From Chloroflexota bacterium (lineage in GTDB: Bacteria; Chloroflexota; UBA6077; FW602-bin22; JAMCVK01): a DNA stretch of 64,000 nucleotides. The notes below the pieces were generated by a model. The model saw only the letters and a list, made by a program, of their open reading frames with translations. It was not told where the DNA came from and ran no database searches. This document shows, piece by piece, positions 1 through 64,000 of the stretch (position 1 is the stretch's first letter; every line of letters starts with the position of its first letter). Location of the stretch: the NCBI GenBank assembly GCA_023475225.1, contig JAMCVK010000015.1, forward strand, positions 1 through 64,000, given 5' to 3'. The position numbers were made by a program, and so were the translations under genes.

Positions 1-173
1 CAGCGTAAGAGGGATGATAGAATAGAAGCAAAAGAGGCTCGGTCTCATCCCCTGCCCTATCTCTATTGAGGAAGGCAAAGGCGGCGGGAGGGATCAGCCG
101 CAAGGCAGTGTGTTACAATAAGCCTATCCTCTTTATGAGAGCCTCGCTAACTGCGAATTGTGGGACACTAATG
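1..173 (+). mobile_element. ISLre2-type insertion sequence, 3' end (copy 1, cut by window edge)
   Basis: Bases 1-173 match the reverse complement of 46260-46432 with one visible difference (position 128). Bases 1-8 are the last codons and TAA stop of the transposase; the rest is the non-coding tail, ending in the terminal inverted repeat around 151-173. After base 173 the two copies diverge, which fixes the element boundary. The transposase body lies outside the window. Copies 1 and 2 face each other with their 3' ends inward. Confidence 0.85.
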
Positions 174-176
174 TAC

Positions 177-205
177 TTGACAATCTACAACGGTTGTAGT
201 AGTAT
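177..205 (+). promoter_or_regulatory. sigma-70-type promoter at the IS boundary, with an inverted repeat in the spacer
   Basis: TTGACA (177-182), a 17-nt spacer and TAGTAT (200-205) make a good promoter four bases outside the IS end. The spacer holds a perfect 7-1-7 inverted repeat, CTACAAC-G-GTTGTAG (185-199). The predicted start near 212 coincides with a candidate LacI operator. It probably drives the LacI-type regulator and, by read-through, the sugar operon. Confidence 0.6.
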
Positions 206-211
206 TTATAT

Positions 212-224
212 GGATACGTTACCA
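212..224. promoter_or_regulatory. candidate LacI-family operator O1
   Basis: GGATACGTTACCA, centred on the ACGT core typical of LacI-family operators, lies at the predicted transcription start. Twelve of its 13 bases recur at 351-363. Binding here would block the promoter at 177-205. Confidence 0.55.
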
Positions 225-287
225 TACCAGCTTACAAGCCAGACCTGTACAACAACCTTTCAGTTTGTACTGGGTCAGAGGTGAGAT

Positions 288-313
288 AAAATTACTCCAG
301 ATTGGAGAATTTT
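288..313 (+). promoter_or_regulatory. leader hairpin upstream of the LacI-type gene
   Basis: AAAATT (288-293), one bulged A, CTCCA, loop GAT, TGGAG, AATTTT (308-313) form an 11-bp stem in the leader. No U-tract follows directly, so it looks like a leader structure or protein site rather than a terminator. Confidence 0.35.
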
Positions 314-350
314 CACCACCAAGCAGCGGGGGTTTTTTAAGGTCAAGTGA

Positions 351-363
351 GGAAACGTTACCA
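351..363. promoter_or_regulatory. candidate LacI-family operator O2
   Basis: GGAAACGTTACCA is a near-copy of the site at 212-224, 139 bp further on and about 40 bp upstream of the regulator start codon. The spacing would allow repression by DNA looping between O1 and O2. Confidence 0.55.
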
Positions 364-402
364 CATTCAGTTGAGTCCTCGCCGCTAGCTCAGATCCAAG
401 CT

Positions 403-1443
403 ATGAAGATGACCACGCTGGACAAGAAAAGAGTTACTATCCGAGATGTGGCTGCACGCGCTGGTGTATCATCCTCTACCGCTTCCAGAGCTTTCAATAG
501 GACTGGATACGCCAGCATGGCAACTAGAAAACGGGTGCTGCGGGCAGCTCATGAGTTGGGCTATATGCCTCATGCCGCAGCGCGAAGCCTGAAACTTCAA
601 CGCACCAATACAGTCGGCTTGATGATTGCCGATATCGTAAATCCCTTTTATTCCTACCTTGCTTCAGGGGTTCTCACTTGCGCGAAACGCTTGGGCTATC
701 ATGTGATACTCTGCGCTACAGATGAAGATCCCGCGACGGAGCGAGAATATTTAGATGTTCTAATGCAGGAGCGCGTGGACGGGATCGTCGCGGTCCCCAC
801 AGGTCAAAACCTGAGTCAATGGCGGCATGCTCTTGAGTTAGGCACTAGAGTGGTTCTAGTAGATCGTGAATTGTCTGGGATTTCAACTGATGTGGTCCTT
901 GTAGATAACGTCAAGGGCGCCTTTGCCGCAGTTAGCTATCTGATTGAACTTGGGCACCGGCGTATCGGGATCCTCAATGGTCCGATCACGACGACTACAG
1001 GGAAAGGCCGCTTGCAAGGTTACTACGATGCCCTTGCAGCGGCGAACATCCCCACGGATCCTGAACTCGTCCAAATCCATAGCTTCAAACGCGAGGCCGC
1101 GTATGATGCAATTCAAAAATTGTTTTCATTGCAACGGCCACCTACGGCGATATTCGCAACGAACAACGTCCTGGGCGAAGCAGCGATGTTCGCACTCCGA
1201 GAAAGGGAGCTACGGATCCCCGAGGATGTTTCGTTGATTCTATTCGACGATGTCCCCTGGGCCCGCCTCACCACTCCCCAGGTGACAGTCGTGTCCCAGC
1301 CCGCGTACGATCTGGGCTTCATCGGCTTGGAACGGCTGGCTCAGCGCCTGCAAGAGACGGAGGGCCCCAAGCTGCGCCCTGTCAAGATAGAACTCCAACC
1401 TGAATTGATCGTTCGCCAGAGTTGCGCCCTGGCAAAGCAATAG
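403..1443 (+). CDS. LacI-family transcriptional regulator
   Basis: 346-aa repressor-type protein. An N-terminal LacI helix-turn-helix (about residues 11-30, VTIRDVAARAGVSSSTASRAF) and hinge are followed by a periplasmic-binding-protein-like effector domain. The reading frame stays open upstream to 265, but ATG 403 puts the HTH at the usual distance from the N-terminus and gives the normal family length. Two candidate operators and a promoter lie just upstream, suggesting autoregulation. Being the first gene before a sugar importer and catabolic genes on the same strand, it is the likely local regulator of that operon. The effector is unknown, presumably the imported sugar or a derivative. Confidence 0.9.
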   Translation: MKMTTLDKKRVTIRDVAARAGVSSSTASRAFNRTGYASMATRKRVLRAAHELGYMPHAAARSLKLQRTNTVGLMIADIVNPFYSYLASGVLTCAKRLGYHVILCATDEDPATEREYLDVLMQERVDGIVAVPTGQNLSQWRHALELGTRVVLVDRELSGISTDVVLVDNVKGAFAAVSYLIELGHRRIGILNGPITTTTGKGRLQGYYDALAAANIPTDPELVQIHSFKREAAYDAIQKLFSLQRPPTAIFATNNVLGEAAMFALRERELRIPEDVSLILFDDVPWARLTTPQVTVVSQPAYDLGFIGLERLAQRLQETEGPKLRPVKIELQPELIVRQSCALAKQ

Positions 1444-1454
1444 GAGTTGGATTC

Positions 1455-2609
1455 GTGTCTCTACCACTTAAGATCAACATCACGTACCCAGATCAGCGCC
1501 TGAACGAGAACAGGGCGCGTCAGAGGGCAATGTGGGCACGCAGCTATCACGACCGCGTCCCTTTGTGGCTGGGTGTTCACACGCGTTACGTCCTCTGGCA
1601 ACGTGGGGTATCGTACACTGAGTACTGGAAAACACCGCGCGATCACCTGATCCACCAGCTGGAGAATTTCAGGTGGATTGTTGAGAACGTGGACGATGAT
1701 CGCTGGGGCGCGGATGAGATTCTCCTTGTTCCCGACTTTGAGAACATCCCAAACTCGGCAGCGATGGGATGTGCGATCGGTTGGATGGATGATGAGCCAC
1801 CAAGAGCTTTCCCCTGCATCACCACGCCACAACAGATGGTGGATTTCGTCGCCCCGTCGCCTCGGGATGGCCTTTGGGGAAAGATGCTGGAGTGGTGCGC
1901 TGAGATGAATCGGCTGCTGGCGAGCGGCATGGTTTCAGTCACGCGCAACAACACGCCGCTACCAGTGCACGTGACCATGGGCGCCTATAGTCTGGGGCCA
2001 TTCTCTGTGGCTGTGGACATGGTCGGGACCGTATTCTACGAATGGCTTTTGACTTACCCGCAAGCGTGCAGGTCCTTGCTAAGCAAGATCACGGCTGCCC
2101 TGATAGCAATGGAATCGTACTGCCGCCGCCTAGATTCTCGTCGCGTGGGTGGGTACAACCTGGCCGAAGATAGCGCCCAAATCATTTCTCCAAATCTTTT
2201 TGAAGAATTCTGTGTCCCTTTTGCGTGGCGACTCTATGACACTTTTCCCGGCGAGCGCACGATGCACATGTGCGGGCGCAGCAACCATCTTCACCGCAGT
2301 TTGCTTGAGGATGTACGCGTAACATACTTTTCTGGGTTCGGGTCCGTCGTGCGGCCTGAAGAGATTGCGCTAACGTTGGGCGGTCGTATGCTGCTCCGGG
2401 GCAATATTGATTGCGTGCTGCTGAAGGACGGCACATCAGAACAGGTGCGCGCCGCTGCTCGCCATTGCCTGCAGACTTTAGCGCCTTTGGGCGGATACGT
2501 TGTATGCGATGGATACAATATCGCGCCGGGTACACCTCTCGAAAACCTGTGGGCGATCAAGGATGAGGTGGCAGCGTATGGATCGCCTACGCAGGAAAGC
2601 AGGTCGTAG
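1455..2609 (+). CDS. UroD-superfamily (MtaA-like) methyltransferase 1
   Basis: 384-aa protein of the uroporphyrinogen-decarboxylase superfamily, in the branch of cobamide-dependent methyltransferases rather than true HemE. The zinc-ligand pattern is visible: His271-x-Cys273 (HMCG) and a distal Cys351 (VVCDGYNIAPGTPLENL). GTG 1455 is preferred because AGGAG stands 8 nt upstream; an in-frame ATG at 1422 lies inside the regulator gene. Known relatives move a methyl group between a corrinoid protein and a thiol or other acceptor. The corrinoid partner is probably the product at 14358. The substrate is unknown; an O-methylated sugar is an inference from neighbours. Confidence 0.8.
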   Translation: MSLPLKINITYPDQRLNENRARQRAMWARSYHDRVPLWLGVHTRYVLWQRGVSYTEYWKTPRDHLIHQLENFRWIVENVDDDRWGADEILLVPDFENIPNSAAMGCAIGWMDDEPPRAFPCITTPQQMVDFVAPSPRDGLWGKMLEWCAEMNRLLASGMVSVTRNNTPLPVHVTMGAYSLGPFSVAVDMVGTVFYEWLLTYPQACRSLLSKITAALIAMESYCRRLDSRRVGGYNLAEDSAQIISPNLFEEFCVPFAWRLYDTFPGERTMHMCGRSNHLHRSLLEDVRVTYFSGFGSVVRPEEIALTLGGRMLLRGNIDCVLLKDGTSEQVRAAARHCLQTLAPLGGYVVCDGYNIAPGTPLENLWAIKDEVAAYGSPTQESRS

Positions 2610-2816
2610 CACAGTGCCTGGCACTTTGGGGCAGGACGTCTGCAGCAGCAAGATCGAAAGGAGGTGAGCGGATATCGCATTTAACCCTGTCGTTCTTTCT
2701 GGTGACATTGTAGCCATCAGCTAGGCGCGTCTGGATAACCAGACGAATACTATCGGTCAGTCAGGAGATGGAGATAGGATTCTTGCGCCCTCAAGCGCAG
2801 AAGGAGTTTTTTAACC
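2610..2816 (+). promoter_or_regulatory. regulatory gap before the sugar importer, with inverted repeats
   Basis: This 207-bp gap holds a perfect 7-4-7 inverted repeat, CGTCTGG-ATAA-CCAGACG (2728-2745), and a short one near the start (AGTGCC-T-GGCACT). A strong Shine-Dalgarno-like stretch at 2657-2668 is followed by no real gene. AAGGAG just before 2817 is the ribosome site of the binding-protein gene. No convincing -35/-10 pair is seen. Confidence 0.35.
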
Positions 2817-4223
2817 ATGAGCGAATCGATGAAGATCAGCCGCAGAGAATTTCTACGAATCGCAGGGCCTGCCGTTGCAGGCCTCACCCTCGCTGCCTGT
2901 GGGGCTCCTCCTTCGTCTAAGCCCGCGCCTCCAACGGCCACCCCACAACCAGCGACTGCTCCTCCAGCAACGACGGTGCCACAACCGACTGCCACCCCTA
3001 CCGTCATTGCTAAACCCGTAACCCTGCGCGTGCGCTCGTTCCTGGACATTAAAGGCACCACGCCACGCGAGAAAGCATTCGCCATGCTGGTTGAGAGTTT
3101 CCAGAAAAAGTATCCCAACATCACCGTCAACGTCGAGCAGTTACCCTATGACCAGCTCGACACGAAACTCATTGTCGAGAATGAAGCCAAGACCGCTCCC
3201 GACGTCTCATACCTATCGCCGCAACTTATCGGCAAGCACGTTGCTGCCAAGAGTTTGCTGCCGCTGGACCCCTTTATCGCCCGGTGGCCCAAGAGCAAAC
3301 TCGACGAGTTCTATTCCAAGGGCATGTGGAATGCGACTGTGGTGGATGGGAAAAAGTACACTATGGCGATTGGCATCCACACGCGCGTCCTCTACACCCG
3401 CAAGGATTTTCTGAAGAAAGCCGCCTATACCCCGGACAAGATCCCGGCCACTCTTGACGAACTCGTAGAGATGGCCAAGAAGACCACAGGCGATGGTGTG
3501 TACGGTCTTGGCATCTCCCTGGGTAAAGAGCGTACCACACCTGAGATTTACTATTATGCGGTGCTGTGGGGCTTTGGCGGCGACTTGCTCGATAAGGACG
3601 GCAAGCCCGTCTTCAACAGCGAGGCCGGCGCCAAAGCCTTGGACTGGCTCAAGGACGCTGTCTTCACTTACAAAATCGTCCCCGAGTCGGCCATCTCTGC
3701 GCGCAACATCGAACTGTCGCAGCAGTTCCCCGAGGGCCGCTATGCAATGGTACTCGACGGTTCGTACCGCCTCTCGGGCTGGCTGGCGCGCAACATGAAC
3801 ACCGAGAACATGGGCGCGGGTCCCTGGCCAAGCAACACCGCCGGCAAACCCGCTCCTATGTTCACCAACTCCTGGGACTTGGGCATGCCTGCCAGCATCC
3901 CCAAAGAAAAGCAAGATGCCGCCTGGGCCTTTATCGCCTATTACTTTGAACCCGAAATATCCAAGGCCTACACGCTGGCGGAGGGATCAATGCCAGCGCT
4001 CAAGTCGCTGTTGGACGACAAAGAGTTCCAAACGCCGTATCACAAGGTCTTTGCCGACGTCATCGCGAGGGCTGGGCGTGGTCTGCCCATTTCGCCATTC
4101 ACTGTCGAACTTGATGATTTAATCATCGAAGCAGTCCAGGATGCGCTTGTCAACAAGACGCCAAGCAAGACTGCGCTGGACAAGGCCGCAGCTGCGTACT
4201 TGAAACTCATCGGCAAGTCCTGA
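2817..4223 (+). CDS. sugar ABC transporter substrate-binding lipoprotein (Tat-type)
   Basis: 468-aa extracytoplasmic solute-binding protein of the UgpB/MalE type (COG1653). The N-terminus combines a twin-arginine motif (S8-R9-R10-E-F-L) with a lipobox LAAC (Cys28), so it should be exported folded by Tat and anchored as a lipoprotein. A proline/threonine-rich tether (about 30-65) links it to the ligand-binding domain. It delivers a sugar, oligosaccharide or glycoside to the two permeases downstream. AAGGAG supports the start. A strong hairpin after its stop codon may keep its mRNA level above that of the permeases. Confidence 0.9.
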   Translation: MSESMKISRREFLRIAGPAVAGLTLAACGAPPSSKPAPPTATPQPATAPPATTVPQPTATPTVIAKPVTLRVRSFLDIKGTTPREKAFAMLVESFQKKYPNITVNVEQLPYDQLDTKLIVENEAKTAPDVSYLSPQLIGKHVAAKSLLPLDPFIARWPKSKLDEFYSKGMWNATVVDGKKYTMAIGIHTRVLYTRKDFLKKAAYTPDKIPATLDELVEMAKKTTGDGVYGLGISLGKERTTPEIYYYAVLWGFGGDLLDKDGKPVFNSEAGAKALDWLKDAVFTYKIVPESAISARNIELSQQFPEGRYAMVLDGSYRLSGWLARNMNTENMGAGPWPSNTAGKPAPMFTNSWDLGMPASIPKEKQDAAWAFIAYYFEPEISKAYTLAEGSMPALKSLLDDKEFQTPYHKVFADVIARAGRGLPISPFTVELDDLIIEAVQDALVNKTPSKTALDKAAAAYLKLIGKS

Positions 4224-4234
4224 ACTGTACTCTC

Positions 4235-4263
4235 GTGCAGGCGGCGCAGTGCGCCGCCTGCAC
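4235..4263 (+). promoter_or_regulatory. intercistronic hairpin after the binding-protein gene
   Basis: Two perfect 13-bp arms (GTGCAGGCGGCGC and its complement) enclose the 3-nt loop AGT. No T-run follows, so it is not a canonical terminator. In sugar ABC operons such hairpins between the binding-protein and permease genes protect the upstream message from 3' exonucleases; that role is inferred. Confidence 0.7.
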
Positions 4264-4281
4264 ATAGGTTAGAGGCAACAG

Positions 4282-5163
4282 ATGAAGCCATTACTCCGTG
4301 AAATCTGGCGCTGGCGCCAGGCGTACCTGTTCATGGCGCCTGCAGTGCTCTTGGTGCTGGCTATTCGCTTTTATCCAACGCTGGATGCCATCCGTCTCAG
4401 TTTCTATGACATGCACCTGGGTAGACCCACTCGTTTCGTTGGACTGGAAAACTACGTGACCATGCTGTCCGACCAGCGTTTGATCACTAACCTTCGCATC
4501 ACCGCAATCTTTGCCGCTTCGACCGTGGTCTTGAGTTTTATCCTAGGTTTTGGATTCGCGCTCTTGCTCTGGCGCGCGAGCCGCGGCTTCACTTTCTTCC
4601 GCACGGTCTTGTTCATCCCCTATGTCATCGCGCTGATCGTCGTAGCTCTGATGTGGCGCTGGCTGCTCGACCCAGTGCAAGGTCTGTTGAACTATCTACT
4701 CACATCGGCTGGATTTGAAAGCGTACTATTTCTCGCGCGCCCCATCACAGCGATGTGGTCACTGATTATCGTCGCCGTGTGGAATCTGTACCCGTTCCCC
4801 ATGGTGCTACTGCTGGCTGGCCTCACTTCGATTCCACAGGAACTATACGCCGCCGCGCGCGTGGACGGAGTAGGTGCGTGGCAGCAGCTCACGCAAATCA
4901 CCTTGCCTCTGCTGCGCCCAACCATGTTCATCACCCTTACAATGCTCACGCTGTTTTCACTTTACGCCGTCGAACTGCCGCTGGCCTTGACGAGCGGTGG
5001 GCCGGCACTGTCTACCGAGATCCTCGGTGTGCGTCTCTACGTCGAAGCGTTCCAATACTTTAACCGCGGTTACGCGTCCACCATCGGAGTGCTCACCCTC
5101 GCCATCAACATCGTATTGGTGGTGCTCTATGGACGCATCTTCCAAAGCAAGGCGTATTATTAG
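4282..5163 (+). CDS. sugar ABC transporter permease, UgpA/MalF type
   Basis: 293-aa inner-membrane permease (COG1175) with about six transmembrane helices. The EAA-loop that docks on the ATPase is visible as AAARVDGVGAWQQLTQITLP in the C-terminal third. It pairs with the permease at 5219 to form the translocation channel. AGAGG precedes ATG 4282. Length and topology are normal for the family. Confidence 0.92.
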   Translation: MKPLLREIWRWRQAYLFMAPAVLLVLAIRFYPTLDAIRLSFYDMHLGRPTRFVGLENYVTMLSDQRLITNLRITAIFAASTVVLSFILGFGFALLLWRASRGFTFFRTVLFIPYVIALIVVALMWRWLLDPVQGLLNYLLTSAGFESVLFLARPITAMWSLIIVAVWNLYPFPMVLLLAGLTSIPQELYAAARVDGVGAWQQLTQITLPLLRPTMFITLTMLTLFSLYAVELPLALTSGGPALSTEILGVRLYVEAFQYFNRGYASTIGVLTLAINIVLVVLYGRIFQSKAYY

Positions 5164-5218
5164 TGGGTGTTCGTCGTGACGACCAAAGTCATAGCGGCAA
5201 GCAATCAAGAAAGTTGTA

Positions 5219-6121
5219 ATGACGACGACAGAAATAAAAAACGCTCTGCCCCGTCCGGGCCATAGCACATTAGAGCAAGCCGCGCGTTGGATGCGCGTTC
5301 GCGCCGTCTCTGGCCGCATCATCCTGTTTGGGATCCTGATCCTGGGCGGCATATGGGCCTTGGTGCCCATCTACTGGACACTGAGTACCTCTTTTAAGAC
5401 CAGAGCGGATATTCTGAAACTCAAGGTGAATCTCGTCCCCCAACCATTCACGCTGGGCAACTATGATTTTGTCATCACAGAGCGCGCGCTCATCCCGCTG
5501 CGCAACAGCATCATCGTAGCAATCGGAACGGTGGTGCTCGGTCTGGTTGTTGCGACTTTGGCAGGGTACGCCGCGGCGCGCTTTAACTTTCCGGGCAAGC
5601 GACTCCTATTGGGCATTCTGCTCTTGACCATCATGCTCCCCGGAATCGTCATTTTGATCCCGCTGTATATTCAGATGGTCCGGATCGGCCTGCTGGATAC
5701 ATACGAAGTGCTCATTTTGCTCACAATGGCCTGGGTCATTCCCTTTACCGTGTGGCTGATGAAAGGCTTTTTCGAAGCAATCCCTCCGGAGTTGGACGCG
5801 GCGGCGATGGTAGATGGCTATTCGCGTTTGGGAGCATTGCTGCGCGTGGTGCTTCCGCTCTCGCGGCAAGGATTAGCGGCAGGTGCGTTGTATATCTTTA
5901 TTGCGGCCTGGAACAGCTTCCTGTATCCGTTGATCTTTACTAACCGCGCGGACATGCGCACGCTTCCACTCTTCCTCTACAGTTTCCTGGGCTATTACGA
6001 CATTGATTGGGGCCGCCTGGCTGCAGGCGGTATCTTCGCCGCAGCGCCCGTCGTGCTTTTGTTTATCCTGCTCCAGCGTTCCTTCATCGAGGGCTTGATC
6101 AAAGGATCATTGAAAGGATAG
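5219..6121 (+). CDS. sugar ABC transporter permease, UgpE/MalG type
   Basis: 300-aa inner-membrane permease (COG0395), second half of the channel. Its EAA-loop reads DAAAMVDGYSRLGALLRVVL. The N-terminus has about 30 hydrophilic residues before the first membrane helix. The ribosome site before ATG 5219 is weak, so translation may depend partly on the upstream gene, 55 bp away. Confidence 0.92.
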   Translation: MTTTEIKNALPRPGHSTLEQAARWMRVRAVSGRIILFGILILGGIWALVPIYWTLSTSFKTRADILKLKVNLVPQPFTLGNYDFVITERALIPLRNSIIVAIGTVVLGLVVATLAGYAAARFNFPGKRLLLGILLLTIMLPGIVILIPLYIQMVRIGLLDTYEVLILLTMAWVIPFTVWLMKGFFEAIPPELDAAAMVDGYSRLGALLRVVLPLSRQGLAAGALYIFIAAWNSFLYPLIFTNRADMRTLPLFLYSFLGYYDIDWGRLAAGGIFAAAPVVLLFILLQRSFIEGLIKGSLKG

Positions 6122-6129
6122 GGGGTACT

Positions 6130-7293
6130 GTGCCTGCTCTTGTTCTCGAGCACGTAACGAAACGTTTCGGCCGCGTCATCGCGGTCAACCAATTGAGCAT
6201 GAGAGTCGAACCGGGCGAGTTTGTGACACTGCTGGGGCCGTCGGGCTGCGGCAAGTCTACCACGCTGAATATGATCGCCGGTTTGGAGACGATTGACGAA
6301 GGGCAGATCATCATCGGCGACACGCTCGTGAATCATCTCCAGCCTAAAGACCGAGATGTCGCCATGGTCTTTCAGAATTACGCACTCTATCCGCACATGA
6401 CCGTGTTCGACAACATGGCCTTCCCCTTGAGGGCGCGACGCGTCCCACGTACCGAAATTGGCAAGATCGTGAACAGCGTCGCGAACACCCTCGGCATCAA
6501 GGGGTTGCTGGATCGCCTGCCCAAGCAGCTTTCGGGCGGCCAGCGGCAGCGCGTCGCGCTCGGACGCGCGATGGTACGCTGCCCACGCGTGTTTCTGATG
6601 GACGAGCCGCTTTCAAACCTGGACGCGAAACTGCGCATTCAGATGCGCGCGGAATTGCGGCACCTGCACGATTCGCTCAAGATCACCACGGTCTACGTCA
6701 CCCACGACCAGGCCGAAGCGATGATGCTCTCCGACCGCATCGCAGTGATTGACAATGGCATGCTGCAGCAGATGGGCACTCCGCGTGAGGTGTACAATCA
6801 GCCGCTCAATCTGTTTGTCGCAGGCTTTCTTGGCAGTTACCCGATGAACTTTTTCGATAGCGCACTTCACGGCGGGACATCGCCTTACCTCAGCTGCGGC
6901 GAGTTTCACTACACGCTACTTCAACCGATGGCTGACTATCTATCCAGCGAAGCAAGCAACAGCCATGTCTGCGTGGGCATTCGGCCTGAGCACGTGTACA
7001 TCGCGCTGACCGAGACACCCAACGCCATCCCAGGCGAAATCTACGTCGTCGAACAGATGGGCTCGGACACGCTGGTAGAGGTCAGTACTGGTTCGCAGCG
7101 CTTCACGGCGCGCATGGGCCCCGATTTCGAGGGACGCCCCCACGACCGCACCTGGCTTATTCTCGATCCGACGCGCCTGTATGTCTTTGATTCCACAACC
7201 AACACAACGCTGTGGTGGGGCAAGCCAGCAAAGGCATCGAACAAGGGCGCAACCGTTGCCGCGCCACCTCGAGAGACCTATGACTGGCCTTGA
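6130..7293 (+). CDS. sugar ABC transporter ATPase, UgpC/MalK type
   Basis: 387-aa ATPase (COG3842/3839 type). Walker A GPSGCGKST (36-44), signature LSGGQRQRVALGRAM and Walker B VFLMDEP are intact; the C-terminal TOBE-like region contains VGIRPEHVY. GTG 6130 is chosen because it follows a purine-rich GGATAGGGGG stretch, lies just after the permease stop and places the ATPase fold at residue 1; the frame is open upstream only by overlap with the permease. It energises the importer made by the three preceding genes. Confidence 0.92.
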   Translation: MPALVLEHVTKRFGRVIAVNQLSMRVEPGEFVTLLGPSGCGKSTTLNMIAGLETIDEGQIIIGDTLVNHLQPKDRDVAMVFQNYALYPHMTVFDNMAFPLRARRVPRTEIGKIVNSVANTLGIKGLLDRLPKQLSGGQRQRVALGRAMVRCPRVFLMDEPLSNLDAKLRIQMRAELRHLHDSLKITTVYVTHDQAEAMMLSDRIAVIDNGMLQQMGTPREVYNQPLNLFVAGFLGSYPMNFFDSALHGGTSPYLSCGEFHYTLLQPMADYLSSEASNSHVCVGIRPEHVYIALTETPNAIPGEIYVVEQMGSDTLVEVSTGSQRFTARMGPDFEGRPHDRTWLILDPTRLYVFDSTTNTTLWWGKPAKASNKGATVAAPPRETYDWP

Positions 7294-7300
7294 GAGAACT

Positions 7301-8476
7301 ATGACCGGGAAAGAACGCATGTTGTCTGCCATGCGGCGGCATATCCCCGACCGCGTGCCTGTTTCCCCTGACATCTCAAACATGATCCCCGCGCGCCTTA
7401 CGGGCAAGGACTTTTGGGAACTCTATCTGTTCAACAACCCACCATTGTGTGTTGCGTATATGGACGCAGTCCGCAAATTTGGCATTGACGCGTGGTACCT
7501 CTACGGCAAAATGCCCGGCACTAGGCGCGACCTGTTTCCCCTTCCAGCGGCGGCGTACGACATCGGCGGCTTTTTGGTTCATCCCGATCTCGTTCGCCGT
7601 ACGCTGGTTGACCACCGCCCCAGGGATGTAACCGAGGAAGTGGTGATCGAGACGCCGTTAGGCGAATTGAATAGTCGCATGGTCTATCTGCGCGACAACT
7701 CTCCTTGGCCCGATCACGGACTCATCAAGGACCCCGTGAGCGATTGGCAAAAGTTGCATTGGCTGATGGGCGAAGAATGGTGTTTTCCGGATATCCTGGA
7801 AGATTACGCGCTCGTCGGCGACCTCGGCGTCTATGCGATCAGCCTCGACCTTCCTGTAGACTGGTGGGTGCGCATCCGCGATCACGGCGACGAGATGGCG
7901 CTGTATGATTTCTTCGATTATCCCGAACTGATGGACGAGATCATGGAATTCTACTTGCGCTACAGTCTCGCGCGCCTCAAGGCTTGCCTCGCTGCCAGGC
8001 CAGACGAGATCATCTTTCAGGGATCGCGGTCCTCTCTGAGCCTCATCTCCCCGGCAATCTATAGGCGCTATAACCTGCCATGGATCAAGGCCACGACCGC
8101 CCTCACGAAAGAAGCGGGCATGATCGCACACCAGCACACCTGTGGCCGTTCCTGGCTTATTGTCGAAATCAATTATAACGAGACGCAACTCGACGTGATG
8201 GAACCGCTCGAACCTCCGCCGGGCGGCGATGTTGATCTGGCTCTGGCGAAAACGCGCTTTGGCGACAAGTTCTGCTTGAAGGGCAACATCAACACCTTTG
8301 TGACGATGCTCTCCTCAGTGGACGAGGTTGAAGCAGCAGCAATCAAGTGCATCGAGGACGCGGCTGAAGGAGGTGGCTATATTCTCTCAACGGGCGATCA
8401 ATGTGGCCGCGATACGCCCGATGAGAATATCTACAAACTGGTCGAGGTGGCGGAGAAATATGGCCGCTATAGATAA
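7301..8476 (+). CDS. UroD-superfamily (MtaA-like) methyltransferase 2
   Basis: 391-aa UroD-superfamily protein with the methyltransferase zinc pattern His279-x-Cys281 (HTCGRS) and distal Cys368 (STGDQCGRDTPDENI). It begins MTGKERMLSAM, like cobamide methyltransferase relatives; an alternative ATG at 7280 sits within the ATPase gene. Both candidate starts are preceded by GAGAG. Its ligand set matches protein 1 and differs from protein 3. It probably works with the corrinoid protein at 14358, as either the substrate-side or the acceptor-side methyltransferase. Confidence 0.82.
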   Translation: MTGKERMLSAMRRHIPDRVPVSPDISNMIPARLTGKDFWELYLFNNPPLCVAYMDAVRKFGIDAWYLYGKMPGTRRDLFPLPAAAYDIGGFLVHPDLVRRTLVDHRPRDVTEEVVIETPLGELNSRMVYLRDNSPWPDHGLIKDPVSDWQKLHWLMGEEWCFPDILEDYALVGDLGVYAISLDLPVDWWVRIRDHGDEMALYDFFDYPELMDEIMEFYLRYSLARLKACLAARPDEIIFQGSRSSLSLISPAIYRRYNLPWIKATTALTKEAGMIAHQHTCGRSWLIVEINYNETQLDVMEPLEPPPGGDVDLALAKTRFGDKFCLKGNINTFVTMLSSVDEVEAAAIKCIEDAAEGGGYILSTGDQCGRDTPDENIYKLVEVAEKYGRYR

Positions 8477-8484
8477 CGGCAATC

Positions 8485-9543
8485 ATGGATAGCCGAGAAA
8501 GAGTTCTCCTTGCCTTCAATCACCAACAGCCCGACCGTGTCCCTCTCGACACGTGGATGACGGACGATGCGCGCGAGGTATTGCGTAAGTATTTTGGCTT
8601 GTCCCCAGAGCGCGATCCGTATGCACGATGGCCCGAAGGATTGCTGCAACGTTTCTACGTAGACCTGCGTCATCCCCAATTGCCATACATCGGTCCGCCT
8701 CTGCGAGTCTTCGAGGATGGCTCATGGGAGACCGAGTGGGGGTTCCGTCGGCGCGGCTTATATGCAGGCGTATCTATCACCCACCCCCTGGCTGATGCAA
8801 AAGACATTGAAGATGTCCTGCGCCATCCCTTCCCCGACCTCAACTGGTACGATTATTCGGGACTGCGGGAGTATTGCAGAGTGCATCGTCAGTACGCGCT
8901 CTGCGGCGGGAGCTGGAGTCCATTCTTCACCCAGGCCTGCCATCTCATGGGGATGGAACGATTGCTCATCAACCTGTACGACGCACCCGGCCTTGTGTTC
9001 GCTCTGCTGCATCGCCTGGTAGACTTTCACATCGCGCTGTCTGAGCGAATGTTCGAGAGCGCGCCAGGATATTTTGATATTATGTTCATTGGCGATGACT
9101 ATGGAGGCTCGAACAACCTGCTCATGAGTCCTGCGCACTGGCGCGCGCTGATCAAGCCAGAGTTGCAGCGGCTTGTTGATCTGGCTCATGCCTACGGCCT
9201 CAGGTTCATGCTGCATTGCGATGGCGCGATTCGCGAGATCATACCCGACCTGGTGGAGATGGGGGTGGATGCGCTGAACCCGATTGAGCCAGAGGCAAAA
9301 GGGATGGACCCCGTGGAGATCAAGCACGCCTTCGGCGATCAGCTGGTCTTGCACGGGGCCGTGTCGCTGGTCACCAACCTCGCGCTCGGCACAGCAGAGG
9401 ATGTGCGGCAAGAGGTCAGACGTCTGCTGCGCGAGTTGGCGCCAGGCGGAGGGGTGATCCTGTGCCCGGCAAACTATTTACTGCCTGATATTCCTGTGGA
9501 GAACATACTTGCTCTCTACGATACGGTGTATGAAGAGGGATGA
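8485..9543 (+). CDS. UroD-superfamily protein 3 (H-C-D-G type)
   Basis: 352-aa UroD-superfamily protein. Where proteins 1 and 2 carry H-x-C-G, this one reads His244-Cys245-Asp246-Gly, so an Asp occupies the position of the zinc-binding Cys. A distal Cys is kept (ILCPANYLLPDIPVEN). The metal site and perhaps the reaction therefore differ; it may act on the methylated substrate rather than on a thiol acceptor. It begins 8 bp after the preceding gene with a weak ribosome site. Substrate unknown. Confidence 0.8.
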   Translation: MDSRERVLLAFNHQQPDRVPLDTWMTDDAREVLRKYFGLSPERDPYARWPEGLLQRFYVDLRHPQLPYIGPPLRVFEDGSWETEWGFRRRGLYAGVSITHPLADAKDIEDVLRHPFPDLNWYDYSGLREYCRVHRQYALCGGSWSPFFTQACHLMGMERLLINLYDAPGLVFALLHRLVDFHIALSERMFESAPGYFDIMFIGDDYGGSNNLLMSPAHWRALIKPELQRLVDLAHAYGLRFMLHCDGAIREIIPDLVEMGVDALNPIEPEAKGMDPVEIKHAFGDQLVLHGAVSLVTNLALGTAEDVRQEVRRLLRELAPGGGVILCPANYLLPDIPVENILALYDTVYEEG

Positions 9544-9561
9544 TAGCGTGAGGAGGGATTC

Positions 9562-11982
9562 ATGACTCAGTGGTACTTTGCGCTCTGCCAACACCCGATG
9601 TATCTCATCATCGAGCAAGATGAAACTGCTGCGGAACGCACGCCGCCGTGGGGCGAGCCGGACATCAAGGCATATATCGCGCGCATCCGTCGCAACCTCT
9701 CCGCGCTCGACCGTTATCCACACCTCAAATTCAACTATGACTTTTCAGGCGTCGAACTCGAAAACCTGGCGGAACACGCCCCTGACCTGATCGAGCGGCT
9801 GCGGCATTTTGTGCAGGTTGGCCGTGTGGGATTTGTCAATGGCAGTTATGCGCAGGCGCATCTCCACGGCCTGGGAAGCGAGTCTAACTTGCGCCAAATG
9901 ACCGAAGGGCTCGCGGCGATAGAGCGCATCGTCGGCGTGCGCGTGCGCTCGTATGCCCACCAGGAACCCGCCATTCATGACCAGATGCCGCAGATTCTCC
10001 GCGCGTTGGGATATCGCTTTGCGGTCACACCAGGATTTTTCTGGGTCCTCTCATTCCTCACTCCTCATGAGATCCTTGGGGTTCAGTACCAGGGGCTGCG
10101 ATTCTTGCATGACGAGGAATTTACCCAGTGGCACGGACTCGACGGGACTGAGATTCCCCTTTATCTCGCACAGCCGCGCCTACGCCCTAAGGGCAGTGTG
10201 CATGGCTCCGACAGCCATCGTGAGGAACTCCGCCGAGAGTTCGTCAAGGACCTCTTACACTATCCGCCGATTCGCTGCGACTTTCCAGATATGGTGGATA
10301 TTGACGATGAGTGGATCGAGGACCATGCCGATCACGAGTTTGTCGTCCTTGACCACGCATTGGAATCCCGGTTGGCCGAGTCCCCCTCAAGGTCGCACAC
10401 GCGCCTTTACACCTATTGGGGCTATGGCGATGGGATTAATGCCGAACTTCTTCATCGCACTGATCGAAGCGCGGAAGCAGCTCTGCTTGAAGCCGAGGGG
10501 CTTGGCGCGCTCGCGCACGCGCTTGCCGGCCGACCTGTGGATAATCTTCGCCCTGCATGGCACGCACTCCTTCGCGCGCAGCATCATGATTGCTACTGGA
10601 TGGCTGGGGTGGGCTTGCACAAAAAGGCTGTCGGCTGGGTAGTGGAGGCGCAGGCAGCAGCTGAGAATGTCATTGCCGCAGCGACAAGCGCGATTGCCTC
10701 TCAGATAAACACTCGCGCTTTTTTGAAAGGGACCCTCTTGATCGTATGGGAACCCTGGCCCGTCGCGCGCACGGATGTAGCCTCCGTGGAGTTGGATCTG
10801 CCGGACTCGTCTGTCGCCAATCTCAATGTGCGAAATGCAGATGGATCGGAGGTGCCTAGTCAAATTCTGGCCGTGGAGCGTAAAGATAAAGGGGCGAAGG
10901 TGCAGCTGCTCTTTCGTGCCGATACGCGGGGCTGGGGATACCAAATCGTCGAAGCCGCCCCAACGTCCGGAGAGGCGAGTCTATCAGGATCATCGTTTTT
11001 TCAAAATGCCTTCTATCGCGCCACACTTGAAGCGGACGGGACATTCAGTTCGCTGCGCACGGCGAAAGGCGATGTCGAAATGATCGCCCCTGGAAACGAT
11101 GGCGGGAACACACTGAGGGTGAGAGCTCCCGACGCGTGGCGCGAGTTTGTTCCGAGTGGGAAACCCGTCATCACCGTTGGTAAGGTCGCGCAGCGCGTGT
11201 TAGTCGAAGGCAAGATTGGGGATGTCAGCGTAATTCAGGAAATCCTCCTCTACCATCATCTGCCACGCATTGATTTTACGTTGACCTTTAACTTTGCCAA
11301 CACCTTATTCGGCAACTATTGGGAAGACGAGAGCAAACTTAATGTGTACTGGCCTGTTGCGCCGCGAGGCAGCATCACCCATGATATTCCTTTTGGCGTC
11401 ATTCGCGGGAGAGAAGAGCGACCGTTCTTCCCGACCAGTTGGGTGCGCTTGGGCAGCGAAAAGGCGGGCCTGGCTGTTTTCCATCGCGGCACAAATCGCT
11501 TTTGGGTGCGGGGCAATGTATTGGCGAATGTCCTGGCTTGCGGGATAATGGGCAGAGACTTTGGCACACGCGCCATGCCGCAAGTGTACATCAAAGACTA
11601 CGATCTTCGCCTGTGCGGATGCCACGTCATTCATTATGCAGTCTATCCGCATGACGGCGATTGGCGAGGAGCGAATGTGCCTGCACAGGCATTCTCATAC
11701 CGCTATCCACTGCGGGTAACAATGGCGAGAGAGGCAAATGGCTCACTTCCAAGTGCGATTTCGCTTCTTCGCCTAGAGAGTGCCAATTTGATCCCGACCG
11801 CGTTGTTCGCTCGCGATGATGCCATCGTATGCCGCTTGTTTGAAACCATGGGCGCAACGACACAACTACATACGATTTGCTGCGACCCGTGGCGCGTTGC
11901 AAGTGTGCGCACACTTGATAGTGAATCGGTGGGAGTGATCGAGCCGTTCAAGATTGCTGAGGTGCTGTTCCAAAAAGGGTAA
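9562..11982 (+). CDS. divergent GH38-like alpha-mannosidase family protein
   Basis: 806-aa protein resembling GH38. The middle of the catalytic domain is recognisable (YAHQEPAIHDQMPQILRALG corresponds to the S-x-E-P-x-x-P-Q-L-P-Q-I-L region) and a large beta-rich C-terminal half follows. The usual N-terminal H-x-H-x-D-x-x-W zinc motif is not seen; the start reads FALCQHPMYLIIEQDE. The stretch where the family nucleophile Asp is expected (VNGSYAQAHLHGLGSES) has no obvious Asp. It may be an unusual glycosidase subfamily. No signal peptide is visible, so it should act on imported material. AGGAGG supports the start. Confidence 0.72.
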   Translation: MTQWYFALCQHPMYLIIEQDETAAERTPPWGEPDIKAYIARIRRNLSALDRYPHLKFNYDFSGVELENLAEHAPDLIERLRHFVQVGRVGFVNGSYAQAHLHGLGSESNLRQMTEGLAAIERIVGVRVRSYAHQEPAIHDQMPQILRALGYRFAVTPGFFWVLSFLTPHEILGVQYQGLRFLHDEEFTQWHGLDGTEIPLYLAQPRLRPKGSVHGSDSHREELRREFVKDLLHYPPIRCDFPDMVDIDDEWIEDHADHEFVVLDHALESRLAESPSRSHTRLYTYWGYGDGINAELLHRTDRSAEAALLEAEGLGALAHALAGRPVDNLRPAWHALLRAQHHDCYWMAGVGLHKKAVGWVVEAQAAAENVIAAATSAIASQINTRAFLKGTLLIVWEPWPVARTDVASVELDLPDSSVANLNVRNADGSEVPSQILAVERKDKGAKVQLLFRADTRGWGYQIVEAAPTSGEASLSGSSFFQNAFYRATLEADGTFSSLRTAKGDVEMIAPGNDGGNTLRVRAPDAWREFVPSGKPVITVGKVAQRVLVEGKIGDVSVIQEILLYHHLPRIDFTLTFNFANTLFGNYWEDESKLNVYWPVAPRGSITHDIPFGVIRGREERPFFPTSWVRLGSEKAGLAVFHRGTNRFWVRGNVLANVLACGIMGRDFGTRAMPQVYIKDYDLRLCGCHVIHYAVYPHDGDWRGANVPAQAFSYRYPLRVTMAREANGSLPSAISLLRLESANLIPTALFARDDAIVCRLFETMGATTQLHTICCDPWRVASVRTLDSESVGVIEPFKIAEVLFQKG

Positions 11983-11995
11983 GTGGGGAGACGAA

Positions 11996-13033
11996 ATGCT
12001 CGCGTTGATGAAAACAAGCCCAGGTCCTGGAAACGTGAGGCTCGAAGGCATGCCCGAACCGCAGCCCGGTCCCGGTCAAGTGAAAATCGAGGTCAAAGCG
12101 GCGGGCATTTGCGGTTCCGACCTGCATATCCTCCACAGCGACATCCACTTGAACCTTCGCCCTCCCGTGATTATGGGACACGAGTTCTGCGGCGTGGTCA
12201 GCGCGCTGGGTGAAGGAGTGGACGATCTCAGAATAGGCGAACGGGTAACAAGCGAGACGGCCTTCAGCGTATGTGGTACATGTCTACACTGTCAGACAGG
12301 CAACTACAACCTGTGCAACCAAAAGTATCTGATTGGCTATGTCTATCACGGATGCTTCACTAAATACTGCATCGTCCCGCGCATGCGAGTTCACCGATTG
12401 CCAGAAAACCTGAGTTTCCACGAGGGAGTGATGTGTGAACCACTGGCTTGCTGCGCCCACGCGGTGTCCGAACTCACGGTGATCTCCCCGTCGGAGACTG
12501 CGGTTGTTGCAGGCCCTGGGAGCATTGGACTCTTGTGTATGCAGATCGCCAGGGCCGCAGGCGCGTTTGTCGTCGTATCAGGCGTTCGTGCCGATGAGAC
12601 ACGGTTGTCGCTGGCACATCGACTGGGAGCGAATGTGACGGTGAATGTGGAGGACGAATCGTTGAGCGAGGTGCTTCTTCGATTAACTGACGGGCGCGGC
12701 GCGGATGTTTACCTTGAATGTTCTGGGTCACCTGCGGCTGCACGCGCGGGTTTGGAGGTGACTCGCAAAGGAGGACGCTATACCCAAGTCGGCCTCGCGA
12801 GCGGCGCATTCCCACTCGACTTTGCCCAGGTCGCCTATCGCGAACTCAAGGTCACAGGCTCGATTGGTTCCAAGTGGACGTCGTGGATCACCGCGCTCAA
12901 CCTGCTGAGGAGCGGGCAGGTCCAGGTCGCCGCCCTGGTCAATACAGTCTATCCCCTGTCCAAGTGGGAAGAAGCCTTTCGCGCATTTGAAGACAAATCT
13001 GCCCTGAAGGTGCTCTTGATTCCAGAGGATTGA
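11996..13033 (+). CDS. zinc-dependent medium-chain dehydrogenase (sorbitol/threonine dehydrogenase type)
   Basis: 345-aa MDR-family alcohol dehydrogenase. Catalytic-zinc residues lie in GICGSDLH and GHEFCG; the structural-zinc four-cysteine loop is VCGTCLHCQTGNYNLC; the Rossmann segment reads AVVAGPGSIGLLCMQIA. ATG 11996 follows GGGGAG and gives standard family length; an earlier ATG at 11954 lies within the preceding gene. It likely oxidises a polyol or sugar hydroxyl, or reduces a keto-sugar, using NAD(P). The substrate cannot be assigned from sequence. Confidence 0.88.
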   Translation: MLALMKTSPGPGNVRLEGMPEPQPGPGQVKIEVKAAGICGSDLHILHSDIHLNLRPPVIMGHEFCGVVSALGEGVDDLRIGERVTSETAFSVCGTCLHCQTGNYNLCNQKYLIGYVYHGCFTKYCIVPRMRVHRLPENLSFHEGVMCEPLACCAHAVSELTVISPSETAVVAGPGSIGLLCMQIARAAGAFVVVSGVRADETRLSLAHRLGANVTVNVEDESLSEVLLRLTDGRGADVYLECSGSPAAARAGLEVTRKGGRYTQVGLASGAFPLDFAQVAYRELKVTGSIGSKWTSWITALNLLRSGQVQVAALVNTVYPLSKWEEAFRAFEDKSALKVLLIPED

Positions 13034-13034
13034 A

Positions 13035-14291
13035 ATGTCATCGCCAGAGCCTTATCCGATGATGTATCCCGTCGAGCAACAACTTGTGTCTAGACCCATC
13101 GCCGACATTCCGTCGCAGGTGCGCGCGGAATTGGAGCGTTGGTCGGGATGGAGCAGCCTGCCCAAGAGAGCAAGCATAGCGATAACGGCAGGCAGCCGAG
13201 GCATCGCGAACATCGCTCTCATCCTGCGCGTGCTGTGCGACGACCTCAAGAGACGCGGGTTTCAACCCTTCCTCGTACCAGCGATGGGAGCGCATGGCGG
13301 CGCATCCGTGGAAGGCCAACTGGCGCTACTGGCCGATCTTGCGATCACACCGAAGACGATAGGAGCGCCCATCCGCGCAAGCCTTGAAGTTGATGAGATC
13401 GGCCATAGCTGTAGAGGACAACCCGTGATGATGGACCACCTCGCTCATCGCGCTGACGGACTGATTGTCGTCGGACGAGTGAAAAAGCACACGGACTTTA
13501 CAGGGCCAGTGGAAAGCGGATTGGCGAAGATGATTGCCATCGGCCTGGGCAAACACGATCAGGCAGCGTATATTCATAGTTTTGGGGCAGAAGGCTTGCG
13601 CACACTCATCCCGGAATACGCGCGTATTGCGCTAGAGAACAGCTCCATCATCTTCGGTCTCGCAATCATCGAAGATGGCTATGATGCTACATCGGACATT
13701 ATACTTATCCCTCGCGAACGCATCGCCGATGAAGAACCCAGCCTCTTGCGGCGCGCGGTCGAGCAAATGGCGAAACTGCCTATCAAGAACATTGACCTGC
13801 TCATCATCGAGCGCATGGGCAAGGAGATTAGCGGATCAGGCATGGACACCAACGTCATCGGGCGTTTCCGTGTGCCCGGCGAGCCTGACCCTCCTGCACC
13901 GCGCGTCGAGTATCTGGTGGTTCTCGATCTAACTGATGCTTCGCATGGCAATGCGATCGGAATGGGTCTAGCAGACCTCACCACGGCGCGGCTGGCCAGC
14001 AAGATTGACCAGGAGACCTTTTACATGAACGCCACGACGAGCGGTTTCCTCGAAAGGGCTAAACTTCCATTAGTCTGTCCAACAGATCAGGCTGCAATTG
14101 ATCTCGCGCTGCGGCTTCTCGCTCCTGTGCTGGCAGATCAGGCGCTAGTGGTTCGTATTCCAGACACGGCCCACCTCGCTCACTTTTGGGCGTCAAGTGC
14201 GGTGTTGAAGGAATTATACGACGTATCAACAGTTTCCATCGCGCACCAGGCACAGAGGCTCACATTCTCAGCAGACGGCGCGCTGCGCTAA
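13035..14291 (+). CDS. LarA-like (DUF2088) lactate-racemase-domain protein
   Basis: 418-aa protein resembling the LarA/DUF2088 superfamily. Typical stretches are AITAGSRGIANIALILR, VPAMGAHGGASVEGQ and VGRVKKHTDFTGPVESG. LarA proteins use a nickel-pincer nucleotide for hydride-transfer racemisation or epimerisation of 2-hydroxyacids. No LarB, LarC or LarE gene is in the window, so the cofactor would have to come from elsewhere. It starts one base after the dehydrogenase stop, so the two are probably translated together. A sugar-acid or hydroxyacid step is the best guess. Confidence 0.7.
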   Translation: MSSPEPYPMMYPVEQQLVSRPIADIPSQVRAELERWSGWSSLPKRASIAITAGSRGIANIALILRVLCDDLKRRGFQPFLVPAMGAHGGASVEGQLALLADLAITPKTIGAPIRASLEVDEIGHSCRGQPVMMDHLAHRADGLIVVGRVKKHTDFTGPVESGLAKMIAIGLGKHDQAAYIHSFGAEGLRTLIPEYARIALENSSIIFGLAIIEDGYDATSDIILIPRERIADEEPSLLRRAVEQMAKLPIKNIDLLIIERMGKEISGSGMDTNVIGRFRVPGEPDPPAPRVEYLVVLDLTDASHGNAIGMGLADLTTARLASKIDQETFYMNATTSGFLERAKLPLVCPTDQAAIDLALRLLAPVLADQALVVRIPDTAHLAHFWASSAVLKELYDVSTVSIAHQAQRLTFSADGALR

Positions 14292-14357
14292 AGAAAGCAA
14301 GTCTACCATGCACGATCATCCATCTGAACTGATCACAAATCGGGATAGGGGGTCATT

Positions 14358-14999
14358 ATGACGGAGATTCTCAACGAGATTCAACAGGCGGTCATTGTCG
14401 GCAAAATGCCTCAGACCCAAGTGCTGGTTCAACAGGCTCTGGATCAGGGCCTCTCGGCGAATGAAATCCTGAACAGAGCGCTGATCCCTGCTATGACTGA
14501 AGTCGGCGCACGCTTTGAACGCAGTGAATTCTACGTGCCAGAGATGCTCATCGCGGCACGCGCCATGAAGGAAGGTTTGGCTCTTCTCAAGCCCAAACTA
14601 GCCCAGGCCAGTGTCAAGCCTATCGGCAGGGTCATCATCGGCACAGTAGTGGGAGACTTACATGACATTGGCAAGAACCTGGTGGGGATTATGATGGAGG
14701 GCATGGGCCTGGAAGTGATTGACCTCGGGGTAGATGTCGCGCCAGCCAAGTTCGTGGAGGCGGTGCGAGACACAGCGCCCCAAATCATAGGCATGTCTGC
14801 CCTACTCACAACCACGATGACAGCGATGAAGGCGACGATAGAGGCGCTCAAAGCTGCGGGATTGCGCGACAAGGTCAAGGTGATGGTTGGAGGCGCGCCG
14901 GTAACACATAAATTTGCCGAGACCATCGGCGCGGATGTTTATGCATCTGACGCCGCGTCCGCGGCCTCGCGCGCTCGCGCACTCTTGCAGAGCAACTAA
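14358..14999 (+). CDS. corrinoid (B12-binding) protein, MtaC/MtbC-like
   Basis: 213-aa corrinoid protein. The N-terminal helical cap (1-85) is followed by a B12-binding Rossmann domain with the lower-ligand motif GDLHDIGKN (His102 in D-x-H-x-x-G). It is the methyl carrier between substrate-side and acceptor-side methyltransferases in cobamide systems such as methanol or methoxy-aromatic demethylation. It is the only corrinoid protein here and presumably serves the three UroD-like proteins upstream. No reductive activator of the RamA/ACE type is in the window. An AGGGGG site precedes ATG 14358. Confidence 0.9.
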   Translation: MTEILNEIQQAVIVGKMPQTQVLVQQALDQGLSANEILNRALIPAMTEVGARFERSEFYVPEMLIAARAMKEGLALLKPKLAQASVKPIGRVIIGTVVGDLHDIGKNLVGIMMEGMGLEVIDLGVDVAPAKFVEAVRDTAPQIIGMSALLTTTMTAMKATIEALKAAGLRDKVKVMVGGAPVTHKFAETIGADVYASDAASAASRARALLQSN

Positions 15000-15016
15000 G
15001 TAGGTTGACAGAATGA

Positions 15017-15574
<558 letters not shown>

Positions 15575-15576
15575 CC

Positions 15577-17139
15577 ATGACCTACTTGATGGGCATTGAC
15601 GTTGGCACGACGGGTGCCAAAACGCTCATCATCTCCGAGAGCGGCGATGTCGCCGCCAAAGCGATGGCCGAGTACCCACTTTGCACTCCCCATCCCAACT
15701 GGTCGGAGCAAGACCCGGAAGACTGGTGGAGCGCGACCGTGCAGAGCATCCAGGCCGCGCTGGCGCGGGCGAACGTTTCCCCGCGCAAGATCAAGGGCAT
15801 GGGGCTTACAGGTCAAATGCACGGCCTGGTGCTGCTTGACGCAGATGGCCGTGCGCTTCGCCCTGCTATGCTATGGAATGACCAGCGCAGCGAGAACGAA
15901 TGCCGCGAGATCACCGAACGGATCGGCATTTCGCGCCTGATGGAACTCGTCTGCAACCCCGCGCTGCCTGGTTTCACCGCGCCGAAAATTCTCTGGGTTC
16001 GCAAGCACGAGCCTCAAGTCTACGAGAAGGTCGCCCATATCCTGCTGCCCAAAGACTATATCCGCTATCGCTTGACCGGCGAGTTCTCCACCGATGTTTC
16101 CGATGCCTCAGGAATGCTGCTGCTCGACATACGTCGCCGGGCTTGGTCGGATGAGATGCTGCGCGCTCTCCAAATTCCTCGCGAATGGCTGCCCACATCT
16201 TCAGAATCCACGACCGTCACCGGCGGCGTGACAGCGCACGCAGCACAAGCGACCGGGCTGCATACAGGTCTGCCTGTTGTCGGCGGCGGTGGAGATCAGG
16301 CTGCCCAAGCAGTGGGAAGTGGAATCGTCGCGAATGGTCTGGTGTCCGCGACGATTGGCACGTCGGGCGTCGTGTTTGCGCATACCGACGAATTGCGCGT
16401 CGAACCGCAAGGACGCTTGCATGCGTTTTGTCATGCTGTACCCGGCAAATGGCACGTGATGGGAGTGATGCTTTCTGCGGGCGGCAGTCTGCGCTGGTTC
16501 CGCGATGTGCTCGGTCAGCTAGAGAAGACAGTGGCGGATCTAACGGGGCGCGATCCTTACGAGTTCCTGATGGAAGAAGCGGGGCGTGCACCTCCGGGTA
16601 GCAAAGGGCTTGTATTCTTGCCATATCTCAGCGGCGAACGCACCCCTCATCCTGACCCCAACGCTCGTGGCGCGTTTATCGGCCTCACACTGCATCACAA
16701 CAAGGCAGACATGGTGCGCGCGGTACTAGAGGGCGTGGCGTTTGGCCTGCGTGATTCGCTCGAGTTGCTGAAGGAATTGGGGCAGGACGTACGGCAGGTG
16801 CGTATCTCCGGCGGCGGAGCACGCAGCGCGTTGTGGCAGCAGATCCTCGCGGATATCCTCGGTGCGGAACTTGCTACAGTCAACGTTACCGAAGGGGCAG
16901 CTTACGGCGCAGCGCTCCTTGCAGGCGTCGGAGCTGGGGTTTGGCCGAACGTGGAAGAAGCCTGCCAGTATACCATTCGCATCACTAGCCATATCGAGCC
17001 GATTCCGGAACACAACGCATGTTACGAAGAACAGTATGCCCTGTATCGCTCTCTATATCCGGTCTTAAAGTCTACGTTTCAGCGTATCAGCCAGATGAAC
17101 GCGTCAGGGCTAGTTGGGTTCGCTGGAGAGCAACGCTGA
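15577..17139 (+). CDS. xylB: xylulokinase
   Basis: 520-aa FGGY-family kinase. Features include MGIDVGTTGAKTLII (phosphate-1 loop), GLTGQMHGLVLLD and the C-terminal ISGGGARSALWQQIL adenosine motif. It phosphorylates D-xylulose to xylulose-5-phosphate for the pentose-phosphate pathway. ATG 15577 is preferred over an in-frame TTG at 15571 that overlaps the isomerase stop. It is the last gene of the operon. FGGY substrate specificity is hard to read from sequence, so another ketose is possible. Confidence 0.9.
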   Translation: MTYLMGIDVGTTGAKTLIISESGDVAAKAMAEYPLCTPHPNWSEQDPEDWWSATVQSIQAALARANVSPRKIKGMGLTGQMHGLVLLDADGRALRPAMLWNDQRSENECREITERIGISRLMELVCNPALPGFTAPKILWVRKHEPQVYEKVAHILLPKDYIRYRLTGEFSTDVSDASGMLLLDIRRRAWSDEMLRALQIPREWLPTSSESTTVTGGVTAHAAQATGLHTGLPVVGGGGDQAAQAVGSGIVANGLVSATIGTSGVVFAHTDELRVEPQGRLHAFCHAVPGKWHVMGVMLSAGGSLRWFRDVLGQLEKTVADLTGRDPYEFLMEEAGRAPPGSKGLVFLPYLSGERTPHPDPNARGAFIGLTLHHNKADMVRAVLEGVAFGLRDSLELLKELGQDVRQVRISGGGARSALWQQILADILGAELATVNVTEGAAYGAALLAGVGAGVWPNVEEACQYTIRITSHIEPIPEHNACYEEQYALYRSLYPVLKSTFQRISQMNASGLVGFAGEQR

Positions 17140-17191
17140 TCTGCTAGCTAAAACCAGCGGATGGTCACGATTTTGCCATCAGCTGAGACGA

Positions 17192-18181
17192 TTATTTTAT
17201 CTTCTCTAGTATTCGCCAGAGCTCGTCCCTCTCACAGGGCACGAGAGGGATACCTACACCCTCTCTATAGAGCAGCCTCTCCCCTTCGGTCACCCGCCCG
17301 ATGAGGGATGCGGCGATTCCTTGCTCTTCGAGTGCCCCCTTTATCCTTTGCCCATCTCTGGCTGTGATCAGCATCGCTCCACTGGAGATCAGCCGCAGAG
17401 GGTCAGCCCCAAAGAGGGCACAGATCGCCTCGGTTTCGGGCCGAATAGGGATCCTCTCCAGCCAGACCTCCAATCCCACCCCTGAGGCCTCAGCCAACTC
17501 GAAAAGCCCCCCGATCACTCCACCCTCCGTGACATCGTGCATAGCACTAACGCCACAAGCCGCCGCCTTGATCCCCTCAGGGACAACGCTGATCTGGCGA
17601 ATAAGGGCCTGGGCTCGCTGTACGGTAGCCAGATCCAGAGTACGCAGCAGCATATCCCCATAATCTATGGCCAGAATGGCCGTTCCCTCTATAGCCGCAC
17701 TCTTGGTGATCAAGAGATCGTCCCCGGGCTGGGCCCCAGCGGAGGTAACGAAGCGCTCCTTGGGTGCCCGACCGATGGCCGCCAGAGAGATGATGGTCAT
17801 GGGCAAGCCAGGGGTAACCTCTGTATGCCCCCCAAGCACCTCGACACCCAGCTCCAATGCCGCCTGATGCACCTCCTCCATGATGCCCCGCACCTCATCC
17901 TCAGTGCTCTCCTCCGTCAACAGCAACGTGGGAAGAACGCCCAGCGGCGTGGCCCCATTGGCCGCCACATCGTTACAGGAGATATGGACGGCCAACCAGC
18001 CCGAACGCTTAGTGGCCCCGGTGATGGGATCGGTGGAGACCACACAGACCGAATCCCCGAAATCGATGACGGCCGAGTCCTCGCCCAGGGCAGCGTGAAC
18101 CAGGACATCCTTCCGTCTCATCCCCAGGTAGGGGAAGACCAGTTTTTCTAAAATATCTGGAGGGAGTTTTCCTGTGCGCAT
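17192..18181 (-). CDS. AIR synthase-related (HypE/SelD/ThiL-superfamily) protein
   Basis: 329-aa PurM-like fold protein. GEDSAVIDFGDSVCVVSTDP, a SCNDVAANGATPLGVL segment and GGHTEV match the ATP-binding half of the superfamily. The C-terminal cysteine tail that HypE uses for cyanation is absent, so it is not a plain HypE. ATG 18181 matches family starts; the frame is open to 18286 but then overlaps the metallo-hydrolase gene. It lies 37 bp after that gene and is probably co-transcribed. The substrate is unknown. Confidence 0.75.
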   Translation of the reverse strand: MRTGKLPPDILEKLVFPYLGMRRKDVLVHAALGEDSAVIDFGDSVCVVSTDPITGATKRSGWLAVHISCNDVAANGATPLGVLPTLLLTEESTEDEVRGIMEEVHQAALELGVEVLGGHTEVTPGLPMTIISLAAIGRAPKERFVTSAGAQPGDDLLITKSAAIEGTAILAIDYGDMLLRTLDLATVQRAQALIRQISVVPEGIKAAACGVSAMHDVTEGGVIGGLFELAEASGVGLEVWLERIPIRPETEAICALFGADPLRLISSGAMLITARDGQRIKGALEEQGIAASLIGRVTEGERLLYREGVGIPLVPCERDELWRILEKIK

Positions 18182-18218
18182 AATAGAGGTCAGAGAGAAA
18201 GAGGCCAGCGGGAAGCCA

Positions 18219-19160
18219 TCACCGCGCCTCCTGCACCGGCTGATCCACTCTCCCCAAGCGGAGCTCCTGTCCCTCCGCCGCCGCAAAGACTCTCATAGCT
18301 GCTCCGCACTGAGCCGCCCGCTCCTGAGCATACCGCTCTAACCTCTCTATGACTTGATCAGTGTGGTCAGGATCATGATGAAAGAGGGCCAGTTGCCCCA
18401 CCTGCGCCTCAACAGCCACATCTACGGCGTAGTCAACGCTGCTATGTCCCCAACCAACCCTTTCCGTGTACTCCTCAGCCGTGTACTGGGCATCGTGGAT
18501 CAACAGCTGAGCACACTGGGCGAAGGAGGCCAGGCGACGATTACCCTCATGGGTGAAACGATCACCCTCCCCGTGGCCGGAGGTGAGACGATGGTTTACA
18601 TAACTAGAGAGGGCCGCCCGCTGGGGGGCGTGGGGTTCAGTATCAGAGGCATAAACCAGGACCGACCCATTGATCTGAAGGCGGTAGCCAAGGGTTAGGG
18701 AGGTATGATGAAGGGGGAGGGTAGTGACCTCTATGTTATCGATCTGGAACGAGCCCTCGGTTAACTCATGGAAGGTCAGTCGAGCAGGTAGTTGCCTCAA
18801 CCGCAGCGGAAAATAGGGGTACTCCATCTGCCCAGCGAAGACCTCATCCAGCCTTCTATCCATATCCTGAGGGCCATAAATGGCGAACTCATTTTCAGGC
18901 CTAAAGGCAGGAACAAAGAAGGGGAAACCCTGAATGTGGTCCCAGTGCAAATGAGAAAGCAGGATGTGTCCCCTGATGGGGTGGGGCCAGTGCTTATCCA
19001 GCCAGTGGCCGAGATTCCTTATCCCTGTGCCACAGTCGATGATGATCAGGGTGTTATCGTCAGTGATCACCTGAAGGCAGGCTGTATTGCCGCCGTACCT
19101 TAAAGTAGCGGCGCCGGGTACTGGTATAGACCCTCGGGTGCCCCAAAACTTAATTCTCAT
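18219..19160 (-). CDS. MBL-fold metallo-hydrolase
   Basis: 313-aa metallo-beta-lactamase-fold protein of the PhnP/cyclic-phosphodiesterase-like group (COG1235). The metal motif is HLHWDH; additional ligands are likely in LPLHHTS and in YASDTEP, and a late HHDPDH is also present. It starts with MRIKFWGTRGSIPVPG, common in this family. Members hydrolyse phosphodiesters or related esters in the cytoplasm; the substrate cannot be told. The start has only a weak ribosome site (AGAGAGATAG). Confidence 0.85.
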   Translation of the reverse strand: MRIKFWGTRGSIPVPGAATLRYGGNTACLQVITDDNTLIIIDCGTGIRNLGHWLDKHWPHPIRGHILLSHLHWDHIQGFPFFVPAFRPENEFAIYGPQDMDRRLDEVFAGQMEYPYFPLRLRQLPARLTFHELTEGSFQIDNIEVTTLPLHHTSLTLGYRLQINGSVLVYASDTEPHAPQRAALSSYVNHRLTSGHGEGDRFTHEGNRRLASFAQCAQLLIHDAQYTAEEYTERVGWGHSSVDYAVDVAVEAQVGQLALFHHDPDHTDQVIERLERYAQERAAQCGAAMRVFAAAEGQELRLGRVDQPVQEAR

Positions 19161-19265
19161 CTATCTCTCTTAGATTTAGAAATGGCGAAGGGCCCTCGGT
19201 CATCGAACAGCCAGACGGATGTTCTGGCTAGGGATTGTATCCCCAGCCCATCCTTCTGTCAACTT

Positions 19266-19700
19266 TCCTGGAAGACGCCTTCGCCCCCTGGCCCCCTTCT
19301 CCCACAAAGAGAGGGGGGAAATGATGACTAGGGCGGAGCCCTAGAACCCTCCAAGGAGGGTGCGCCCTCCTTGACCGCCCCTCGCTTCAGCGGGAGAAGG
19401 GGGGATAGATCTAGGGTGTATTCCGATTCACCCTAAGGCTAGCCCCCTTCTGGACTACCCCCTTAAGATAAAAAGGGATTGGATCTGGGTCGTATCCCAC
19501 TTCACTCTAAGGGGCAGTTGGCCACGTGCTCCTACTGCCCCCCCCCCGACCTCCCCAACGCCCCGGCGGGAGAAGGGGGATTATAACCTGGGCTGCATCC
19601 CGCTTCGCTCCGCGTAGTGGGGCGGCGCCCTCCCTCCTTGACCTGCCTGCTGCAGGCGCAGGCAGGCCTCCCCGGCGGAAGAAGGGCAAGGGAGACACAA
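19266..19700 (-). repeat. dispersed triple-hairpin repeat, two degenerate copies in a 578-bp gap
   Basis: The gap 19161-19738 holds no gene. A reverse-oriented copy (about 19290-19400) has hairpin 3 (degenerate, near 19292-19318), hairpin 2 CTAGGGC-GGA-GCCCTAG (19328-19344) and hairpin 1 CAAGGAGGG-TGCG-CCCTCCTTG (19352-19373). A second, more decayed copy follows (about 19440-19700); its stretch GTAGTGGGGCGGCGCCCTCC also occurs near 60980-61000. Hairpin 1 uses a different arm sequence from other copies yet still pairs. Confidence 0.7.
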
Positions 19701-19738
19701 GCGCTCACTCAGTTGACATCGGGGACTTGTAATGTCCT

Positions 19739-21145
19739 CTACGGTCCGTAGAACAGGGTGATGACCCGAGGGGTGAGGTGGACTTCTAATATAGCCGACA
19801 GGAGCAGCAGGGGAACGATGAACGTCAGCAGGATGCGCAGCCAGTTCATCGCCGCCTGCAAAACACACTCCCCAATCGGATGACCAGCCCTAGTATTGAA
19901 AACGGCCATCCCCAGGGCAAAATTGAAAGCGGCGGCGATAGCCAGGGTGGGGAGCTCAATCAGGCCATGCGGGAGGACCCAGGCCAGAAGGTAACGCAGG
20001 GGCTCCCCACCGGCCGTAGCCACCTGCCCGGCGAAGAACCCCAGAACGGCCAGGGGCAGCATCACCGTGAGCAAAGCAAACGTGCCAAAGGAGAACAACG
20101 CTAAGACCGCCCCCACCAGCAGAGCCCTCAGATTGTGGAGGAATATGCCCTGGACGGTCAGACTCGGCAGCCCAGCGACCGGCCCAGACGGTGCCCCGGA
20201 AGACAGCCCGGATGGGACTATGCTCAATCCCAGCGGATGAGAGAGGGAGTAGCCATAGGCTCCCCCAAAACTGAGCAGCATCACACCTACAACGATCAGC
20301 AAGGCAACGAGATTCTGGCGCAGTAAGGCGACCGAATGTCCATATATGTCCCACCGCCCCAACGACTCCGTTGGACACAGGAACATCGACCAGGCCTTCG
20401 CTAGTGTCTCGCGTCGGCTGGGGCGATAGCTCTCCTGGGAGAGGACCGCCTCACGGTCAAAAAGCCTCACCCCCAGGCGCACCAGAAGCACGGTTACGAC
20501 CAGAGCCGCCAGGACGAGCAGCCAGACGATAGGGAGATAGCCAGATTGCAACAACAGATACTCAAACTGGAGCAGAGCTAAGACAGGCGTTATGATAAAA
20601 ATGGCCATTAAGTTCGCCCCTCGCGTCGTGAGAGCATTGCTGGAGACAATGAGGGCTGCCGCCGTCATCAGGGCACACTGAACGGTGTTGATGCCTATCA
20701 CCTGAGAAAGCAGTTGATTCGTCACCACACCGAAACCCGTTAAGATGGAAACCAGACTGAAGATGACGATGGAAACATAGGTGAAGGTTAAAGAGGGGAT
20801 AACGGCCGCCATAAACTTCCCCAGGTAGATTTCCCCGTCCGTCAGGGGCGTCACTAACAACCACTCCAGCGTGCGTCGTTCCCGTTCGCCAGCGAAGCCC
20901 TCCAGGGCGAAGACCAGGGAGAACGAGGAGGGCAAAAAGCCGATCATCAGGGCCAGGAAGGGGAAAATCTTGCTCAGGTCAGAGAAAAGGTTCAGCTCCC
21001 GCAGAAGGGGTTGCAGCGACTGCATTCCCAGGACCAACAGGACAGGGAAGACTACGGCCAGCAGAGCCAGGGGAACCAAGGAACGCCATCCCGCCGCTGC
21101 CTCCCGTATATCCCGCTCGCTGATGATCACAGCCTTCTCTATCAT
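19739..21145 (-). CDS. ABC-2 type permease fused to a SpoIIM-like membrane domain
   Basis: 468-aa membrane protein. The N-terminal part is an ABC-2/NatB-like permease (FAGERERRTLEWLLVTPLTDGEIYLGK is typical). After about residue 330 comes a second membrane domain resembling SpoIIM (FLHNLRALLVGAVLALFSFG, then LPHGLIELPTLAIAAAF). ATG 21145 lies 2 nt after the ATPase stop; a TTG at 21151 overlaps it, so translation is coupled. With the ATPase it should form an exporter or a membrane-stress system; the cargo is unknown. Confidence 0.82.
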   Translation of the reverse strand: MIEKAVIISERDIREAAAGWRSLVPLALLAVVFPVLLVLGMQSLQPLLRELNLFSDLSKIFPFLALMIGFLPSSFSLVFALEGFAGERERRTLEWLLVTPLTDGEIYLGKFMAAVIPSLTFTYVSIVIFSLVSILTGFGVVTNQLLSQVIGINTVQCALMTAAALIVSSNALTTRGANLMAIFIITPVLALLQFEYLLLQSGYLPIVWLLVLAALVVTVLLVRLGVRLFDREAVLSQESYRPSRRETLAKAWSMFLCPTESLGRWDIYGHSVALLRQNLVALLIVVGVMLLSFGGAYGYSLSHPLGLSIVPSGLSSGAPSGPVAGLPSLTVQGIFLHNLRALLVGAVLALFSFGTFALLTVMLPLAVLGFFAGQVATAGGEPLRYLLAWVLPHGLIELPTLAIAAAFNFALGMAVFNTRAGHPIGECVLQAAMNWLRILLTFIVPLLLLSAILEVHLTPRVITLFYGP

Positions 21146-21147
21146 AG

Positions 21148-22071
21148 TCAAGCAGCCACTAACTTAAGGTAGACATCCTCAAGGCTACGCGGCACCTCCG
21201 CCAGGGAAACGACCTGATGTCCAGCCTCGACCAAAGACCTTACGACCAGCGGATTGGTCGCCGTCGGACTCTCGGTCCGAAAGCGCAGCCAATCAGGACC
21301 AGTATTCTCCACCTGAACGAGCCTCCTTAGCCCAGGAACGGCCTCATCCAGCGCTGCCCCAGCAGCGGGACACAGCCGCACCTCGAAGGTAGGTGGACCA
21401 AGGAGTTCATCCTTCACCCTGGCCAATGGACCCCACTTCAGCAGCCGCCCGGACCTGATGATGGCCACGCTGTCAGCCAACAGCTCCGCCTCGGCCAAAT
21501 TGTGCGTACAGACGATGATTGTATGACCACCGCGCTTCAATTCGGCGATATAATCGCGGACAATCTTCGCATTGCTGGGGTCAAGGGCCGAGGTGGGCTC
21601 ATCCAGGAATAGCACTGCCGGATTATGAATCAAGGCCCGCATCAGGGCCATGCGTTGCCGCATACCGGCCGAAAAAGCGCCGATAGCCGTATGTCTATGC
21701 TCCCAGAGTCCGAACCTGGTCAGCAACTCCTCGCTGCGCTGCTGAATGGCCCGTGGGGATAGGCCATACAGCTGCCCGAAAAAGAGCAGATAGGCGAGCG
21801 GGTCCATACGGGGATAAAAGCCTGGCTGCTCGGTCAGTAGCCCCACTACAGCGTGTACCCTCGCCGCCTCTTGAACGGTATCGTATCCAGCAATGCTGGC
21901 CTGCCCAGCCGTGGGGCGTAGTAAACCACTCAGCATCCTGACTGTCGTCGTTTTCCCCGCTCCATTCGGCCCTAACAGAGCCAGGGTTTCCCCAGGGTTC
22001 ACCTCAAAGGTGAGTCCATCCACAGCGGTAAGAGGGCCAAACTGCTTAGTTAGAGCGGAGGCGACGATCAT
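21148..22071 (-). CDS. ABC transporter ATP-binding protein (NatA/CcmA type)
   Basis: 307-aa ATPase of the drug/Na+ exporter group. Walker A GPNGAGKTT, signature FSAGMRQRMALMRAL and Walker B AVLFLDEPTSALDP are intact. The C-terminal 90 residues form an accessory domain common in this group. ATG 22071 is chosen over GTG 22074 by spacing from GGTGGG. It partners the permease immediately downstream and starts right after the epimerase stop, making a three-gene unit. Confidence 0.92.
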   Translation of the reverse strand: MIVASALTKQFGPLTAVDGLTFEVNPGETLALLGPNGAGKTTTVRMLSGLLRPTAGQASIAGYDTVQEAARVHAVVGLLTEQPGFYPRMDPLAYLLFFGQLYGLSPRAIQQRSEELLTRFGLWEHRHTAIGAFSAGMRQRMALMRALIHNPAVLFLDEPTSALDPSNAKIVRDYIAELKRGGHTIIVCTHNLAEAELLADSVAIIRSGRLLKWGPLARVKDELLGPPTFEVRLCPAAGAALDEAVPGLRRLVQVENTGPDWLRFRTESPTATNPLVVRSLVEAGHQVVSLAEVPRSLEDVYLKLVAA

Positions 22072-22074
22072 CAC

Positions 22075-22968
22075 TTACCCACCTAAAGTCTCACGCAACC
22101 CTTCGGTCAGGCTATACCGCGGTCGCCACAAGCCAGCGGCGATGATCTTAGATACATCCAAACAGGACCGGAATATCTCTCCCTTCCTGAGCGGCCGATA
22201 GCACACCCCCACCGGCTCGCCCAGCTGCTGCACCAGAAGACTCAATAGCTGGTTGATAGTGGTAGAACAGCCCGTACCAATGTTCCAGACATCATTCTTA
22301 TTATACCGCAAAGTGGCCAACACGGCCTCGACGACATCCTTCACGAAGACAAAATCTCGCTCTTGTTCGCCAGAGCCGAAAATCTCCACTGGCTCACGCT
22401 GGCGTAGCCGCTCCATGAAAATGGCCACCACCCCTCCCTCCAAATCGCCCCTCTGACGGGGGCCATAGACGTTGGCCAGGCGCAAGATGGCGAAGTCGAG
22501 CCCACTCAATTCGATCAGCCTCTCAGCACAATACTTGTGCAGGCCATAGTAGCTCTGCGGCGCCGGCGGGGTCTCCTCGGAGGCTGGCGTCTCCGTCTCC
22601 CCATAGATAGCCCCACCGCTGGAAAGAAAGACGATCTTGGGCACAGCGTACTCCTGGCACAGTTTAAGCAGGTGCTGTGTGCCCTGGACGTTCACCAGTA
22701 GATCGAGGGTCGGGTTCTCCATAGACCCGACGACGCTCACATGCGCCGCACAGTGGATCAGGGACTCAAAACAATGGCGCTGAAAAACTCTGGCCAGTTC
22801 AGCACAGGTTATATCCAGCCGGTAGAAGGTTACCCCCAGAGGGAGGTTAGCTGCCTCACCGGAGCTGAGGTCATCCACAACCACCGGAACCAGTCCCATC
22901 CCCAGAAGGGCCTCAACGATGTGCGAGCCGATGAAACCAGCGCCTCCGGTAACTAGTATCTCTGTCAC
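22075..22968 (-). CDS. NAD-dependent nucleotide-sugar epimerase/dehydratase (GalE-like)
   Basis: 297-aa extended short-chain dehydrogenase. The NAD motif VTGGAGFIGSH is near the N-terminus, with catalytic YYGLHKYCAE (Y-x-x-x-K) and a supporting SSGGAIYG Ser region. GTG 22968, preceded by GAGAG, places the Rossmann motif at residues 6-16; the frame is open 11 codons further upstream. It probably epimerises or modifies a UDP- or dTDP-sugar for the cell surface. Its link to the ABC exporter downstream is only by position. Confidence 0.85.
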   Translation of the reverse strand: MTEILVTGGAGFIGSHIVEALLGMGLVPVVVDDLSSGEAANLPLGVTFYRLDITCAELARVFQRHCFESLIHCAAHVSVVGSMENPTLDLLVNVQGTQHLLKLCQEYAVPKIVFLSSGGAIYGETETPASEETPPAPQSYYGLHKYCAERLIELSGLDFAILRLANVYGPRQRGDLEGGVVAIFMERLRQREPVEIFGSGEQERDFVFVKDVVEAVLATLRYNKNDVWNIGTGCSTTINQLLSLLVQQLGEPVGVCYRPLRKGEIFRSCLDVSKIIAAGLWRPRYSLTEGLRETLGG

Positions 22969-22974
22969 TTGATG

Positions 22975-23021
22975 CTCTCGTCCCCCCTGCCCCCCTGCCA
23001 CCTCGGCGACGGGGGATTATA
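22975..23021 (-). repeat. partial copy of the dispersed hairpin repeat (hairpin 3 only)
   Basis: The C-rich stretch followed by CGGCGACGGGGGATTATAGA matches, in reverse orientation, the third hairpin of the copy at 26141-26174. Hairpins 1 and 2 are absent and the remaining stem pairs poorly. Confidence 0.5.
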
Positions 23022-23157
23022 GACAATGAAGCCTCGTTGCCCGCATTCTACTATGGCCTCAGACAACCGTCAAACTCGACACAGTGCAGGATTTCATGTT
23101 GCTGGTTTAAGCGCTCAGATGATATACTTCCTATAGTGAATGCCTGTGGTGTACTGT

Positions 23158-23188
23158 TTTACACAATGCCATCGCCTTGTGTTATACT
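23158..23188 (+). promoter_or_regulatory. possible promoter of the minor-pilin genes
   Basis: TTTACA (23158-23163) and TATACT (23183-23188) are separated by 19 nt, longer than ideal. The region lies between the divergent epimerase gene and the pilin genes, where a promoter is needed. The rest of 22969-23220 shows no gene. Confidence 0.4.
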
Positions 23189-23220
23189 CCCTTTAGGGAG
23201 GGCGCCCTTGGGCAACGATC

Positions 23221-23586
23221 ATGAGGAGAGCACTTCTGGCCGAGAAAGGCGAAACTATTGCTGAGGTTTTAGTGGCCCTCGCCTTCGTCGCCATCATCAT
23301 CCTGCCCTTGCTGAACGCCATGTCGGGCAGTGCCCTGGCCACCAGGCTCAGCGACGAAAAGGCGATCGCCGCCAATATAGCCCGATCACAGATCGAGTAC
23401 ATCAAGAACCAGACCTATAACTCCACGCCAACAGCCTATAGCCTCGTCGCTACCCCCCCTGATTACGCTGTCGATATCACCACTTCCACAACCGTCTCCA
23501 CCGATTTGCAGAAGATCGTCGTCAGGGTCAGCCATTATGGAAAGGTCATCCTCACCCTGGAGGACTACAAGGTGAACCGCCAATGA
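23221..23586 (+). CDS. prepilin-like protein (PilV/GspI type)
   Basis: 121-aa protein with a class III prepilin leader: short basic N-terminus, processing site EKG|ETIAEVLVAL with Glu at +5, and a hydrophobic helix (residues 10-35). The small C-terminal domain has no recognisable family. It overlaps the next gene by 4 bp (ATGA), so the two are coupled. A minor pilin or pseudopilin assembled by the machinery at 31567-44051 is likely. Confidence 0.75.
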   Translation: MRRALLAEKGETIAEVLVALAFVAIIILPLLNAMSGSALATRLSDEKAIAANIARSQIEYIKNQTYNSTPTAYSLVATPPDYAVDITTSTTVSTDLQKIVVRVSHYGKVILTLEDYKVNRQ

Positions 23587-24104
23587 ACGAGAGGGGACAA
23601 AGCATCATCGAGCTCCTGATGATGATGGCCATCTCCAGCCTGTTGGCCGTCTTCATCACCTCCTTCGTCCTGCTCACCTACAGGACCTTCAGCGATACCA
23701 CGCGCAGCGCCAGCAACATCAAGGACATCAGTCTGGCGGGTACCTGGCTGGCCGAGGACATCACAGCGGCCCAGTCGGGTAATGCCCCCCAGATCAGCCT
23801 CTCCCCCACACCGGTTGGCAATACCCTGACCCTGGCCTGGAACGATCTCTCCCCCAGCCCAACGGTGACGCATACCGTCCAATACAGCCTTTCCGGCAAC
23901 CAGCTCCTGCGCACTCATTCGACCAGTAGTGGTCCTCAGACAACGATAATCATCGCCCGCAACCTCGCCGGCCCCAACGACCTCACCTTCCAACTGAGTG
24001 GCGATACCTACAACCCACTGGTAACCGTAAACATCACCGTCACCAGTGATAGCGAGGTCCTCACCTCCACCCTCAAGGTAGCCTCACGGAGTCGGTACCA
24101 ATGA
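23583..24104 (+). CDS. prepilin-like protein (PilW/GspJ type)
   Basis: 173-aa protein with prepilin leader MNERG|QSIIELLMMMAIS and a hydrophobic N-terminal helix, then a Thr/Ser-rich beta domain. Position and size suit a PilW- or GspJ-like minor pilin. Both ends overlap neighbours by 4 bp (ATGA), indicating one translationally coupled unit of three genes. Confidence 0.75.
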   Translation: MNERGQSIIELLMMMAISSLLAVFITSFVLLTYRTFSDTTRSASNIKDISLAGTWLAEDITAAQSGNAPQISLSPTPVGNTLTLAWNDLSPSPTVTHTVQYSLSGNQLLRTHSTSSGPQTTIIIARNLAGPNDLTFQLSGDTYNPLVTVNITVTSDSEVLTSTLKVASRSRYQ

Positions 24105-25828
24105 GAAACGAGAGAGGCGCAGCAATCATCATCGTCCTCTTCGCTGTAGGGGTGGCGGCCCTCCTGATCCCCCCCGGGCTCACCCTGCTGAGCAGCCTGC
24201 TGATTCAGCTGAACCAGAGCGACCAGATGGCTATGCATTACTACGCCGCTGATTCAGGGATAGAATATGCCATTGTCAGCTTAAAGAACGATCCCAGCCT
24301 GCGCGGCAACATCACTACCTCTTATAAAAACAACCCGAACAATACCACCAGTATCACCATGCCCTCCGACCCCCCGAACGGGATCACTACCACCGTGACT
24401 GTCAGGCTGCTCAACCCCGGCCAATGGAGCTCCACGCAAGGACCTTCGCTCCAACTGGCTGAAGGTATTCGCCATGGACTGACAGCACTCTGGCACAAGG
24501 CTAGCCTCCCCTTATCCCTCGTTTGGGACAGTCACTCGACGGCCGAGGCGGCCAGCACCGAGATCGTCCCTAATAGCAAGGGGGTACAGGACAACACCGG
24601 CTCCCTGCTGGCTAACGTCCAGAGCCAGGATGCCACTACCTATGACGTCAATAACGCCTCAGCGGGCAACAACATCATGCACTTCAACGGCTTCAGCACC
24701 ACAGGGCTGCCCACACAAGGCGACCTGATCGCCGCTGTGCTCACCATCGTCTACAGTACCGATGGGAGCTATCCCGTTACCGCCAGCGCGGTCGATTACC
24801 TCCAATGGGGAAAGGGCAGCCAGGGGCAACCGAACGCCTCTACCTTCGTGAATACGAGCATCCTGCCCTCGCGCACCAGGGCACCGACCTCTTATAATAC
24901 CGAGACCTACGATCTGTTGGCCAACCAGGGCCAGGTAGGCGGGCTGAGCCTGAGCGATATCCCGTATATTAACATCCGCTTCACCAACACCAGTACCGGG
25001 TCGGATAAGGTCCTGCACGTTGACTACATCAAGATCGCGGTCAGCGCTGGGGAGGCAGGCTTATATCTCACCAAGACCGTCTCCCCCTACATTCAAAACC
25101 CAAGCGCGCCCATCACCTACACCGTCAAACTGACCAACTCCACGTCTCAGACGCAGACCTTCAGCTCCATCTCCGATCAGCTCCCTTATGGCTTCACCTA
25201 TATCACCAGCTCCAGCCGCTGGAATGGGACAGTGACCGCCGACCCCAGCATCAGCACCGCCAACAACGTCCAGACGCTGACCTGGAGCGGTCTCTCGCCC
25301 TCCAGCGTGCCCGGCAATGGCACGGCTACCCTCGTCTTCCAGGCCAACACGGGGACCGCTGGCGGCAACCTCTATAATAGTGCCTCTTGCGTCACCACCA
25401 ATTACGGTACCATCAGCACTGGCGATACCGCCCCGGTCCAGGTGTTGGGCGATGCCACCGTTAACCTCACCCCGACTGCAGGGCCCAACGGCTGGACGAT
25501 CATGGTCATCGGCGATGGCGCTGCTGTCAACAAAGAGATAGTCATCAAGTGGGATGACCAGACCGTAGTGGCGACGGTGTGGTCCTCCAGCAAGGGGGAT
25601 TTCCAGGTCCAATTCGACATCCCTTCAGATAGTACGGGCACCTTTGGTACGCACACCATCACCGCGCAGAATACGACCGGTAAGATTTACAAGGCAGCGG
25701 CCAGCCTGAGGGTGCAGGCGAAGTACGAGATCATCACCACCACGTCGCTGCAAACGATAAGGGCCAGGGTATCCTTCACTGATGCGGGGGTGGCGGGGAT
25801 TCGGGTCTACTCCTGGCTTAACCAATAG
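24101..25828 (+). CDS. PilX-like surface protein with a DUF11-type domain
   Basis: 575-aa protein starting MRNERGAAIIIVLFAVGVAALL, a PilX/GspK-like membrane start with an ADSGIEYA motif common in PilX proteins. The middle (about 325-450) matches the DUF11 conserved-repeat type (LYLTKTVSPY ... ITYTVKLTNS ... LPYGFTYI). The last 120 residues form another beta-rich domain. It probably sits at the pilus tip or cell surface as an adhesin-like minor pilin. Confidence 0.72.
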   Translation: MRNERGAAIIIVLFAVGVAALLIPPGLTLLSSLLIQLNQSDQMAMHYYAADSGIEYAIVSLKNDPSLRGNITTSYKNNPNNTTSITMPSDPPNGITTTVTVRLLNPGQWSSTQGPSLQLAEGIRHGLTALWHKASLPLSLVWDSHSTAEAASTEIVPNSKGVQDNTGSLLANVQSQDATTYDVNNASAGNNIMHFNGFSTTGLPTQGDLIAAVLTIVYSTDGSYPVTASAVDYLQWGKGSQGQPNASTFVNTSILPSRTRAPTSYNTETYDLLANQGQVGGLSLSDIPYINIRFTNTSTGSDKVLHVDYIKIAVSAGEAGLYLTKTVSPYIQNPSAPITYTVKLTNSTSQTQTFSSISDQLPYGFTYITSSSRWNGTVTADPSISTANNVQTLTWSGLSPSSVPGNGTATLVFQANTGTAGGNLYNSASCVTTNYGTISTGDTAPVQVLGDATVNLTPTAGPNGWTIMVIGDGAAVNKEIVIKWDDQTVVATVWSSSKGDFQVQFDIPSDSTGTFGTHTITAQNTTGKIYKAAASLRVQAKYEIITTTSLQTIRARVSFTDAGVAGIRVYSWLNQ

Positions 25829-26030
25829 AGGGCGCTGGAGACCGAACAATGGGGGTTCCAAGGAGGGAGTAGCCCCTTTGGCAAGGGTATAGGGATGTAT
25901 CCCAGAGCACAAAAAGACCGCAAGGGCCATCTTTATTGACATAACAATAATATCTCCCCTACTGTAACATTTTCACTCTTCTCCCGCGGGGGGGGTCAAG
26001 GTGTAGGAATGCAGCCTATATCCAGAGAGA

Positions 26031-26060
26031 GCAAGCGGGGGACAAGCCCCCGCGCTACAT
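26031..26060 (+). repeat. short intergenic hairpin repeat (module D, copy 1)
   Basis: GCGGGGG-ACAAG-CCCCCGC (26035-26053) within a 28-base stretch ending in GCGCTACAT. An almost identical stretch lies at 44131-44160. It occurs just before a triple-hairpin copy in both places. Confidence 0.7.
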
Positions 26061-26082
26061 CTTACATCCTCTTAAAGGGGTA

Positions 26083-26174
26083 GTCCAGAAGGGGGGTGAT
26101 CCTCCTTCTGGGAGGGTTCTAGTCGCCTCAGGCGACTAGTCTATAATCCCCCTGTCGCCTCGGCGACGGGGGGT
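26083..26174 (+). repeat. dispersed triple-hairpin repeat with altered stem sequences
   Basis: Hairpin 1 CCAGAAGG/CCTTCTGG (26085-26111), hairpin 2 CTAGTCGCC-TCA-GGCGACTAG (26119-26139) and hairpin 3 with a GTCGC/GCGAC core between C5 and G-runs (26148-26172). Hairpins 2 and 3 differ in sequence from other copies while remaining paired. The gap 25829-26333 has no gene besides this element and the promoter that follows. Confidence 0.75.
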
Positions 26175-26241
26175 CATTGTCGGAGGGACGGGGGTGCCGA
26201 GAGGCGAGGTACTACTCGAAAATGGCCCCTTTTAAGGGGCG

Positions 26242-26277
26242 AATATTGCGTATAAGGAAACTTATACGTATAATATT
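26242..26277 (+). promoter_or_regulatory. promoter of the first recombinase with an embedded palindrome
   Basis: TTGCGT (26246-26251), 17-nt spacer, TATAAT (26269-26274). Between and across the boxes lies CGTATAAG-GAAA-CTTATACG (26249-26268), a perfect 8-bp stem with a GAAA loop, extended imperfectly by AATATT on both sides (26242-26247, 26272-26277). A protein bound here would block the promoter. A recombinase core site is an alternative reading. Confidence 0.65.
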
Positions 26278-26281
26278 TGGG

Positions 26282-26310
26282 GCGGGGCCCGCGGTGGTCT
26301 TGGGCCCCGC
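26282..26310 (+). promoter_or_regulatory. leader hairpin of the first recombinase mRNA
   Basis: GCGGGGCCC (26282-26290) pairs perfectly with GGGCCCCGC (26302-26310) across an 11-nt loop, at the very 5' end of the predicted transcript and just before the AAGGAG ribosome site. Confidence 0.5.
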
Positions 26311-26333
26311 TTCACCCAAAAGGAGCGGCTCCT

Positions 26334-27347
26334 ATGACTATCGATGAAGCCATCGAATCGTTTCTCAACGGCCTGCGTAAATCGCCCCGCACGGTGATCA
26401 CCTATCGGGGTGGACTGAGCAAGTTCCGCGCCTACCTGAGCGAGTCCCTAGATATAGATCCCTCCTCTGCCCCCACCACGGCCCTCACCATCAACCAGGT
26501 CCTAAATTTTATGTCAAGCTTAGCGCCCAACGATGTCCGCACGGCCGGCGAGGTCTCGGCCATGCGCAGTGCCCTAACCTACCTCGCCGCCGTGCGTAAG
26601 TTCTACGCCTACCTGGTCGCCTCCGACCTGCACCCCGAGCTCTCCACCGAAAAACTCTCGCTACGCCTCAAGGACGCCCTCTATCGCTTCTCCCCTCCCC
26701 CACCCAGGGTGCGCACGGCCGACCTGGAACGGCTTTTAAGTTATGTCAAGTCCCTGCCCCCCACACAGCGACCGCACCAGGAGCTGCGCCGTCTCAAAGT
26801 GATCGCCCTCTTCCTCCTGCTCTATCGCACCGGGATGCGCATCTCCGAGCTGTGCGCCCTGCGGCGCCAGGACGTAGACCTGGACCAGGGAACAGCCTTC
26901 GTCTTTCGGGGCAAGGGGGGGAAGTCTCGCCTCACCTATTTCGATAGCGAGACGGCCGCAGCGCTGGCCGCCTACTGGCAGGCCCGTCTGGACAGCGCCC
27001 AAGCACGGGTGGGCGAGCTCCCCGCCTTCTCCGGGCGGGATAAACCGGGCGACCCTGGCCGCCCTATCAGCCCACGCACCGTAGAGGCCATCGTCGCCAC
27101 ATGCTGCCGAGCGGCCGGCGTCGAGTCAACCGTCACACCCCACACCTTTCGCCACGGCCTGGCTACCGAACTGGTGCGCCGGCGCGTGCGTGAGTCAGTG
27201 GTCCAAAGGGTCATGGGGCACGCCAGCCCAGCGACCACCCAGATCTATGTCCACCTGGTGGGCAACGAGATTCGAGAGGAGTACCAGGATGCTTTCGGCC
27301 ACTACCATCCCCCACGGCCGGATGAACCCCCCTCCACCCCAGATTGA
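26334..27347 (+). CDS. tyrosine recombinase (XerC/XerD-like)
   Basis: 337-aa site-specific recombinase. A SAM-like N-terminal domain is followed by the catalytic domain with Arg (RTGMRISELCAL), Lys (GKGGKSR), H-x-x-R (HTFRHGLATEL), His (GHASPAT) and Tyr (TQIYVHL), so it looks active. ATG 26334 follows AAGGAG; the upstream frame extends only through the leader. It has its own promoter with an embedded palindrome. It could be the chromosomal Xer enzyme, or the integrase of the local module, since a dead relative lies 0.8 kb away. Confidence 0.9.
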   Translation: MTIDEAIESFLNGLRKSPRTVITYRGGLSKFRAYLSESLDIDPSSAPTTALTINQVLNFMSSLAPNDVRTAGEVSAMRSALTYLAAVRKFYAYLVASDLHPELSTEKLSLRLKDALYRFSPPPPRVRTADLERLLSYVKSLPPTQRPHQELRRLKVIALFLLLYRTGMRISELCALRRQDVDLDQGTAFVFRGKGGKSRLTYFDSETAAALAAYWQARLDSAQARVGELPAFSGRDKPGDPGRPISPRTVEAIVATCCRAAGVESTVTPHTFRHGLATELVRRRVRESVVQRVMGHASPATTQIYVHLVGNEIREEYQDAFGHYHPPRPDEPPSTPD

Positions 27348-27400
27348 ATCCCGACCAGTTCCGGGCCTACTCCAGGCAGAGACGGAGCCCTGAAAACAAA

Positions 27401-27778
27401 TTAGCCCTCTATAGTGATCCCGCGCCAGGGCATAGCCGCCAGCCTTATGTGTAGCCGAAAGAGCTCCTTCTGACTCTCAGGGATGCCCTCGTCGGAAAGG
27501 ACATCGGCCACCAGCTGCAGGGTGGGGTCGAGCGGACCGAGCCTGAGGAGAGCTGTGGGAAGGTGACCAGCCGCAGCCAGGAGCATATCGCCCTCTCCTC
27601 GCCCCAGTCCTAAGGCCTCCACTACGGCCTCCACCAGCCAGCGCTTGCCCGCCCCCCGGCTGCCCTTCTCCAGCCGATTGATATAGGCCGGGTTAACCCC
27701 CACCCGACGAGCCAGGGCATTCTGCGATAGCCCCGCCCGTTGCCGATAGCGACTCAGCAACTGTCGAAAATCCTCCAT
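27401..27778 (-). CDS. XRE-family helix-turn-helix regulator
   Basis: 125-aa protein with an N-terminal Cro/C1-type HTH (about 17-42, GLSQNALARRVGVNPAYINR) and a small C-terminal helical part without a known family. It converges with the first recombinase and diverges from the second. Its promoter (27905-27932) overlaps one arm of a 21-bp inverted repeat whose other arm lies before the second recombinase, so it probably represses itself and perhaps that gene. Confidence 0.85.
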   Translation of the reverse strand: MEDFRQLLSRYRQRAGLSQNALARRVGVNPAYINRLEKGSRGAGKRWLVEAVVEALGLGRGEGDMLLAAAGHLPTALLRLGPLDPTLQLVADVLSDEGIPESQKELFRLHIRLAAMPWRGITIEG

Positions 27779-27904
27779 TTTTCCCTAACCCCCTGAGAGC
27801 ACCGAGAAATCCTCCTCAACCCAAAAACCCCCTGCCCAGGCATCTCACCCTCGCCGAGGCGGGAAGGAACCCCAAAAGGCCCAGTAGTGTACACCCCCAC
27901 CCCG

Positions 27905-27932
27905 ATTATATCTATTATTTCCTATTTGTCAA
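27905..27932 (-). promoter_or_regulatory. promoter of the XRE regulator
   Basis: Read on the minus strand: TTGACA (27932-27927), 16-nt spacer, TATAAT (27910-27905), both perfect consensus. The left operator arm (27914-27934) covers the -35 box and spacer. Confidence 0.7.
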
Positions 27933-28028
27933 TAAAGATACCTCTCCCTCTCCTGTTGCCCTCCTTTCTTATTGACTAAGTGGTAATAAAGGCGATTTGT
28001 CAGCTATTATTGACAAATAGGAAATAAT
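27914..28028. promoter_or_regulatory. pair of inverted 21-bp operator-like arms
   Basis: The 21-bp sequence at 27914-27934 recurs as its exact reverse complement at 28008-28028, 73 bp away. The left arm covers the XRE promoter; the right arm ends 22 bp before the -35 box of the second recombinase. Similar partial words (TATTGAC at 27970-27976, ATTTGTCA near 27995-28002) lie between. The arrangement resembles a phage-type divergent control region. Confidence 0.65.
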
Positions 28029-28050
28029 GGCGGTTTTGGCCCTAAAAAGC

Positions 28051-28079
28051 TTGACAAACAGGGCGCGTGGTGCTATAAT
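28051..28079 (+). promoter_or_regulatory. consensus promoter of the second recombinase gene
   Basis: TTGACA (28051-28056), exactly 17 nt, TATAAT (28074-28079). Both boxes are perfect, the strongest-looking promoter in the window, as expected for a gene normally held repressed. Confidence 0.8.
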
Positions 28080-28089
28080 GTAGACAGAA

Positions 28090-28123
28090 TTTAGTTTCCA
28101 GAAATAAAATTCTGGAAACTAAA
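28090..28123 (+). promoter_or_regulatory. inverted repeat at the transcription start of the second recombinase gene
   Basis: Two perfect 14-bp arms (TTTAGTTTCCAGAA and its complement) flank ATAAAA, starting about +4 from the predicted transcript start and ending just before the ribosome site. It could be an operator or a leader hairpin limiting translation. Confidence 0.6.
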
Positions 28124-28136
28124 ACAGGGGGTAGCC

Positions 28137-28997
28137 TTGCCGAGGCGTAGCGGAAGCACCAGGCCCAATACCACACCACTAGCCCAGGATATACAGGCAT
28201 TCCTCGACCACTGTGTGGATGAGGAGCATTCCCTTTCCACCATCCACACCTATGGCCAGGTGCTCGCCTCCTTCACCACCTGGATGGCCCAAAACCACCC
28301 CGCGGTGACAGCTATAAGCCAGCTAAAACTGAATCAGCTGCAGCAATTTCGCCGCTACCTGCGCGAGCGCAGCGCAGCCTACGGCCGGGAGCTCAGTCCG
28401 CGCACTCAGGCCAAATACCTAGCCACCATACGATCGCTACTCCGCTACTACACCACGGTGCAGGGAGAGCTGGTGCTCCCCCCAGAGCAGATCAGGTTGC
28501 CCAGAGTGGGGAGGGAGGACGATCGCCCGCGGCGCCCCCTCAGCAGGGGTGATCTACAGCGATTACTGGAGCAGCCGGATGTCAGCAAGCCTTGGGGATT
28601 GCGTGATAGGGCTATCATCGCTCTCTTGATCAATAGCGGACTGCGCGTCAGCGAGCTGTGTTCGTTGAATCGCAGCGACGTTCGGGAAGACCTCTTAGGC
28701 CAGCATCCCTTCTTGGAGGTCACGGTATCCCCACACGCCCGCCGCATCCGCTCGATTTACCTTGATGCCTTCACCCAGGAGCAGTTGGCTGCCTACTTAG
28801 CTGTGCGCCAGGATCGCTACCCCCCACTATTCGTACGTCATAAGCCAGGAAAGGGGAAGGAAAACGACGATCCGCAGCATCGCTTAACTCGTCAGATGGT
28901 AGCGCGCATGCTTAATAAATATGCCCGAGAGGCAGGGCTTACAACACTGCCTTCAGCTCAACAGCTTCGCCGCGCCCGCTTCAGCCCGGGGCCGTAG
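28137..28997 (+). CDS. degenerate tyrosine recombinase lacking catalytic residues
   Basis: 286-aa tyrosine-recombinase relative. The SAM-like N-terminal domain and the first catalytic Arg (SGLRVSELCSL) are present, but the Lys region reads VSPHARRIRSIYLD, the H-x-x-R box reads QQLRR, and the protein ends before the catalytic Tyr. In the G-run at the end, a one-base shift would continue the family-like GAVVIIQHL before another stop, so the 3' end is both shifted and cut. TTG 28137 follows AGGGGG. Its consensus promoter and operator-like repeats suggest it may still be made, perhaps as a DNA-binding protein; a decaying pseudogene is the alternative. Confidence 0.7.
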   Translation: MPRRSGSTRPNTTPLAQDIQAFLDHCVDEEHSLSTIHTYGQVLASFTTWMAQNHPAVTAISQLKLNQLQQFRRYLRERSAAYGRELSPRTQAKYLATIRSLLRYYTTVQGELVLPPEQIRLPRVGREDDRPRRPLSRGDLQRLLEQPDVSKPWGLRDRAIIALLINSGLRVSELCSLNRSDVREDLLGQHPFLEVTVSPHARRIRSIYLDAFTQEQLAAYLAVRQDRYPPLFVRHKPGKGKENDDPQHRLTRQMVARMLNKYAREAGLTTLPSAQQLRRARFSPGP

Positions 28998-29031
28998 TGA
29001 TCATCCAGCATCTGTAGAAAGGAGCCATGGG

Positions 29032-30483
29032 GTGCATATGGGAGGGGTTGAGGGGACAGAGAACATCGTCGTCCGACCGGTCTATCTCCGCGCCGTCAAC
29101 GCCATCGTGCAACCTGAGCGACAGGCACCCTGCACGGAATACTTCCTGCATCAGTGGCTGTCCCGCCTTGGCGCCCTACGCTGGGGCCTGGTCTTGACCC
29201 TGCGGACCATCTGCACCCAGCGGCAGACAGACGGCACCAATCGGGGCGAGGTCTCCCGGGGGCAACTATCTGAGATGCTCGGTGTGCATGAGGCGACCAT
29301 CACTCGTCTCCTGGCCACCGTCCCCAGCCCCACCTTCCCAGGCTGGCGAGAGATAGACCCCGCCCAGAGCGACGACGCCGAGAAGACAATATATCTGGCA
29401 AAATTCATCCCTCGACTGCGCTATAAATACGTGCGCGATGCTACGGCCGGCGTAACGCGCCGCATCGGCTACATCATCGATGTCGTCATGGATGATCCCC
29501 TCACCCCTGAGGATGAGGAGCGGTTGGCCGTAGCCCTGGCTGCTCAAATCCTCCACGGGGGGCATTGTCCATTGGACGAAGTAAAAGAACAGAATGATCT
29601 TTCAGCCAGTGTTATCCCCCAATCCTCCCCTTCACTGCCCCTTTCCCAAGGAGAGTCGTTCCCTCATAACACGCAAAATCTACTTTCACACTCAGAGGTG
29701 ATAGCGCATGATGCTATTTCACGCCCAGATGTAAGGAAACACAATGCTTCTTCTCAGGCAAGCCTGAACGCACACAATGCTCCCCCAGAGCCTCTCAAGG
29801 GGCAGGGTGGGCCCGTATTAACATTAACTTATAACTACATGGGAATAACCATAAACCGGAATCTTAAACGAAGAACAGAGATCAGAAGGGCCGTCAAACC
29901 GCTGGCCGAGTACGCTGCTCGACGCTTACACGATGAGCACTCCTTGGCAATGTTCTATTCTACCCTTCTCCAGCTCTACCCCGATCACCTCGAGCTCTTT
30001 GGGCAGTCCTTAGACGAGGCCATCGTGGCCGGGGAGGGAAATGCTGCCCTCAACATGGGGGCCTTTTTTGTCCGCTCACTGAAGCGGCTGGCAGCTGACC
30101 TTGGGGTACCCCTGCGTCTAGGTGCCCCAAGCGGTACGGAGAGAACTGCTCTGGGGGAAGAGGAAGAAAGTGAAAGGGAAGCCGAAGGTGGGGTGGGGGG
30201 GGTGCTCATCCCTAACGTGGCTTTACCAGGCACAAGGCTGTCCGGTCAGCAGGTCTGGCGGTCGGCCTTAGAGGAGCTGCGCGCTCAGACCGGGCGCGCC
30301 GCCTATGAGATGTGGCTACGCAATTGTCACATCGTTGGGACTGATGGCCAGGTGGTCATCATCGGCGTGCCCAATCAATTTGCTCTGGATTGGCTCAGCG
30401 AGCGCCTGGCCGGATCGATCGAGACAGCTCTCAGCCGCGTCATCGGTCAGAGGGTTAAGGTGAGATGTGAAGTTTATGGCTAA
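29032..30483 (+). CDS. HTH protein with C-terminal DnaA domain-I-like segment
   Basis: 483-aa protein. An N-terminal replication-protein-like region includes a helix-turn-helix (RGEVSRGQLSEMLGVHEATITR). A poorly conserved linker (about 185-275) follows. The last 80 residues (VWRSALEELRAQTGRAAYEMWL ... NQFALDWLSERLAGSIETAL) match the DnaA N-terminal domain, which binds DnaB helicase and partner proteins. No AAA+ domain is present. GTG 29032 lies 7 nt after AAAGGAG; ATG 29038 is the alternative. It may be a replication or loading adaptor of a mobile unit. Confidence 0.7.
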   Translation: MHMGGVEGTENIVVRPVYLRAVNAIVQPERQAPCTEYFLHQWLSRLGALRWGLVLTLRTICTQRQTDGTNRGEVSRGQLSEMLGVHEATITRLLATVPSPTFPGWREIDPAQSDDAEKTIYLAKFIPRLRYKYVRDATAGVTRRIGYIIDVVMDDPLTPEDEERLAVALAAQILHGGHCPLDEVKEQNDLSASVIPQSSPSLPLSQGESFPHNTQNLLSHSEVIAHDAISRPDVRKHNASSQASLNAHNAPPEPLKGQGGPVLTLTYNYMGITINRNLKRRTEIRRAVKPLAEYAARRLHDEHSLAMFYSTLLQLYPDHLELFGQSLDEAIVAGEGNAALNMGAFFVRSLKRLAADLGVPLRLGAPSGTERTALGEEEESEREAEGGVGGVLIPNVALPGTRLSGQQVWRSALEELRAQTGRAAYEMWLRNCHIVGTDGQVVIIGVPNQFALDWLSERLAGSIETALSRVIGQRVKVRCEVYG

Positions 30484-30492
30484 AAGAAGGGG

Positions 30493-31191
30493 GTGTTCAA
30501 AGTGATACAGAGACCGGTCGTACTTCTAGTTGATACAGAGGCTACTCGACGTCAAGAGGTCAGCACTGCCTTAAGGGGGGTAGGTTGGCTGGTGGAGGAG
30601 AGGGGGAATAGTGCTGAGGCACCGCAGCTACTTTGGGATAGGAACATCGATGCCGTGGTGATCGCCCTGCCTCCCAGCGAGGGGCATGCTCTCTGTCGAC
30701 TACTCCGCCGTTCGGCCGACGTGCCCATCTTGCTGGTAGGAAATACGCGGCAGATAGACAGAGTGCTGCGCGCCTTTGAGTGTGGGGCCGATGACTATAT
30801 AGGTGAGCCGATCGACTCACGCGAGATGATCGCCCGCCTAACGGCCCTGTTGCGCCGAACGGCGTTGGCCGAGCGGCGGCAGCAACGGCGTATCCGCATC
30901 GATGGACTCCAGATCGACTCCCTGGAGCGCCGCGTCATTGTCGCTGGCCGGGAGGTGAACCTCTCCCCAACGGAGTTCGATCTATTATACCTGCTGGCCA
31001 GCAATCCCGGTACTCCACTGCAAAGGCGGCTGCTGTACCATAGGATTTGGAATAGCCCTTACCAGGGCGATACCAACCTGATTGATGTTTGCGTACGCCG
31101 CTTGCGCCGCAAGATAGAGCGGAAGCCTTCGGCCCCGCAGTGGGTGAAGACGGTACGTGGGGTTGGCTACATGTTCGCTGGAACGAGCTAA
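30493..31191 (+). CDS. OmpR-type response regulator with a degenerate receiver
   Basis: 232-aa protein: receiver-like domain (1-125) and OmpR/PhoB winged helix (130-230, NLSPTEFDLLYLLASNPG ... VRRLRRKIE ... VRGVGYMF). The phospho-acceptor Asp is replaced (DAVVIALP), the acidic pair is reduced (VDTE) and the conserved Lys is Glu (YIGEP). It cannot be phosphorylated in the usual way, so it is probably constitutive or controlled by partners. No histidine kinase is nearby. GTG 30493 follows AGAAGG, 9 bp after the preceding gene. Confidence 0.85.
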   Translation: MFKVIQRPVVLLVDTEATRRQEVSTALRGVGWLVEERGNSAEAPQLLWDRNIDAVVIALPPSEGHALCRLLRRSADVPILLVGNTRQIDRVLRAFECGADDYIGEPIDSREMIARLTALLRRTALAERRQQRRIRIDGLQIDSLERRVIVAGREVNLSPTEFDLLYLLASNPGTPLQRRLLYHRIWNSPYQGDTNLIDVCVRRLRRKIERKPSAPQWVKTVRGVGYMFAGTS

Positions 31192-31209
31192 ATTAAGGAG
31201 GTCTTAGAG

Positions 31210-31449
31210 ATGGAAAGAGGCCCTTTTTGCTGGGAGATCAAAGGGTGTAGTGAGGCTAAGCGTGCCTCCTGCAATGCCTATCGCTCAAGGAAGAATTGCT
31301 GGGAGGTGGAGGGTACCTCCATCAACAGCGCCACTCGCTCTCTCTGTCAGGGGTGTCCAGTGATCCTCCTGCGCACGGCGCGGGCCATGGCCAGCGCCTT
31401 TGATCGGCACGGAGGGAGGCCCGCTAAAGGAGCCTATGGTAAGTTATGA
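31210..31449 (+). CDS. small Cys/Trp-motif protein (two-CW type)
   Basis: 79-aa protein with two CWE segments (FCWEIKGC and NCWEVEGTS) and further cysteines (CNAY, CQGCP), the pattern of two-CW domain proteins, probably binding a metal or Fe-S cluster. It starts 18 bp after the pseudo-response regulator with AAGGAGG and is likely co-transcribed. Such domains often sit next to regulators; the function is not known. Confidence 0.75.
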   Translation: MERGPFCWEIKGCSEAKRASCNAYRSRKNCWEVEGTSINSATRSLCQGCPVILLRTARAMASAFDRHGGRPAKGAYGKL

Positions 31450-31506
31450 TTGTTATGTTAAACATCACATCCGCTTCGGCGGAGGAGATGGCTAATGTTA
31501 TGTCGA

Positions 31507-31536
31507 TTTACAGGGAGCAGGGCATTTTGTTATAAT
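31507..31536 (+). promoter_or_regulatory. promoter of the type IV pilus operon
   Basis: TTTACA (31507-31512), 18-nt spacer, TATAAT (31531-31536), placed 31 bp before pilB. Upstream, TCCGC-TTCG-GCGGA (31470-31483) is a small UUCG hairpin after the two-CW gene. Confidence 0.65.
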
Positions 31537-31566
31537 ATTTCCAGGGCAACGACGAGGTGATCTACG

Positions 31567-33279
31567 ATGATGATGCGACCTACGGGGGTGGAGGGGAGGA
31601 AACTGATCGGCCAAATCCTCGTTGAGGGGGCCTTCATCACCCCTGAGCAGCTCCAGGCAGCTATAGAGATGGCCCAGAAGTCCGGCAAGCGCGTCGGCCA
31701 GGTATTGATTGAGCAAGGGTTGATCAGCTCAGCCACCCTGGCTACGGTGCTTAGCTATCAGCTGAACGTGCCCATCATCGATTTGAAGCAGTATAAGATA
31801 CAGCCAGAGGCCCTCAGGCTCATCCCTGAAAACGTTGCCCGCCAGTTCGGGCTCCTGCCCCTGGCCATCGAGGGTGATTCGCTTGTCGTCGCCATGGAGG
31901 AGCCCCAGGACCTGCAAGCGATCGATACCTTAACCTCCCTCACCCGTATGCGCATCAAGCCGGTTATCGCCTTGCATGGGGGCATTCAGGAGGCCATCAA
32001 CAACAATTATAAGCTCACCTCCCAGATTAAGCAGCAGGTCAACCAGATTGTTGCCCCACCCCAAGCTATGGCCCGGGCCGCGGCTGAGCCATTGCTCTCC
32101 CCCGAGATGATCACCCAAGCCCCTATCGTGCGGGCCGTTGATATGATCATCACCCAGGCGGTGAAGGATAGGGCTTCGGATATCCATATCGAACCGGAGG
32201 ACGAGGCGCTGCGCATCCGTTACCGCATCGATGGTGTCCTTCATGAGGCCGTCTCTCTTCCCCTTGGCGTACACCAGGCCCTGGTCTCCCGCATTAAGGT
32301 TATGTCCAACATGAACATCGCCGAACGGAGGCGCCCTCAGGACGGGCAGTTCATGGCCAAGGTGGCCGATAAGGATGTCGACTTCAGAGTGGCCACGGCC
32401 GAAACCAACCGAGGCGAAATGGTCGTGTTGAGGGTGCTGGATAAAGAGGTCTCGGTGCGTAGCCTATCCGACCTCGGGCTATTGCCCGGCCCTCTCCAGA
32501 CATACGAGGCGATGCTCCAATCTCCCTTTGGCATGATCTTAATCAGTGGGCCCACCGGGAGTGGGAAGACGACCACCCTGTATGGCTCTGTCAATCAGCT
32601 GGATCCGATGACCCGCAACATCATGACCATTGAGGATCCGATTGAGTATCGCTTCAAAAACATCAATCAAATTCAGGTGAATCGCCAGGCTGATATCACC
32701 TTCGCCTCAGGGCTGCGGGCCATCCTGCGTTTAGACCCGGATGTTATCCTGGTGGGGGAGATTCGGGATGGAGAGACGGCCGAAACGGCTATTAACGCTG
32801 CTCTCACCGGCCATCTGGTGCTCTCCTCCATCCATGCCAACGACGCCGTTAGTGCACTCCTGCGCCTGATCGATCTGGGGGTGGAGCCGTTTTTGGTCAC
32901 CTCTGCGGTGATCGCCACCCTCTCTCAGCGTCTAGTCCGACGTGTCTGCCCTTACTGCCATAGCCTTGTCCAGGTATCGCCGGCCGAGGCTATGGCCTAC
33001 CAGCAGGAGATGGGACAGGTGCGGACAGAGTTTCACTATGGCCGTGGCTGTAACTTCTGTGCCCGTACCGGCTACCTGGGCCGCATAGGCGTCTTTGAGC
33101 TGCTGCCCATGTCAGAGCAGATCCGGCAGCTCGTTACACGGCGGGCGACAGCCGCAGAGATCAAGGCCCAGGCCCTCCAGGAGGGGATGATTACCATGCG
33201 GCGCGATGGCATGACTAAAGCGCGGGATGGTGTAACTACCCCTGCGGAGATCATCCGCAACGTCTTCACCATCGGATAG
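31567..33279 (+). CDS. pilB: type IV pilus extension ATPase PilB
   Basis: 570-aa GspE/PilB ATPase. The N-terminal MshEN (GspE-N) domain (10-150) can bind c-di-GMP in relatives. Walker A GPTGSGKTTTLY, Asp/His boxes, Walker B VILVGEIRDGETAETA and a tetracysteine zinc site (CPYC ... CNFC) are all present. It powers pilus polymerisation at the cytoplasmic membrane. It heads an operon of nine more genes. An HD-GYP gene in the same operon supports c-di-GMP control. Confidence 0.95.
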   Translation: MMMRPTGVEGRKLIGQILVEGAFITPEQLQAAIEMAQKSGKRVGQVLIEQGLISSATLATVLSYQLNVPIIDLKQYKIQPEALRLIPENVARQFGLLPLAIEGDSLVVAMEEPQDLQAIDTLTSLTRMRIKPVIALHGGIQEAINNNYKLTSQIKQQVNQIVAPPQAMARAAAEPLLSPEMITQAPIVRAVDMIITQAVKDRASDIHIEPEDEALRIRYRIDGVLHEAVSLPLGVHQALVSRIKVMSNMNIAERRRPQDGQFMAKVADKDVDFRVATAETNRGEMVVLRVLDKEVSVRSLSDLGLLPGPLQTYEAMLQSPFGMILISGPTGSGKTTTLYGSVNQLDPMTRNIMTIEDPIEYRFKNINQIQVNRQADITFASGLRAILRLDPDVILVGEIRDGETAETAINAALTGHLVLSSIHANDAVSALLRLIDLGVEPFLVTSAVIATLSQRLVRRVCPYCHSLVQVSPAEAMAYQQEMGQVRTEFHYGRGCNFCARTGYLGRIGVFELLPMSEQIRQLVTRRATAAEIKAQALQEGMITMRRDGMTKARDGVTTPAEIIRNVFTIG

Positions 33280-33292
33280 GTGAGGGGGCACG

Positions 33293-34501
33293 ATGTTATA
33301 CAAGTATGTGGCCTACGGGGCTGATAGCAATCTGGTTACGGGCACGATTGAGATGGATTCGGAAGAGGCAGCTGAGGAGGCGCTTTGGCGTGCTAACCTG
33401 ACCGTCATCACCCTCAAACCGCAGCGACGATGGCCCACTCTGGAGGAGCTGTTTCCGACCTTCTTCGGGGTCAAACGGCGCGATCTTATCGTGATGACCA
33501 GGCAGCTGGCCACCCTCCTCGAGTCGGGCATCGCTATCCTCCCCGCGCTGCATCTCCTGGCCGATCAGGCGTCCAATCGCTGGCTACGGCGGATACTGCG
33601 GGAAGTAGCCAACTCCTTACAGGAGGGGAACCCTCTTTCACGGTCGCTGGCTAACTATCCTCTCGTCTTCCCCACCATCTATGTGCGGATGATCGAGGTG
33701 GGGGAGGGGATCGGTGGACTTGATCTTGTCCTCCGCCAGTTGGCCACTTATATGGAGAAGGAAGAAAGCCTGTTGAACAAGATCCGCAATGCGATGATTT
33801 ATCCGGCCTTCGTCCTCACCATCGCCGCTGGGGTGGTGGTCATCGTGGTCACCTTCGCCCTGCCGGCTATGATTGGCTTCTTCGCCGAGTTCAAGGCCCA
33901 ACTGCCCTGGACGACCAGATTGTTGATCGCCATAACAGAATTCGTCCAGGTCTTTAAGATACATCTCCTGGTCACGGTGGTCAGTCTGGCGGCCATGTTC
34001 TGGTGGTATAGTCATACTGAGCGAGGCGCCAGGCAGATAGATCGCTTCATGCTCACTATGCCCCTGTTGGGTACGGTAAACCTCAAGGGGAATGTGAGCC
34101 GATTTTGTCGGACGATGTCCATCCTGCTGCGGGCCGGATTGCCGTTGACGGAGATTATGGACCTGAACATTCAGACGACCCAAAACAGGGTCATCAGAGA
34201 GGCACTCCAGCAGGTGCGTAGCGATGTTTTGGCTGGCCTGCCGCTCTCCGGGGCTGTGGACCAGCGTCCCGTCTTTCCCAAGATGGTCCCGCAGATGATG
34301 CGTGTTGGTGAGGAGACAGGCACCCTGGATGCTAACCTGGAGACGTTAGCGAACTTCTATGAGGAGGAGGCGGATCGGGCCATCGCCACGATAACAGCCC
34401 TCATTGAGCCTCTGATGATCGTCGGCGTCGGCATAGTAGTCGGCTTCATCGCCTTATCGGTGATTATGCCTATGTACACTATGCTCAGAGCGATTAAATA
34501 A
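33293..34501 (+). CDS. pilC: type IV pilus platform protein PilC
   Basis: 402-aa GspF-family inner-membrane platform protein. Two repeated GspF domains (about 70-190 and 270-395; MTRQLATLLESGIAILPALHLL and CRTMSILLRAGLPLTEIMDL) are each followed by membrane helices. It couples PilB/PilT to the growing pilin filament. GAGGGGGC before ATG 33293 is the ribosome site. Confidence 0.95.
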   Translation: MLYKYVAYGADSNLVTGTIEMDSEEAAEEALWRANLTVITLKPQRRWPTLEELFPTFFGVKRRDLIVMTRQLATLLESGIAILPALHLLADQASNRWLRRILREVANSLQEGNPLSRSLANYPLVFPTIYVRMIEVGEGIGGLDLVLRQLATYMEKEESLLNKIRNAMIYPAFVLTIAAGVVVIVVTFALPAMIGFFAEFKAQLPWTTRLLIAITEFVQVFKIHLLVTVVSLAAMFWWYSHTERGARQIDRFMLTMPLLGTVNLKGNVSRFCRTMSILLRAGLPLTEIMDLNIQTTQNRVIREALQQVRSDVLAGLPLSGAVDQRPVFPKMVPQMMRVGEETGTLDANLETLANFYEEEADRAIATITALIEPLMIVGVGIVVGFIALSVIMPMYTMLRAIK

Positions 34502-34536
34502 GCCGACAGCCCCCTAACTTAGCCGTGGAGGAGACG

Positions 34537-34584
34537 ATGTCCTGGCTAGAGGTGCCACATATTGGGCTTGGGGATGGATGGTGA
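34537..34584 (+). CDS. 15-codon upstream ORF (possible leader peptide)
   Basis: A GGAGGAG site (34527-34533) precedes ATG 34537; the 15-codon frame MSWLEVPHIGLGDGW ends with TGA at 34582-34584, overlapping the ATG at 34584 of the Kelch gene (TGATG). The best ribosome site of this junction belongs to the short ORF, so it probably couples translation to the large gene. No function in the peptide itself is visible. Confidence 0.45.
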   Translation: MSWLEVPHIGLGDGW

Positions 34585-37500
34585 TGAAAAGGTGGCCATG
34601 GTCATGGGCCAGCATGAGGCTCCACTTTATCCTTCTTTTCTCCATGGTGGTGCTTCTTCTGGGGGGTTCCCCCGGCGTTGTGGCTATGACCCGATCCTAT
34701 ACGACGGTGTCCGATTTCGCCAGTGGGCTTAAGGAAAACGGCAATCTTGTCATCACGCGCACAGGGGATGGTGAATTGGAGCTGTCCCGCCGGGGCTTCC
34801 TAAAGAGCTGGACCTCAACCGCCTCTCTTAATAGCGGTAGGCTGGGCGCCGCTGTTGTGGCGGCTGGTAATCACCTTTATGTCATCGGTGGTTGGAATGG
34901 GGATTATCTGAACTCAGTCGAAATAGCCGCCATTCAGCCTGATGGCACGCTGAGCAGTTGGCTCTATACGAGCCCCTTGACGGTGAAAAGATCTTTCCAT
35001 GCGGCTGTCGTGGCCGATGGTTATCTTTATGTCCTTGGTGGCAGTGATAGCACTGGGACGCTGTCATCCATTGAGCGGGCGGCCATGCGGGGCGATGGCA
35101 GTTTAGCCCCCTGGACTACGTTGAGCAGTCGCCTGACGACCGCCAGGCAAGGGTCGGCTGTCGTGGTCGTCGAAGGGAGGATATATATCATCGGTGGATC
35201 CGATAGCGCTATGTCCCTCGGCTTAGCCAGGGATCTGGTCACCACTGATCCTTCCCTCTTGGGAGAGGATGAGCCGCAGCGAGTTGGCACCGCAGCGATA
35301 AGCGTTCTCAGCAGCGTTGAATGGGCGACGATCAATGCCGATGGTAGCCTTGGTTCTTGGGCAAGCACTAGCCCCCTGGCGATGGGGCGGGTTTTCACAG
35401 CGGGCGTCGTCGCTTCTGATGTCAACGGCTATAAATACATCTATGTCCTTGGTGGCTGGAATAACGGCTACCTGGCCACTGTAGAGCGGGCCTGGGTGCG
35501 CGACGATGGGACGCTGGAGAGCTGGAGCGCGACGGCGTCACTGCGGATGAAACGGGGGTACCACGCGGCTGTCGTGGCCAATGGCTATATTTACGCCCTC
35601 GGTGGCTACGATGGCACCCATCTCAGCGCCGTTGAACGGGCGACGCTTAACGCCGATGGTACGCTGGGTGGCTGGATGACGAGCGCCGCATTGAGCACAG
35701 CCAGACGGGGACTGGGAGGGGTAGCCGTTGATGGACGGCTGTACACCCTGGGCGGCTATGATGGAAACAGCGTTCTGGGCAGCGTCGAGCTGGCGGTAGT
35801 GAAGAGTGAGGGTTCTCTAGGTGGATGGTTTTCAGCGACCTCCCTGGGGACAGCGCGCTATGGCGCGGCGGCCGTAGTCGTCAATGACCGCATTTATGTC
35901 CTTGGTGGCTTCGATACTGACTGGAACGTTTTGAGTAGCGTGGAGATGTCTGTCCTCAATGCGGATGGTACTTTGGGGCCCTGGACGACGACGACGGCGT
36001 TGATCACCCCCACGGCCCAATTGTCCGCCGTGGCCTGGAACGGTTATATCTACGCTATTGGTGGTTGGAACAACACTGATGGCTATCTTGGCATTGTCCA
36101 ACGGGCAACGGTGAATCAGGATGGGACGCTGGGCAATTGGACTGCTGTGAGCGCCTTGAACACTAAACGGGCCCAGCATGCGGCAGTAGTGACCAACGGT
36201 CGCCTCTATGTCAGTGGTGGATATAATGCGAGCGATGGTGTACTCTCCAGTCTCGAACGGGCCACGCTAAACTTTGACAATACGGTGAGTGCCTGGACAC
36301 CTTTGCCTACCAGCCTGAATACTCCCAGGTATAGTCACGCCTTGGTGGTGGCTGGCGGTAACATCTACGCCATAGGGGGTTACCGTGGGGATGCCTATCT
36401 TAAGAGTGTGGAGAGGGCGACGGTTGATCTGCGGAGCGGCGACTTATCTCCATGGCAAACGGAGTCTTCCTTGCAACTGGCCCGGTCAGGGGTGGCCGCC
36501 GTGGCCCACGGGCATTTTCTCTATGCCCTCGGTGGAGCGATCGGTCCGGAGGATAGAAAAGACCCTGGCGTTGAGCGCGTCACGGTTAAGCCCGATGGAC
36601 GATTGGGCGATTGGCAGATAATCTCCTCCTTGAGCACGGCCAGGAGTGGGGCAGCGGCCGTAGTGGCCAATGGCTACATCTATGTCTTTGCCGGTCACAC
36701 AGGGACGAAGCCCCTCGCTAGCGTGGAGGGGGCGGCCCTGACCACTGATGGAAGCCTGGAAGGATGGGGGCGCGCCAGCGATATGGTGAGGGCCAGGTAT
36801 GGGCATGGCACGGTGGCGACCAGCACTTGGCTCTACAGCGTGGGAGGAGATGATGGGAACAATGCCCTCAGCAGCGTGGAGCGGGCTCCCATCAATAGTG
36901 ATGGGAGCCTTGGCCCCTGGCAGGAGACGAGTCCCCTGGCTTATGCCCACAGTGGGGCGGCAGTGGCCATGGCCACCGTAATAACGGGGACGACGACCGC
37001 TAAATACATCTACGCTATAGGGGGACGGGATGGCCAGCGCTACTATGACCGGGTGGAAGGGGCGGTTATCGCTGTTGATGGTTCCTTGGGGACATGGCAG
37101 GAGGGACCGCATCTGACCCGACCTCGCTACGAGGCCACGGCGGTGGTGATGGGCAATTATCTTTATGTCCTGGGTGGATATGACCAGGAGGGCAATGTCC
37201 TCAACAGCGTCGAACGAGCAGCTATTAAGACTGACGGCACCTTAAGTTCTTGGGGGCTGGTCTCCAGCAGTATGCGCACGCCCCGCTACGGCGCCGCGGC
37301 CGTCGTGGCCGACGGCTTCCTCTACGTCTTTGGGGGTAAGGATGGGACGGGGTTAAGCGGCTCTGTGGAACGGGCCTGGATAGGCCCTGATGGGGGACTG
37401 GGGACCTGGCAGGTGGTGTCTATCCTCAATGTGCCCCGCTACCGTTCGGCCGCAGCGTATCTAAATGGCTTTCTCTACGTCCTTGGTGGCGATGGTGGGG

Positions 37501-38054
37501 GGCCACTAAGTAGTGTGGAATGGGCGCGTCCCAACACCGATGGTTCGGTGAGCAGCTGGAATTTCACCAGCTTGCTCCTTGTGGGGAGGAAGGGGCTGAG
37601 CGCTACGGTGAGTGGTGGCAACATATACGTTAGCGGCGGGCAGGATGGCGGTGTTGTTCTTAAAAGCGTGGAACGCACGGGGGCCAGCGCCCTCCTGCCC
37701 CCTGGCGGTAGCTATACAGGCCATGCGGATTTTGCTGTCGATGTTTCGATCGATTCCTTGTCCTGGGATGGTACGGCCAACGATGGTCTAATTGAGGTGC
37801 GTTATCGGACGGCGCCAAATAGTACGGCCCGTTACGGAGAATGGACGCCCTACTCCACGATAACGCCCGTCAGTGTCGGCGTCAACGCCAGGTACCTTGA
37901 ATATCAACTACGGCTGCGACGGGCGGGTGATCTGGCCGTACCGCCGCTCGTACGGGAGGTTCGCCTGGAAGCGAGCGCCCTGCCAGCCACGCCCACCTGG
38001 GTGTATAAAGCGTATTTCCCGCTCGTGATGAAGGGTTACGTCAGCGGTTGGTGA
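34584..38054 (+). CDS. giant secreted Kelch-repeat protein
   Basis: 1156-aa exported protein. A signal peptide (basic start, hydrophobic stretch LHFILLFSMVVLLLGG) is followed by 18 Kelch-type repeats of about 55-60 residues, each with a Y-x-x-G-G core (YVIGGWNGDYLNSVE, YALGGYDGTHLSAVE and so on), then a beta domain and the tail YKAYFPLVMKGYVSGW. Eighteen repeats would make three six-bladed propellers. ATG 34584 is preferred over 34578 because of the TGATG coupling. Being inside the pilus operon, it may be a surface adhesin or a pilus accessory; its ligand is unknown. Confidence 0.85.
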   Translation: MKRWPWSWASMRLHFILLFSMVVLLLGGSPGVVAMTRSYTTVSDFASGLKENGNLVITRTGDGELELSRRGFLKSWTSTASLNSGRLGAAVVAAGNHLYVIGGWNGDYLNSVEIAAIQPDGTLSSWLYTSPLTVKRSFHAAVVADGYLYVLGGSDSTGTLSSIERAAMRGDGSLAPWTTLSSRLTTARQGSAVVVVEGRIYIIGGSDSAMSLGLARDLVTTDPSLLGEDEPQRVGTAAISVLSSVEWATINADGSLGSWASTSPLAMGRVFTAGVVASDVNGYKYIYVLGGWNNGYLATVERAWVRDDGTLESWSATASLRMKRGYHAAVVANGYIYALGGYDGTHLSAVERATLNADGTLGGWMTSAALSTARRGLGGVAVDGRLYTLGGYDGNSVLGSVELAVVKSEGSLGGWFSATSLGTARYGAAAVVVNDRIYVLGGFDTDWNVLSSVEMSVLNADGTLGPWTTTTALITPTAQLSAVAWNGYIYAIGGWNNTDGYLGIVQRATVNQDGTLGNWTAVSALNTKRAQHAAVVTNGRLYVSGGYNASDGVLSSLERATLNFDNTVSAWTPLPTSLNTPRYSHALVVAGGNIYAIGGYRGDAYLKSVERATVDLRSGDLSPWQTESSLQLARSGVAAVAHGHFLYALGGAIGPEDRKDPGVERVTVKPDGRLGDWQIISSLSTARSGAAAVVANGYIYVFAGHTGTKPLASVEGAALTTDGSLEGWGRASDMVRARYGHGTVATSTWLYSVGGDDGNNALSSVERAPINSDGSLGPWQETSPLAYAHSGAAVAMATVITGTTTAKYIYAIGGRDGQRYYDRVEGAVIAVDGSLGTWQEGPHLTRPRYEATAVVMGNYLYVLGGYDQEGNVLNSVERAAIKTDGTLSSWGLVSSSMRTPRYGAAAVVADGFLYVFGGKDGTGLSGSVERAWIGPDGGLGTWQVVSILNVPRYRSAAAYLNGFLYVLGGDGGGPLSSVEWARPNTDGSVSSWNFTSLLLVGRKGLSATVSGGNIYVSGGQDGGVVLKSVERTGASALLPPGGSYTGHADFAVDVSIDSLSWDGTANDGLIEVRYRTAPNSTARYGEWTPYSTITPVSVGVNARYLEYQLRLRRAGDLAVPPLVREVRLEASALPATPTWVYKAYFPLVMKGYVSGW

Positions 38055-38076
38055 AGGACAAGTTGAGAGGGAGGAG

Positions 38077-40020
38077 ATGCAGCTCGATCTAGCCCGGCGC
38101 AGGCCGGAGGCTCGTCACAGGTTTATCGATATTAATCTCCTACCACCGGAATATCGGCGGGCAGCGTTATCAACGCTGCTCATCGTGTTAGGGCTTTTAG
38201 CGATCATCGGGCTCTTTTTATCCCTATCTCTTTACCAGGTCAAGGTGAGGGTCGATGGGGAGATCACCCGTTTGGGGGACCAACTCCGCCAAGCACAGGG
38301 GGAGACCAAGAAGCTGAAGGCCGCTGAGGGGGAGGCCAAAAAGCTGCAAGAGGCCATCAACCAGGCGAAACAGTCCTTGAAGGTGATGCAGCAGGACTAC
38401 CAGGTGCTGGCGACACGCCGGGTCGATTGGTCGAATATCCTGCGCACCATCGTCACTACCACTTCCCCCGATATCCGTTTCGAGGCCATCAATCAGAGCG
38501 GTCCGGTGATTACCTTGAAGGGAACAGCCGGCGATTATGCCAGCGTGGTGCTTTATAGTGATGAATTGCGGAAGTCGAAGATCTTCCAGCGAGTCTCCAT
38601 CCAATCGCTGACGGAGGGTGGACCGGCGCCTGCTGAGCAACCAACCCCGGTAGGGGTTCCCACTCCGACGGTTGCTCCTCCGCCAGCTACGGTACCACCC
38701 ACCCCGACGCGCCTTATCCCCACCCCGACCCCTACAAGGGTGGCTACCCCTGGGTCGCCGACGCCAACCCCGACGGTCACGCCTACCAGGCCACCGGCCA
38801 CTCCGACACCTACGCCGACGCCGGCCTATGACTACATCGTCCTCTCTAAGACGATGAGCCCTTACCCGGACAGCGAGGGCGATAGCAGCTCCATCCGGGG
38901 CAAGGTGATCGATCTGGCTGGTAACCTGATCCCTGGGCTGCAATTTAAGATCAGCAGCGAGGGGCTACCACCCTGGTCGGCCATAACGCCGCCACTGGGC
39001 TCATCCCCCTCTGATGGCACCTTCGCTTTCTACGTTACGAAAGGCACGTTCAGCGTAGAGGTGCTCAGTGGGAGGTCACAAAAGGCGACGGGTCTCTTCA
39101 CAGGCGCCGCGGGGGTGCGGGGTGTGAACGTTTGGGAGGTCGTCTTTCAGAAGGTTACGCCGGGCACACCAGTACCGCCCACTCCGACCCCTACCCCCAC
39201 GGCCACGCCAACGCCTGGTGCGACCAACATCGCCCTTGGCCGACCGGCCAGCGCTTCAGCGACGGCCAGCGGCAGTGCAGCGGCGCTGGCCGTTGATGGG
39301 GACACCAACACGCTGTGGAATGCTGGAACCTACCCATCAGCCTGGTGGGAGGTCGATCTGGGAACCCCCTCACAGGTTACCGGCATTGAATTAGTGGTCA
39401 GCCAGGCGCCCAGTGGCTATACGACACATGAGGTTTGGACCTATACGGCGGCGGGAAGCGGCTCTCTGGTCTATACCTTCGGTGGGAATACAAGCGATGG
39501 ACAGGTTCTCAGTTATACCTTCAGTTCGCCCCTCAGTGGGGTAAGCCGAGTTAGGATCAACACTACCAGCAGCCCGAGTTGGGTGGCCTGGCGGGAGGTC
39601 AGGGTCTATGGCTTTACGCCCACTCCTACTCCTACCCCTACGGCCACCCTGACGCCCACGTCTACCCCCACACCTACGCCAACGCCGACGAGCACGCCCC
39701 TTCCACCGACGCCGCTGCCCACGGCCACCCCAACGCCGACCCCCACACCCACGCGAACGCCGACCGTCGTTGCCTCCGCGCTGGGGTACTCATCACTCGA
39801 GCACCTGTTGGCCAGCGGCAGCTCAGCGGTCAGCGCTTCGGACGGGGATGTAGTCCGAGGGCCGAGATCGGCCCGGCCAGCCCTTGGATCCGACATGGCG
39901 GCGAAAGATATACTCGCCGGAAAGCTGGCCGCTCCGGCCCCCGCTCTGCTGGCTCCTCAGGGGAGGACCACCGTATCCTTCGTCTTGGTCCTGGAATTGC
40001 GCGCGAGGACTGGACAATGA
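38077..40020 (+). CDS. pilN: PilN-like pilus assembly protein fused to a discoidin (F5/8C) domain
   Basis: 647-aa protein. Residues 1-190 are PilN: cytoplasmic start with DINLLPPEYR (PilM-binding type), one membrane helix (about 33-56), coiled coil and ferredoxin-like fold. Then come a TP-rich linker, a carboxypeptidase-regulatory-like beta domain (about 250-360), another linker, an F5/8 type C domain (about 383-512, NIALGRPASASATASGS ... WWEVDLG) and a long TP linker with a tail. Ordinary PilN has about 200 residues. Because PilN faces outward from the membrane, the extra domains would lie in or beyond the wall and may bind glycans. GGGAGGAG precedes the start. Confidence 0.82.
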   Translation: MQLDLARRRPEARHRFIDINLLPPEYRRAALSTLLIVLGLLAIIGLFLSLSLYQVKVRVDGEITRLGDQLRQAQGETKKLKAAEGEAKKLQEAINQAKQSLKVMQQDYQVLATRRVDWSNILRTIVTTTSPDIRFEAINQSGPVITLKGTAGDYASVVLYSDELRKSKIFQRVSIQSLTEGGPAPAEQPTPVGVPTPTVAPPPATVPPTPTRLIPTPTPTRVATPGSPTPTPTVTPTRPPATPTPTPTPAYDYIVLSKTMSPYPDSEGDSSSIRGKVIDLAGNLIPGLQFKISSEGLPPWSAITPPLGSSPSDGTFAFYVTKGTFSVEVLSGRSQKATGLFTGAAGVRGVNVWEVVFQKVTPGTPVPPTPTPTPTATPTPGATNIALGRPASASATASGSAAALAVDGDTNTLWNAGTYPSAWWEVDLGTPSQVTGIELVVSQAPSGYTTHEVWTYTAAGSGSLVYTFGGNTSDGQVLSYTFSSPLSGVSRVRINTTSSPSWVAWREVRVYGFTPTPTPTPTATLTPTSTPTPTPTPTSTPLPPTPLPTATPTPTPTPTRTPTVVASALGYSSLEHLLASGSSAVSASDGDVVRGPRSARPALGSDMAAKDILAGKLAAPAPALLAPQGRTTVSFVLVLELRARTGQ

Positions 40021-40556
40021 AGCTTTCACCATCCACTCGATTCCTCCTGGGGACGACGATCCTGCTGGTGGTCGTGAATCTGGCCCTCAGCGCCCTTTAT
40101 ATTCGAACGGAGCAACGTCGCTCTGCCCTGTCCCAGCAGGTGATCAGCGCCACAGCCGAGCTGGAAAAGACCAGGAAGGAGATGGACCTGACAGCGCTCA
40201 AGAAGGAGCTGGCTGAGACGCAAGCCCAGCTGGCTTCACCGCAGGCCTCCTTTCCTAGGGATGTTCAGGGCATCGAGCTACTGGATGAGGTGCTCTATCT
40301 GGCCGAGGAGAGTCGGGTGCAGATCGTCAGCATACAGTCCCTGGGCAGCGGCACAGAGAAATTGGGGGCTACCGAGTATCGCCTTATGCGCTATAGCCTG
40401 CAAGTCAGGGCCAACTTGCCTGACTTGATTATCTTCTTGAATAAGATGGAACGGAGTCGCTTCACTACTCTGGTGATGGATAACCTGGTCATCAGCTTGA
40501 CGGCCAAAACTGCTGAGATGGGACTGCAGCTGGTTGTCTACGCCCAGAAAACATGA
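40017..40556 (+). CDS. pilO: PilO-like pilus alignment protein
   Basis: 179-aa bitopic membrane protein: short cytoplasmic start, one helix (about 9-28), coiled coil, and a small ferredoxin-like periplasmic domain ending LQLVVYAQKT. It follows the PilN gene with an ATGA overlap, as expected for the PilN-PilO heterodimer. An in-frame ATG at 39579 lies deep within pilN and is not used. No PilP or PilQ follows. Confidence 0.85.
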   Translation: MKLSPSTRFLLGTTILLVVVNLALSALYIRTEQRRSALSQQVISATAELEKTRKEMDLTALKKELAETQAQLASPQASFPRDVQGIELLDEVLYLAEESRVQIVSIQSLGSGTEKLGATEYRLMRYSLQVRANLPDLIIFLNKMERSRFTTLVMDNLVISLTAKTAEMGLQLVVYAQKT

Positions 40557-40571
40557 TAAGGAGCAGGACGA

Positions 40572-41342
40572 ATGAATGATACCTCGCCGGATAAGACGCC
40601 GGACACAAGCGATCTCTCCCTTCGGCAGGCTCAAATCTACGCTAAAGAGTTGAATGTCCTCTTTCAGGAGGAACGCAAGAGGCGGCAGGAGCTGGAGGAG
40701 GAGAAACGGCGGCTGGAACAGCGCATACGCGAGTTGATGGCCTTAAATGCCCTTTTTCAGGAGCAGCAGGCCAAGATGTTCCAGATACAGCAGTCTTATG
40801 GATGGCTGGAGGCCATTCTCCAGGAGGTGGTGGCTACGCTGGACGCCCGGGATCCAGGCAGGCAAGGGCATTCAACACGAGTGGCCCAATTGGCCAGCGA
40901 CCTGGCCTCCAGGATTGGCTTAACCGATGAGGGGTTGCCCTTAGCCGCCCGCTTGCACGACATAGGCTATATCCTGATCCCTGATGGTATCCTGCTGCGC
41001 CGTGATTCCTTGAGTCCAGCAGAGGAGGCGGTGTTTAAGCAGCATCCGCTCATTGGGGATACAATTTTACAGGCGGCAGGACTGCCTTTGGAGGTCAGGC
41101 TGACCGTGCGCCATCACCACGAGAATTACGATGGGAGTGGCTACCCTGATGGGTTGGCTGGTGAGCAGATAGGGCTATCCGCTCGCCTCATCGCGGTCAT
41201 CGAGGCTTATGAGGAGATGTCGACCTGGCGACCGTATCGCCCGCCGCTATCCAGGGAGCAGAGCATGCTTAAGTTGCGAGAGGGGGCGGGCATACAGTAC
41301 GACCCATTCATTGTTAAGTCCTTGGGAGAGATACTAGGATGA
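40572..41342 (+). CDS. HD-GYP domain c-di-GMP phosphodiesterase
   Basis: 256-aa protein. An N-terminal coiled coil (about 20-75) precedes an HD-GYP domain: HSTRVAQLA, the HD doublet in LHDIGYILIP, HHHENYDGSGYPDGLAG (GYP) and the late Asp region. It should hydrolyse c-di-GMP. Its place between pilO and pilM, and the MshEN domain of PilB, suggest local control of pilus activity. AAGGAG supports the start; it overlaps pilM by ATGA. No sensor domain is visible, so the coiled coil may dock it on pilus parts. Confidence 0.9.
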   Translation: MNDTSPDKTPDTSDLSLRQAQIYAKELNVLFQEERKRRQELEEEKRRLEQRIRELMALNALFQEQQAKMFQIQQSYGWLEAILQEVVATLDARDPGRQGHSTRVAQLASDLASRIGLTDEGLPLAARLHDIGYILIPDGILLRRDSLSPAEEAVFKQHPLIGDTILQAAGLPLEVRLTVRHHHENYDGSGYPDGLAGEQIGLSARLIAVIEAYEEMSTWRPYRPPLSREQSMLKLREGAGIQYDPFIVKSLGEILG

Positions 41343-42235
41343 GGGTGAAATTGCCCCTCTTGTGGCCGAGCTCCGTTGTTTCCCTGAGCATTGAGGGGAG
41401 CAGCTTACGGCTCCTCAGTTGTAAGGGTGGCCGTATCCAGTCCTGGGTAAGCATCCCGCTTAACCCCAGGCTGCTGCGCGGTGGCTTCATCGCTGACCCG
41501 CTGGCGCTCAGCGGGGTGATCCGCACGGCCATGGAGAAGGCGCATCTTTCGCCAGGGAGGGTCATTGGCGGTCTAACTGGACTACAATCGGTTTCACGTT
41601 TAATATCCCTCCCCAAAGTGGCCGCGGGCAGCCTGGAGGCGATCGTTCAACGGGAGGCGCGCCGCTCGCTAGCGATTTCTCTGGAAGGGAATTACCTCTA
41701 TTGGCAGGCACTTGATGGTCGCGGAGAAGAGCTCCAGGTTTTCGTCCTGGCCGTGCCCAAGGAACCCCTGCTGGCTTTCCTGGCGGCCTTGCGCGGCGCG
41801 GGGCTGCGGCCGCGGGCGATCGATTTGCGGCCGCTAGCCCTGGCCAGGGCTGTAGCCCAACCACAGGCCATCATCGCTAATGCGGAGAGTAACAGCGTAG
41901 ATGTGGTCGTCGTTGTCGACGCTGTGCCAGTTCTGGTGCACACCTCCTTTCTGGGCGATGAACCGCTGCCCCCTGAATATGTACGCGATCGCTTGACCGA
42001 TGAGTTGCTGCGGGCCATCACTTTTTATAACGATACGCATAGGGGCAGCCCCTTAGCGCCCGATATCCCGCTATATCTTACGGGTGAGATGGCCAATGAA
42101 ACAGAGTTGGTGGAGAGCATACCAGCGTTGACGGGGCATCCGCTGGCTATCCCTCAGCCCCCCTTGCCCTATCCGGCGGGCTTTCCGCTGGCTCTCTACA
42201 TGGTGAATATCGGCTTAATTTTGAAGGAGGTCTAA
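41339..42235 (+). CDS. pilM: PilM-like actin-fold pilus assembly protein
   Basis: 298-aa protein with the divergent actin-like fold of PilM: opening VVSLSIEGSSLRLLS, a middle domain with REARRSLAISLEG, and a final region with YLTGEMAN. PilM binds the cytoplasmic tail of PilN and links to PilB. The order N-O-HDGYP-M differs from the usual M-N-O. Sequence conservation is modest, so the name rests partly on position. It overlaps the HD-GYP gene by 4 bp. Confidence 0.78.
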   Translation: MRVKLPLLWPSSVVSLSIEGSSLRLLSCKGGRIQSWVSIPLNPRLLRGGFIADPLALSGVIRTAMEKAHLSPGRVIGGLTGLQSVSRLISLPKVAAGSLEAIVQREARRSLAISLEGNYLYWQALDGRGEELQVFVLAVPKEPLLAFLAALRGAGLRPRAIDLRPLALARAVAQPQAIIANAESNSVDVVVVVDAVPVLVHTSFLGDEPLPPEYVRDRLTDELLRAITFYNDTHRGSPLAPDIPLYLTGEMANETELVESIPALTGHPLAIPQPPLPYPAGFPLALYMVNIGLILKEV

Positions 42236-42241
42236 GCAGGC

Positions 42242-42979
42242 TTGGAGGCACTCATCTTGGGGTTAGCTGGTCTGGTCATTGGCAGCTTTCTCAATGTAGT
42301 CATCGATCGCCTGCCACGAGGTGAGTCCATCGTCAATCCCCCTTCGCATTGTGATGTCTGTCAGCAGCGGCTAGGGGTGGTTGATCTGGTGCCGCTGGTC
42401 AGCTACCTTTGGCTGCGGGGCCATTGCCGCTATTGCGGGGCGAGGATCCCCCGGCGGGTGCCGCTGGTGGAGCTGGCCAGCGGATCCTTGTTCGTTCTGT
42501 TATGGTATAGATATGGCTGGGGGCTTCCCCTGGCGGTGACTGTCCTGTATAGCTGTATCCTCCTTGTCATTTTGGTCATCGATCTGGAGCAGCAGCTCAT
42601 CCTGAATAAGGTCATCTACCCAGCCATCGTCCTGTCCCTTGCCCTCTCCTGGCTGGGGCCGGGTCTGCCTAGCTCTTTGCTCGGAGGGATCAGTGCTTCC
42701 CTTCTGCTCCTTGGGCCGGCCCTGATTTACAAAGGGGGGATGGGTGGGGGGGACATCAAGCTGGCTGCCTTCATTGGACTGGTCACCGGCTTCCCCCTCG
42801 TGTTGGTGGCCGTTTTTTTGTCCCTCGTCGGAGGGGGTTTGCTGGCGACGGCCTTGTTAGTGTTGCGGCGGAAGGGGCGCAAGGAGGCGATCACCTTCGG
42901 TCCTTTCTTGGCCGGTGGGGCGGTAGCTACGCTGTTCTGGGGGGAACAGCTTTGGCGCTGGTACATGGGCCGCTTTTAG
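42242..42979 (+). CDS. pilD: prepilin peptidase PilD
   Basis: 245-aa membrane aspartic protease/methylase. The N-terminal domain has the C-x-x-C ... C-x-x-C zinc-type cysteines (CDVCQQRLG and CRYCG), followed by membrane helices containing the GGGDIKLAAFIG active-site motif and the earlier LVIDLEQQLI Asp. It cleaves and N-methylates the pilins encoded at 23221, 23583 and 44522. TTG 42242 is used, 11 nt after GGAGG. Confidence 0.92.
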   Translation: MEALILGLAGLVIGSFLNVVIDRLPRGESIVNPPSHCDVCQQRLGVVDLVPLVSYLWLRGHCRYCGARIPRRVPLVELASGSLFVLLWYRYGWGLPLAVTVLYSCILLVILVIDLEQQLILNKVIYPAIVLSLALSWLGPGLPSSLLGGISASLLLLGPALIYKGGMGGGDIKLAAFIGLVTGFPLVLVAVFLSLVGGGLLATALLVLRRKGRKEAITFGPFLAGGAVATLFWGEQLWRWYMGRF

Positions 42980-42989
42980 GGAGGGAACG

Positions 42990-44051
42990 ATGCATATAAA
43001 TGATCTTTTGGCTCTTATGATTCAGAGGGAGGCTTCCGACCTGCATCTAAAGGTGCCCTCTCCACCTGTGTTGCGGGTCGACGGGGTGCTCCAGCCCCTG
43101 ACCGACTTGCCGCGCCTGACCCCCCAGGATATGGAGGAGATCTTTGCCGCACTCGTCTCTGCGGAGCAAAGGGAACGATTCCGTCAGGAGCTGGAATTAG
43201 ATTTCGCCTATAGCCTGGCGGGGGTGGCCCGCTTCAGGGTCAATGCCCATATGCAGCGGGGGACTGTTGGACTGGCTATTCGGGTTGTTCCCCTCCAGGT
43301 GCTCACCATCGAGCAGCTTGGCCTGCCGGAGGCTTGTAAGACGCTGGCTATGCGGCCACGGGGCTTGGTTCTCGTCACTGGCCCAACTGGTAGTGGCAAG
43401 TCTACCACCTTAGCGGCGATGATCGATTATATCAATGAGAATGCTCAGGTTCATATCGTGACCATAGAGGATCCGATTGAGTTCCTCCATCGGGATAAGA
43501 AAGCAGCCATTGCCCAGCGGGAGGTCGGTAGCGATACGCAGTCCTTCGCGGCGGCCCTGAAACATGTCCTTCGTCAGGACCCGGATGTGATTCTCTTAGG
43601 GGAGATGCGGGACCTGGAGACGATCGCCACGGCCCTCACGGCCGCTGAGACAGGGCACCTGGTGTTGGCTACCCTGCACACGACCAGTGCGCCGCAGACG
43701 ATGGACCGCATCATAGACGTGTTTCCGCCGCACCAGCAGGAACAGGTGCGCCTCCAGCTGTCGATGGTGCTGGAGGGTGTATTATGTCAACAGCTCATGC
43801 CCAGGGCCGATGGGAGGGGGCGTATCGCCGCTATTGAGGTGATGGTGGCCAACCCAGCCATCCGCAACCTCATCCGTGAGGGCAAGACCTTCCAGATCCC
43901 CAGCGTTATGCAGATGAGTGGGCAGCAGGGCATGCAGACCCTCGACCAGGCGCTGTGGGCCCTGGTGCAGAAGCGGCTGGTGACTATGGAGGAGGCCCTG
44001 TTGCGGGCGAGCAATCCGAACGAGTTGCGCCGCCTGGTGGGGGTATTCTAA
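42990..44051 (+). CDS. pilT: type IV pilus retraction ATPase PilT
   Basis: 353-aa PilT ATPase. Walker A GPTGSGKSTTLAA, Asp-box EDPIEFLH, Walker B DVILLGEMRDLETI and the PilT-typical AIRNLIREGKTFQI segment are intact. It disassembles pili, giving twitching or DNA-uptake pulling force. GGGAGGG precedes the start. It ends the operon; a repeat-rich 470-bp gap follows. Confidence 0.95.
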   Translation: MHINDLLALMIQREASDLHLKVPSPPVLRVDGVLQPLTDLPRLTPQDMEEIFAALVSAEQRERFRQELELDFAYSLAGVARFRVNAHMQRGTVGLAIRVVPLQVLTIEQLGLPEACKTLAMRPRGLVLVTGPTGSGKSTTLAAMIDYINENAQVHIVTIEDPIEFLHRDKKAAIAQREVGSDTQSFAAALKHVLRQDPDVILLGEMRDLETIATALTAAETGHLVLATLHTTSAPQTMDRIIDVFPPHQQEQVRLQLSMVLEGVLCQQLMPRADGRGRIAAIEVMVANPAIRNLIREGKTFQIPSVMQMSGQQGMQTLDQALWALVQKRLVTMEEALLRASNPNELRRLVGVF

Positions 44052-44130
44052 CCAGAGATGGCCATCACCTCTTCTCCCGCTGGGGAGGTCGAGGAAGGGC
44101 CTGGATCGCTGGTGTTCGGGTTGTAAACGG

Positions 44131-44160
44131 CAAGCGGGGGGCAAGCCCCCGCGCTACATC
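44131..44160 (+). repeat. short intergenic hairpin repeat (module D, copy 2)
   Basis: GCGGGGG (44134-44140), a 5-nt loop and CCCCCGC (44146-44152), then GCGCTACATC. It matches 26031-26060 at all but one or two bases. Confidence 0.7.
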
Positions 44161-44164
44161 CTTC

Positions 44165-44360
44165 CACAGGGAGGTCCAGGAGGGAGGGCGCAGCCCCGCT
44201 ACCTGGAGTGAATTGGGATACGGTCCAGGTTCGATCCCCCCCTTCTTCCACAGGGAGGTCCAGGAGGGAACGTCCTCCTTGGAGGGTTCTAGGGCTCCGC
44301 CCTAGCCTCTAATCCCCCCTTCTCCCGCATTGCGGGAGAAGGGGGTCAGGGGGGATGAGG
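44165..44360 (+). repeat. dispersed triple-hairpin repeat after pilT
   Basis: A partial unit (about 44165-44250) precedes a full one: imperfect hairpin 1 (CCAGGAGG ... CCTCCTTGG, 44260-44283), hairpin 2 CTAGGGC-TCC-GCCCTAG (44289-44305) and a long hairpin 3 with about 14-bp arms (44315-44345). The gap 44052-44521 otherwise holds only the pilA promoter. Confidence 0.75.
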
Positions 44361-44441
44361 GTATCTTCTCCCCCAAGATTACAATTTGATTACAAGCATA
44401 GGAAAAAGGTACTATAAGGCGCCATTTTGGGGCAAAACGCC

Positions 44442-44470
44442 TTGACAGACAACAGTATAGCCCTTATTCT
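44442..44470 (+). promoter_or_regulatory. promoter of pilA
   Basis: TTGACA (44442-44447), exactly 17 nt, TATTCT (44465-44470), about 50 bp before the pilA start. A separate strong promoter suits a major pilin needed in excess. Confidence 0.7.
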
Positions 44471-44521
44471 AAGATTAGTTGAGTGATAGATGAGAGATAG
44501 TTCTTTTGGAGGGAGGTCAAG

Positions 44522-44893
44522 ATGAAAAGGATTCAGGGTGATGAGGGTGGCTTTACCCTGGTGGAGTTATTGATCGTCATCGCCCTTTTGGCCATCCTCT
44601 TCGCTGTCGTTCTGCCCAACTTCAGCGGCTTTATCGATCAGGGGAAGGTGGCCCGCAACCAGGCCGATTTGGATGTAGTGCAGGTGGCCATCGATGCCTA
44701 CATAACCAGCGCCAGGGTGAGCGTGATAGTATCGGCAATGATCGGCTCCGCTATCAGTGACTTCTCGGCTGCAGGCACGCGGGCGGCTGGCCAGCCGGTG
44801 CTCTATCCCGACCTCCTGCGCAAGCGATACCCACCCAGTGGCATAGCCTATTATTGGTCTGGTGGGGGGCAGGTATATCAGTTGTCTTATTAG
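44522..44893 (+). CDS. pilA: major type IV pilin PilA-like
   Basis: 123-aa prepilin. The leader MKRIQGDEGG|FTLVELLIVIALLAILFAV has the canonical processing site with Phe at +1 and Glu at +5, and the long N-terminal helix. The short C-terminal part (about 75 residues) is closer to a GspG-like pseudopilin or a small pilin. GGAGGGAGG is a strong ribosome site. It has its own promoter and a terminator downstream. Confidence 0.9.
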   Translation: MKRIQGDEGGFTLVELLIVIALLAILFAVVLPNFSGFIDQGKVARNQADLDVVQVAIDAYITSARVSVIVSAMIGSAISDFSAAGTRAAGQPVLYPDLLRKRYPPSGIAYYWSGGGQVYQLSY

Positions 44894-44970
44894 TCATAGA
44901 GGCCCTTTGATAAGGAACTGAGAAGGGTTCCACTGGTGGTAAGGGAGGTCAAAGGGGATGTTCTCTTCTG

Positions 44971-45002
44971 GGGGTTAGGGCTTCTGCCCTAGCCCCTTTT
45001 TT
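44971..45002 (+). terminator. intrinsic terminator of pilA
   Basis: GGGGTTAGGGC-TTCT-GCCCTAGCCCC (44971-44996; one G-U pair) followed by six T. The TAGGGC/GCCCTA core is the second hairpin of the dispersed repeat. It lies 78 bp after the pilA stop. Confidence 0.75.
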
Positions 45003-45011
45003 ATCCCCGCA

Positions 45012-45190
45012 TGGAGTGGTCCAGAAGGGATGTTCACTGCTGGAAGGGTTTAGGACGCTGCCCCAGGCTATAACCCCCCTTCTCTGGCGGTTAGGGGAGT
45101 GTAGAGGGGCGGTCCCCTCTGCTGAGGTTTGGGGCGTTCCCCAATTTTCTACCCCCTCTCCTGCTTTGCGGGGGAAGGGGGGATTCTATA
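45012..45190 (+). repeat. degenerate hairpin-repeat sequence
   Basis: GTGGTCCAGAAGGGA and the later C-rich CTCTCCTGC...GCGGGGG stretch resemble hairpins 1 and 3 of the dispersed repeat, with decay between. No gene is seen in 44894-45329 apart from the terminator before it and the promoter after it. Confidence 0.45.
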
Positions 45191-45247
45191 TGGAATGGAA
45201 TGCAGTAGTGCTGTTAGGAATTTTTGAAAAGTGAACTCCATAGGTTT

Positions 45248-45285
45248 TTGACAAGCGCTAAGTTTTGTAGTAATATCTATATTAC
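45248..45285 (+). promoter_or_regulatory. toxin-antitoxin promoter with palindrome over the -10 box
   Basis: TTGACA (45248-45253), 17 nt, TAATAT (45271-45276). GTAATAT-CT-ATATTAC (45270-45285) is a perfect inverted repeat covering the -10 box. AGTTTTGTAG is repeated directly at 45261-45270 and 45311-45320. This fits autorepression by a Phd-type antitoxin. Confidence 0.7.
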
Positions 45286-45329
45286 CTTACATTATCCTAC
45301 ACAAGACAACAGTTTTGTAGGAGGGAGGG

Positions 45330-45656
45330 ATGATGTACGAGCGATTACCTATGCAAAAAGTTATTCCAGCGACAGAGGTCAGAAACAAACTGGGAAGGCT
45401 CCTCAACCGCGTCTATCGTAGTGAGGAACACCTGGTCGTGGAGAAACTGGGCATCCCTGTTGCGGCGATCATCAGTATGAAAGACTACGAGCAGTACCGA
45501 CGCTTGCTCGCTAAGGAGGCACTCCAGAGGCTTGGCCCTAAACTCGGCGGGGAAGCCCAACGTCAGGGCCTCACGGAAGAAGGGCTGCAAGAGGAGATGG
45601 CCAAGGCCCGCCACGAGGTCTTCGCCGAGACGTATGGCAAGCTCCCTCAACCCTAG
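45330..45656 (+). CDS. Phd/YefM-family antitoxin
   Basis: 108-aa protein. The N-terminal Phd/YefM DNA-binding fold is visible (VIPATEVRNKLGRLLNRVYR, then VVEKLGIPVAAIISMKDYEQYRRL); the charged C-terminus would wrap the toxin. It overlaps the PIN toxin gene by 23 bp. GGAGGGAGG precedes ATG 45330; ATG 45333 is an alternative. The palindrome in the promoter is its likely operator. Confidence 0.85.
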   Translation: MMYERLPMQKVIPATEVRNKLGRLLNRVYRSEEHLVVEKLGIPVAAIISMKDYEQYRRLLAKEALQRLGPKLGGEAQRQGLTEEGLQEEMAKARHEVFAETYGKLPQP

Positions 45657-46143
45657 GCGGCTGCGCGTCATGGTGGATACCACCGCTCTTGTCGCTGGGA
45701 CAATTTGGCCCCGCTTCCCTTACGAGGTGCTCCAGCATGTGCTGTGGGGAGACTTTACCCTCGTGCTCTCCCCCTACGCCATCGCCCAGGCCCGGCGCGT
45801 GTTGCACCGCCGCTTTCCGGCCTACCTCCAAGACTTCGAGGATTTGCTTCTTTTGATTCCCTATGAGGAGGCGCCGAGTCCCTCCCCTGAAGAGGTCACG
45901 GCCAACCGCGCGCTCGTGCGCGACCTCACCGACGTACCATTAGGGCTCTCCGCCATTGCTGCCGGCGTTGACTACCTGGTCAGCGACGACAAGGATTTCA
46001 CCACCCCAAACCAGCCCATTCACGGGAAACTGCGCATCCTCCAATCCAGCACCTTCCTCAACGAGGTCATGGGCCACTCCCACGAAGAGCTCGATCGGAT
46101 CAAGCAGCGAACCTGGGCAGATATTCCTGAAATGATTAAGTAG
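45634..46143 (+). CDS. PIN-domain toxin (VapC-like)
   Basis: 169-aa PIN-domain protein. Acidic residues are in RVMVDTTALVAG (first Asp), the central Glu-rich segment and LVSDDKDF (last Asp pair), consistent with a Mg-dependent RNase. ATG 45634 overlaps the antitoxin frame; ATG 45670 is a shorter alternative. In such pairs the toxin cleaves RNA, often tRNA, when the antitoxin is lost. Confidence 0.8.
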   Translation: MASSLNPRRLRVMVDTTALVAGTIWPRFPYEVLQHVLWGDFTLVLSPYAIAQARRVLHRRFPAYLQDFEDLLLLIPYEEAPSPSPEEVTANRALVRDLTDVPLGLSAIAAGVDYLVSDDKDFTTPNQPIHGKLRILQSSTFLNEVMGHSHEELDRIKQRTWADIPEMIK

Positions 46144-46234
46144 CTCCTGATCTGTGCCTGATTGCGTTCAGATGCCTCCGTGACAGTTAGAGGATGTTGA
46201 TAAGTAGTAGTGGGGAGGGGGTATGGGGGAGGGG

Positions 46235-46251
46235 TATCCACATGTGGATAA
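46235..46251. promoter_or_regulatory. inverted pair of DnaA-box-like words
   Basis: TATCCACATGTGGATA (46235-46250) is a perfect 16-bp palindrome; its right half continues to TGTGGATAA (46243-46251), the complement of the DnaA box TTATCCACA. It lies 9 bp outside the insertion sequence. Confidence 0.35.
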
Positions 46252-46259
46252 CTTCTTGC

Positions 46260-47772
46260 CATTAGTGTCCCACAATTCGCAGTTAGCGAGGCTCTCATAA
46301 AGAGAATAGGCTTATTGTAACACACTGCCTTGCGGCTGATCCCTCCCGCCGCCTTTGCCTTCCTCAATAGAGATAGGGCAGGGGATGAGACCGAGCCTCT
46401 TTTGCTTCTATTCTATCATCCCTCTTACGCTGCCAGGGCCTCCCCCTCCATGAAACGCAACCTCAACTTCAGCAGATGGTTCGCCCCCTTCTTCGTCCAA
46501 CGCATCCCTTGCCCCTTCATCCGCCGCTTGATCACCAGGTCAGCCTGCTTCTCGATGGCCCCACTTCCCACTACTAGCACCTTCTGCCCTTCCGCCGATA
46601 AGTGCGCCCTCAGCAGGTCCACGCCGTACAACCCCTGCCAATTGCCCTCTAAGTACCCTTGTAAGTCCTCCAGCCGCTCTCGCACCCCTTCTCCCAAGGC
46701 TAGCCGTAACTTCACCGCCCGCAAGATCTCCTCCGCCCTGCGTTGCCGCAAACACCCCACCAGATGCTCCGCCACCTCGGGCTTGGCCCCGAAGGACTCC
46801 CAGATCTTCCGCTCTAAATGCCACCAGTCCAACTGATAGACGGCTTTGTACCGATCCCCTCCCGCTAGGGGCTCTATCCACGACGCTCCATCACCTACCA
46901 ATAGCACATGCTTGGCCCGACTCAACCCCAGATGCTTCTCTCCCCTCAGAAACAGCCTCTCCCCAAATTCCTCTGCCTCCTCTACCCCACCATACCTCAC
47001 CCGCTCCACTAGCCTGTACCGTTTGTGCTTCGCCGTCTCACTCTCCAACTCTCGCCCACTGAACAGCACCCCCAGGCGTACCTCAAAGCGATCCTCCGCT
47101 TCCCCCTGCGCTTTCAACATAATCCCATCTACCTCCGATACCACGATCTCCCGTTCCTTCTCATCTCGTTCCGGCACCACCCCCTCCTCAAATACCGCCT
47201 TCCACTCCTCTTCCTCTTTGGCCACTATCTTCTCTCCCTCCCTCTGGGCCATCCACCATAGCATGCGATGGTTTACTTCCTCGCCTACCTCTTCCGAAAA
47301 TATGGCTGCTGAGGGACGGAAGGGCAGTTGGGTCACGAAGTAGAGGGCTCGCTCCTTCACCCAAGGAGTGACATGCTGACGAGATTCCAAGCTTAGCACT
47401 CCATCCAGGGGGCATTCGGTGTGATCAGGGCCCTCCTTCACCCGCCAGCGCTGTAACCTAACCCACCCAAAGCGGGTGAGGAGTTGACGCTGCTCTAGCC
47501 GTTGGCGCTTCACCGTCTTCCCTTTTTCTTCCAGAGTGCGCTGCTCCACTTCCTGACAGGCCCTGACCAGCATCTGCTTTCGCCACCTTACGCAACTGGG
47601 AATGGATTTGCCCCTCCAAAGAGGCGACACTCGGATCGTCCAGTGATATAATTACTTTGGCGGTCAATTCGATCGTCGGCATAGGCTCTCCTCTGTAAGT
47701 ATTTGGTTTCTCTTATATGAGAGCCTATCGCTTTTTTCCCCCACTTGCAACTGCGAACTCTTGGACGCATCC
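46260..47772 (-). mobile_element. ISLre2-type insertion sequence (copy 2)
   Basis: The element is bounded on the left by the end shared with copy 1 (46260). On the right, a related terminal region lies at about 47710-47772. The ends read inward share GTCC, TTCGCAGTT and GGCTCTCATA words in the same order, as imperfect terminal inverted repeats. It encodes one transposase with a frameshift. No clear target duplication is visible. Confidence 0.75.
46425..47682 (-). pseudogene. UPF0236/ISLre2-family transposase, frameshifted
   Basis: About 418 codons if rejoined. The start MPTIELTAKVIISLDDPSVA (ATG 47682) runs to HSQLRKVAK, and the rest continues in the next frame from QMLVRACQEVEQ (junction near 47577, one extra base). 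Family features include SEVDGIMLKAQGE, VGDGASWIEPLA, YQLDWWHLERKI and VVGSGAIEKQADLVIKRRMKGQGMRW given here only in outline. The shift may inactivate it, be a sequencing error, or be programmed; the local GCGAAAGC is not a classic slippery site. Confidence 0.75.
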
Positions 47773-47861
47773 CTCCGCACAGCAAGCGTTTGACACCTGG
47801 CAAGAAGGTGATATGATTAAACCTAAAGTAAACGATATGGACTCGGAAAGGAGGTGACAAC

Positions 47862-48746
47862 GTGCCTGGCAGGCCTTCGCCGATCTACCTTGATAATGCA
47901 CCGCCTAAGAACTTACCTCTCTTTGGGAATGGCCTGGAGGTGAGACCGCGCAGAAAACTTATCGCCTTCGGGTGGTATGGCGGCAAGTATTCCCACTTAG
48001 ATTGGCTGCTTCCACTTCTTCCAAAGTGTCACCACTACTGCGAACCGTTTGGCGGATCAGCAGCAGTTCTCTTGAACAGGGACCCATCTCCGGTCGAAAC
48101 GTTTAACGATATAGACGGAGAAGTAGTCAACTTCTTCCGCGTACTTAGAAACAATACGGATCGTCTCCTGAATGCCATCGCCTTGACTCCATTTTCAAGA
48201 GAGGAATTCTTCATTGCTTGTTCAACAAATGGTAGAAAAATCTCTGACCTAGAGCGTGCTAGGCGTTTCTTCATCCGAGCTCGCCAGGCTAGGACAGGCT
48301 TAGCGCAAACCGCCTCTATAGGACGCTGGGCAAACTGCAAGAACACGACCCGAGCAGGGATGTCAGGCGTTGTCTCACGCTGGCTTGGTAGCGTTGAGAT
48401 GTTACCGGAAATTGCTGAGCGTCTTCTTCGAGTCCAGATCGAAAACAGGCCAGCAATTGAAGTGATACGCCTTTACGACAATAAGGATACTTTATTCTAC
48501 TGCGACCCTCCTTATCCCCACGATGCCCGAGGCGATGATAAAGCATATGGATACGAAATGACCGACCAGGATCACGTAGAGTTGGCTCAGGTTCTTCACC
48601 AGGTCAGGGGGATGGTTGCTGTCTCGGGTTATCGCTGCGATCTGATGGACGAACTCTATAAAGACTTCAGGCGCTATGACGCTCCAACAAAGATATGTCA
48701 CTCGGTTAAGAAACCCCGGATGGAAGCGCTTTGGATGAACTACTAA
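47862..48746 (+). CDS. DNA adenine methyltransferase (Dam/M.DpnM-like)
   Basis: 294-aa D12-class N6-adenine methylase. Motifs are FGWYGGKYSHLDWLLPLLP (SAM-binding), CEPFGGSAAVLLNR and the catalytic DPPY (215-218). GTG 47862 follows a near-perfect AAAGGAGGTGA. It is followed 12 bp later by a SacI-like restriction enzyme, so it is the likely protecting methylase of a type II system. The specificity cannot be read from sequence. Confidence 0.88.
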   Translation: MPGRPSPIYLDNAPPKNLPLFGNGLEVRPRRKLIAFGWYGGKYSHLDWLLPLLPKCHHYCEPFGGSAAVLLNRDPSPVETFNDIDGEVVNFFRVLRNNTDRLLNAIALTPFSREEFFIACSTNGRKISDLERARRFFIRARQARTGLAQTASIGRWANCKNTTRAGMSGVVSRWLGSVEMLPEIAERLLRVQIENRPAIEVIRLYDNKDTLFYCDPPYPHDARGDDKAYGYEMTDQDHVELAQVLHQVRGMVAVSGYRCDLMDELYKDFRRYDAPTKICHSVKKPRMEALWMNY

Positions 48747-48758
48747 GCGTGCCCGCAG

Positions 48759-49845
48759 ATGCCCCCGATTGACTATAACGCTGCGAGGAATCTTCTCGAC
48801 CGCGAGTTCGCTGAAGTCGAATCCCAATTCTTGCAGGGAACATCTCAGCAAAGTAAATCTTCCCTGATGCCCCACTTTGACATAATCTTTCGGTCTCAAA
48901 CTCAGGCCTACCGGGAAGTTTTGCTGGGCTGTGTGATCGCTCGACTTCAAGACAGGGCTATTGATATTCACAAACCATACGTAAATCAGGGGCCCCATGC
49001 CTACAATGGGCGAACTCTCGACGAGAGAGTTGTAAACCCCTTTCTTCAAGATAAGCGTGTTCCCAGCTCTCGAGGGCCATTTCTTTCTACCTTCCGTCGC
49101 TCTGTCGGCTTTGACAGCAGTACTCGTGATGGCTTGCGAGATAAGGAAGGATTCGATGCGCTTCTGTCCTTGATTGATTACGTAGCAGGGGAGAACAATG
49201 ATGCCAATCTCCTGGCCTTCCTCCGCTATCTTCTTTTCAGGTTTCTTGAACTGCGGCGAGAAGTTGACATTCCTCCTTCCAGGCTTCAACGGATCAGCCT
49301 CGAACAGTACGATGATCTGATCACAGGTTTGCTATCAACGCTGAGCGGTGGAAGATTTCCGGTCATCCTAGTCGAGGCTGCCTTTGAAGCGATAAGAGAT
49401 TCCTTTGGTCTGTCCTGGCAAATTGAATCCCAAGGCATAAACGTCGCCGATCGCCCTTCCGGCGCCGGTGGCGATGTAACGATCAAGAGCGGGGATACTA
49501 TACTCCTGGCAGCCGAGATTACGGAAAGACCGGTAGACAAGAGCAGAGTAGTAGCTACCTTTAACACAAAGATTGCTCCACAAGGGATTGAGGATTACCT
49601 CTTTTTTGTGAGACCTTCAGCCGTAGGAGGATGCTGTACGCCAAGCACGGCGATACTTTTCGCAGGGGTATGAAGTCAGTTTTCTGGAAATAAAGAACTG
49701 GATACTCATGACGCTAGCCACGTTAGGGAAGAAAGGAAGGGGAATGTTCAATCACGTTATGCTGGATCGACTCTCGGCTGAGGGTGTTCCCTCTACCCTA
49801 AAAGTGGCATGGAACGACGTTATCGCTCGGATCACGACGGCCTGA
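48759..49845 (+). CDS. SacI-family restriction endonuclease, frameshifted near the 3' end
   Basis: The uninterrupted frame (48759-49673) codes 304 residues resembling SacI-type enzymes (IIFRSQTQAYREVLLGCVIA, LDERVVNPFLQDKRVPSSRG, FRRSVGFDSSTRDGLRDKEG). Near 49625 the frame breaks: reading one base on gives EDAVRQARRYFSQGYEVSFL and continues to TGA 49843-49845, about 72 more codons of coherent sequence. The restored enzyme would be about 361 aa. The shift removes the C-terminal fifth and probably inactivates it, unless it is a sequencing error. It lies just after the methylase. Confidence 0.78.
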
Positions 49846-50006
49846 ATTTACTATCTCAAGACACTTGAAGGATGCGGTTGTGTGTGGCATGTCTAACTGC
49901 GGCTACCAGGGTGTTTGCGGTTCGCTACGCTCGCTCAGATGCCTTCGGCGCTTTGTAAACACGCGGAGGGTTTGCCGCCATTCCGTAACTGAGACAGGAG
50001 AGAACT
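49846..50006. other. gap between the SacI-like and DUF6941-like genes
   Basis: No gene is seen. GTGTTT (near 49910) and AAACAC (near 49958) face each other across a G+C-rich stretch, too far apart to call a hairpin with confidence. Confidence 0.3.
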
Positions 50007-50453
50007 ATGGAAGTTGCTTTAGCTTTATTAGCTGATTATGCCAATGTTTCGCGAGAAGGCAAATTGAATATATTGGGTATTTTTGATCGCATTAATGTAC
50101 AAAGTGTGCCTGCTATACATCCCCAAATGCAGTTAATAATGACACTTGAGGCTGACAGAGCAGAAGCTGATAGAGAACATAAGGTTGAAGTTGAGCTGAC
50201 AGATGCGGATGGAACTGGGCTATTCTCTATCAAAGGTAGTTTGCAGTTTGGCCAACCCCCACTCGGTGAGAGAGTCGGGATTAATCATGTTATTCAATTA
50301 AATAATTTAAGGTTTGATCGCTTTGGGCAATATGCGTTTAAAATACTCATTAACAACGAATTGCGCAAAAGCGTTCCATTGACTGTGATCCAGTGCACCC
50401 CTTCTCATTGGAGTAGACCCTGTGAAAAAATGGCTCCCTCAACGCCAGATTAA
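50007..50453 (+). CDS. DUF6941-like hypothetical protein
   Basis: 148-aa protein resembling the DUF6941 group (opening EVALALLADYANVSREGKLNILGIFDRI). It looks like a compact beta-rich domain without signal peptide or membrane segment; no function is known. AGGAG precedes ATG 50007. It is visibly more A+T-rich than flanking genes, like the adjacent restriction-modification pair. The last 15 residues overlap a recombinase fragment and may not be original. Confidence 0.65.
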   Translation: MEVALALLADYANVSREGKLNILGIFDRINVQSVPAIHPQMQLIMTLEADRAEADREHKVEVELTDADGTGLFSIKGSLQFGQPPLGERVGINHVIQLNNLRFDRFGQYAFKILINNELRKSVPLTVIQCTPSHWSRPCEKMAPSTPD

Positions 50454-50607
50454 GCGAGTCGGCATCTACAACCGCGTGTCCACGGAAGAGCAGGTCAATG
50501 GCTACTCCCTGGACATGAGAGTGATTACTATATTGATGAATGATGCTGGACCTGCGTGCCTCTATCCCCGGCTGCGGCTCCTTCTCAGCCTGTGTCGGGA
50601 CGCTTAG
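50422..50607 (+). pseudogene. serine recombinase N-terminal remnant
   Basis: GTG 50422 opens MKKWLPQRQIKRVGIYNRVSTEEQVNGYSLD, where RVGIYNRVSTEEQ (catalytic Ser in RVST) is the start of a large serine recombinase. After about 31 codons similarity is lost and a stop follows. Everything downstream is missing. It marks a former integrative element at the edge of the restriction-modification island. The gap to the next gene (50608-50783) holds only a promoter. Confidence 0.7.
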
Positions 50608-50727
50608 CTCCTTCGTCGTGCCTTGGACACCCCTTAGACCCCTCAGCTAACCCCCTTTCTCCCTCCTTGCTCTTTCTGGACGCGGTTAGATCTGGGTCGC
50701 ACCACACCACACCCTCCGTACGCCGCG

Positions 50728-50756
50728 TTGACAGTGGGACGGTTGCGGGCTATACT
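50728..50756 (+). promoter_or_regulatory. promoter of the P-type ATPase gene
   Basis: TTGACA (50728-50733), exactly 17 nt, TATACT (50751-50756), 28 bp before the TTG start. Confidence 0.7.
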
Positions 50757-50783
50757 CGGTCGAGATTAGGGAGGCTATGGGGA

Positions 50784-53570
50784 TTGAGCGACAATCCAGC
50801 ACTGAACCGAAATGCTTGTGAGGCAATATACACCCTCTCAGCAAGCCAGGTATATGCAGCTCTCGGTACCACGCCGCGCGGTTTGACTGACGAAGAGGCC
50901 AAACAGCGCCTGGAGCAGTACGGCCCGAACGAGATAGAGGAAGCGGCAAAAACGCCCCTTATCCTCCGGTTCCTGGCCAACTTTTACCAGGTTTTCGCCC
51001 TCCTCCTCTGGGCCAGCGCAGCGCTGGCTTTCATCTCAGGGTCCGACGCCCTTGGCTGGGCCATCATCGCCGTCATCGTCCTGAACGCGCTTTTCTCCTT
51101 CTTTCAAGAGTATCAGGCCGAGAAGGCTGTTGAGGCGCTAAGGAAGCTATTGCCGGCCAAGGCGCGCGTCCTCCGTAATGGCGAGATTAAGGAGATCTTA
51201 GCGCGAGAGCTCGTACCTGGTGACGTGATCGTGCTTGACGTGGGCGACAACATCTCTGCCGATGCCCGTCTTATCGAGGAGGTTGAGCTCCGAACCAATA
51301 ACGCGCCGCTCACAGGCGAGTCTGAGCCTGTGCGCAGGACGGCCGATGCGGTGCCCGAAAGGCAGGTGCCTCTCAGCGAGATCCCCAACATTGTCTTCGC
51401 TGGAACGTCGGTCGCCTTCGGCTCTGGTCGGGGGGTGGTTTTTGCCACGGGGATGAATACGCAGTTTGGCCAGATCGCCCGTCTCACTCAAGGTGTAAAA
51501 GTGGTGCCCAGTCCGCTACAAGTAGAAGTTAGTAACATCGCTTTGAAGGTGGCGGCGATAGCCCTCCTTGGTGGAGTTGTCTTCTTCCTCGTCGGAGCAT
51601 CTCTGGCCCAATTGTCGGCTACTGACGCTGTGATCTTTGCTATCGGCATGATCGTTGCCAATGTACCTGAAGGTCTTCTGCCCACGTTGACCTTGGCCCT
51701 CGCCGTAGGGGTGAGCACGCTGGCACGCAAGAATGCCCTCGTTAAGCGACTTTCTGGCGTGGAAACGATGGGCTCGGTCACAGCCATTTGCACCGATAAA
51801 ACAGGCACGCTGACGCAGAACGAGATGACCGTGCGCGAGATATGGGCAGACAGACAAAAGATTACGGTGACCGGCACGGGCTATGAGCCAGCGGGCGATT
51901 TCAGGATCGATAGGCGACCAGCGGACCCCGAAGTAACCTGCAGGTTACACCTCCTGCTTCGCGCCGCCAGCTTCTGCAATAATGCTCGTCTGGTTCCTCC
52001 TTCTGGCCTCCGGGAAAAGTGGCGCATCGTCGGTGATCCGACCGAGGGCGCATTGCTCGTTGCCGCACGCAAGGGAAACCTTGACTATGAGCAGGAACTA
52101 CAGCTTAACCCGCGTATATACGAGTTGCCCTTCGAGTCTGGCCGTAAGCGGATGACTACCATCCATCGTGAAGAAAACGGGCTAGTGGCGTATGTGAAGG
52201 GCGCTCCAAAGGAAGTCCTGGCGATTTGCTCCCGGATCTTGCTCGACGGCCAGGTAGTACCTCTCACTGATGAACTCAGGAATACGATAACGGAGCAAAA
52301 CGACGAGTTTGCGCTGGCATCCTTGCGCGTTTTAGGCGTTGCTTACCGGACGCTGCCAGAGGGCAGCGACTACCGCTCTGTGGAGCAGGTCGAGCGAGAG
52401 CTCGTCTTTATCGGACTGATGGCCATGATGGATCCACCGCGTCCTGAGGTCGCTGAGGCCATAAAGCTGTGCCATCGTGCAGGGATAAAGGTCTATATGA
52501 TCACCGGCGACTACGGATTGACGGCTATTTCTATTGCCACAAAGATAGGGCTCGTGAAAGGGGAAGGTACCCGCATCGTTACGGGGGCCGACCTGGACCA
52601 AATGTCATCTGAGGATCTCCGCAAGGCCTTGCAAGAGCGGAACATCATCTTTGCCCGCACCACACCTGAGCATAAGCTGCGCATTGCGACAGAGCTCAAG
52701 TCCCTTGGCGAGACCGTCGCCATGACGGGCGATGGAGTGAACGATGCGCCGGCCTTGAAGAAGGCCGATATCGGCATCGCTATGGGGATCACGGGCACCG
52801 ACGTGGCGAAGGAAGCGGCTCAGATGATCTTGGTCGACGATAACTTTGCCACTATTGAGAGAGCTGTTGAGGAAGGGAGAAGGGTGTACGATAACGTCCG
52901 CAAGTTCCTAATTTATATCTTCGCCCACCTGGGTCCGGAAGCGGTGCCCTTCGTGGCCTTCGCCCTCTTTCGCATTCCCCTAGCCATCACTGCACTGCAG
53001 ATCCTAGCTATCGACGTTGGTACCGAGACCCTGCCAGCGCTGGCGTTGGGCGTGGAGCCAGCCGAACCAGGCATCATGGAGCGGCCGCCAAGGCCAAGAA
53101 GGGAGCACTTGCTAACCGCACCCATCCTCCTGCGGGCCTATCTCTTTTTCGGCATAATCGAGTCTATATTCGTGATGGGTGGATTCTTCTGGGTGCTATT
53201 TCGAGGTGGCTGGACATGGGGTGTAGATCTGCCACCTAGCGACGCACTGTATCTCAAGGCTAGTACGATGGCCTTCCTCGGGATCGTGATGACGCAAGTG
53301 GGTACCGTGTTTGCTTCACGCACCAACAAGGTGTCGGTGTTCCAGGTGGGTCTATTCACCAATCGCTGGGTTCTGTGGGGTATACTATTCGAGCTGGCCC
53401 TCACTCTGGCCTTGCTTTACTTCCCACCGTTGGCGTCATTCTTTGGCATGCATCCGCTTGGTCTTGAGGAATGGGCTATTGCTATCTTCTTCGGACCCTT
53501 CGTGTTTCTGGCCGATGAGGCCAGGAAGTGGTATGTACGTCGCAGCGAGAAAAGACTGGAAGGGAGGTGA
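50784..53570 (+). CDS. P-type cation-transporting ATPase (P2 type)
   Basis: 928-aa P-type ATPase. Motifs: LTGES in the actuator domain, VANVPEGLLPTLTLAL in TM4, phosphorylated Asp338 in CTDKTGTLTQNEM, and MTGDGVNDAPALKKADIGIAMG. About ten membrane helices. The PEGLLPT/L context resembles animal Na+/K+-type pumps and their bacterial relatives more than SERCA, so Na+, K+ or Ca2+ are all possible. TTG 50784, preceded by GGGAGG and a consensus promoter, is preferred; the frame is open to 50556. Two TrkA genes follow, suggesting a cation-balance operon. Confidence 0.88.
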   Translation: MSDNPALNRNACEAIYTLSASQVYAALGTTPRGLTDEEAKQRLEQYGPNEIEEAAKTPLILRFLANFYQVFALLLWASAALAFISGSDALGWAIIAVIVLNALFSFFQEYQAEKAVEALRKLLPAKARVLRNGEIKEILARELVPGDVIVLDVGDNISADARLIEEVELRTNNAPLTGESEPVRRTADAVPERQVPLSEIPNIVFAGTSVAFGSGRGVVFATGMNTQFGQIARLTQGVKVVPSPLQVEVSNIALKVAAIALLGGVVFFLVGASLAQLSATDAVIFAIGMIVANVPEGLLPTLTLALAVGVSTLARKNALVKRLSGVETMGSVTAICTDKTGTLTQNEMTVREIWADRQKITVTGTGYEPAGDFRIDRRPADPEVTCRLHLLLRAASFCNNARLVPPSGLREKWRIVGDPTEGALLVAARKGNLDYEQELQLNPRIYELPFESGRKRMTTIHREENGLVAYVKGAPKEVLAICSRILLDGQVVPLTDELRNTITEQNDEFALASLRVLGVAYRTLPEGSDYRSVEQVERELVFIGLMAMMDPPRPEVAEAIKLCHRAGIKVYMITGDYGLTAISIATKIGLVKGEGTRIVTGADLDQMSSEDLRKALQERNIIFARTTPEHKLRIATELKSLGETVAMTGDGVNDAPALKKADIGIAMGITGTDVAKEAAQMILVDDNFATIERAVEEGRRVYDNVRKFLIYIFAHLGPEAVPFVAFALFRIPLAITALQILAIDVGTETLPALALGVEPAEPGIMERPPRPRREHLLTAPILLRAYLFFGIIESIFVMGGFFWVLFRGGWTWGVDLPPSDALYLKASTMAFLGIVMTQVGTVFASRTNKVSVFQVGLFTNRWVLWGILFELALTLALLYFPPLASFFGMHPLGLEEWAIAIFFGPFVFLADEARKWYVRRSEKRLEGR

Positions 53571-53575
53571 TAGAA

Positions 53576-54226
53576 ATGCGAGTGGTCATCGTCGGCTGTG
53601 GCCGAGTGGGAGCACTGCTGGCTACAATCCTTTCAACTGATGGACACAATGTGGCCATAATCGACCGCAACGCAGCTACCTTCAAGAGATTGCCAAGCAG
53701 CTTCAGGGGTACTCCCATCGAGGGCAATGCCTTTGATCAGGATGTGCTCAAGCGGGCCGGCATTCAAATGGCGGACGCCTTCGCCAGTGTGACTGCTGGG
53801 GATAACACCAACTATGTGCTGGCGGCGATGGCGAGGAACCGTTTCAAGGTACCACGCGTGGTCACGCGAATCTATGACCCCTTGCGGGCGGACATTTATC
53901 GCAGGCTGGGGGTGCCAACCATATCCACCACCGTCTGGGGTGCAAACAAGATTTGGGAGTTACTGACCTATACCGGCCTCACCAGCGTCGTCACCGTCGC
54001 CAACGGCGAGGTGGAAGTGGTGGAGGCGGAGATCAGCCCCTTGATAGCCGGGGTAGCGGTTAAAGATATAACCATCCCCGGGGAAACGCAGGTAGTGGCC
54101 GTAGTTCGTGGGGGAACAGCTTTCATTCCTAGCTCGATGACGAAGTTTGTCAAAGGAGACCGAGTCCTGGTCGCTGTATTGGCCACGGCATTGCCGCGGC
54201 TCGAGAGCATGCTCTCACCTAGGTAG
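53576..54226 (+). CDS. TrkA-type K+ channel regulatory protein 1
   Basis: 216-aa protein: TrkA-N (RCK) Rossmann domain with VVIVGCGRVGALLATIL and a TrkA-C ligand-binding domain (about 140-216). RCK proteins gate Trk/Ktr potassium channels in response to NAD(H), ATP/ADP or c-di-AMP. ATG 53576 lies 7 nt after GGAGGTGATA. No membrane channel subunit (TrkH/KtrB) is in the window. Confidence 0.88.
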   Translation: MRVVIVGCGRVGALLATILSTDGHNVAIIDRNAATFKRLPSSFRGTPIEGNAFDQDVLKRAGIQMADAFASVTAGDNTNYVLAAMARNRFKVPRVVTRIYDPLRADIYRRLGVPTISTTVWGANKIWELLTYTGLTSVVTVANGEVEVVEAEISPLIAGVAVKDITIPGETQVVAVVRGGTAFIPSSMTKFVKGDRVLVAVLATALPRLESMLSPR

Positions 54227-54237
54227 GAGGGAAGGAA

Positions 54238-54894
54238 ATGTTCGTCGTGATCATCGGTGGAGGACTGGTCGGGCGTCACCTGGCGGCGATGCTCCTGGGC
54301 GATAAGCAGAAGGTGGTGATTATCGAGAAGAACCCCGCCGTGGCCGCAACGGTGGCGAAGGAGGTGGGCGTCAAAGTGGTGGAGGGCGACGGGGATGACC
54401 CTAAAGTTTTGGCTGAGGCTGGGACACGTGGCGCCGACGTGTTCATCGCTGTTACGGGCGAAGATGAGGATAACCTGGTTGCGGCAACTCTGGCGAAATT
54501 CGAGTTTCTGGTCCCACGGGTGATGGCCAGGGTCAACAATCCCAAGAACGAGTGGATGTTCGGCAAGGATATGGGTGTGGACATCGCCATCAACCAGGTC
54601 ACGCTGATAGCGCATCTACTCGAGGAAGAGATGACCCTGGGAGACCTGGTCACCTTGTTAAAGTTGCGCGAGGGCGACGTAGCGCTGGTCGAGAAGCCTA
54701 TCACTGAGGGCTCGAAGGCTATCAAAAGACAGGTAAGCCAGCTTGGCTTGCCTGAGGATATAGTATGTGTGGCAGTTCTGCGGGCAGGTAGAGTGCTCTT
54801 CCCTAAAGCAGACCTGACCCTGGAACGCGATGATCGGCTTCTCCTGTTGACCACCGTCGAGCGAGAGCAGCAAGTGGCAGAGATATTGGCCTAA
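54238..54894 (+). CDS. TrkA-type K+ channel regulatory protein 2
   Basis: 218-aa protein with the same two-domain layout: TrkA-N (FVVIIGGGLVGRHLAAMLL) and TrkA-C. It follows the first copy by 11 bp with its own AGGAGG site. Some Trk systems use a tandem of two RCK units, often as one TrkA protein of about 450 residues; here the halves are separate genes and may form a hetero-oligomer. Confidence 0.88.
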   Translation: MFVVIIGGGLVGRHLAAMLLGDKQKVVIIEKNPAVAATVAKEVGVKVVEGDGDDPKVLAEAGTRGADVFIAVTGEDEDNLVAATLAKFEFLVPRVMARVNNPKNEWMFGKDMGVDIAINQVTLIAHLLEEEMTLGDLVTLLKLREGDVALVEKPITEGSKAIKRQVSQLGLPEDIVCVAVLRAGRVLFPKADLTLERDDRLLLLTTVEREQQVAEILA

Positions 54895-54916
54895 CTTAAG
54901 GGCTACCTTGAACCCA

Positions 54917-54951
54917 CCGAAGGCGGATTTTAGGGGTCATTCCCCCTTCGG
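54917..54951 (+). terminator. nested hairpin after the TrkA genes
   Basis: CCGAAGG (54917-54923) pairs with CCTTCGG (54945-54951), and inside GGGG-TCATT-CCCC (54933-54945) makes a second stem. No T-run follows, so termination is uncertain. Confidence 0.4.
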
Positions 54952-55087
54952 CGGACTTACAGTAAGAAAGAGGCTAACAATGCTGAGCAATGCCTCGAAA
55001 GGAGGGGGTTGTGGTAGAATGATGCAGGTTGTTTTCTTCGGTGAAAAAGCCCTATCTGAGGTTCATTAAGGGAAGGATCACAAGGTT

Positions 55088-57388
55088 ATGGCTATGGAAA
55101 AGCTGGTGCTGGCGGAGGATCAGGTCTTCCTCGTTAGCGATGAATTGGGGGATGTCCCCCACAATAATACTCAAGGTCTGGGGTTATACTATCTGGATAC
55201 ACGCTTCCTGAGCATATTCGAGTTCACTATAAACGGCGCCCAGCCGATCCTCCTGAACTCCTCCAGCGAACAGAACTTTATGGGCAACCTCCAGCTCACT
55301 AATCCTCCCCTGACTCAGGAGAACGGCGAGTTAATCAATCCCCAAAGTATCAGTGTCCGCCGCAATCGCTTCATCGATGGCGGGCTCCAGGAGCGTCTCG
55401 GCCTGTTCAATTACAAGAGCTTCCCCATCCCGGTAGAGTTAAGCCTCATCCTGGGAGCCGACTTCAAGGATATGTTCGAGGTGCGCGGGATGAAACGAGA
55501 GGTTGGGGGGACTCCCACTGTAGAGGAACATCGCGGTCAGATCCTGACCCCTATCGTTGGTGATTCTACCATTTCGCTACGCTATATCGGACTGGATGGC
55601 ATCGAGCGGCGCACAGAGATCACCTTTGAATATTCTTACACCCGTGCCGAAATATTGCCCGGGGGCGAGCCGGAGGTTATCTGTGCACCACCATCAGCGA
55701 GCACAACGGCCACCGTCTCGACCAGCGAACCACGACCACCCTGTGTCCGCTTGGTCTTCCAGCTGGTCCTTCAGCCCCACAAACCCTATGCCATTACCTT
55801 CTATGTCATCCCGACGGTAGCTGGAGAGCAGCCAAAGCGCGCCTCTTTTGACGCGGAGGCTAAAGAGCTGCGGGAATCATATGAGCAATGGCTCACCTCC
55901 TGCACCCAAATAAGGACGGATAACGAGATCTTCGACCGCATGGTGAATCGTGGGGAGATAGACCTGCGCGCCCTGTTGAATACCTTTCCGACCGGTCTAT
56001 TTCCGACAGCCGGCATCCCCTGGTTCGCCGCTCCCTTTGGCCGAGACGCACTCATCACCTCCCTCCAAACCCTGATCCTTAACCCGGACATCGCTGTGGG
56101 CACCCTGCGCTTCCTGTCTCAGCATCAGGGTAAAGAGGTAAATGAATGGCGGGATGAGCAGCCGGGTAAGATACTACATGAGATCCGCCGGGGGGAGATG
56201 GCCACCTATGGCCAGATACCCCACATCCCCTACTATGGCAGCATCGATGCTACACCCCTCTTCCTCATCCTCTTCGCCGAAGTGATGGACTGGCTAGACG
56301 ACACCGATTTATATAGCGAGCTCCTGCCGGCCGTCAAAAAAGCCCTGGATTGGATCGATAGCTATGGGGATCTGGACGGTGATGGTTACGTGGAATACAG
56401 GACGTTGTCCAGGCGCGGGCTGCGTAATCAGGCCTGGAAGGATTCCTGGGATTCCTACGTCCTCCCGGACGGTTCCCTGGCGGAGCCTCCCATCGCCGCC
56501 GTCGAGGTGCAAGGATATGTCTATGACGCCGAAGTGCGCCTGGCCACCCTGTTTGGACGCAGGGGGGAGGGGGAATGGGCCGATCGTCTGATCACGGCTG
56601 CTCAACGTCTCAAGGCGAAGTTCAATGTTGATTTCTGGCTGGAAGAGGAACAGTTCTATGCTCAGGGACTAGATGGCCTCAAGCGCCCGATCCCAGCCGT
56701 CACCTCCAATGTAGGGCACTGTCTCTGGTCAGGCATCATAGAGCCGGGCCGAGCCCGGCTGGTGGTAGAACGCCTCATGGCCGAGGATATGTTCAGCGGT
56801 TGGGGGATACGCACACTCAGCAGCCATTACCCTAATTTCAACCCAATGAGCTACCACAACGGATCCATTTGGCCTCACGACAACTCCCTTATCGCCGCAG
56901 GGATGAAACGCTATGGGTTCGATGGCGAAGCCAACCAGGTGATTAATGGTATCTTTCAGGCCGGCCTCCGTTTTCGCTACAACCGTCTACCTGAACTCTT
57001 CTGTGGGTTCCAGCGAGACCTGCGCTACTTTTCAATGCCCGGCGAGTACCCTATCTCCTGTAGCCCTCAGGCCTGGGCTACCGGGGGTATGATCTTCTTA
57101 GCCCAAACCCTGCTTGGGTTACGCCCTGATGCCGCAAATGGTCGACTCTACCTGCGCCCTACGCTCCCCCAATGGCTTGCGAGGATCGACTTATACAATC
57201 TGCGCCTTGGAGAAGGCAAAGTGAACCTCCTCGTCACGCCAGCCCAAGTGAATCTAGAGGATAAGCAGAACCGTTTCCAGGTCTTGCTGGGTCACGAACC
57301 GCTAAGGTTAGAGGGTGAACAAGGGAGCGCTGGGGGTAGTCCAGAAGGGGGTCACCCCTTCTGGGTGGGTCCTAGGGCTCTGCCCTAG
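55088..57388 (+). CDS. glycogen debranching enzyme-like (amylo-alpha-1,6-glucosidase family)
   Basis: 766-aa protein. The N-terminal half (1-250) is the glycogen-debranching bis-type beta domain (LVSDELGDVPHNNTQGLGLYYLDTRFL). The C-terminal (alpha/alpha)6 part has GIPWFAAPFGRDALITSLQ, GYVEYRTLSRRGLRNQAWKDS and YHNGSIWPHDNSLIAAGM, typical of GH133-like enzymes. It should cut alpha-1,6 branches or related glycosides. The final stretch (about GSAGGSPEGGHPFWVGPRALP) is encoded by a dispersed hairpin repeat, so the original stop was lost or replaced. Start ATG 55088 or 55094. Confidence 0.85.
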   Translation: MAMEKLVLAEDQVFLVSDELGDVPHNNTQGLGLYYLDTRFLSIFEFTINGAQPILLNSSSEQNFMGNLQLTNPPLTQENGELINPQSISVRRNRFIDGGLQERLGLFNYKSFPIPVELSLILGADFKDMFEVRGMKREVGGTPTVEEHRGQILTPIVGDSTISLRYIGLDGIERRTEITFEYSYTRAEILPGGEPEVICAPPSASTTATVSTSEPRPPCVRLVFQLVLQPHKPYAITFYVIPTVAGEQPKRASFDAEAKELRESYEQWLTSCTQIRTDNEIFDRMVNRGEIDLRALLNTFPTGLFPTAGIPWFAAPFGRDALITSLQTLILNPDIAVGTLRFLSQHQGKEVNEWRDEQPGKILHEIRRGEMATYGQIPHIPYYGSIDATPLFLILFAEVMDWLDDTDLYSELLPAVKKALDWIDSYGDLDGDGYVEYRTLSRRGLRNQAWKDSWDSYVLPDGSLAEPPIAAVEVQGYVYDAEVRLATLFGRRGEGEWADRLITAAQRLKAKFNVDFWLEEEQFYAQGLDGLKRPIPAVTSNVGHCLWSGIIEPGRARLVVERLMAEDMFSGWGIRTLSSHYPNFNPMSYHNGSIWPHDNSLIAAGMKRYGFDGEANQVINGIFQAGLRFRYNRLPELFCGFQRDLRYFSMPGEYPISCSPQAWATGGMIFLAQTLLGLRPDAANGRLYLRPTLPQWLARIDLYNLRLGEGKVNLLVTPAQVNLEDKQNRFQVLLGHEPLRLEGEQGSAGGSPEGGHPFWVGPRALP

Positions 57389-57432
57389 CCTCTAATCCCC
57401 CTTCTCCCGCTGGGAGAAGGGGGCAGGGGGAT
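57336..57432 (+). repeat. dispersed triple-hairpin repeat, best-preserved copy
   Basis: Hairpin 1 CCAGAAGGGG-GTCA-CCCCTTCTGG (57341-57364), hairpin 2 CTAGGGC-TCT-GCCCTAG (57372-57388), hairpin 3 CCCCCTTCTCCC-GCT-GGGAGAAGGGGG (57397-57423). All stems are perfect. The reverse complement of 60832-60940 is nearly identical. Its left half is coding in the debranching-enzyme gene. Confidence 0.85.
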
Positions 57433-57447
57433 GAGGGCGTTTCCCCT

Positions 57448-58206
57448 TTATAATGGCCGTTTGGCCGGGATACCCGGACGGCGGGGATAAGACCGAGGTG
57501 TGGACTGCACCTTATCAACGACGACCAACTGTCTCTGTTCGGCGATGATGGGCAGTTCGAACACCACTGGCTCGCGCAGTCGCCCGCCAAGGAGAGTTAA
57601 AGCCCGCGCCGCCGCCTTAAGCTCCGCCGTGATGCCCATTTTCTTTGGAGCGATGAAACGTCCTCCCACCCTGGTCAGGGGCAGACAATATTCCAACAGG
57701 GTAGGGAGTATCGTCACCGCTCGGGAAAGAGCGATATCATACTGTTCCCGCTGCTCCGGACGATGTCCTATCTCTTCGGCTCGCGCTGTGATTATAGAGA
57801 CATCGCTCAGTCGCAGCCTCGCCACCAGATGATGCAGGAAGGCGGTCTTCTTGGCTACAGAGTCTACGAGCGTCACTTCCAGTTCTGGACGGAAAATTTT
57901 GAGAGGCAGACCGGGGAAGCCACCACCACTACCGATGTCGATGACACGCCATTTAGGGGATTCCGCCGGGGGCGACCAGCCCTCTGGACCAGCAGCCAGG
58001 GACACAGCCTCCGACGGGAAGGCCAGCAGACAGGTGAGAGAGTCTAGGAAGTGCTTCACCTGCACTTCAGCCAAATCAGTGATGGCCGTCAGATTGATGC
58101 GCCGATTCCAAGCGATGAGCTCCTCGTAATAGAGCCGAAACATCTCCAGCTGTGGTTCAGTGAGCAAGAATCCCAGCTGGCGTGCTCCCTGCTGAAGCAG
58201 CTCCAT
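57448..58206 (-). CDS. rsmG: 16S rRNA (guanine527-N7)-methyltransferase RsmG
   Basis: 252-aa GidB/RsmG. The SAM-binding core is VIDIGSGGGFPGLPLKI with the preceding NLTAITDLAEVQVKHFLDSL; downstream VTLVDSVAKKTAFL. It methylates G527 of 16S rRNA. GAGGTGG precedes ATG 58206. It is the last gene of a minus-strand series with mobA and mobB; the pairing is positional, not functional. Confidence 0.93.
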   Translation of the reverse strand: MELLQQGARQLGFLLTEPQLEMFRLYYEELIAWNRRINLTAITDLAEVQVKHFLDSLTCLLAFPSEAVSLAAGPEGWSPPAESPKWRVIDIGSGGGFPGLPLKIFRPELEVTLVDSVAKKTAFLHHLVARLRLSDVSIITARAEEIGHRPEQREQYDIALSRAVTILPTLLEYCLPLTRVGGRFIAPKKMGITAELKAAARALTLLGGRLREPVVFELPIIAEQRQLVVVDKVQSTPRSYPRRPGIPAKRPL

Positions 58207-58214
58207 CGGCCACC

Positions 58215-58817
58215 TCAGGACATACGGGCGCGGATGATCTCCTCCGCCTGGCGGAGCTGAGCAGCCGTATTGATGTTAAAAAAGGAGAGGTGTTCAGGAT
58301 CGTAAGGGTCGATCTCTGTTTCCTCAAGATAACGAACGCGCACCTCAGGGAAGAAGTCGATTATCTTGAGGTTCCCCTCCCTCAAGAGATCGTGGATGGG
58401 CTCTAAACAACTTTTGGCATAGATAGCGTGGAGGGGTTCCAAATTGTCTTCAACCCGAGGGATGAGGACATCGTAATCACGAGGCAGTTCAGCCATATAG
58501 CGAAGCAAACCCTGATTCAAAAAGGGCATATCACAGGCCACCACCAGGGCGTGCTGAAAACTGGCTGACAACAACCCACTGTAGATGCCACCCAGTGAGC
58601 CCATCTCCTGGTAGATATCCTCCACTAAAATGGTTCCAGGCTGCCTGTGATCGGCCGAATTACTGACAATGATCACCTCGTCTCCTATCCCACGCAACCT
58701 CTCTATGACATGCTGTAATAAAGGACGGTCTCGACCCAGGGTCAAGAGGGCCTTGTCGACCCCCAGGCGGGAACTCTTACCGCCGGCTAAGACTATGACT
58801 GTAAGTGGAGCTCTCAT
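58215..58817 (-). CDS. mobA: molybdenum cofactor guanylyltransferase MobA
   Basis: 200-aa nucleotidyltransferase. The GTP-binding loop VLAGGKSSRLGVDKAL and VACDMPFLNQGLL are standard. It attaches GMP to molybdopterin to give the MGD cofactor of DMSO-reductase-family enzymes. The start has a weak ribosome site. The presence of mobA and mobB implies molybdo- or tungsto-enzymes elsewhere in the genome. Confidence 0.92.
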   Translation of the reverse strand: MRAPLTVIVLAGGKSSRLGVDKALLTLGRDRPLLQHVIERLRGIGDEVIIVSNSADHRQPGTILVEDIYQEMGSLGGIYSGLLSASFQHALVVACDMPFLNQGLLRYMAELPRDYDVLIPRVEDNLEPLHAIYAKSCLEPIHDLLREGNLKIIDFFPEVRVRYLEETEIDPYDPEHLSFFNINTAAQLRQAEEIIRARMS

Positions 58818-58859
58818 CGTTCATCCAGGTGCAGGAACGATCGCCGTCGTGGGCCCTTC

Positions 58860-59528
58860 CTAGAACAGGCTGGAGGCCTCTTCTAGTGCCTCAACCTTCA
58901 GACGAATTTCCCTTGCTCCGGCTGTGCCGCGCAGGGCGGAGACCATACCCAGGATAGTCTTTTGAAAGATGCTCCGAGCGAAGGCGTTCAGAGGGATAGA
59001 GCACCCATCCACTTCAAGGGTCACCGCGGCCTCCTTCTGTTGTCTGGCTATCTCTCCCTCCAGGAGATCCACCACCCCAGCGGCATCATCCAGGCCGAAC
59101 TGAGGCACATCCAGGGCAACCCCTTGATCAGTGACGATGGCCAGGAGTTCCTCTGGGCTACAGAGTAGCTCCTGACCAACCTCCCGTCGGGAGACCTCTA
59201 TCTTCGGCTTATCGCTCTGCTTATAGCCCTCGGTCAGGATGATATCAACGTTCTGAATCATTTGACTCCGCAACTCATCTAGCGACATCTCCTGAGGCGT
59301 CTGCATAATAAGAGCCACCTTGTCAGGTGAGGAGATGACCACTACATCGCTACCAGCCTGGGCGAGGCGCCAGCTATCCTTGCCAGGTTGGTCGATAGCG
59401 AAGCCGTGGACATCGTGTTTAATAACGGCCACGCGGCGTCCTCGCCTCTTCAGCTCAGCGATGACCTTCTCCAGAAATGTCGTCTTCCCCACATCGGATT
59501 TCCCCACAAAGGAGACTATAGGCACCAT
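58860..59528 (-). CDS. mobB: molybdopterin-guanine dinucleotide biosynthesis protein MobB
   Basis: 222-aa P-loop protein. Walker A GKSDVGKTTFLE and VIKHDVHGF are MobB hallmarks, with ILTEGYKQSDKPKIEVSR. The C-terminal 50 residues form an extension (VTLEVDGCSIPLN) seen in some longer MobB proteins. ATG 59528 is 8 nt after AGGAGG; a GTG at 59537 lies inside that site. It assists MobA in cofactor delivery. It starts 5 bp after purA ends. Confidence 0.9.
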   Translation of the reverse strand: MVPIVSFVGKSDVGKTTFLEKVIAELKRRGRRVAVIKHDVHGFAIDQPGKDSWRLAQAGSDVVVISSPDKVALIMQTPQEMSLDELRSQMIQNVDIILTEGYKQSDKPKIEVSRREVGQELLCSPEELLAIVTDQGVALDVPQFGLDDAAGVVDLLEGEIARQQKEAAVTLEVDGCSIPLNAFARSIFQKTILGMVSALRGTAGAREIRLKVEALEEASSLF

Positions 59529-59533
59529 AACGT

Positions 59534-60805
59534 TCACCTCCTGATCGTCTGCCCTCGTTCTGGACCGACCGAGACGATGGTGATCGGAACACCGATTAGT
59601 TCCTCGAGGCGTCGCACGTAATCCTGGGCGGCTGAGGGCAAATCAGCGAAGCTTTTCGCTCCCTGAATCGAGGTCCGCCAGCCGGGCATCTTCTCATAGA
59701 TGGGCCGACAATGGCTGAGGAATTGGGCATCGCCATCCACATAATGGACGCGCTTTCCATCCACCTCATAGCCTACGGCGATCTCGATCTCGGCGAATTG
59801 GTCAAGGACGTCTAATTTGGTCAGGGCCATCTCCGTGAAACCGTTGAGCATGGCACTGAAACGGGCGATCTCAGCGTCGAACCACCCACAGCGACGCGGT
59901 CGGCCGGTAGTGACACCTCGCTCCGCCCCGAACTCGCGCAGCAGTTCGCCCGTCTCGTCGCTGAGCTCGGTAGGCATGGGTCCGTGCCCCACTCGTGTCG
60001 TATAGGCCTTGACTACTCCCACAACCCGTTTTATCTCGGCGGGCGGGATGCCGGCTCCACTGGTACCCTCATTAGCCAGTGTCGTTGAAGCAGTGCAGAA
60101 AGGATAGGTGCCCCAATCGGGATCCAAGAGCGTACCTTGAGCACCCTCCAGAAGGATCCTTTTGTTCTCAGCGAGGGCCTTTTGTACGATAGGAAACGGC
60201 TCACAGATGAAAGGAGCCAGCACCGCATAGAGGGACCTGTACTGCGAGAAGATCTGCTCAAGGGAGAGTGGCTCTTCGCCAAGGGCTGCGATAAGCCTGT
60301 TTTTGACGCTCAACTGCATCCCCAGCTTCTCCGCGAAGACCGACTCATCGGCCATATCGGCCAGACGAATGCCATTGTAACTCACCTTATCGGCATAAGT
60401 GGGGCCGATCCCTCGTCCGGTCGTACCTACGCTGCTCTTCCCTTTGGCCGCCTCATACAAACGGTCGAGCAAACGGTGATAGGGCATAACCACATGACAC
60501 CGCTGAGAAACGAGGAGCCGTCCGGTCGTATCCACACCCTTCTCTCTAAGGGACTCGATCTCCTCAAGCAGCGTTTCCAGATCAACGAGCACCCCTCCCC
60601 CAATGATACAGGTGACCCTGGGGTTAAAGATACCCGAAGGAATTAAGTGAAATCTACTGATACCGTATTCGTTTACGACGGTGTGCCCGGCGTTGGCCCC
60701 ACCGTTGAAGCGGATGACGAAATCGGCCTCCTGGGCCAGAAGGTCGATTATCTTACCCTTCCCCTCATCACCCCATTGTGCTCCGATGATGGCTGTAACT
60801 GACAT
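59534..60805 (-). CDS. purA: adenylosuccinate synthetase
   Basis: 423-aa enzyme joining IMP and aspartate with GTP. The N-terminal GAQWGDEGKGKIIDLL, the switch region VGTTGRGIGPTYADKVS and the C-terminal VGPERGQTIRR are intact. AAAGGAGG precedes ATG 60805. With purB and purE upstream on the same strand it forms a purine group, interrupted only by a repeat-filled gap. Confidence 0.95.
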   Translation of the reverse strand: MSVTAIIGAQWGDEGKGKIIDLLAQEADFVIRFNGGANAGHTVVNEYGISRFHLIPSGIFNPRVTCIIGGGVLVDLETLLEEIESLREKGVDTTGRLLVSQRCHVVMPYHRLLDRLYEAAKGKSSVGTTGRGIGPTYADKVSYNGIRLADMADESVFAEKLGMQLSVKNRLIAALGEEPLSLEQIFSQYRSLYAVLAPFICEPFPIVQKALAENKRILLEGAQGTLLDPDWGTYPFCTASTTLANEGTSGAGIPPAEIKRVVGVVKAYTTRVGHGPMPTELSDETGELLREFGAERGVTTGRPRRCGWFDAEIARFSAMLNGFTEMALTKLDVLDQFAEIEIAVGYEVDGKRVHYVDGDAQFLSHCRPIYEKMPGWRTSIQGAKSFADLPSAAQDYVRRLEELIGVPITIVSVGPERGQTIRR

Positions 60806-60830
60806 TGATTGTCCTCCTTTGAATATTCCC

Positions 60831-61015
60831 TCATCCCCCTGCCCCCTTCTCCCAGCGGGAGAAGGGGGGAATTATAGGCTAGGGCGGAGCCCTAGGACCC
60901 ACCCAGAAGGGGTGACCCCCTTCTGGACTACCCCTTAAGAGAAGGGGGGTTGGCTCTGGGCTAGCGCGATTCACCCCAAGTAGTGGGGCGGCGCCCTCCT
61001 CCTTGACCGCCCCTG
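60831..61015 (-). repeat. dispersed triple-hairpin repeat between purE and purA
   Basis: Reverse orientation: hairpin 3 (60842-60868), hairpin 2 CTAGGGC-GGA-GCCCTAG (60879-60895), hairpin 1 CCAGAAGGGG-TGAC-CCCCTTCTGG (60903-60926), all perfect. An extension (to about 61015) with GTAGTGGGGCGGCGCCCTCC matches part of the 19.6-kb copy. The element separates purE from purA by 230 bp. Confidence 0.85.
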
Positions 61016-61035
61016 TTCCTTCTTAAATTTCCTCC

Positions 61036-61518
61036 TTAGCGGCCGCCCACCTCCTGGTCAGCAGCGATGACTTCATCGGCCAGTCCCTGTTTATATCCCC
61101 TCAATTTCGTGCGCAAGCCCTCATCCTGTAGACTGAGAATCTTAATCGCTGCTAGTGCCGCCGCCTCTGGTTCCAATACAGTGACACAGGCTATCCCACT
61201 GGGCATCCGCAGCGAAGAAAATATATCCAACCCGGCATAACGTTCCCCATAGGGAGGACAGCTGATGACTGGCGCCAAGCTGTGCCCATCGATCATCCCG
61301 GCTAAGGCGTTAGATAACCCAGCAACGGCAATATAAACTATACTTTTGTTCGCCTGCTCATAATCGCGGAGCATAGCCAGGAGATGAGCAGCTGTTTTAT
61401 GCACTGAGGCAATGTGAATCTTGGAGGACACACCAAAGCGACGCAAGATCTCAGCTATCTCCCGACCTCGCTCCAAATCCGCAGAGGAGCCCAAAATAAT
61501 TGGCACCAAAGGTTCCAC
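61036..61518 (-). CDS. purE: class II PurE, phosphoribosylaminoimidazole carboxylase
   Basis: 160-aa PurE. Sequence features match class II (AIR carboxylase, as in animals and some anaerobes) rather than the common class I mutase: SVHKTAAHLL in place of S-A-H-R-T-P, AVAGLSNALAGMIDGHSLAPV in place of GGAAHLPGM, and VISCPP then FSSLRMPSGIACVTVLEPEA. Class II enzymes carboxylate AIR directly with CO2 and need no PurK; none is adjacent. GTG 61518 follows AGAGGT. It lies 25 bp after purB. Confidence 0.85.
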   Translation of the reverse strand: MEPLVPIILGSSADLERGREIAEILRRFGVSSKIHIASVHKTAAHLLAMLRDYEQANKSIVYIAVAGLSNALAGMIDGHSLAPVISCPPYGERYAGLDIFSSLRMPSGIACVTVLEPEAAALAAIKILSLQDEGLRTKLRGYKQGLADEVIAADQEVGGR

Positions 61519-61543
61519 CGTTTTACCTCTCCTTGACTGTCTA

Positions 61544-62953
61544 TTAGGACGCGGTGGCCAGCGTTTGCCGCGCCTGCGCTATGAATCTCTCACAACGGTC
61601 CATGACATCACCGATGTAGGTAGCCGTATCCAGGAGCCTGGCCAGAAGCGGTTGGGGGACGTGAGCAGCGATCCGCGGTTCCTGGCTCAACAAGGCGGGG
61701 AGAGGATTAGGCTCACCCTTCCAAACCGCTTGCCAGGCCTGCATAGCGTACTGGCGAATAAGCTCGTGCATCTCCTGTCGGTCAGCCCCAGCCTTAACCA
61801 GCTCCATAAGGAGCGCTTCTGTACTGATGAAGGGCCCGTAAGCATCCAAATTCCTTTTCAGCTGTTCCTCATAAATGACCAACCCCTCGATAACCTTCTG
61901 AGCCAGAAGGAGAAGCTCATCTGTGGCCAGGAAGCCCTCCGGCAGAAGCAGACGACGATTAGCCGAATCGTCCAGGGTACGTTCCAAAAGGGAGTTAGCC
62001 GCATTGTCCCAAGCCACCTGCGGTAGCCCGCGTATGAAGCGGGCCAACGAACAGATTCTTTCGGAGATGACGGGATTGCGTTTGAAGGCCATCGTTGAGG
62101 AACCAACCTGCTCCCGGCCAAATGGTTCGGCCATTTCGCCAAAGCCTGCCGACTGAAGGAGGCGCAGGTCAAAGGCGAACTTATGAAGGGACTCAGCAAT
62201 AGAAGCCAGGACGTTCAGCACAAGCCAATCGAACTTGCGGGGATAGACCTGAGTAGCGACCAAGACGTAGGGAAGACCTAATTTCGCCATGACCTTCTTT
62301 TCCATCTCCGCGGCGCTCATCCCCCGCTCCTCAAGCAAACGGGTATAAGCAGACGATGTGCCGACGGCCCCCTTAAGCCCCTTACCCTTGACCATCGCCC
62401 TGGTGGCCCATAACTCCTCCAAATCGGCCAAAAGTTCCTGACCATAGACAGCCAGGCGATAGCCGATGGTAGTCGGTTCGGCGGGCTGAAGGTGGGTATA
62501 GCCCATACAAACGACAGCCTTGTACCCCTCGATCCTGGCCAGGAAGGTCTTCAGGAGGGCAGCGAGACGCCTTTCGATGAGCCCCAGAGCCTCTCTTATC
62601 CGCAGCATCTCGGCGTTGTCTGAGATATCAGCCGAAGTAGCTCCCATATGGAGACGGCCACCGCCGAGGGGGGATTGCTCGGCGAAGGTCCTCAGCTCGG
62701 CTACCAGATCGTGCTGTACCCTCTCTTCGATCTCAAGGGCTCGCTGTACATCGATCTGGTCAGCGTGAGCCCGCAGGTCAGCCAGCTCCGCTGGAGAAAC
62801 CAGCCCCACCTCGGCCTGCACCTCAGCCAGGGCGACCCAGATACGACGGAGAAGGCACCGGAAATACCCCTCTGACCACAGATGGCGCATCTCCTCACTA
62901 CCGTAGCGCCAGGTGAAGGGGGAGAGATAAGTGGCGAAGTTGTAAGTGGTCAT
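61544..62953 (-). CDS. purB: adenylosuccinate lyase
   Basis: 469-aa fumarase/aspartase-superfamily enzyme. MGATSADISDNAEML, CMGYTHLQPAEPTTIGYR and the signature SSTMAFKRNPVISERIC are present. It cleaves SAICAR and adenylosuccinate, releasing fumarate. It starts 6 bp after the MFS gene stop with AAGGTG upstream, so it may be co-transcribed with it. Confidence 0.93.
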   Translation of the reverse strand: MTTYNFATYLSPFTWRYGSEEMRHLWSEGYFRCLLRRIWVALAEVQAEVGLVSPAELADLRAHADQIDVQRALEIEERVQHDLVAELRTFAEQSPLGGGRLHMGATSADISDNAEMLRIREALGLIERRLAALLKTFLARIEGYKAVVCMGYTHLQPAEPTTIGYRLAVYGQELLADLEELWATRAMVKGKGLKGAVGTSSAYTRLLEERGMSAAEMEKKVMAKLGLPYVLVATQVYPRKFDWLVLNVLASIAESLHKFAFDLRLLQSAGFGEMAEPFGREQVGSSTMAFKRNPVISERICSLARFIRGLPQVAWDNAANSLLERTLDDSANRRLLLPEGFLATDELLLLAQKVIEGLVIYEEQLKRNLDAYGPFISTEALLMELVKAGADRQEMHELIRQYAMQAWQAVWKGEPNPLPALLSQEPRIAAHVPQPLLARLLDTATYIGDVMDRCERFIAQARQTLATAS

Positions 62954-62959
62954 ATGCGA

Positions 62960-64000
62960 TCACACCTTTCTTCTGATAAGGAAGGCCAGGCCAGATGACC
63001 CGATAGCTACCAGGGCCAACCAGGCGAAGACGCTATCCAAGCTGAGCTGGTCAATAAGATAACCGACGGCTGGCGTGACTACGCCTCCCGTCTCCTGCAC
63101 GAGAAAGTAATAGAAGCTGAGAAAGGTAGCCCGCTGTTCCCAAGGCACAATATCGGCGATCATCGATTCCAGGACAGGCATCCTGACCATAGACGTGATG
63201 CCGTAGAGAACCATCACGACAATCAGGACAGGACCATACGGGGAGAGGGTCACCAAATATAATAGGGGACCGGTAAGGGCCACGGAGAGGACGATAAGGG
63301 GCTTGCGGCCGAAGCGGTCCGAGAGCGTGCCGCCCAATGGACCGGCCACGATGCCCGAGCCGAGGACGACCCCTACGATCATACCCGCGTAAACCGGGGA
63401 AACACCGTGCTTATCCACTAAATAGAGGGGCAAGAAAGAGTTCACCCCAGAGGTGATAGCCTGCGTGATCACGGCTATAGCCACAATGATGCCTACCATC
63501 TGCACTATCTCACGAAGCTGGACATGTTGACCTGGGTCAGCCAGCGCTGCCCTCCGGGTGACTTGCTCCTCTGGCGCACGCACCAATCTCCAGAAAAGGA
63601 AGGAGGCAAGAATGGCCGGTGCAGCCAGAATGAGAAAGGCAGGCCGCCAACCGGCCAGGCTGGCGATCGATCCGGCCATGATGGGGGTGAGCAAGAAGCT
63701 CGAGGAACCACCAATGATGTGAATGCCCAGGGATCGACCCGTCCGCTCGCGGCCGGCAATCTGGGAGAGAAGGGAAGCAGCCAGGGGGTGATAGGCAGCG
63801 CCAAAGAATCCCATAACGGCCAGCAGAAACAGCACCTGATGATAGTCTATGGAGAGACCAATGCCGAAGGTGGTCAAGGCCACACCGAGTAATCCGAGAG
63901 AGATGAGAGTCCTTTTGCCCATCTCCCAGCGATCAGAGGCTGCAGCGATAGGCACGTGAGCAAAGCCATACACCAGGCTGTAGGCCGAAAAGAGTAGCCC
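62960..64000 (-). CDS. MFS transporter, N-terminus beyond the window
   Basis: At least 346 residues of a major facilitator superfamily protein; the frame is open to the window edge, so the start lies outside. The conserved loop motif is visible near the edge (ASDRWEMGKRTLISLG) and again in GGTLSDRFGRKPLIVLS, with about eleven membrane helices. Its substrate is not evident. Position before purB suggests at most shared transcription. Confidence 0.85.
   Translation of the reverse strand, partial: GLLFSAYSLVYGFAHVPIAAASDRWEMGKRTLISLGLLGVALTTFGIGLSIDYHQVLFLLAVMGFFGAAYHPLAASLLSQIAGRERTGRSLGIHIIGGSSSFLLTPIMAGSIASLAGWRPAFLILAAPAILASFLFWRLVRAPEEQVTRRAALADPGQHVQLREIVQMVGIIVAIAVITQAITSGVNSFLPLYLVDKHGVSPVYAGMIVGVVLGSGIVAGPLGGTLSDRFGRKPLIVLSVALTGPLLYLVTLSPYGPVLIVVMVLYGITSMVRMPVLESMIADIVPWEQRATFLSFYYFLVQETGGVVTPAVGYLIDQLSLDSVFAWLALVAIGSSGLAFLIRRKV

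Follow-up and report, generated by a model that had tools for sequence, protein, structure and literature searches.

A divergent XRE–recombinase locus in a Chloroflexota bacterium with a dif-like palindrome behind the promoter of a truncated Xer-type gene

Does the region between a small XRE-type regulator gene and a divergent recombinase gene in a Chloroflexota bacterium form a single bistable switch, or do its repeats serve the two genes separately? The locus lies within a 64,000-nucleotide stretch of DNA (hereafter the window), and a preliminary description had presented it as phage-like, with a complete layout for an auto-repressed bistable pair. The repeat arms, the promoters, the truncation of the recombinase and a 34-bp repeat at the start of its gene are confirmed; bistability is unsupported. 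From sequence comparison we consider it reasonably probable that the locus comprises two adjoining self-regulated units, in which the XRE protein acts on three operators (O1-O3) and the dead Xer-type protein on a dif-like operator.

Candidate operators of the XRE regulator

The XRE side of the locus contains the following features.

27401..27778, minus strand: XRE/HTH_31 regulator of 125 amino acids (Pfam HTH_31, 1.8e-13), with orthologues throughout the class
27905..27932, minus strand: XRE gene promoter, TTGACA-16-TATAAT, 12/12 match to the sigma-70 consensus
27914..27935, minus strand: candidate operator O1, over the -35 and spacer of the XRE promoter
27969..27989, plus strand: candidate operator O2, a degenerate copy
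28007..28028, plus strand: candidate operator O3, with the sequence of O1 in the opposite orientation

O1 and O3 form a perfect inverted repeat (100% complementary, 71 nt between the arms). Exact-complement arms had been reported earlier with a length of 21 bp; they are 22 bp long. When 27880-28140 was shuffled 1000 times with dinucleotide content preserved, perfect inverted repeats reached 15 bp at most, and the 64-kb window contains no further inverted repeat whose arms are 16 bp or longer and lie within 250 bp. O2, 81% alike, lies between the two arms. The placement of the arms is as originally described: the -35 and spacer of the consensus XRE promoter sit within O1, and O3 precedes the recombinase promoter, ending 22 bp from its -35 box without overlap. 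The centre of O3 falls at about -68, a figure that rests on a recombinase transcription start inferred at 7 nt past the -10 box. Only three sequences in the 2.74-Mb genome fit TTATTGACN5GGNAATAA perfectly, and each of them lies in this intergenic region.

We looked for the operator upstream of XRE relatives. Such relatives were present in 42 of 61 genomes (E <= 0.001), many of them weak matches in much longer ORFs that resemble generic HTH matches. Among the 28 strong relatives (E <= 1e-15, own gene excluded), 24 were used for operator counts; two with only 62 and 75 bp upstream (L044 and L046) were left out and two were kept for a held-out test. The symmetric pattern TATTGAC-N5-GTCAATA, composed after the upstream sequences had been viewed, occurred at 10 or more of 14 matches in 17/24 upstream regions versus 1/121 controls, which were upstream regions of other ORFs in the same loci. 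The fairer test, a pattern built from the window only, gave 18/24 versus 3/121 at threshold 10. The loci share descent, so that independence is overstated in both comparisons. In a scan of spacers from 0 to 12, 5 alone stood out, and the site's TTGAC occupies, in several relatives as in the window, the position expected for a -35 box. Neither held-out locus reached the operator threshold (scores 9 and 7). A search of the plasmid collection returned no match to the XRE gene.

Since the operator is common to the orthologues and covers the gene's own -35 box, the XRE protein is predicted to bind these sites and repress itself. TATTGAC-N5-GTCAATA is very probably its own site. Autorepression, which the preliminary description had proposed, is likely and draws support from the orthologue comparison, and conservation of the arms in relatives that keep the gene, named there as a test, was found in the 17 of 24 and in neither held-out locus. 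In the first unit, the XRE protein would bind O1, O2 and O3 (TATTGAC-N5-GNNAATA), would repress itself from O1, across its own -35 region, and from O3 may modulate the opposite promoter with either sign. The arrangement resembles that of XRE/CI-type autorepressors in having several near-palindromic operators, one of them over the repressor's own -35, but it has no Cro-like partner and the divergent promoter is free of operators.

The truncated recombinase and the palindrome behind its promoter

The opposite gene is preceded by its own promoter and a second, separate repeat.

28051..28079, plus strand: recombinase promoter, likewise of sigma-70 type, TTGACA-17-TATAAT, 12/12, with TG before the -10; the same promoter is present in contig L093 of the relative described below
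28090..28123, no strand: perfect 34-bp inverted repeat (14-6-14) with a 28-bp core at 28093-28120 in dif geometry (11-6-11)
28137..28997, plus strand: dead Xer-type tyrosine recombinase, 286 amino acids, TTG start, stopping at the HxxR motif

The term "dead recombinase" was apt: the C-terminal catalytic residues are missing. Of the catalytic set R-K-H-R-H/W-Y, the Lys, His, His/Trp and Tyr are absent or changed and the first Arg is kept; the protein is without the catalytic lysine loop, the second histidine and the tyrosine. It is related to XerD (PDB 1a0p) and scores 97.4 bits against a XerD cutoff of 329.6, so that the NCBIfam cutoff is missed. An AlphaFold model was weak (pLDDT 61.6), with XerA, integrases and XerD as its best PDB matches.

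We found 23 matches to the recombinase in 17 of 29 class genomes, 21 of them in open frames of 313-441 amino acids. The truncated form was limited to the other two, the window and the Chloroflexi MAG FK_Sedi_B_Bin.47 (G004). A search of further genome contigs yielded one locus, the G004 contig; viral contigs yielded three weak loci, and the plasmid and phage collections only matches below 60% identity. The two truncated proteins stop at the same point, although their sequences are 54% identical and differ at 46% of residues. Differences by codon position were 0.41/0.25/0.66 over 279 codons, as expected under constraint, and the pair thus shows signs of selection at the protein level.

An inverted repeat with 14-bp arms at the start of the recombinase gene had been noted before, and it is perfect. 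Its 28-bp core and the G004 counterpart each match the B. subtilis dif sequence (PMC3025954) at 19 of 28 positions, and the two palindromes, on both strands, were the sole sites scoring at least 19 in 881,032 positions (~440 kb). Seeded with the dif sequences of E. coli and F. alni, the scan gave them 15-16 and 12-13 of 28 (15 and 13 for the window palindrome alone) and did not rank them. The motif TTAGTTTNCAG-N10-CTGNAAACTAA, allowing <=3 mismatches, had a single occurrence in each of two class genomes out of 29, both times immediately after the promoter of the truncated recombinase gene; a backwards control pattern occurred in 1 of 29. The palindrome is therefore one site per genome and not an element repeated at several promoters.

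The G004 locus shares with the window both the truncated recombinase and the gene after it, and has a TTGACA-17-TATAAT promoter followed by a related palindrome at nearly equal distance. Between the two loci, 26 of 32 positions agree in the palindrome, 34 of 60 in the promoter-bearing stretch upstream and 11 of 40 in the leader just downstream. At one position in the arm, a C/G pair has become A/T together with its partner, and pairing is kept. No XRE orthologue was found in G004 (best E 5.1e-4; the MAG is 88% complete), nor were TTATTGAC arms seen upstream of its recombinase gene. The presence of promoter and palindrome in a genome with neither suggests that the arms travel with the XRE gene and the palindrome with the dead recombinase.

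Inverted repeats were also sought upstream of 10 recombinase genes. Strong ones lay at the promoter of the dead gene in the window, of its G004 relative and of the neighbouring G004 recombinase; the intact recombinase of the window had only short ones, further upstream, and three more recombinase regions of the same genome had none upstream. The G004 neighbour's repeat, a long palindrome at 6428-6460 of L093, directly follows a TACAAT box at the probable transcription start of a full-length recombinase gene divergent from the dead one, and is unlike dif in sequence.

In the second unit, a recombinase-derived protein that has lost its catalytic residues and kept its DNA-binding parts would bind the dif-like 28-bp palindrome, which begins a few bases past the inferred transcription start, and would repress its own operon, the replication-initiator-like gene downstream included if the operon extends as we infer. 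A symmetric Xer-type site at the start of a gene for a non-cutting Xer protein is best read as a self-repression operator. This reading is favoured by the occurrence of the motif solely with the truncated recombinase and its conservation beside a diverged downstream leader, by the top rank of both palindromes against B. subtilis dif, by the shared truncation point and signs of constraint despite 46% divergence, and by the precedents MrpR and IntS (below). It is weakened by the small number of genomes that combine truncated recombinase and palindrome, just two, by the failure of the E. coli and F. alni seeds to rank the sites, and by the leader RNA, in which a hairpin would give the same appearance. 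The negative result at both held-out XRE loci and the weak structure model likewise weigh on the two-unit reading as a whole. The protein may also bind DNA less tightly now that its catalytic domain lacks the end.

Alternative readings of the locus

The most serious alternative, though in our judgement an unlikely one, is that the 34-bp repeat acts as RNA: a 5' hairpin that would protect or tune the recombinase-operon mRNA, with the recombinase a relic that has no role there. A strong stem would stand at the very 5' end of the transcript in both genomes (the 55-nt leader folds at -23.3 kcal/mol), and the paired change between the genomes preserves an RNA stem as well as a DNA palindrome. Against this reading, the 28-bp core is the best B. 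subtilis dif match in all the positions scanned, and the motif occurs solely with the dead recombinase, in two genomes of two. Moreover, inner pairs have been lost although the spacing is maintained, and Rfam gave matches only below gathering scores.

Less probable still is that the palindrome is a working dif site, of the chromosome or of an integrated plasmid-like element, cut by intact Xer-type enzymes with the dead protein as passenger or accessory. The dif geometry, the single copy per genome, an intact Xer-like gene adjoining the site both in the window and in G004, and an adjacent replication-initiator-like gene would all suit such a site. Against it, the palindrome is perfect, unlike the three dif seeds given in PMC3025954; local GC skew goes from negative to positive at the locus, opposite to the expectation for a terminus, in a genome that consists of 50 contigs; and there is no second copy for excision or inversion. 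Canonical dif patterns matched in 5 of 29 and 4 of 29 class genomes. The one canonical candidate in the window's own genome was dropped since it lies inside an ORF, and no chromosomal dif was placed.

We regard as improbable the lambda-like switch of the preliminary description, in which the XRE protein would repress the recombinase operon and the recombinase product the XRE gene. The divergent genes, with three XRE operators and two consensus promoters between them, have the outline of such a switch, but there is no sign of mutual repression: the recombinase promoter is free of XRE sites, and no second dif-like copy was found near the XRE promoter. The repeat at the recombinase start is instead a separate dif-like site that persists, together with its promoter, in a relative with no XRE orthologue detected. 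A decaying mobile-element remnant without present function, which the truncation and the recombinase and replication-initiator-like proteins might suggest, is the least probable reading, given that both promoters match the consensus, the ORFs are intact, the proteins show signs of constraint and the palindrome is conserved between two families.

Neighbouring genes and known systems

Three further genes flank the pair.

26337..27347, plus strand: full-length Xer-like recombinase that has the catalytic motifs, transcribed towards the XRE gene
29038..30483, plus strand: replication-initiator-like protein with a C-terminal DnaA_N domain match, resembling genes beside XRE relatives
30493..31191, plus strand: OmpR-type response regulator, possibly on the same transcript

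Directly downstream of the XRE relative, three genomes (G003, G018 and G051) have a gene with a DnaD_N or Phage_rep_O-like part and DnaA_N, one DnaA_N match and the Phage_rep_O match being just below the Pfam cutoff. Loci L035, L036 and L044 are those noted for an XRE relative followed directly by a gene that fuses such a part to DnaA_N. G003 also has a ParA-type gene near its XRE relative. These XRE-initiator neighbourhoods suggest a flavour of replication control. The epithet "phage-like" fits the kind of proteins present, but no phage structural genes were seen around the locus.

After the response regulator, the window continues with type IV pilus genes (PilB, PilC, PilN-, PilM-, prepilin peptidase and PilT-like). 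The G004 copy of the DnaA_N gene runs across two contig ends, the translations of which have a stretch in common, and FliH- and FliI-like genes follow; in G003 the XRE-DnaA_N pair is followed by flagellar rod and FliF genes. This pilus/flagellar pattern comprises three genomes. An 11/12 promoter match with TG before the -10 (31507-31536) stands directly before pilB, which makes it less likely that the recombinase operon includes the pilus genes and suggests a promoter of their own. PilB was found at E <= 1e-100 in the window's own genome only (1 of 29 class genomes). A plasmid-derived module is thinkable by analogy with Thermomicrobium roseum, whose flagellar genes are reported to lie on a megaplasmid.

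Repressors derived from dead tyrosine recombinases are already known. MrpR, the master repressor of the SPbeta prophage of Bacillus subtilis, has the tyrosine-recombinase fold and no recombinase function and represses by binding DNA (PMC10516654); the window protein is likewise a relative without catalytic residues and a putative DNA-binding repressor. MrpR retains the whole fold, K169 and Y304 included, whereas the window protein lacks the end of the catalytic domain; and MrpR binds SPBRE elements within its prophage, whereas here there is one site per genome and we saw no prophage. IntS of prophage KplE1 offers a precedent for negative autoregulation, with attL overlapping its promoter (PMC2951348), much as the promoter of the dead recombinase carries a dif-like site. 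IntS, however, is an active integrase that represses through sites near -35 and -10 and tolerates mutation of the core site with repression unaltered. With XerC/XerD-dif the locus shares a 28-bp 11-6-11 site whose arms are near the XerD type of B. subtilis; it differs in a protein that lacks catalytic residues and falls far below the XerD cutoff, and in a site that is a perfect palindrome on a promoter. Authors studying P. aeruginosa mention, as a possibility, transcriptional regulation by XerC at sites beyond dif.

Our literature search, with most subscription papers outside its scope, turned up no account of a dead Xer gene with a dif-like operator. Such an operator would be the noteworthy part of the locus, and the window case would be a new, chromosomal and more truncated variant of the MrpR theme. 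If the reading is true, an enzyme has been turned into a gene switch, a recombinase with a site like that of chromosome resolution on its own promoter. More tentatively, and with somewhat less confidence than in the two-unit reading, we propose that the dead Xer protein and a dif site turned operator constitute a chromosomal transcription factor drawn from the chromosome-resolution machinery, one that would control a replication-initiator-like gene in a module adjoined, depending on the lineage, by type IV pilus or by flagellar genes. For bacteria, the locus provides a small and testable example in which protein, site and promoter adjoin one another and another genome is at hand for comparison.

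Two regions further along the window may be recorded. Within the pilus cluster, a 1158-amino-acid Kelch-repeat protein (34578-38054) precedes a run at 38077-44051 that includes a PilN-like protein with an F5/8 type C match, an HD-domain protein, a PilM-like protein, a prepilin peptidase and a PilT-like protein. At 47862-49673, a D12 adenine methyltransferase and a SacI-like endonuclease form a probable type II restriction-modification pair, in a lower-GC stretch that adjoins a UPF0236 gene at 46425-47630.

Follow-up and report, generated by a model that had tools for sequence, protein, structure and literature searches.

A Chloroflexota PilN with a discoidin-containing insertion very probably placed in its last beta-hairpin, a candidate wall tether of a secretin-less type IV pilus

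A pilN gene of the Chloroflexota bacterium GCA_023475225.1 encodes a protein in which a discoidin domain was found within a type IV pilus assembly component. This locus raises the question of whether the additional domains follow a finished PilN or lie inside its fold, and of what such domains would do at the base of a pilus. The DNA analysed (the window) is the forward strand of contig JAMCVK010000015.1 from position 1 to 64,000. The gene was found to occupy positions 38077-40020 (+) as one intact open reading frame of 647 amino acids with no break, and relatives have the same single continuous frame, in agreement with the earlier note, which had regarded it as one protein. Two proteins, or a frameshift that joins them, are extremely improbable and are ruled out by these relatives since the same single frame was observed in independent assemblies; the frameshift or internal start in relatives that the note had proposed to look for was not found. 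The architecture is neither a product of chance nor an assembly join, because it recurs in independent metagenome-assembled genomes (MAGs).

The gene is located in a type IVa pilus cluster coding for PilB, PilC, a kelch protein, PilN, PilO, an HD-GYP protein, PilM, PilD, PilT and a pilin (Table 1), so that pilM and pilO are found in the same cluster as pilN. The PilO of the window is of ordinary size and its start codon overlaps the stop codon of pilN. As this overlap was observed in most long PilN forms and also in several short ones, the C-terminus encoded by pilN can be taken as the same landmark in both. No plasmid copies of the PilN part were found.

Table 1. Positions of the pilus genes and of the parts of PilN in the window (aa, residues of PilN)
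Feature	Residues	Positions	Strand	Basis
PilB-type ATPase and PilC platform protein		31567..34501	+	T2SSE 421 bits, MshEN, T2SSF
PilN proper	aa 1-181	38077..38619	+	IDINLLP motif (cytoplasmic), transmembrane helix, coiled coil, alpha-beta-beta, alpha-beta of core
First Pro/Thr-rich tether (about 66 residues)	aa 183-249	38623..38823	+	67% P+T; pLDDT mostly <50
Beta-sandwich module	aa 250-363	38824..39165	+	pLDDT about 70-91 in core-less model
Short Thr/Pro linker between beta module and discoidin	aa ~362-385			
F5/8 type C (discoidin, CBM32-like) domain	aa 385-512	39229..39612	+	PF00754, Foldseek
Second Pro/Thr tether and low-complexity stretch	aa ~513-629	39613..39963	+	TPTPT runs (Thr/Pro part ~514-570); pLDDT 21-45
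Last beta strand of PilN core and C-terminus (R-TTVSFVLVLELRARTGQ)	aa 630-647	39964..40017	+	AlphaFold, similarity to ordinary PilN C-termini
PilO	179 aa	40017..40556	+	Weak PilO match under Pfam cut-off
PilM, PilD prepilin peptidase, PilT-type ATPase		41339..44051	+	PilM_2, A24 peptidase, T2SSE

Other genes of the cluster deserve a short description. A secreted-looking kelch-repeat protein of 1158 aa, which ends in YFPLVMKGYVSGW, lies between pilC and pilN (34578-38054, +) and is possibly a tip or surface adhesin. It was rejected as a conserved partner of PilN, as the relatives of group f6 that were inspected have a glutamate-synthase-like gene (named by eye) upstream of pilN. The HD-GYP type protein (HD_5; 40572-41342, +) located between pilO and pilM suggests cyclic-di-GMP control of the window pilus. 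Elsewhere, the apparently enlarged PilO of KatS3mg060 (L043, 402 aa) was found to be a PilO-PilM run-on, probably due to a MAG frameshift, and was left out of the analysis.

The identification as PilN is borne out by a PF05137 match at residues 121-182, which scores 29.3 bits against a gathering score of 22.8. Furthermore, the N-terminus carries a motif of the PilM-binding type, IDINLLPPEYRR, followed by a hydrophobic helix, and both are conserved in the alignments. The PilN family profile matches the PilN of Myxococcus xanthus (3jc8) with an E-value of 1.8e-11, and the two proteins have in common the INLLP motif, a transmembrane helix, a coiled coil, an alpha-beta-beta/alpha-beta-beta core and the pilMNO context. 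Published PilN and PilO cores consist of two alpha-beta-beta motifs (PMC5805733). In the full-length AlphaFold model of the window protein, helices at 118-127 and 154-166 and strands at 133-141, 144-151 and 170-181 were observed, and the second motif is completed by a strand at 632-641 at the far end of the chain.

Only positions 2-63 of the 78 positions of PF05137 were aligned in the window PilN, and in the long relatives the alignment breaks off at position 55-63; the final beta strand is within the roughly 15 positions left unmatched. The C-terminal end of the window protein (...GRTTVSFVLVLELRARTGQ), located directly before PilO, looks like this missing strand, and the four complete relatives of the same order have similar tails just before PilO (GPVRFTIVMELKSG, GPVDFTIIVEVASG, GRVSFLIAAQARPGG and GRVSFLIIAQARPGG). 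In the full-length model the strand at 632-641 is ordered (pLDDT 72) and is preceded by approximately 115 disordered residues. In a model of residues 250-647 alone, from which the PilN core was left out, the beta and discoidin modules were still ordered, but the tail fell to a pLDDT of about 37 and the strand was gone. Since the strand is ordered only with the core present, its partner is most likely the PilN core. Both models were built from shallow alignments of 7-8 sequences, with a mean pLDDT of 52 and 58, and the strand pairing was deduced from folding with and without the core.

In addition, tails were joined in silico to the core and scored on the profile of ordinary PilN proteins against 300 shuffled tails. 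A gain of 3.5-9.5 bits was observed for the window, G001, G010, G269 and KatS3mg060, while G002 and G008 showed zero gain on this profile. Shuffled tails scored as high in 5 of 300 cases for the window, in 1 of 300 for G269 and in none of 300 for G001, G010 and KatS3mg060. For the window, segments drawn from its own insert equalled the score of the tail in 16 of 300 draws.

The order of Pfam domains alone looks like a C-terminal fusion, in which PilN would be complete by about residue 190, the domains would be added behind it and the tail would be irrelevant. The earlier note had proposed this topology, with some 450 residues following the end of PilN near residue 190, and it was not supported, as the last strand of the fold is found at 632-641 and the module sits in the last beta-hairpin. 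The PF05137 profile that is cut short, the conserved tail strand with its resemblance to ordinary C-termini and the AlphaFold models with and without the core all stand against a fusion; it is very improbable and was rejected on account of the displaced last strand. Instead, both sequence and models indicate that this is very probably a bona fide PilN with about 450 residues inserted in its last beta-hairpin, before the final strand. The insert is built from a tether, the beta module, a linker, the discoidin domain and a long Pro/Thr tether, in this order. Whereas canonical PilN has a short loop in the last hairpin, the window PilN has about 450 residues with two domains at the same place. Annotations of the type 'PilN ends, domains follow' can therefore conceal domain insertions.

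A beta domain and an F5/8 type C domain between threonine/proline linkers, as the note had described, are indeed present, the latter with a PF00754 score over the cut-off and both in the AlphaFold models. The PF00754 match covers residues 391-508 with 51.5 bits (cut-off 28.2) on a jelly-roll fold, and it is the sole match of this family in the window genome. Discoidin folds are able to bind proteins and lipids too. Foldseek matched the domain to CBM32s and to fucose- and galactose-binding modules. The CBM32/F5/8 type C domains of secreted glycosidases (2v72, 4lpl, 4zy9) have the fold and the Pfam family in common with the window; however, those sit in enzymes and the discoidin domain of the window in a membrane-bound component of the platform that assembles the pilus. 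Many invariant residues were observed in the beta module. The window copy scored 15.0 bits on PF13620 (carboxypeptidase-regulatory-like), below the cut-off of 32.3, and is therefore called only a beta module here, while the copy of a relative (L014) scored 32.5.

The beta module was also noticed in other proteins. In a Ser/Thr kinase (L030; G007:C15:44361-44855) it makes up the ectodomain, and it is found at the extracellular end of short membrane-anchored proteins with Pro/Thr stalks (L033, L034).

Long PilN proteins were found in 14 genomes belonging to two classes. In the order of the window, PilN is detectable in 8 genomes (the window included) and all 8 have the long type; four complete relatives have approximately 930-1070 aa and three others are cut by contig ends. 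Three Pfam discoidin stretches were observed in G001 as compared with one in the window. The other class contributes six genomes with a Pro-rich tether in PilN (G269, G402, G428, G431, G442 and G446), where PilN of G428 and G442 is cut at contig ends. The beta module is present in all five PilN proteins of this class that reach that far. A profile scan gave zero discoidin matches in G269 and in L043 (G431 has an identical PilN), and the rest likewise show no apparent discoidin domain. Judged by identical PilN stretches, G431 and G442 appear to be KatS3mg060 and HOT.Cluster.3, respectively. The complete proteins of this class keep the tail strand, with G402 and G431 extending about 45 residues past it. 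The first tether has 60-84 residues in 10 long PilN proteins with a sequence that is hardly conserved; it is much shorter in G446 and thus a fixed reach is not universal.

A length survey of Chloroflexota PilN proteins, as the earlier note had recommended, gave 10-38 residues after the third beta strand in 27 ordinary proteins against 234-895 in the complete long ones, and the insert is absent from most PilN proteins of the phylum. In a maximum-likelihood tree made from the PilN core with the insert left out, 11 of 11 long forms fall on one side of a branch that has a support of 91/93 and was recovered in 86% of bootstraps; none of 500 label shuffles was as low. Judging from these sequences, a single origin within the Chloroflexota is most likely for the insert, which takes the place of an otherwise short loop. 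The simplest history, which we consider most likely, starts from one insertion that brought the beta module; discoidin domains were added afterwards in the order of the window.

Searches for secretin (PF00263) and Omp85 (PF01103) gave no match in 13 of 13 genomes of the order, while control genomes gave matches, and these genomes show no diderm type IVa pilus with the PilQ secretin. It is unlikely that all 13 blanks are due to MAG incompleteness. The gene content fits a monoderm cell envelope and a pilus that has no PilQ, and we saw no sign of the outer membrane whose absence the note had assumed.

Together with PilM and PilO, its predicted partners, PilN would be placed in the cytoplasmic membrane, and the loop would therefore project outward from the pilus base; the orientation of PilN points to an extracytoplasmic site for the insert. 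The proposal that a binding domain projects from the pilus base is a sound deduction. The loop both leaves this base and comes back to it, since the module interrupts the last beta-hairpin. By our own estimates, the first tether could reach about 20 nm if extended (66 residues at about 0.3 nm each) and the tethers could put the beta and discoidin modules 20-30 nm out, within the wall or at its surface. There the modules may bind an envelope glycan, as their fold suggests. A ring of PilN loops might then anchor the assembly platform in the wall or align it there and leave the filament a way through, a task which would fall to these loops because the machine has no secretin exit channel. We give a probability of about one half to this reading, in which the insert is a tether that binds glycans and fixes a type IV pilus machine lacking a secretin in the wall. 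Anchoring or alignment is deduced from the absence of the secretin and from the similar case of PilO described below. Somewhat unlikely, and more tentative, is the further idea that in this lineage PilN itself came to replace the PilP/PilQ exit route, with hairpin-inserted glycan-binding loops forming a ring that docks the platform into the wall and keeps a passage open.

The same features could be read in other ways. The insert may be an adhesin or sensor that reaches beyond the wall to bind glycans of surfaces, neighbours or substrates, with PilN serving as a membrane anchor or coupling contact to the pilus. External glycans are common targets of discoidin/CBM32 modules, a changing target would explain the differing counts of discoidin-like domains (a single one in the window against three Pfam stretches in G001), and the beta module also occurs as a kinase ectodomain. 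However, the reach is limited since the loop is held at the pilus base by both of its ends and the tether is finite, and the forms of the other class have the beta module only, with no discoidin match, so that we regard this as unlikely. A tolerated decoration or spacer with no specific ligand would fit the hardly conserved linker sequence and the fact that insertions in hairpin loops are often tolerated. It is rather improbable given that two classes, with 14 genomes between them, have kept an insert that apparently arose once, that the beta module has many invariant residues and that the tether length is largely kept. The insert might also act as a collar on the pilus, guiding, gating or sensing it by binding the filament itself or its cargo (glycosylated pilins or DNA). 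In other type IV pili the pilus base is ringed by PilN and PilO (PMC6916266), and a glycan-binding loop beside a pilin is plausible; we consider this collar improbable to a similar degree.

The reading as a wall tether has parallels in known systems. In the monoderm Streptococcus sanguinis, PilO is enlarged to 56.6 kDa next to an ordinary PilN of 22.3 kDa, and a review speculates that this PilO anchors the machine to the wall (PMC6916266). As in the window, extra sequence is found there in the assembly sub-complex of a secretin-less type IVa pilus, where it was proposed to serve in crossing the wall or in anchoring (PMC6916266), but S. sanguinis enlarges PilO whereas the window has an ordinary PilO and a PilN enlarged by internal insertion. 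Litorilinea aerophila, also of the Chloroflexota, has a LysM-PilO next to an archaellum with no PilQ or PilP, an arrangement described for 3 organisms (PMC13319060). It resembles the window in its phylum and in having an alignment-complex protein with a module of the wall-binding type, but its LysM is on PilO beside an archaellum while the discoidin and beta modules of the window are inside PilN in a type IVa pilus cluster.

No description of a PilN with a domain insertion or a discoidin domain was found in the open-access literature, most subscription papers being outside this coverage. The suggestion that the design had not been described therefore stands for PilN in that literature, but not for wall-facing additions in general, which are known on PilO of secretin-less pili (PMC6916266, PMC13319060). 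A PilN with an envelope-facing insert of the lectin type would be a second, independent candidate besides PilO (PMC6916266) for seating the machine in the wall where there is no outer membrane. The insert seems to have been gained a single time and then extended in steps (the beta module, then one or more discoidins), and as a defined part it can be deleted or studied by itself.

Other features were noticed elsewhere in the window. A protein of 520 aa (28921-30483, +), whose C-terminal end (residues 443-505) is formed by a DnaA N-terminal domain, is adjoined by a tyrosine recombinase at 28137-28997. A likely toxin-antitoxin pair was observed at 45330-46143 (+), where a Phd/YefM-like frame (assigned by eye) is followed by a PIN_3 protein. 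Finally, a D12-class adenine methyltransferase is followed by a match to a SacI-like restriction endonuclease at 47862-49673 (+).
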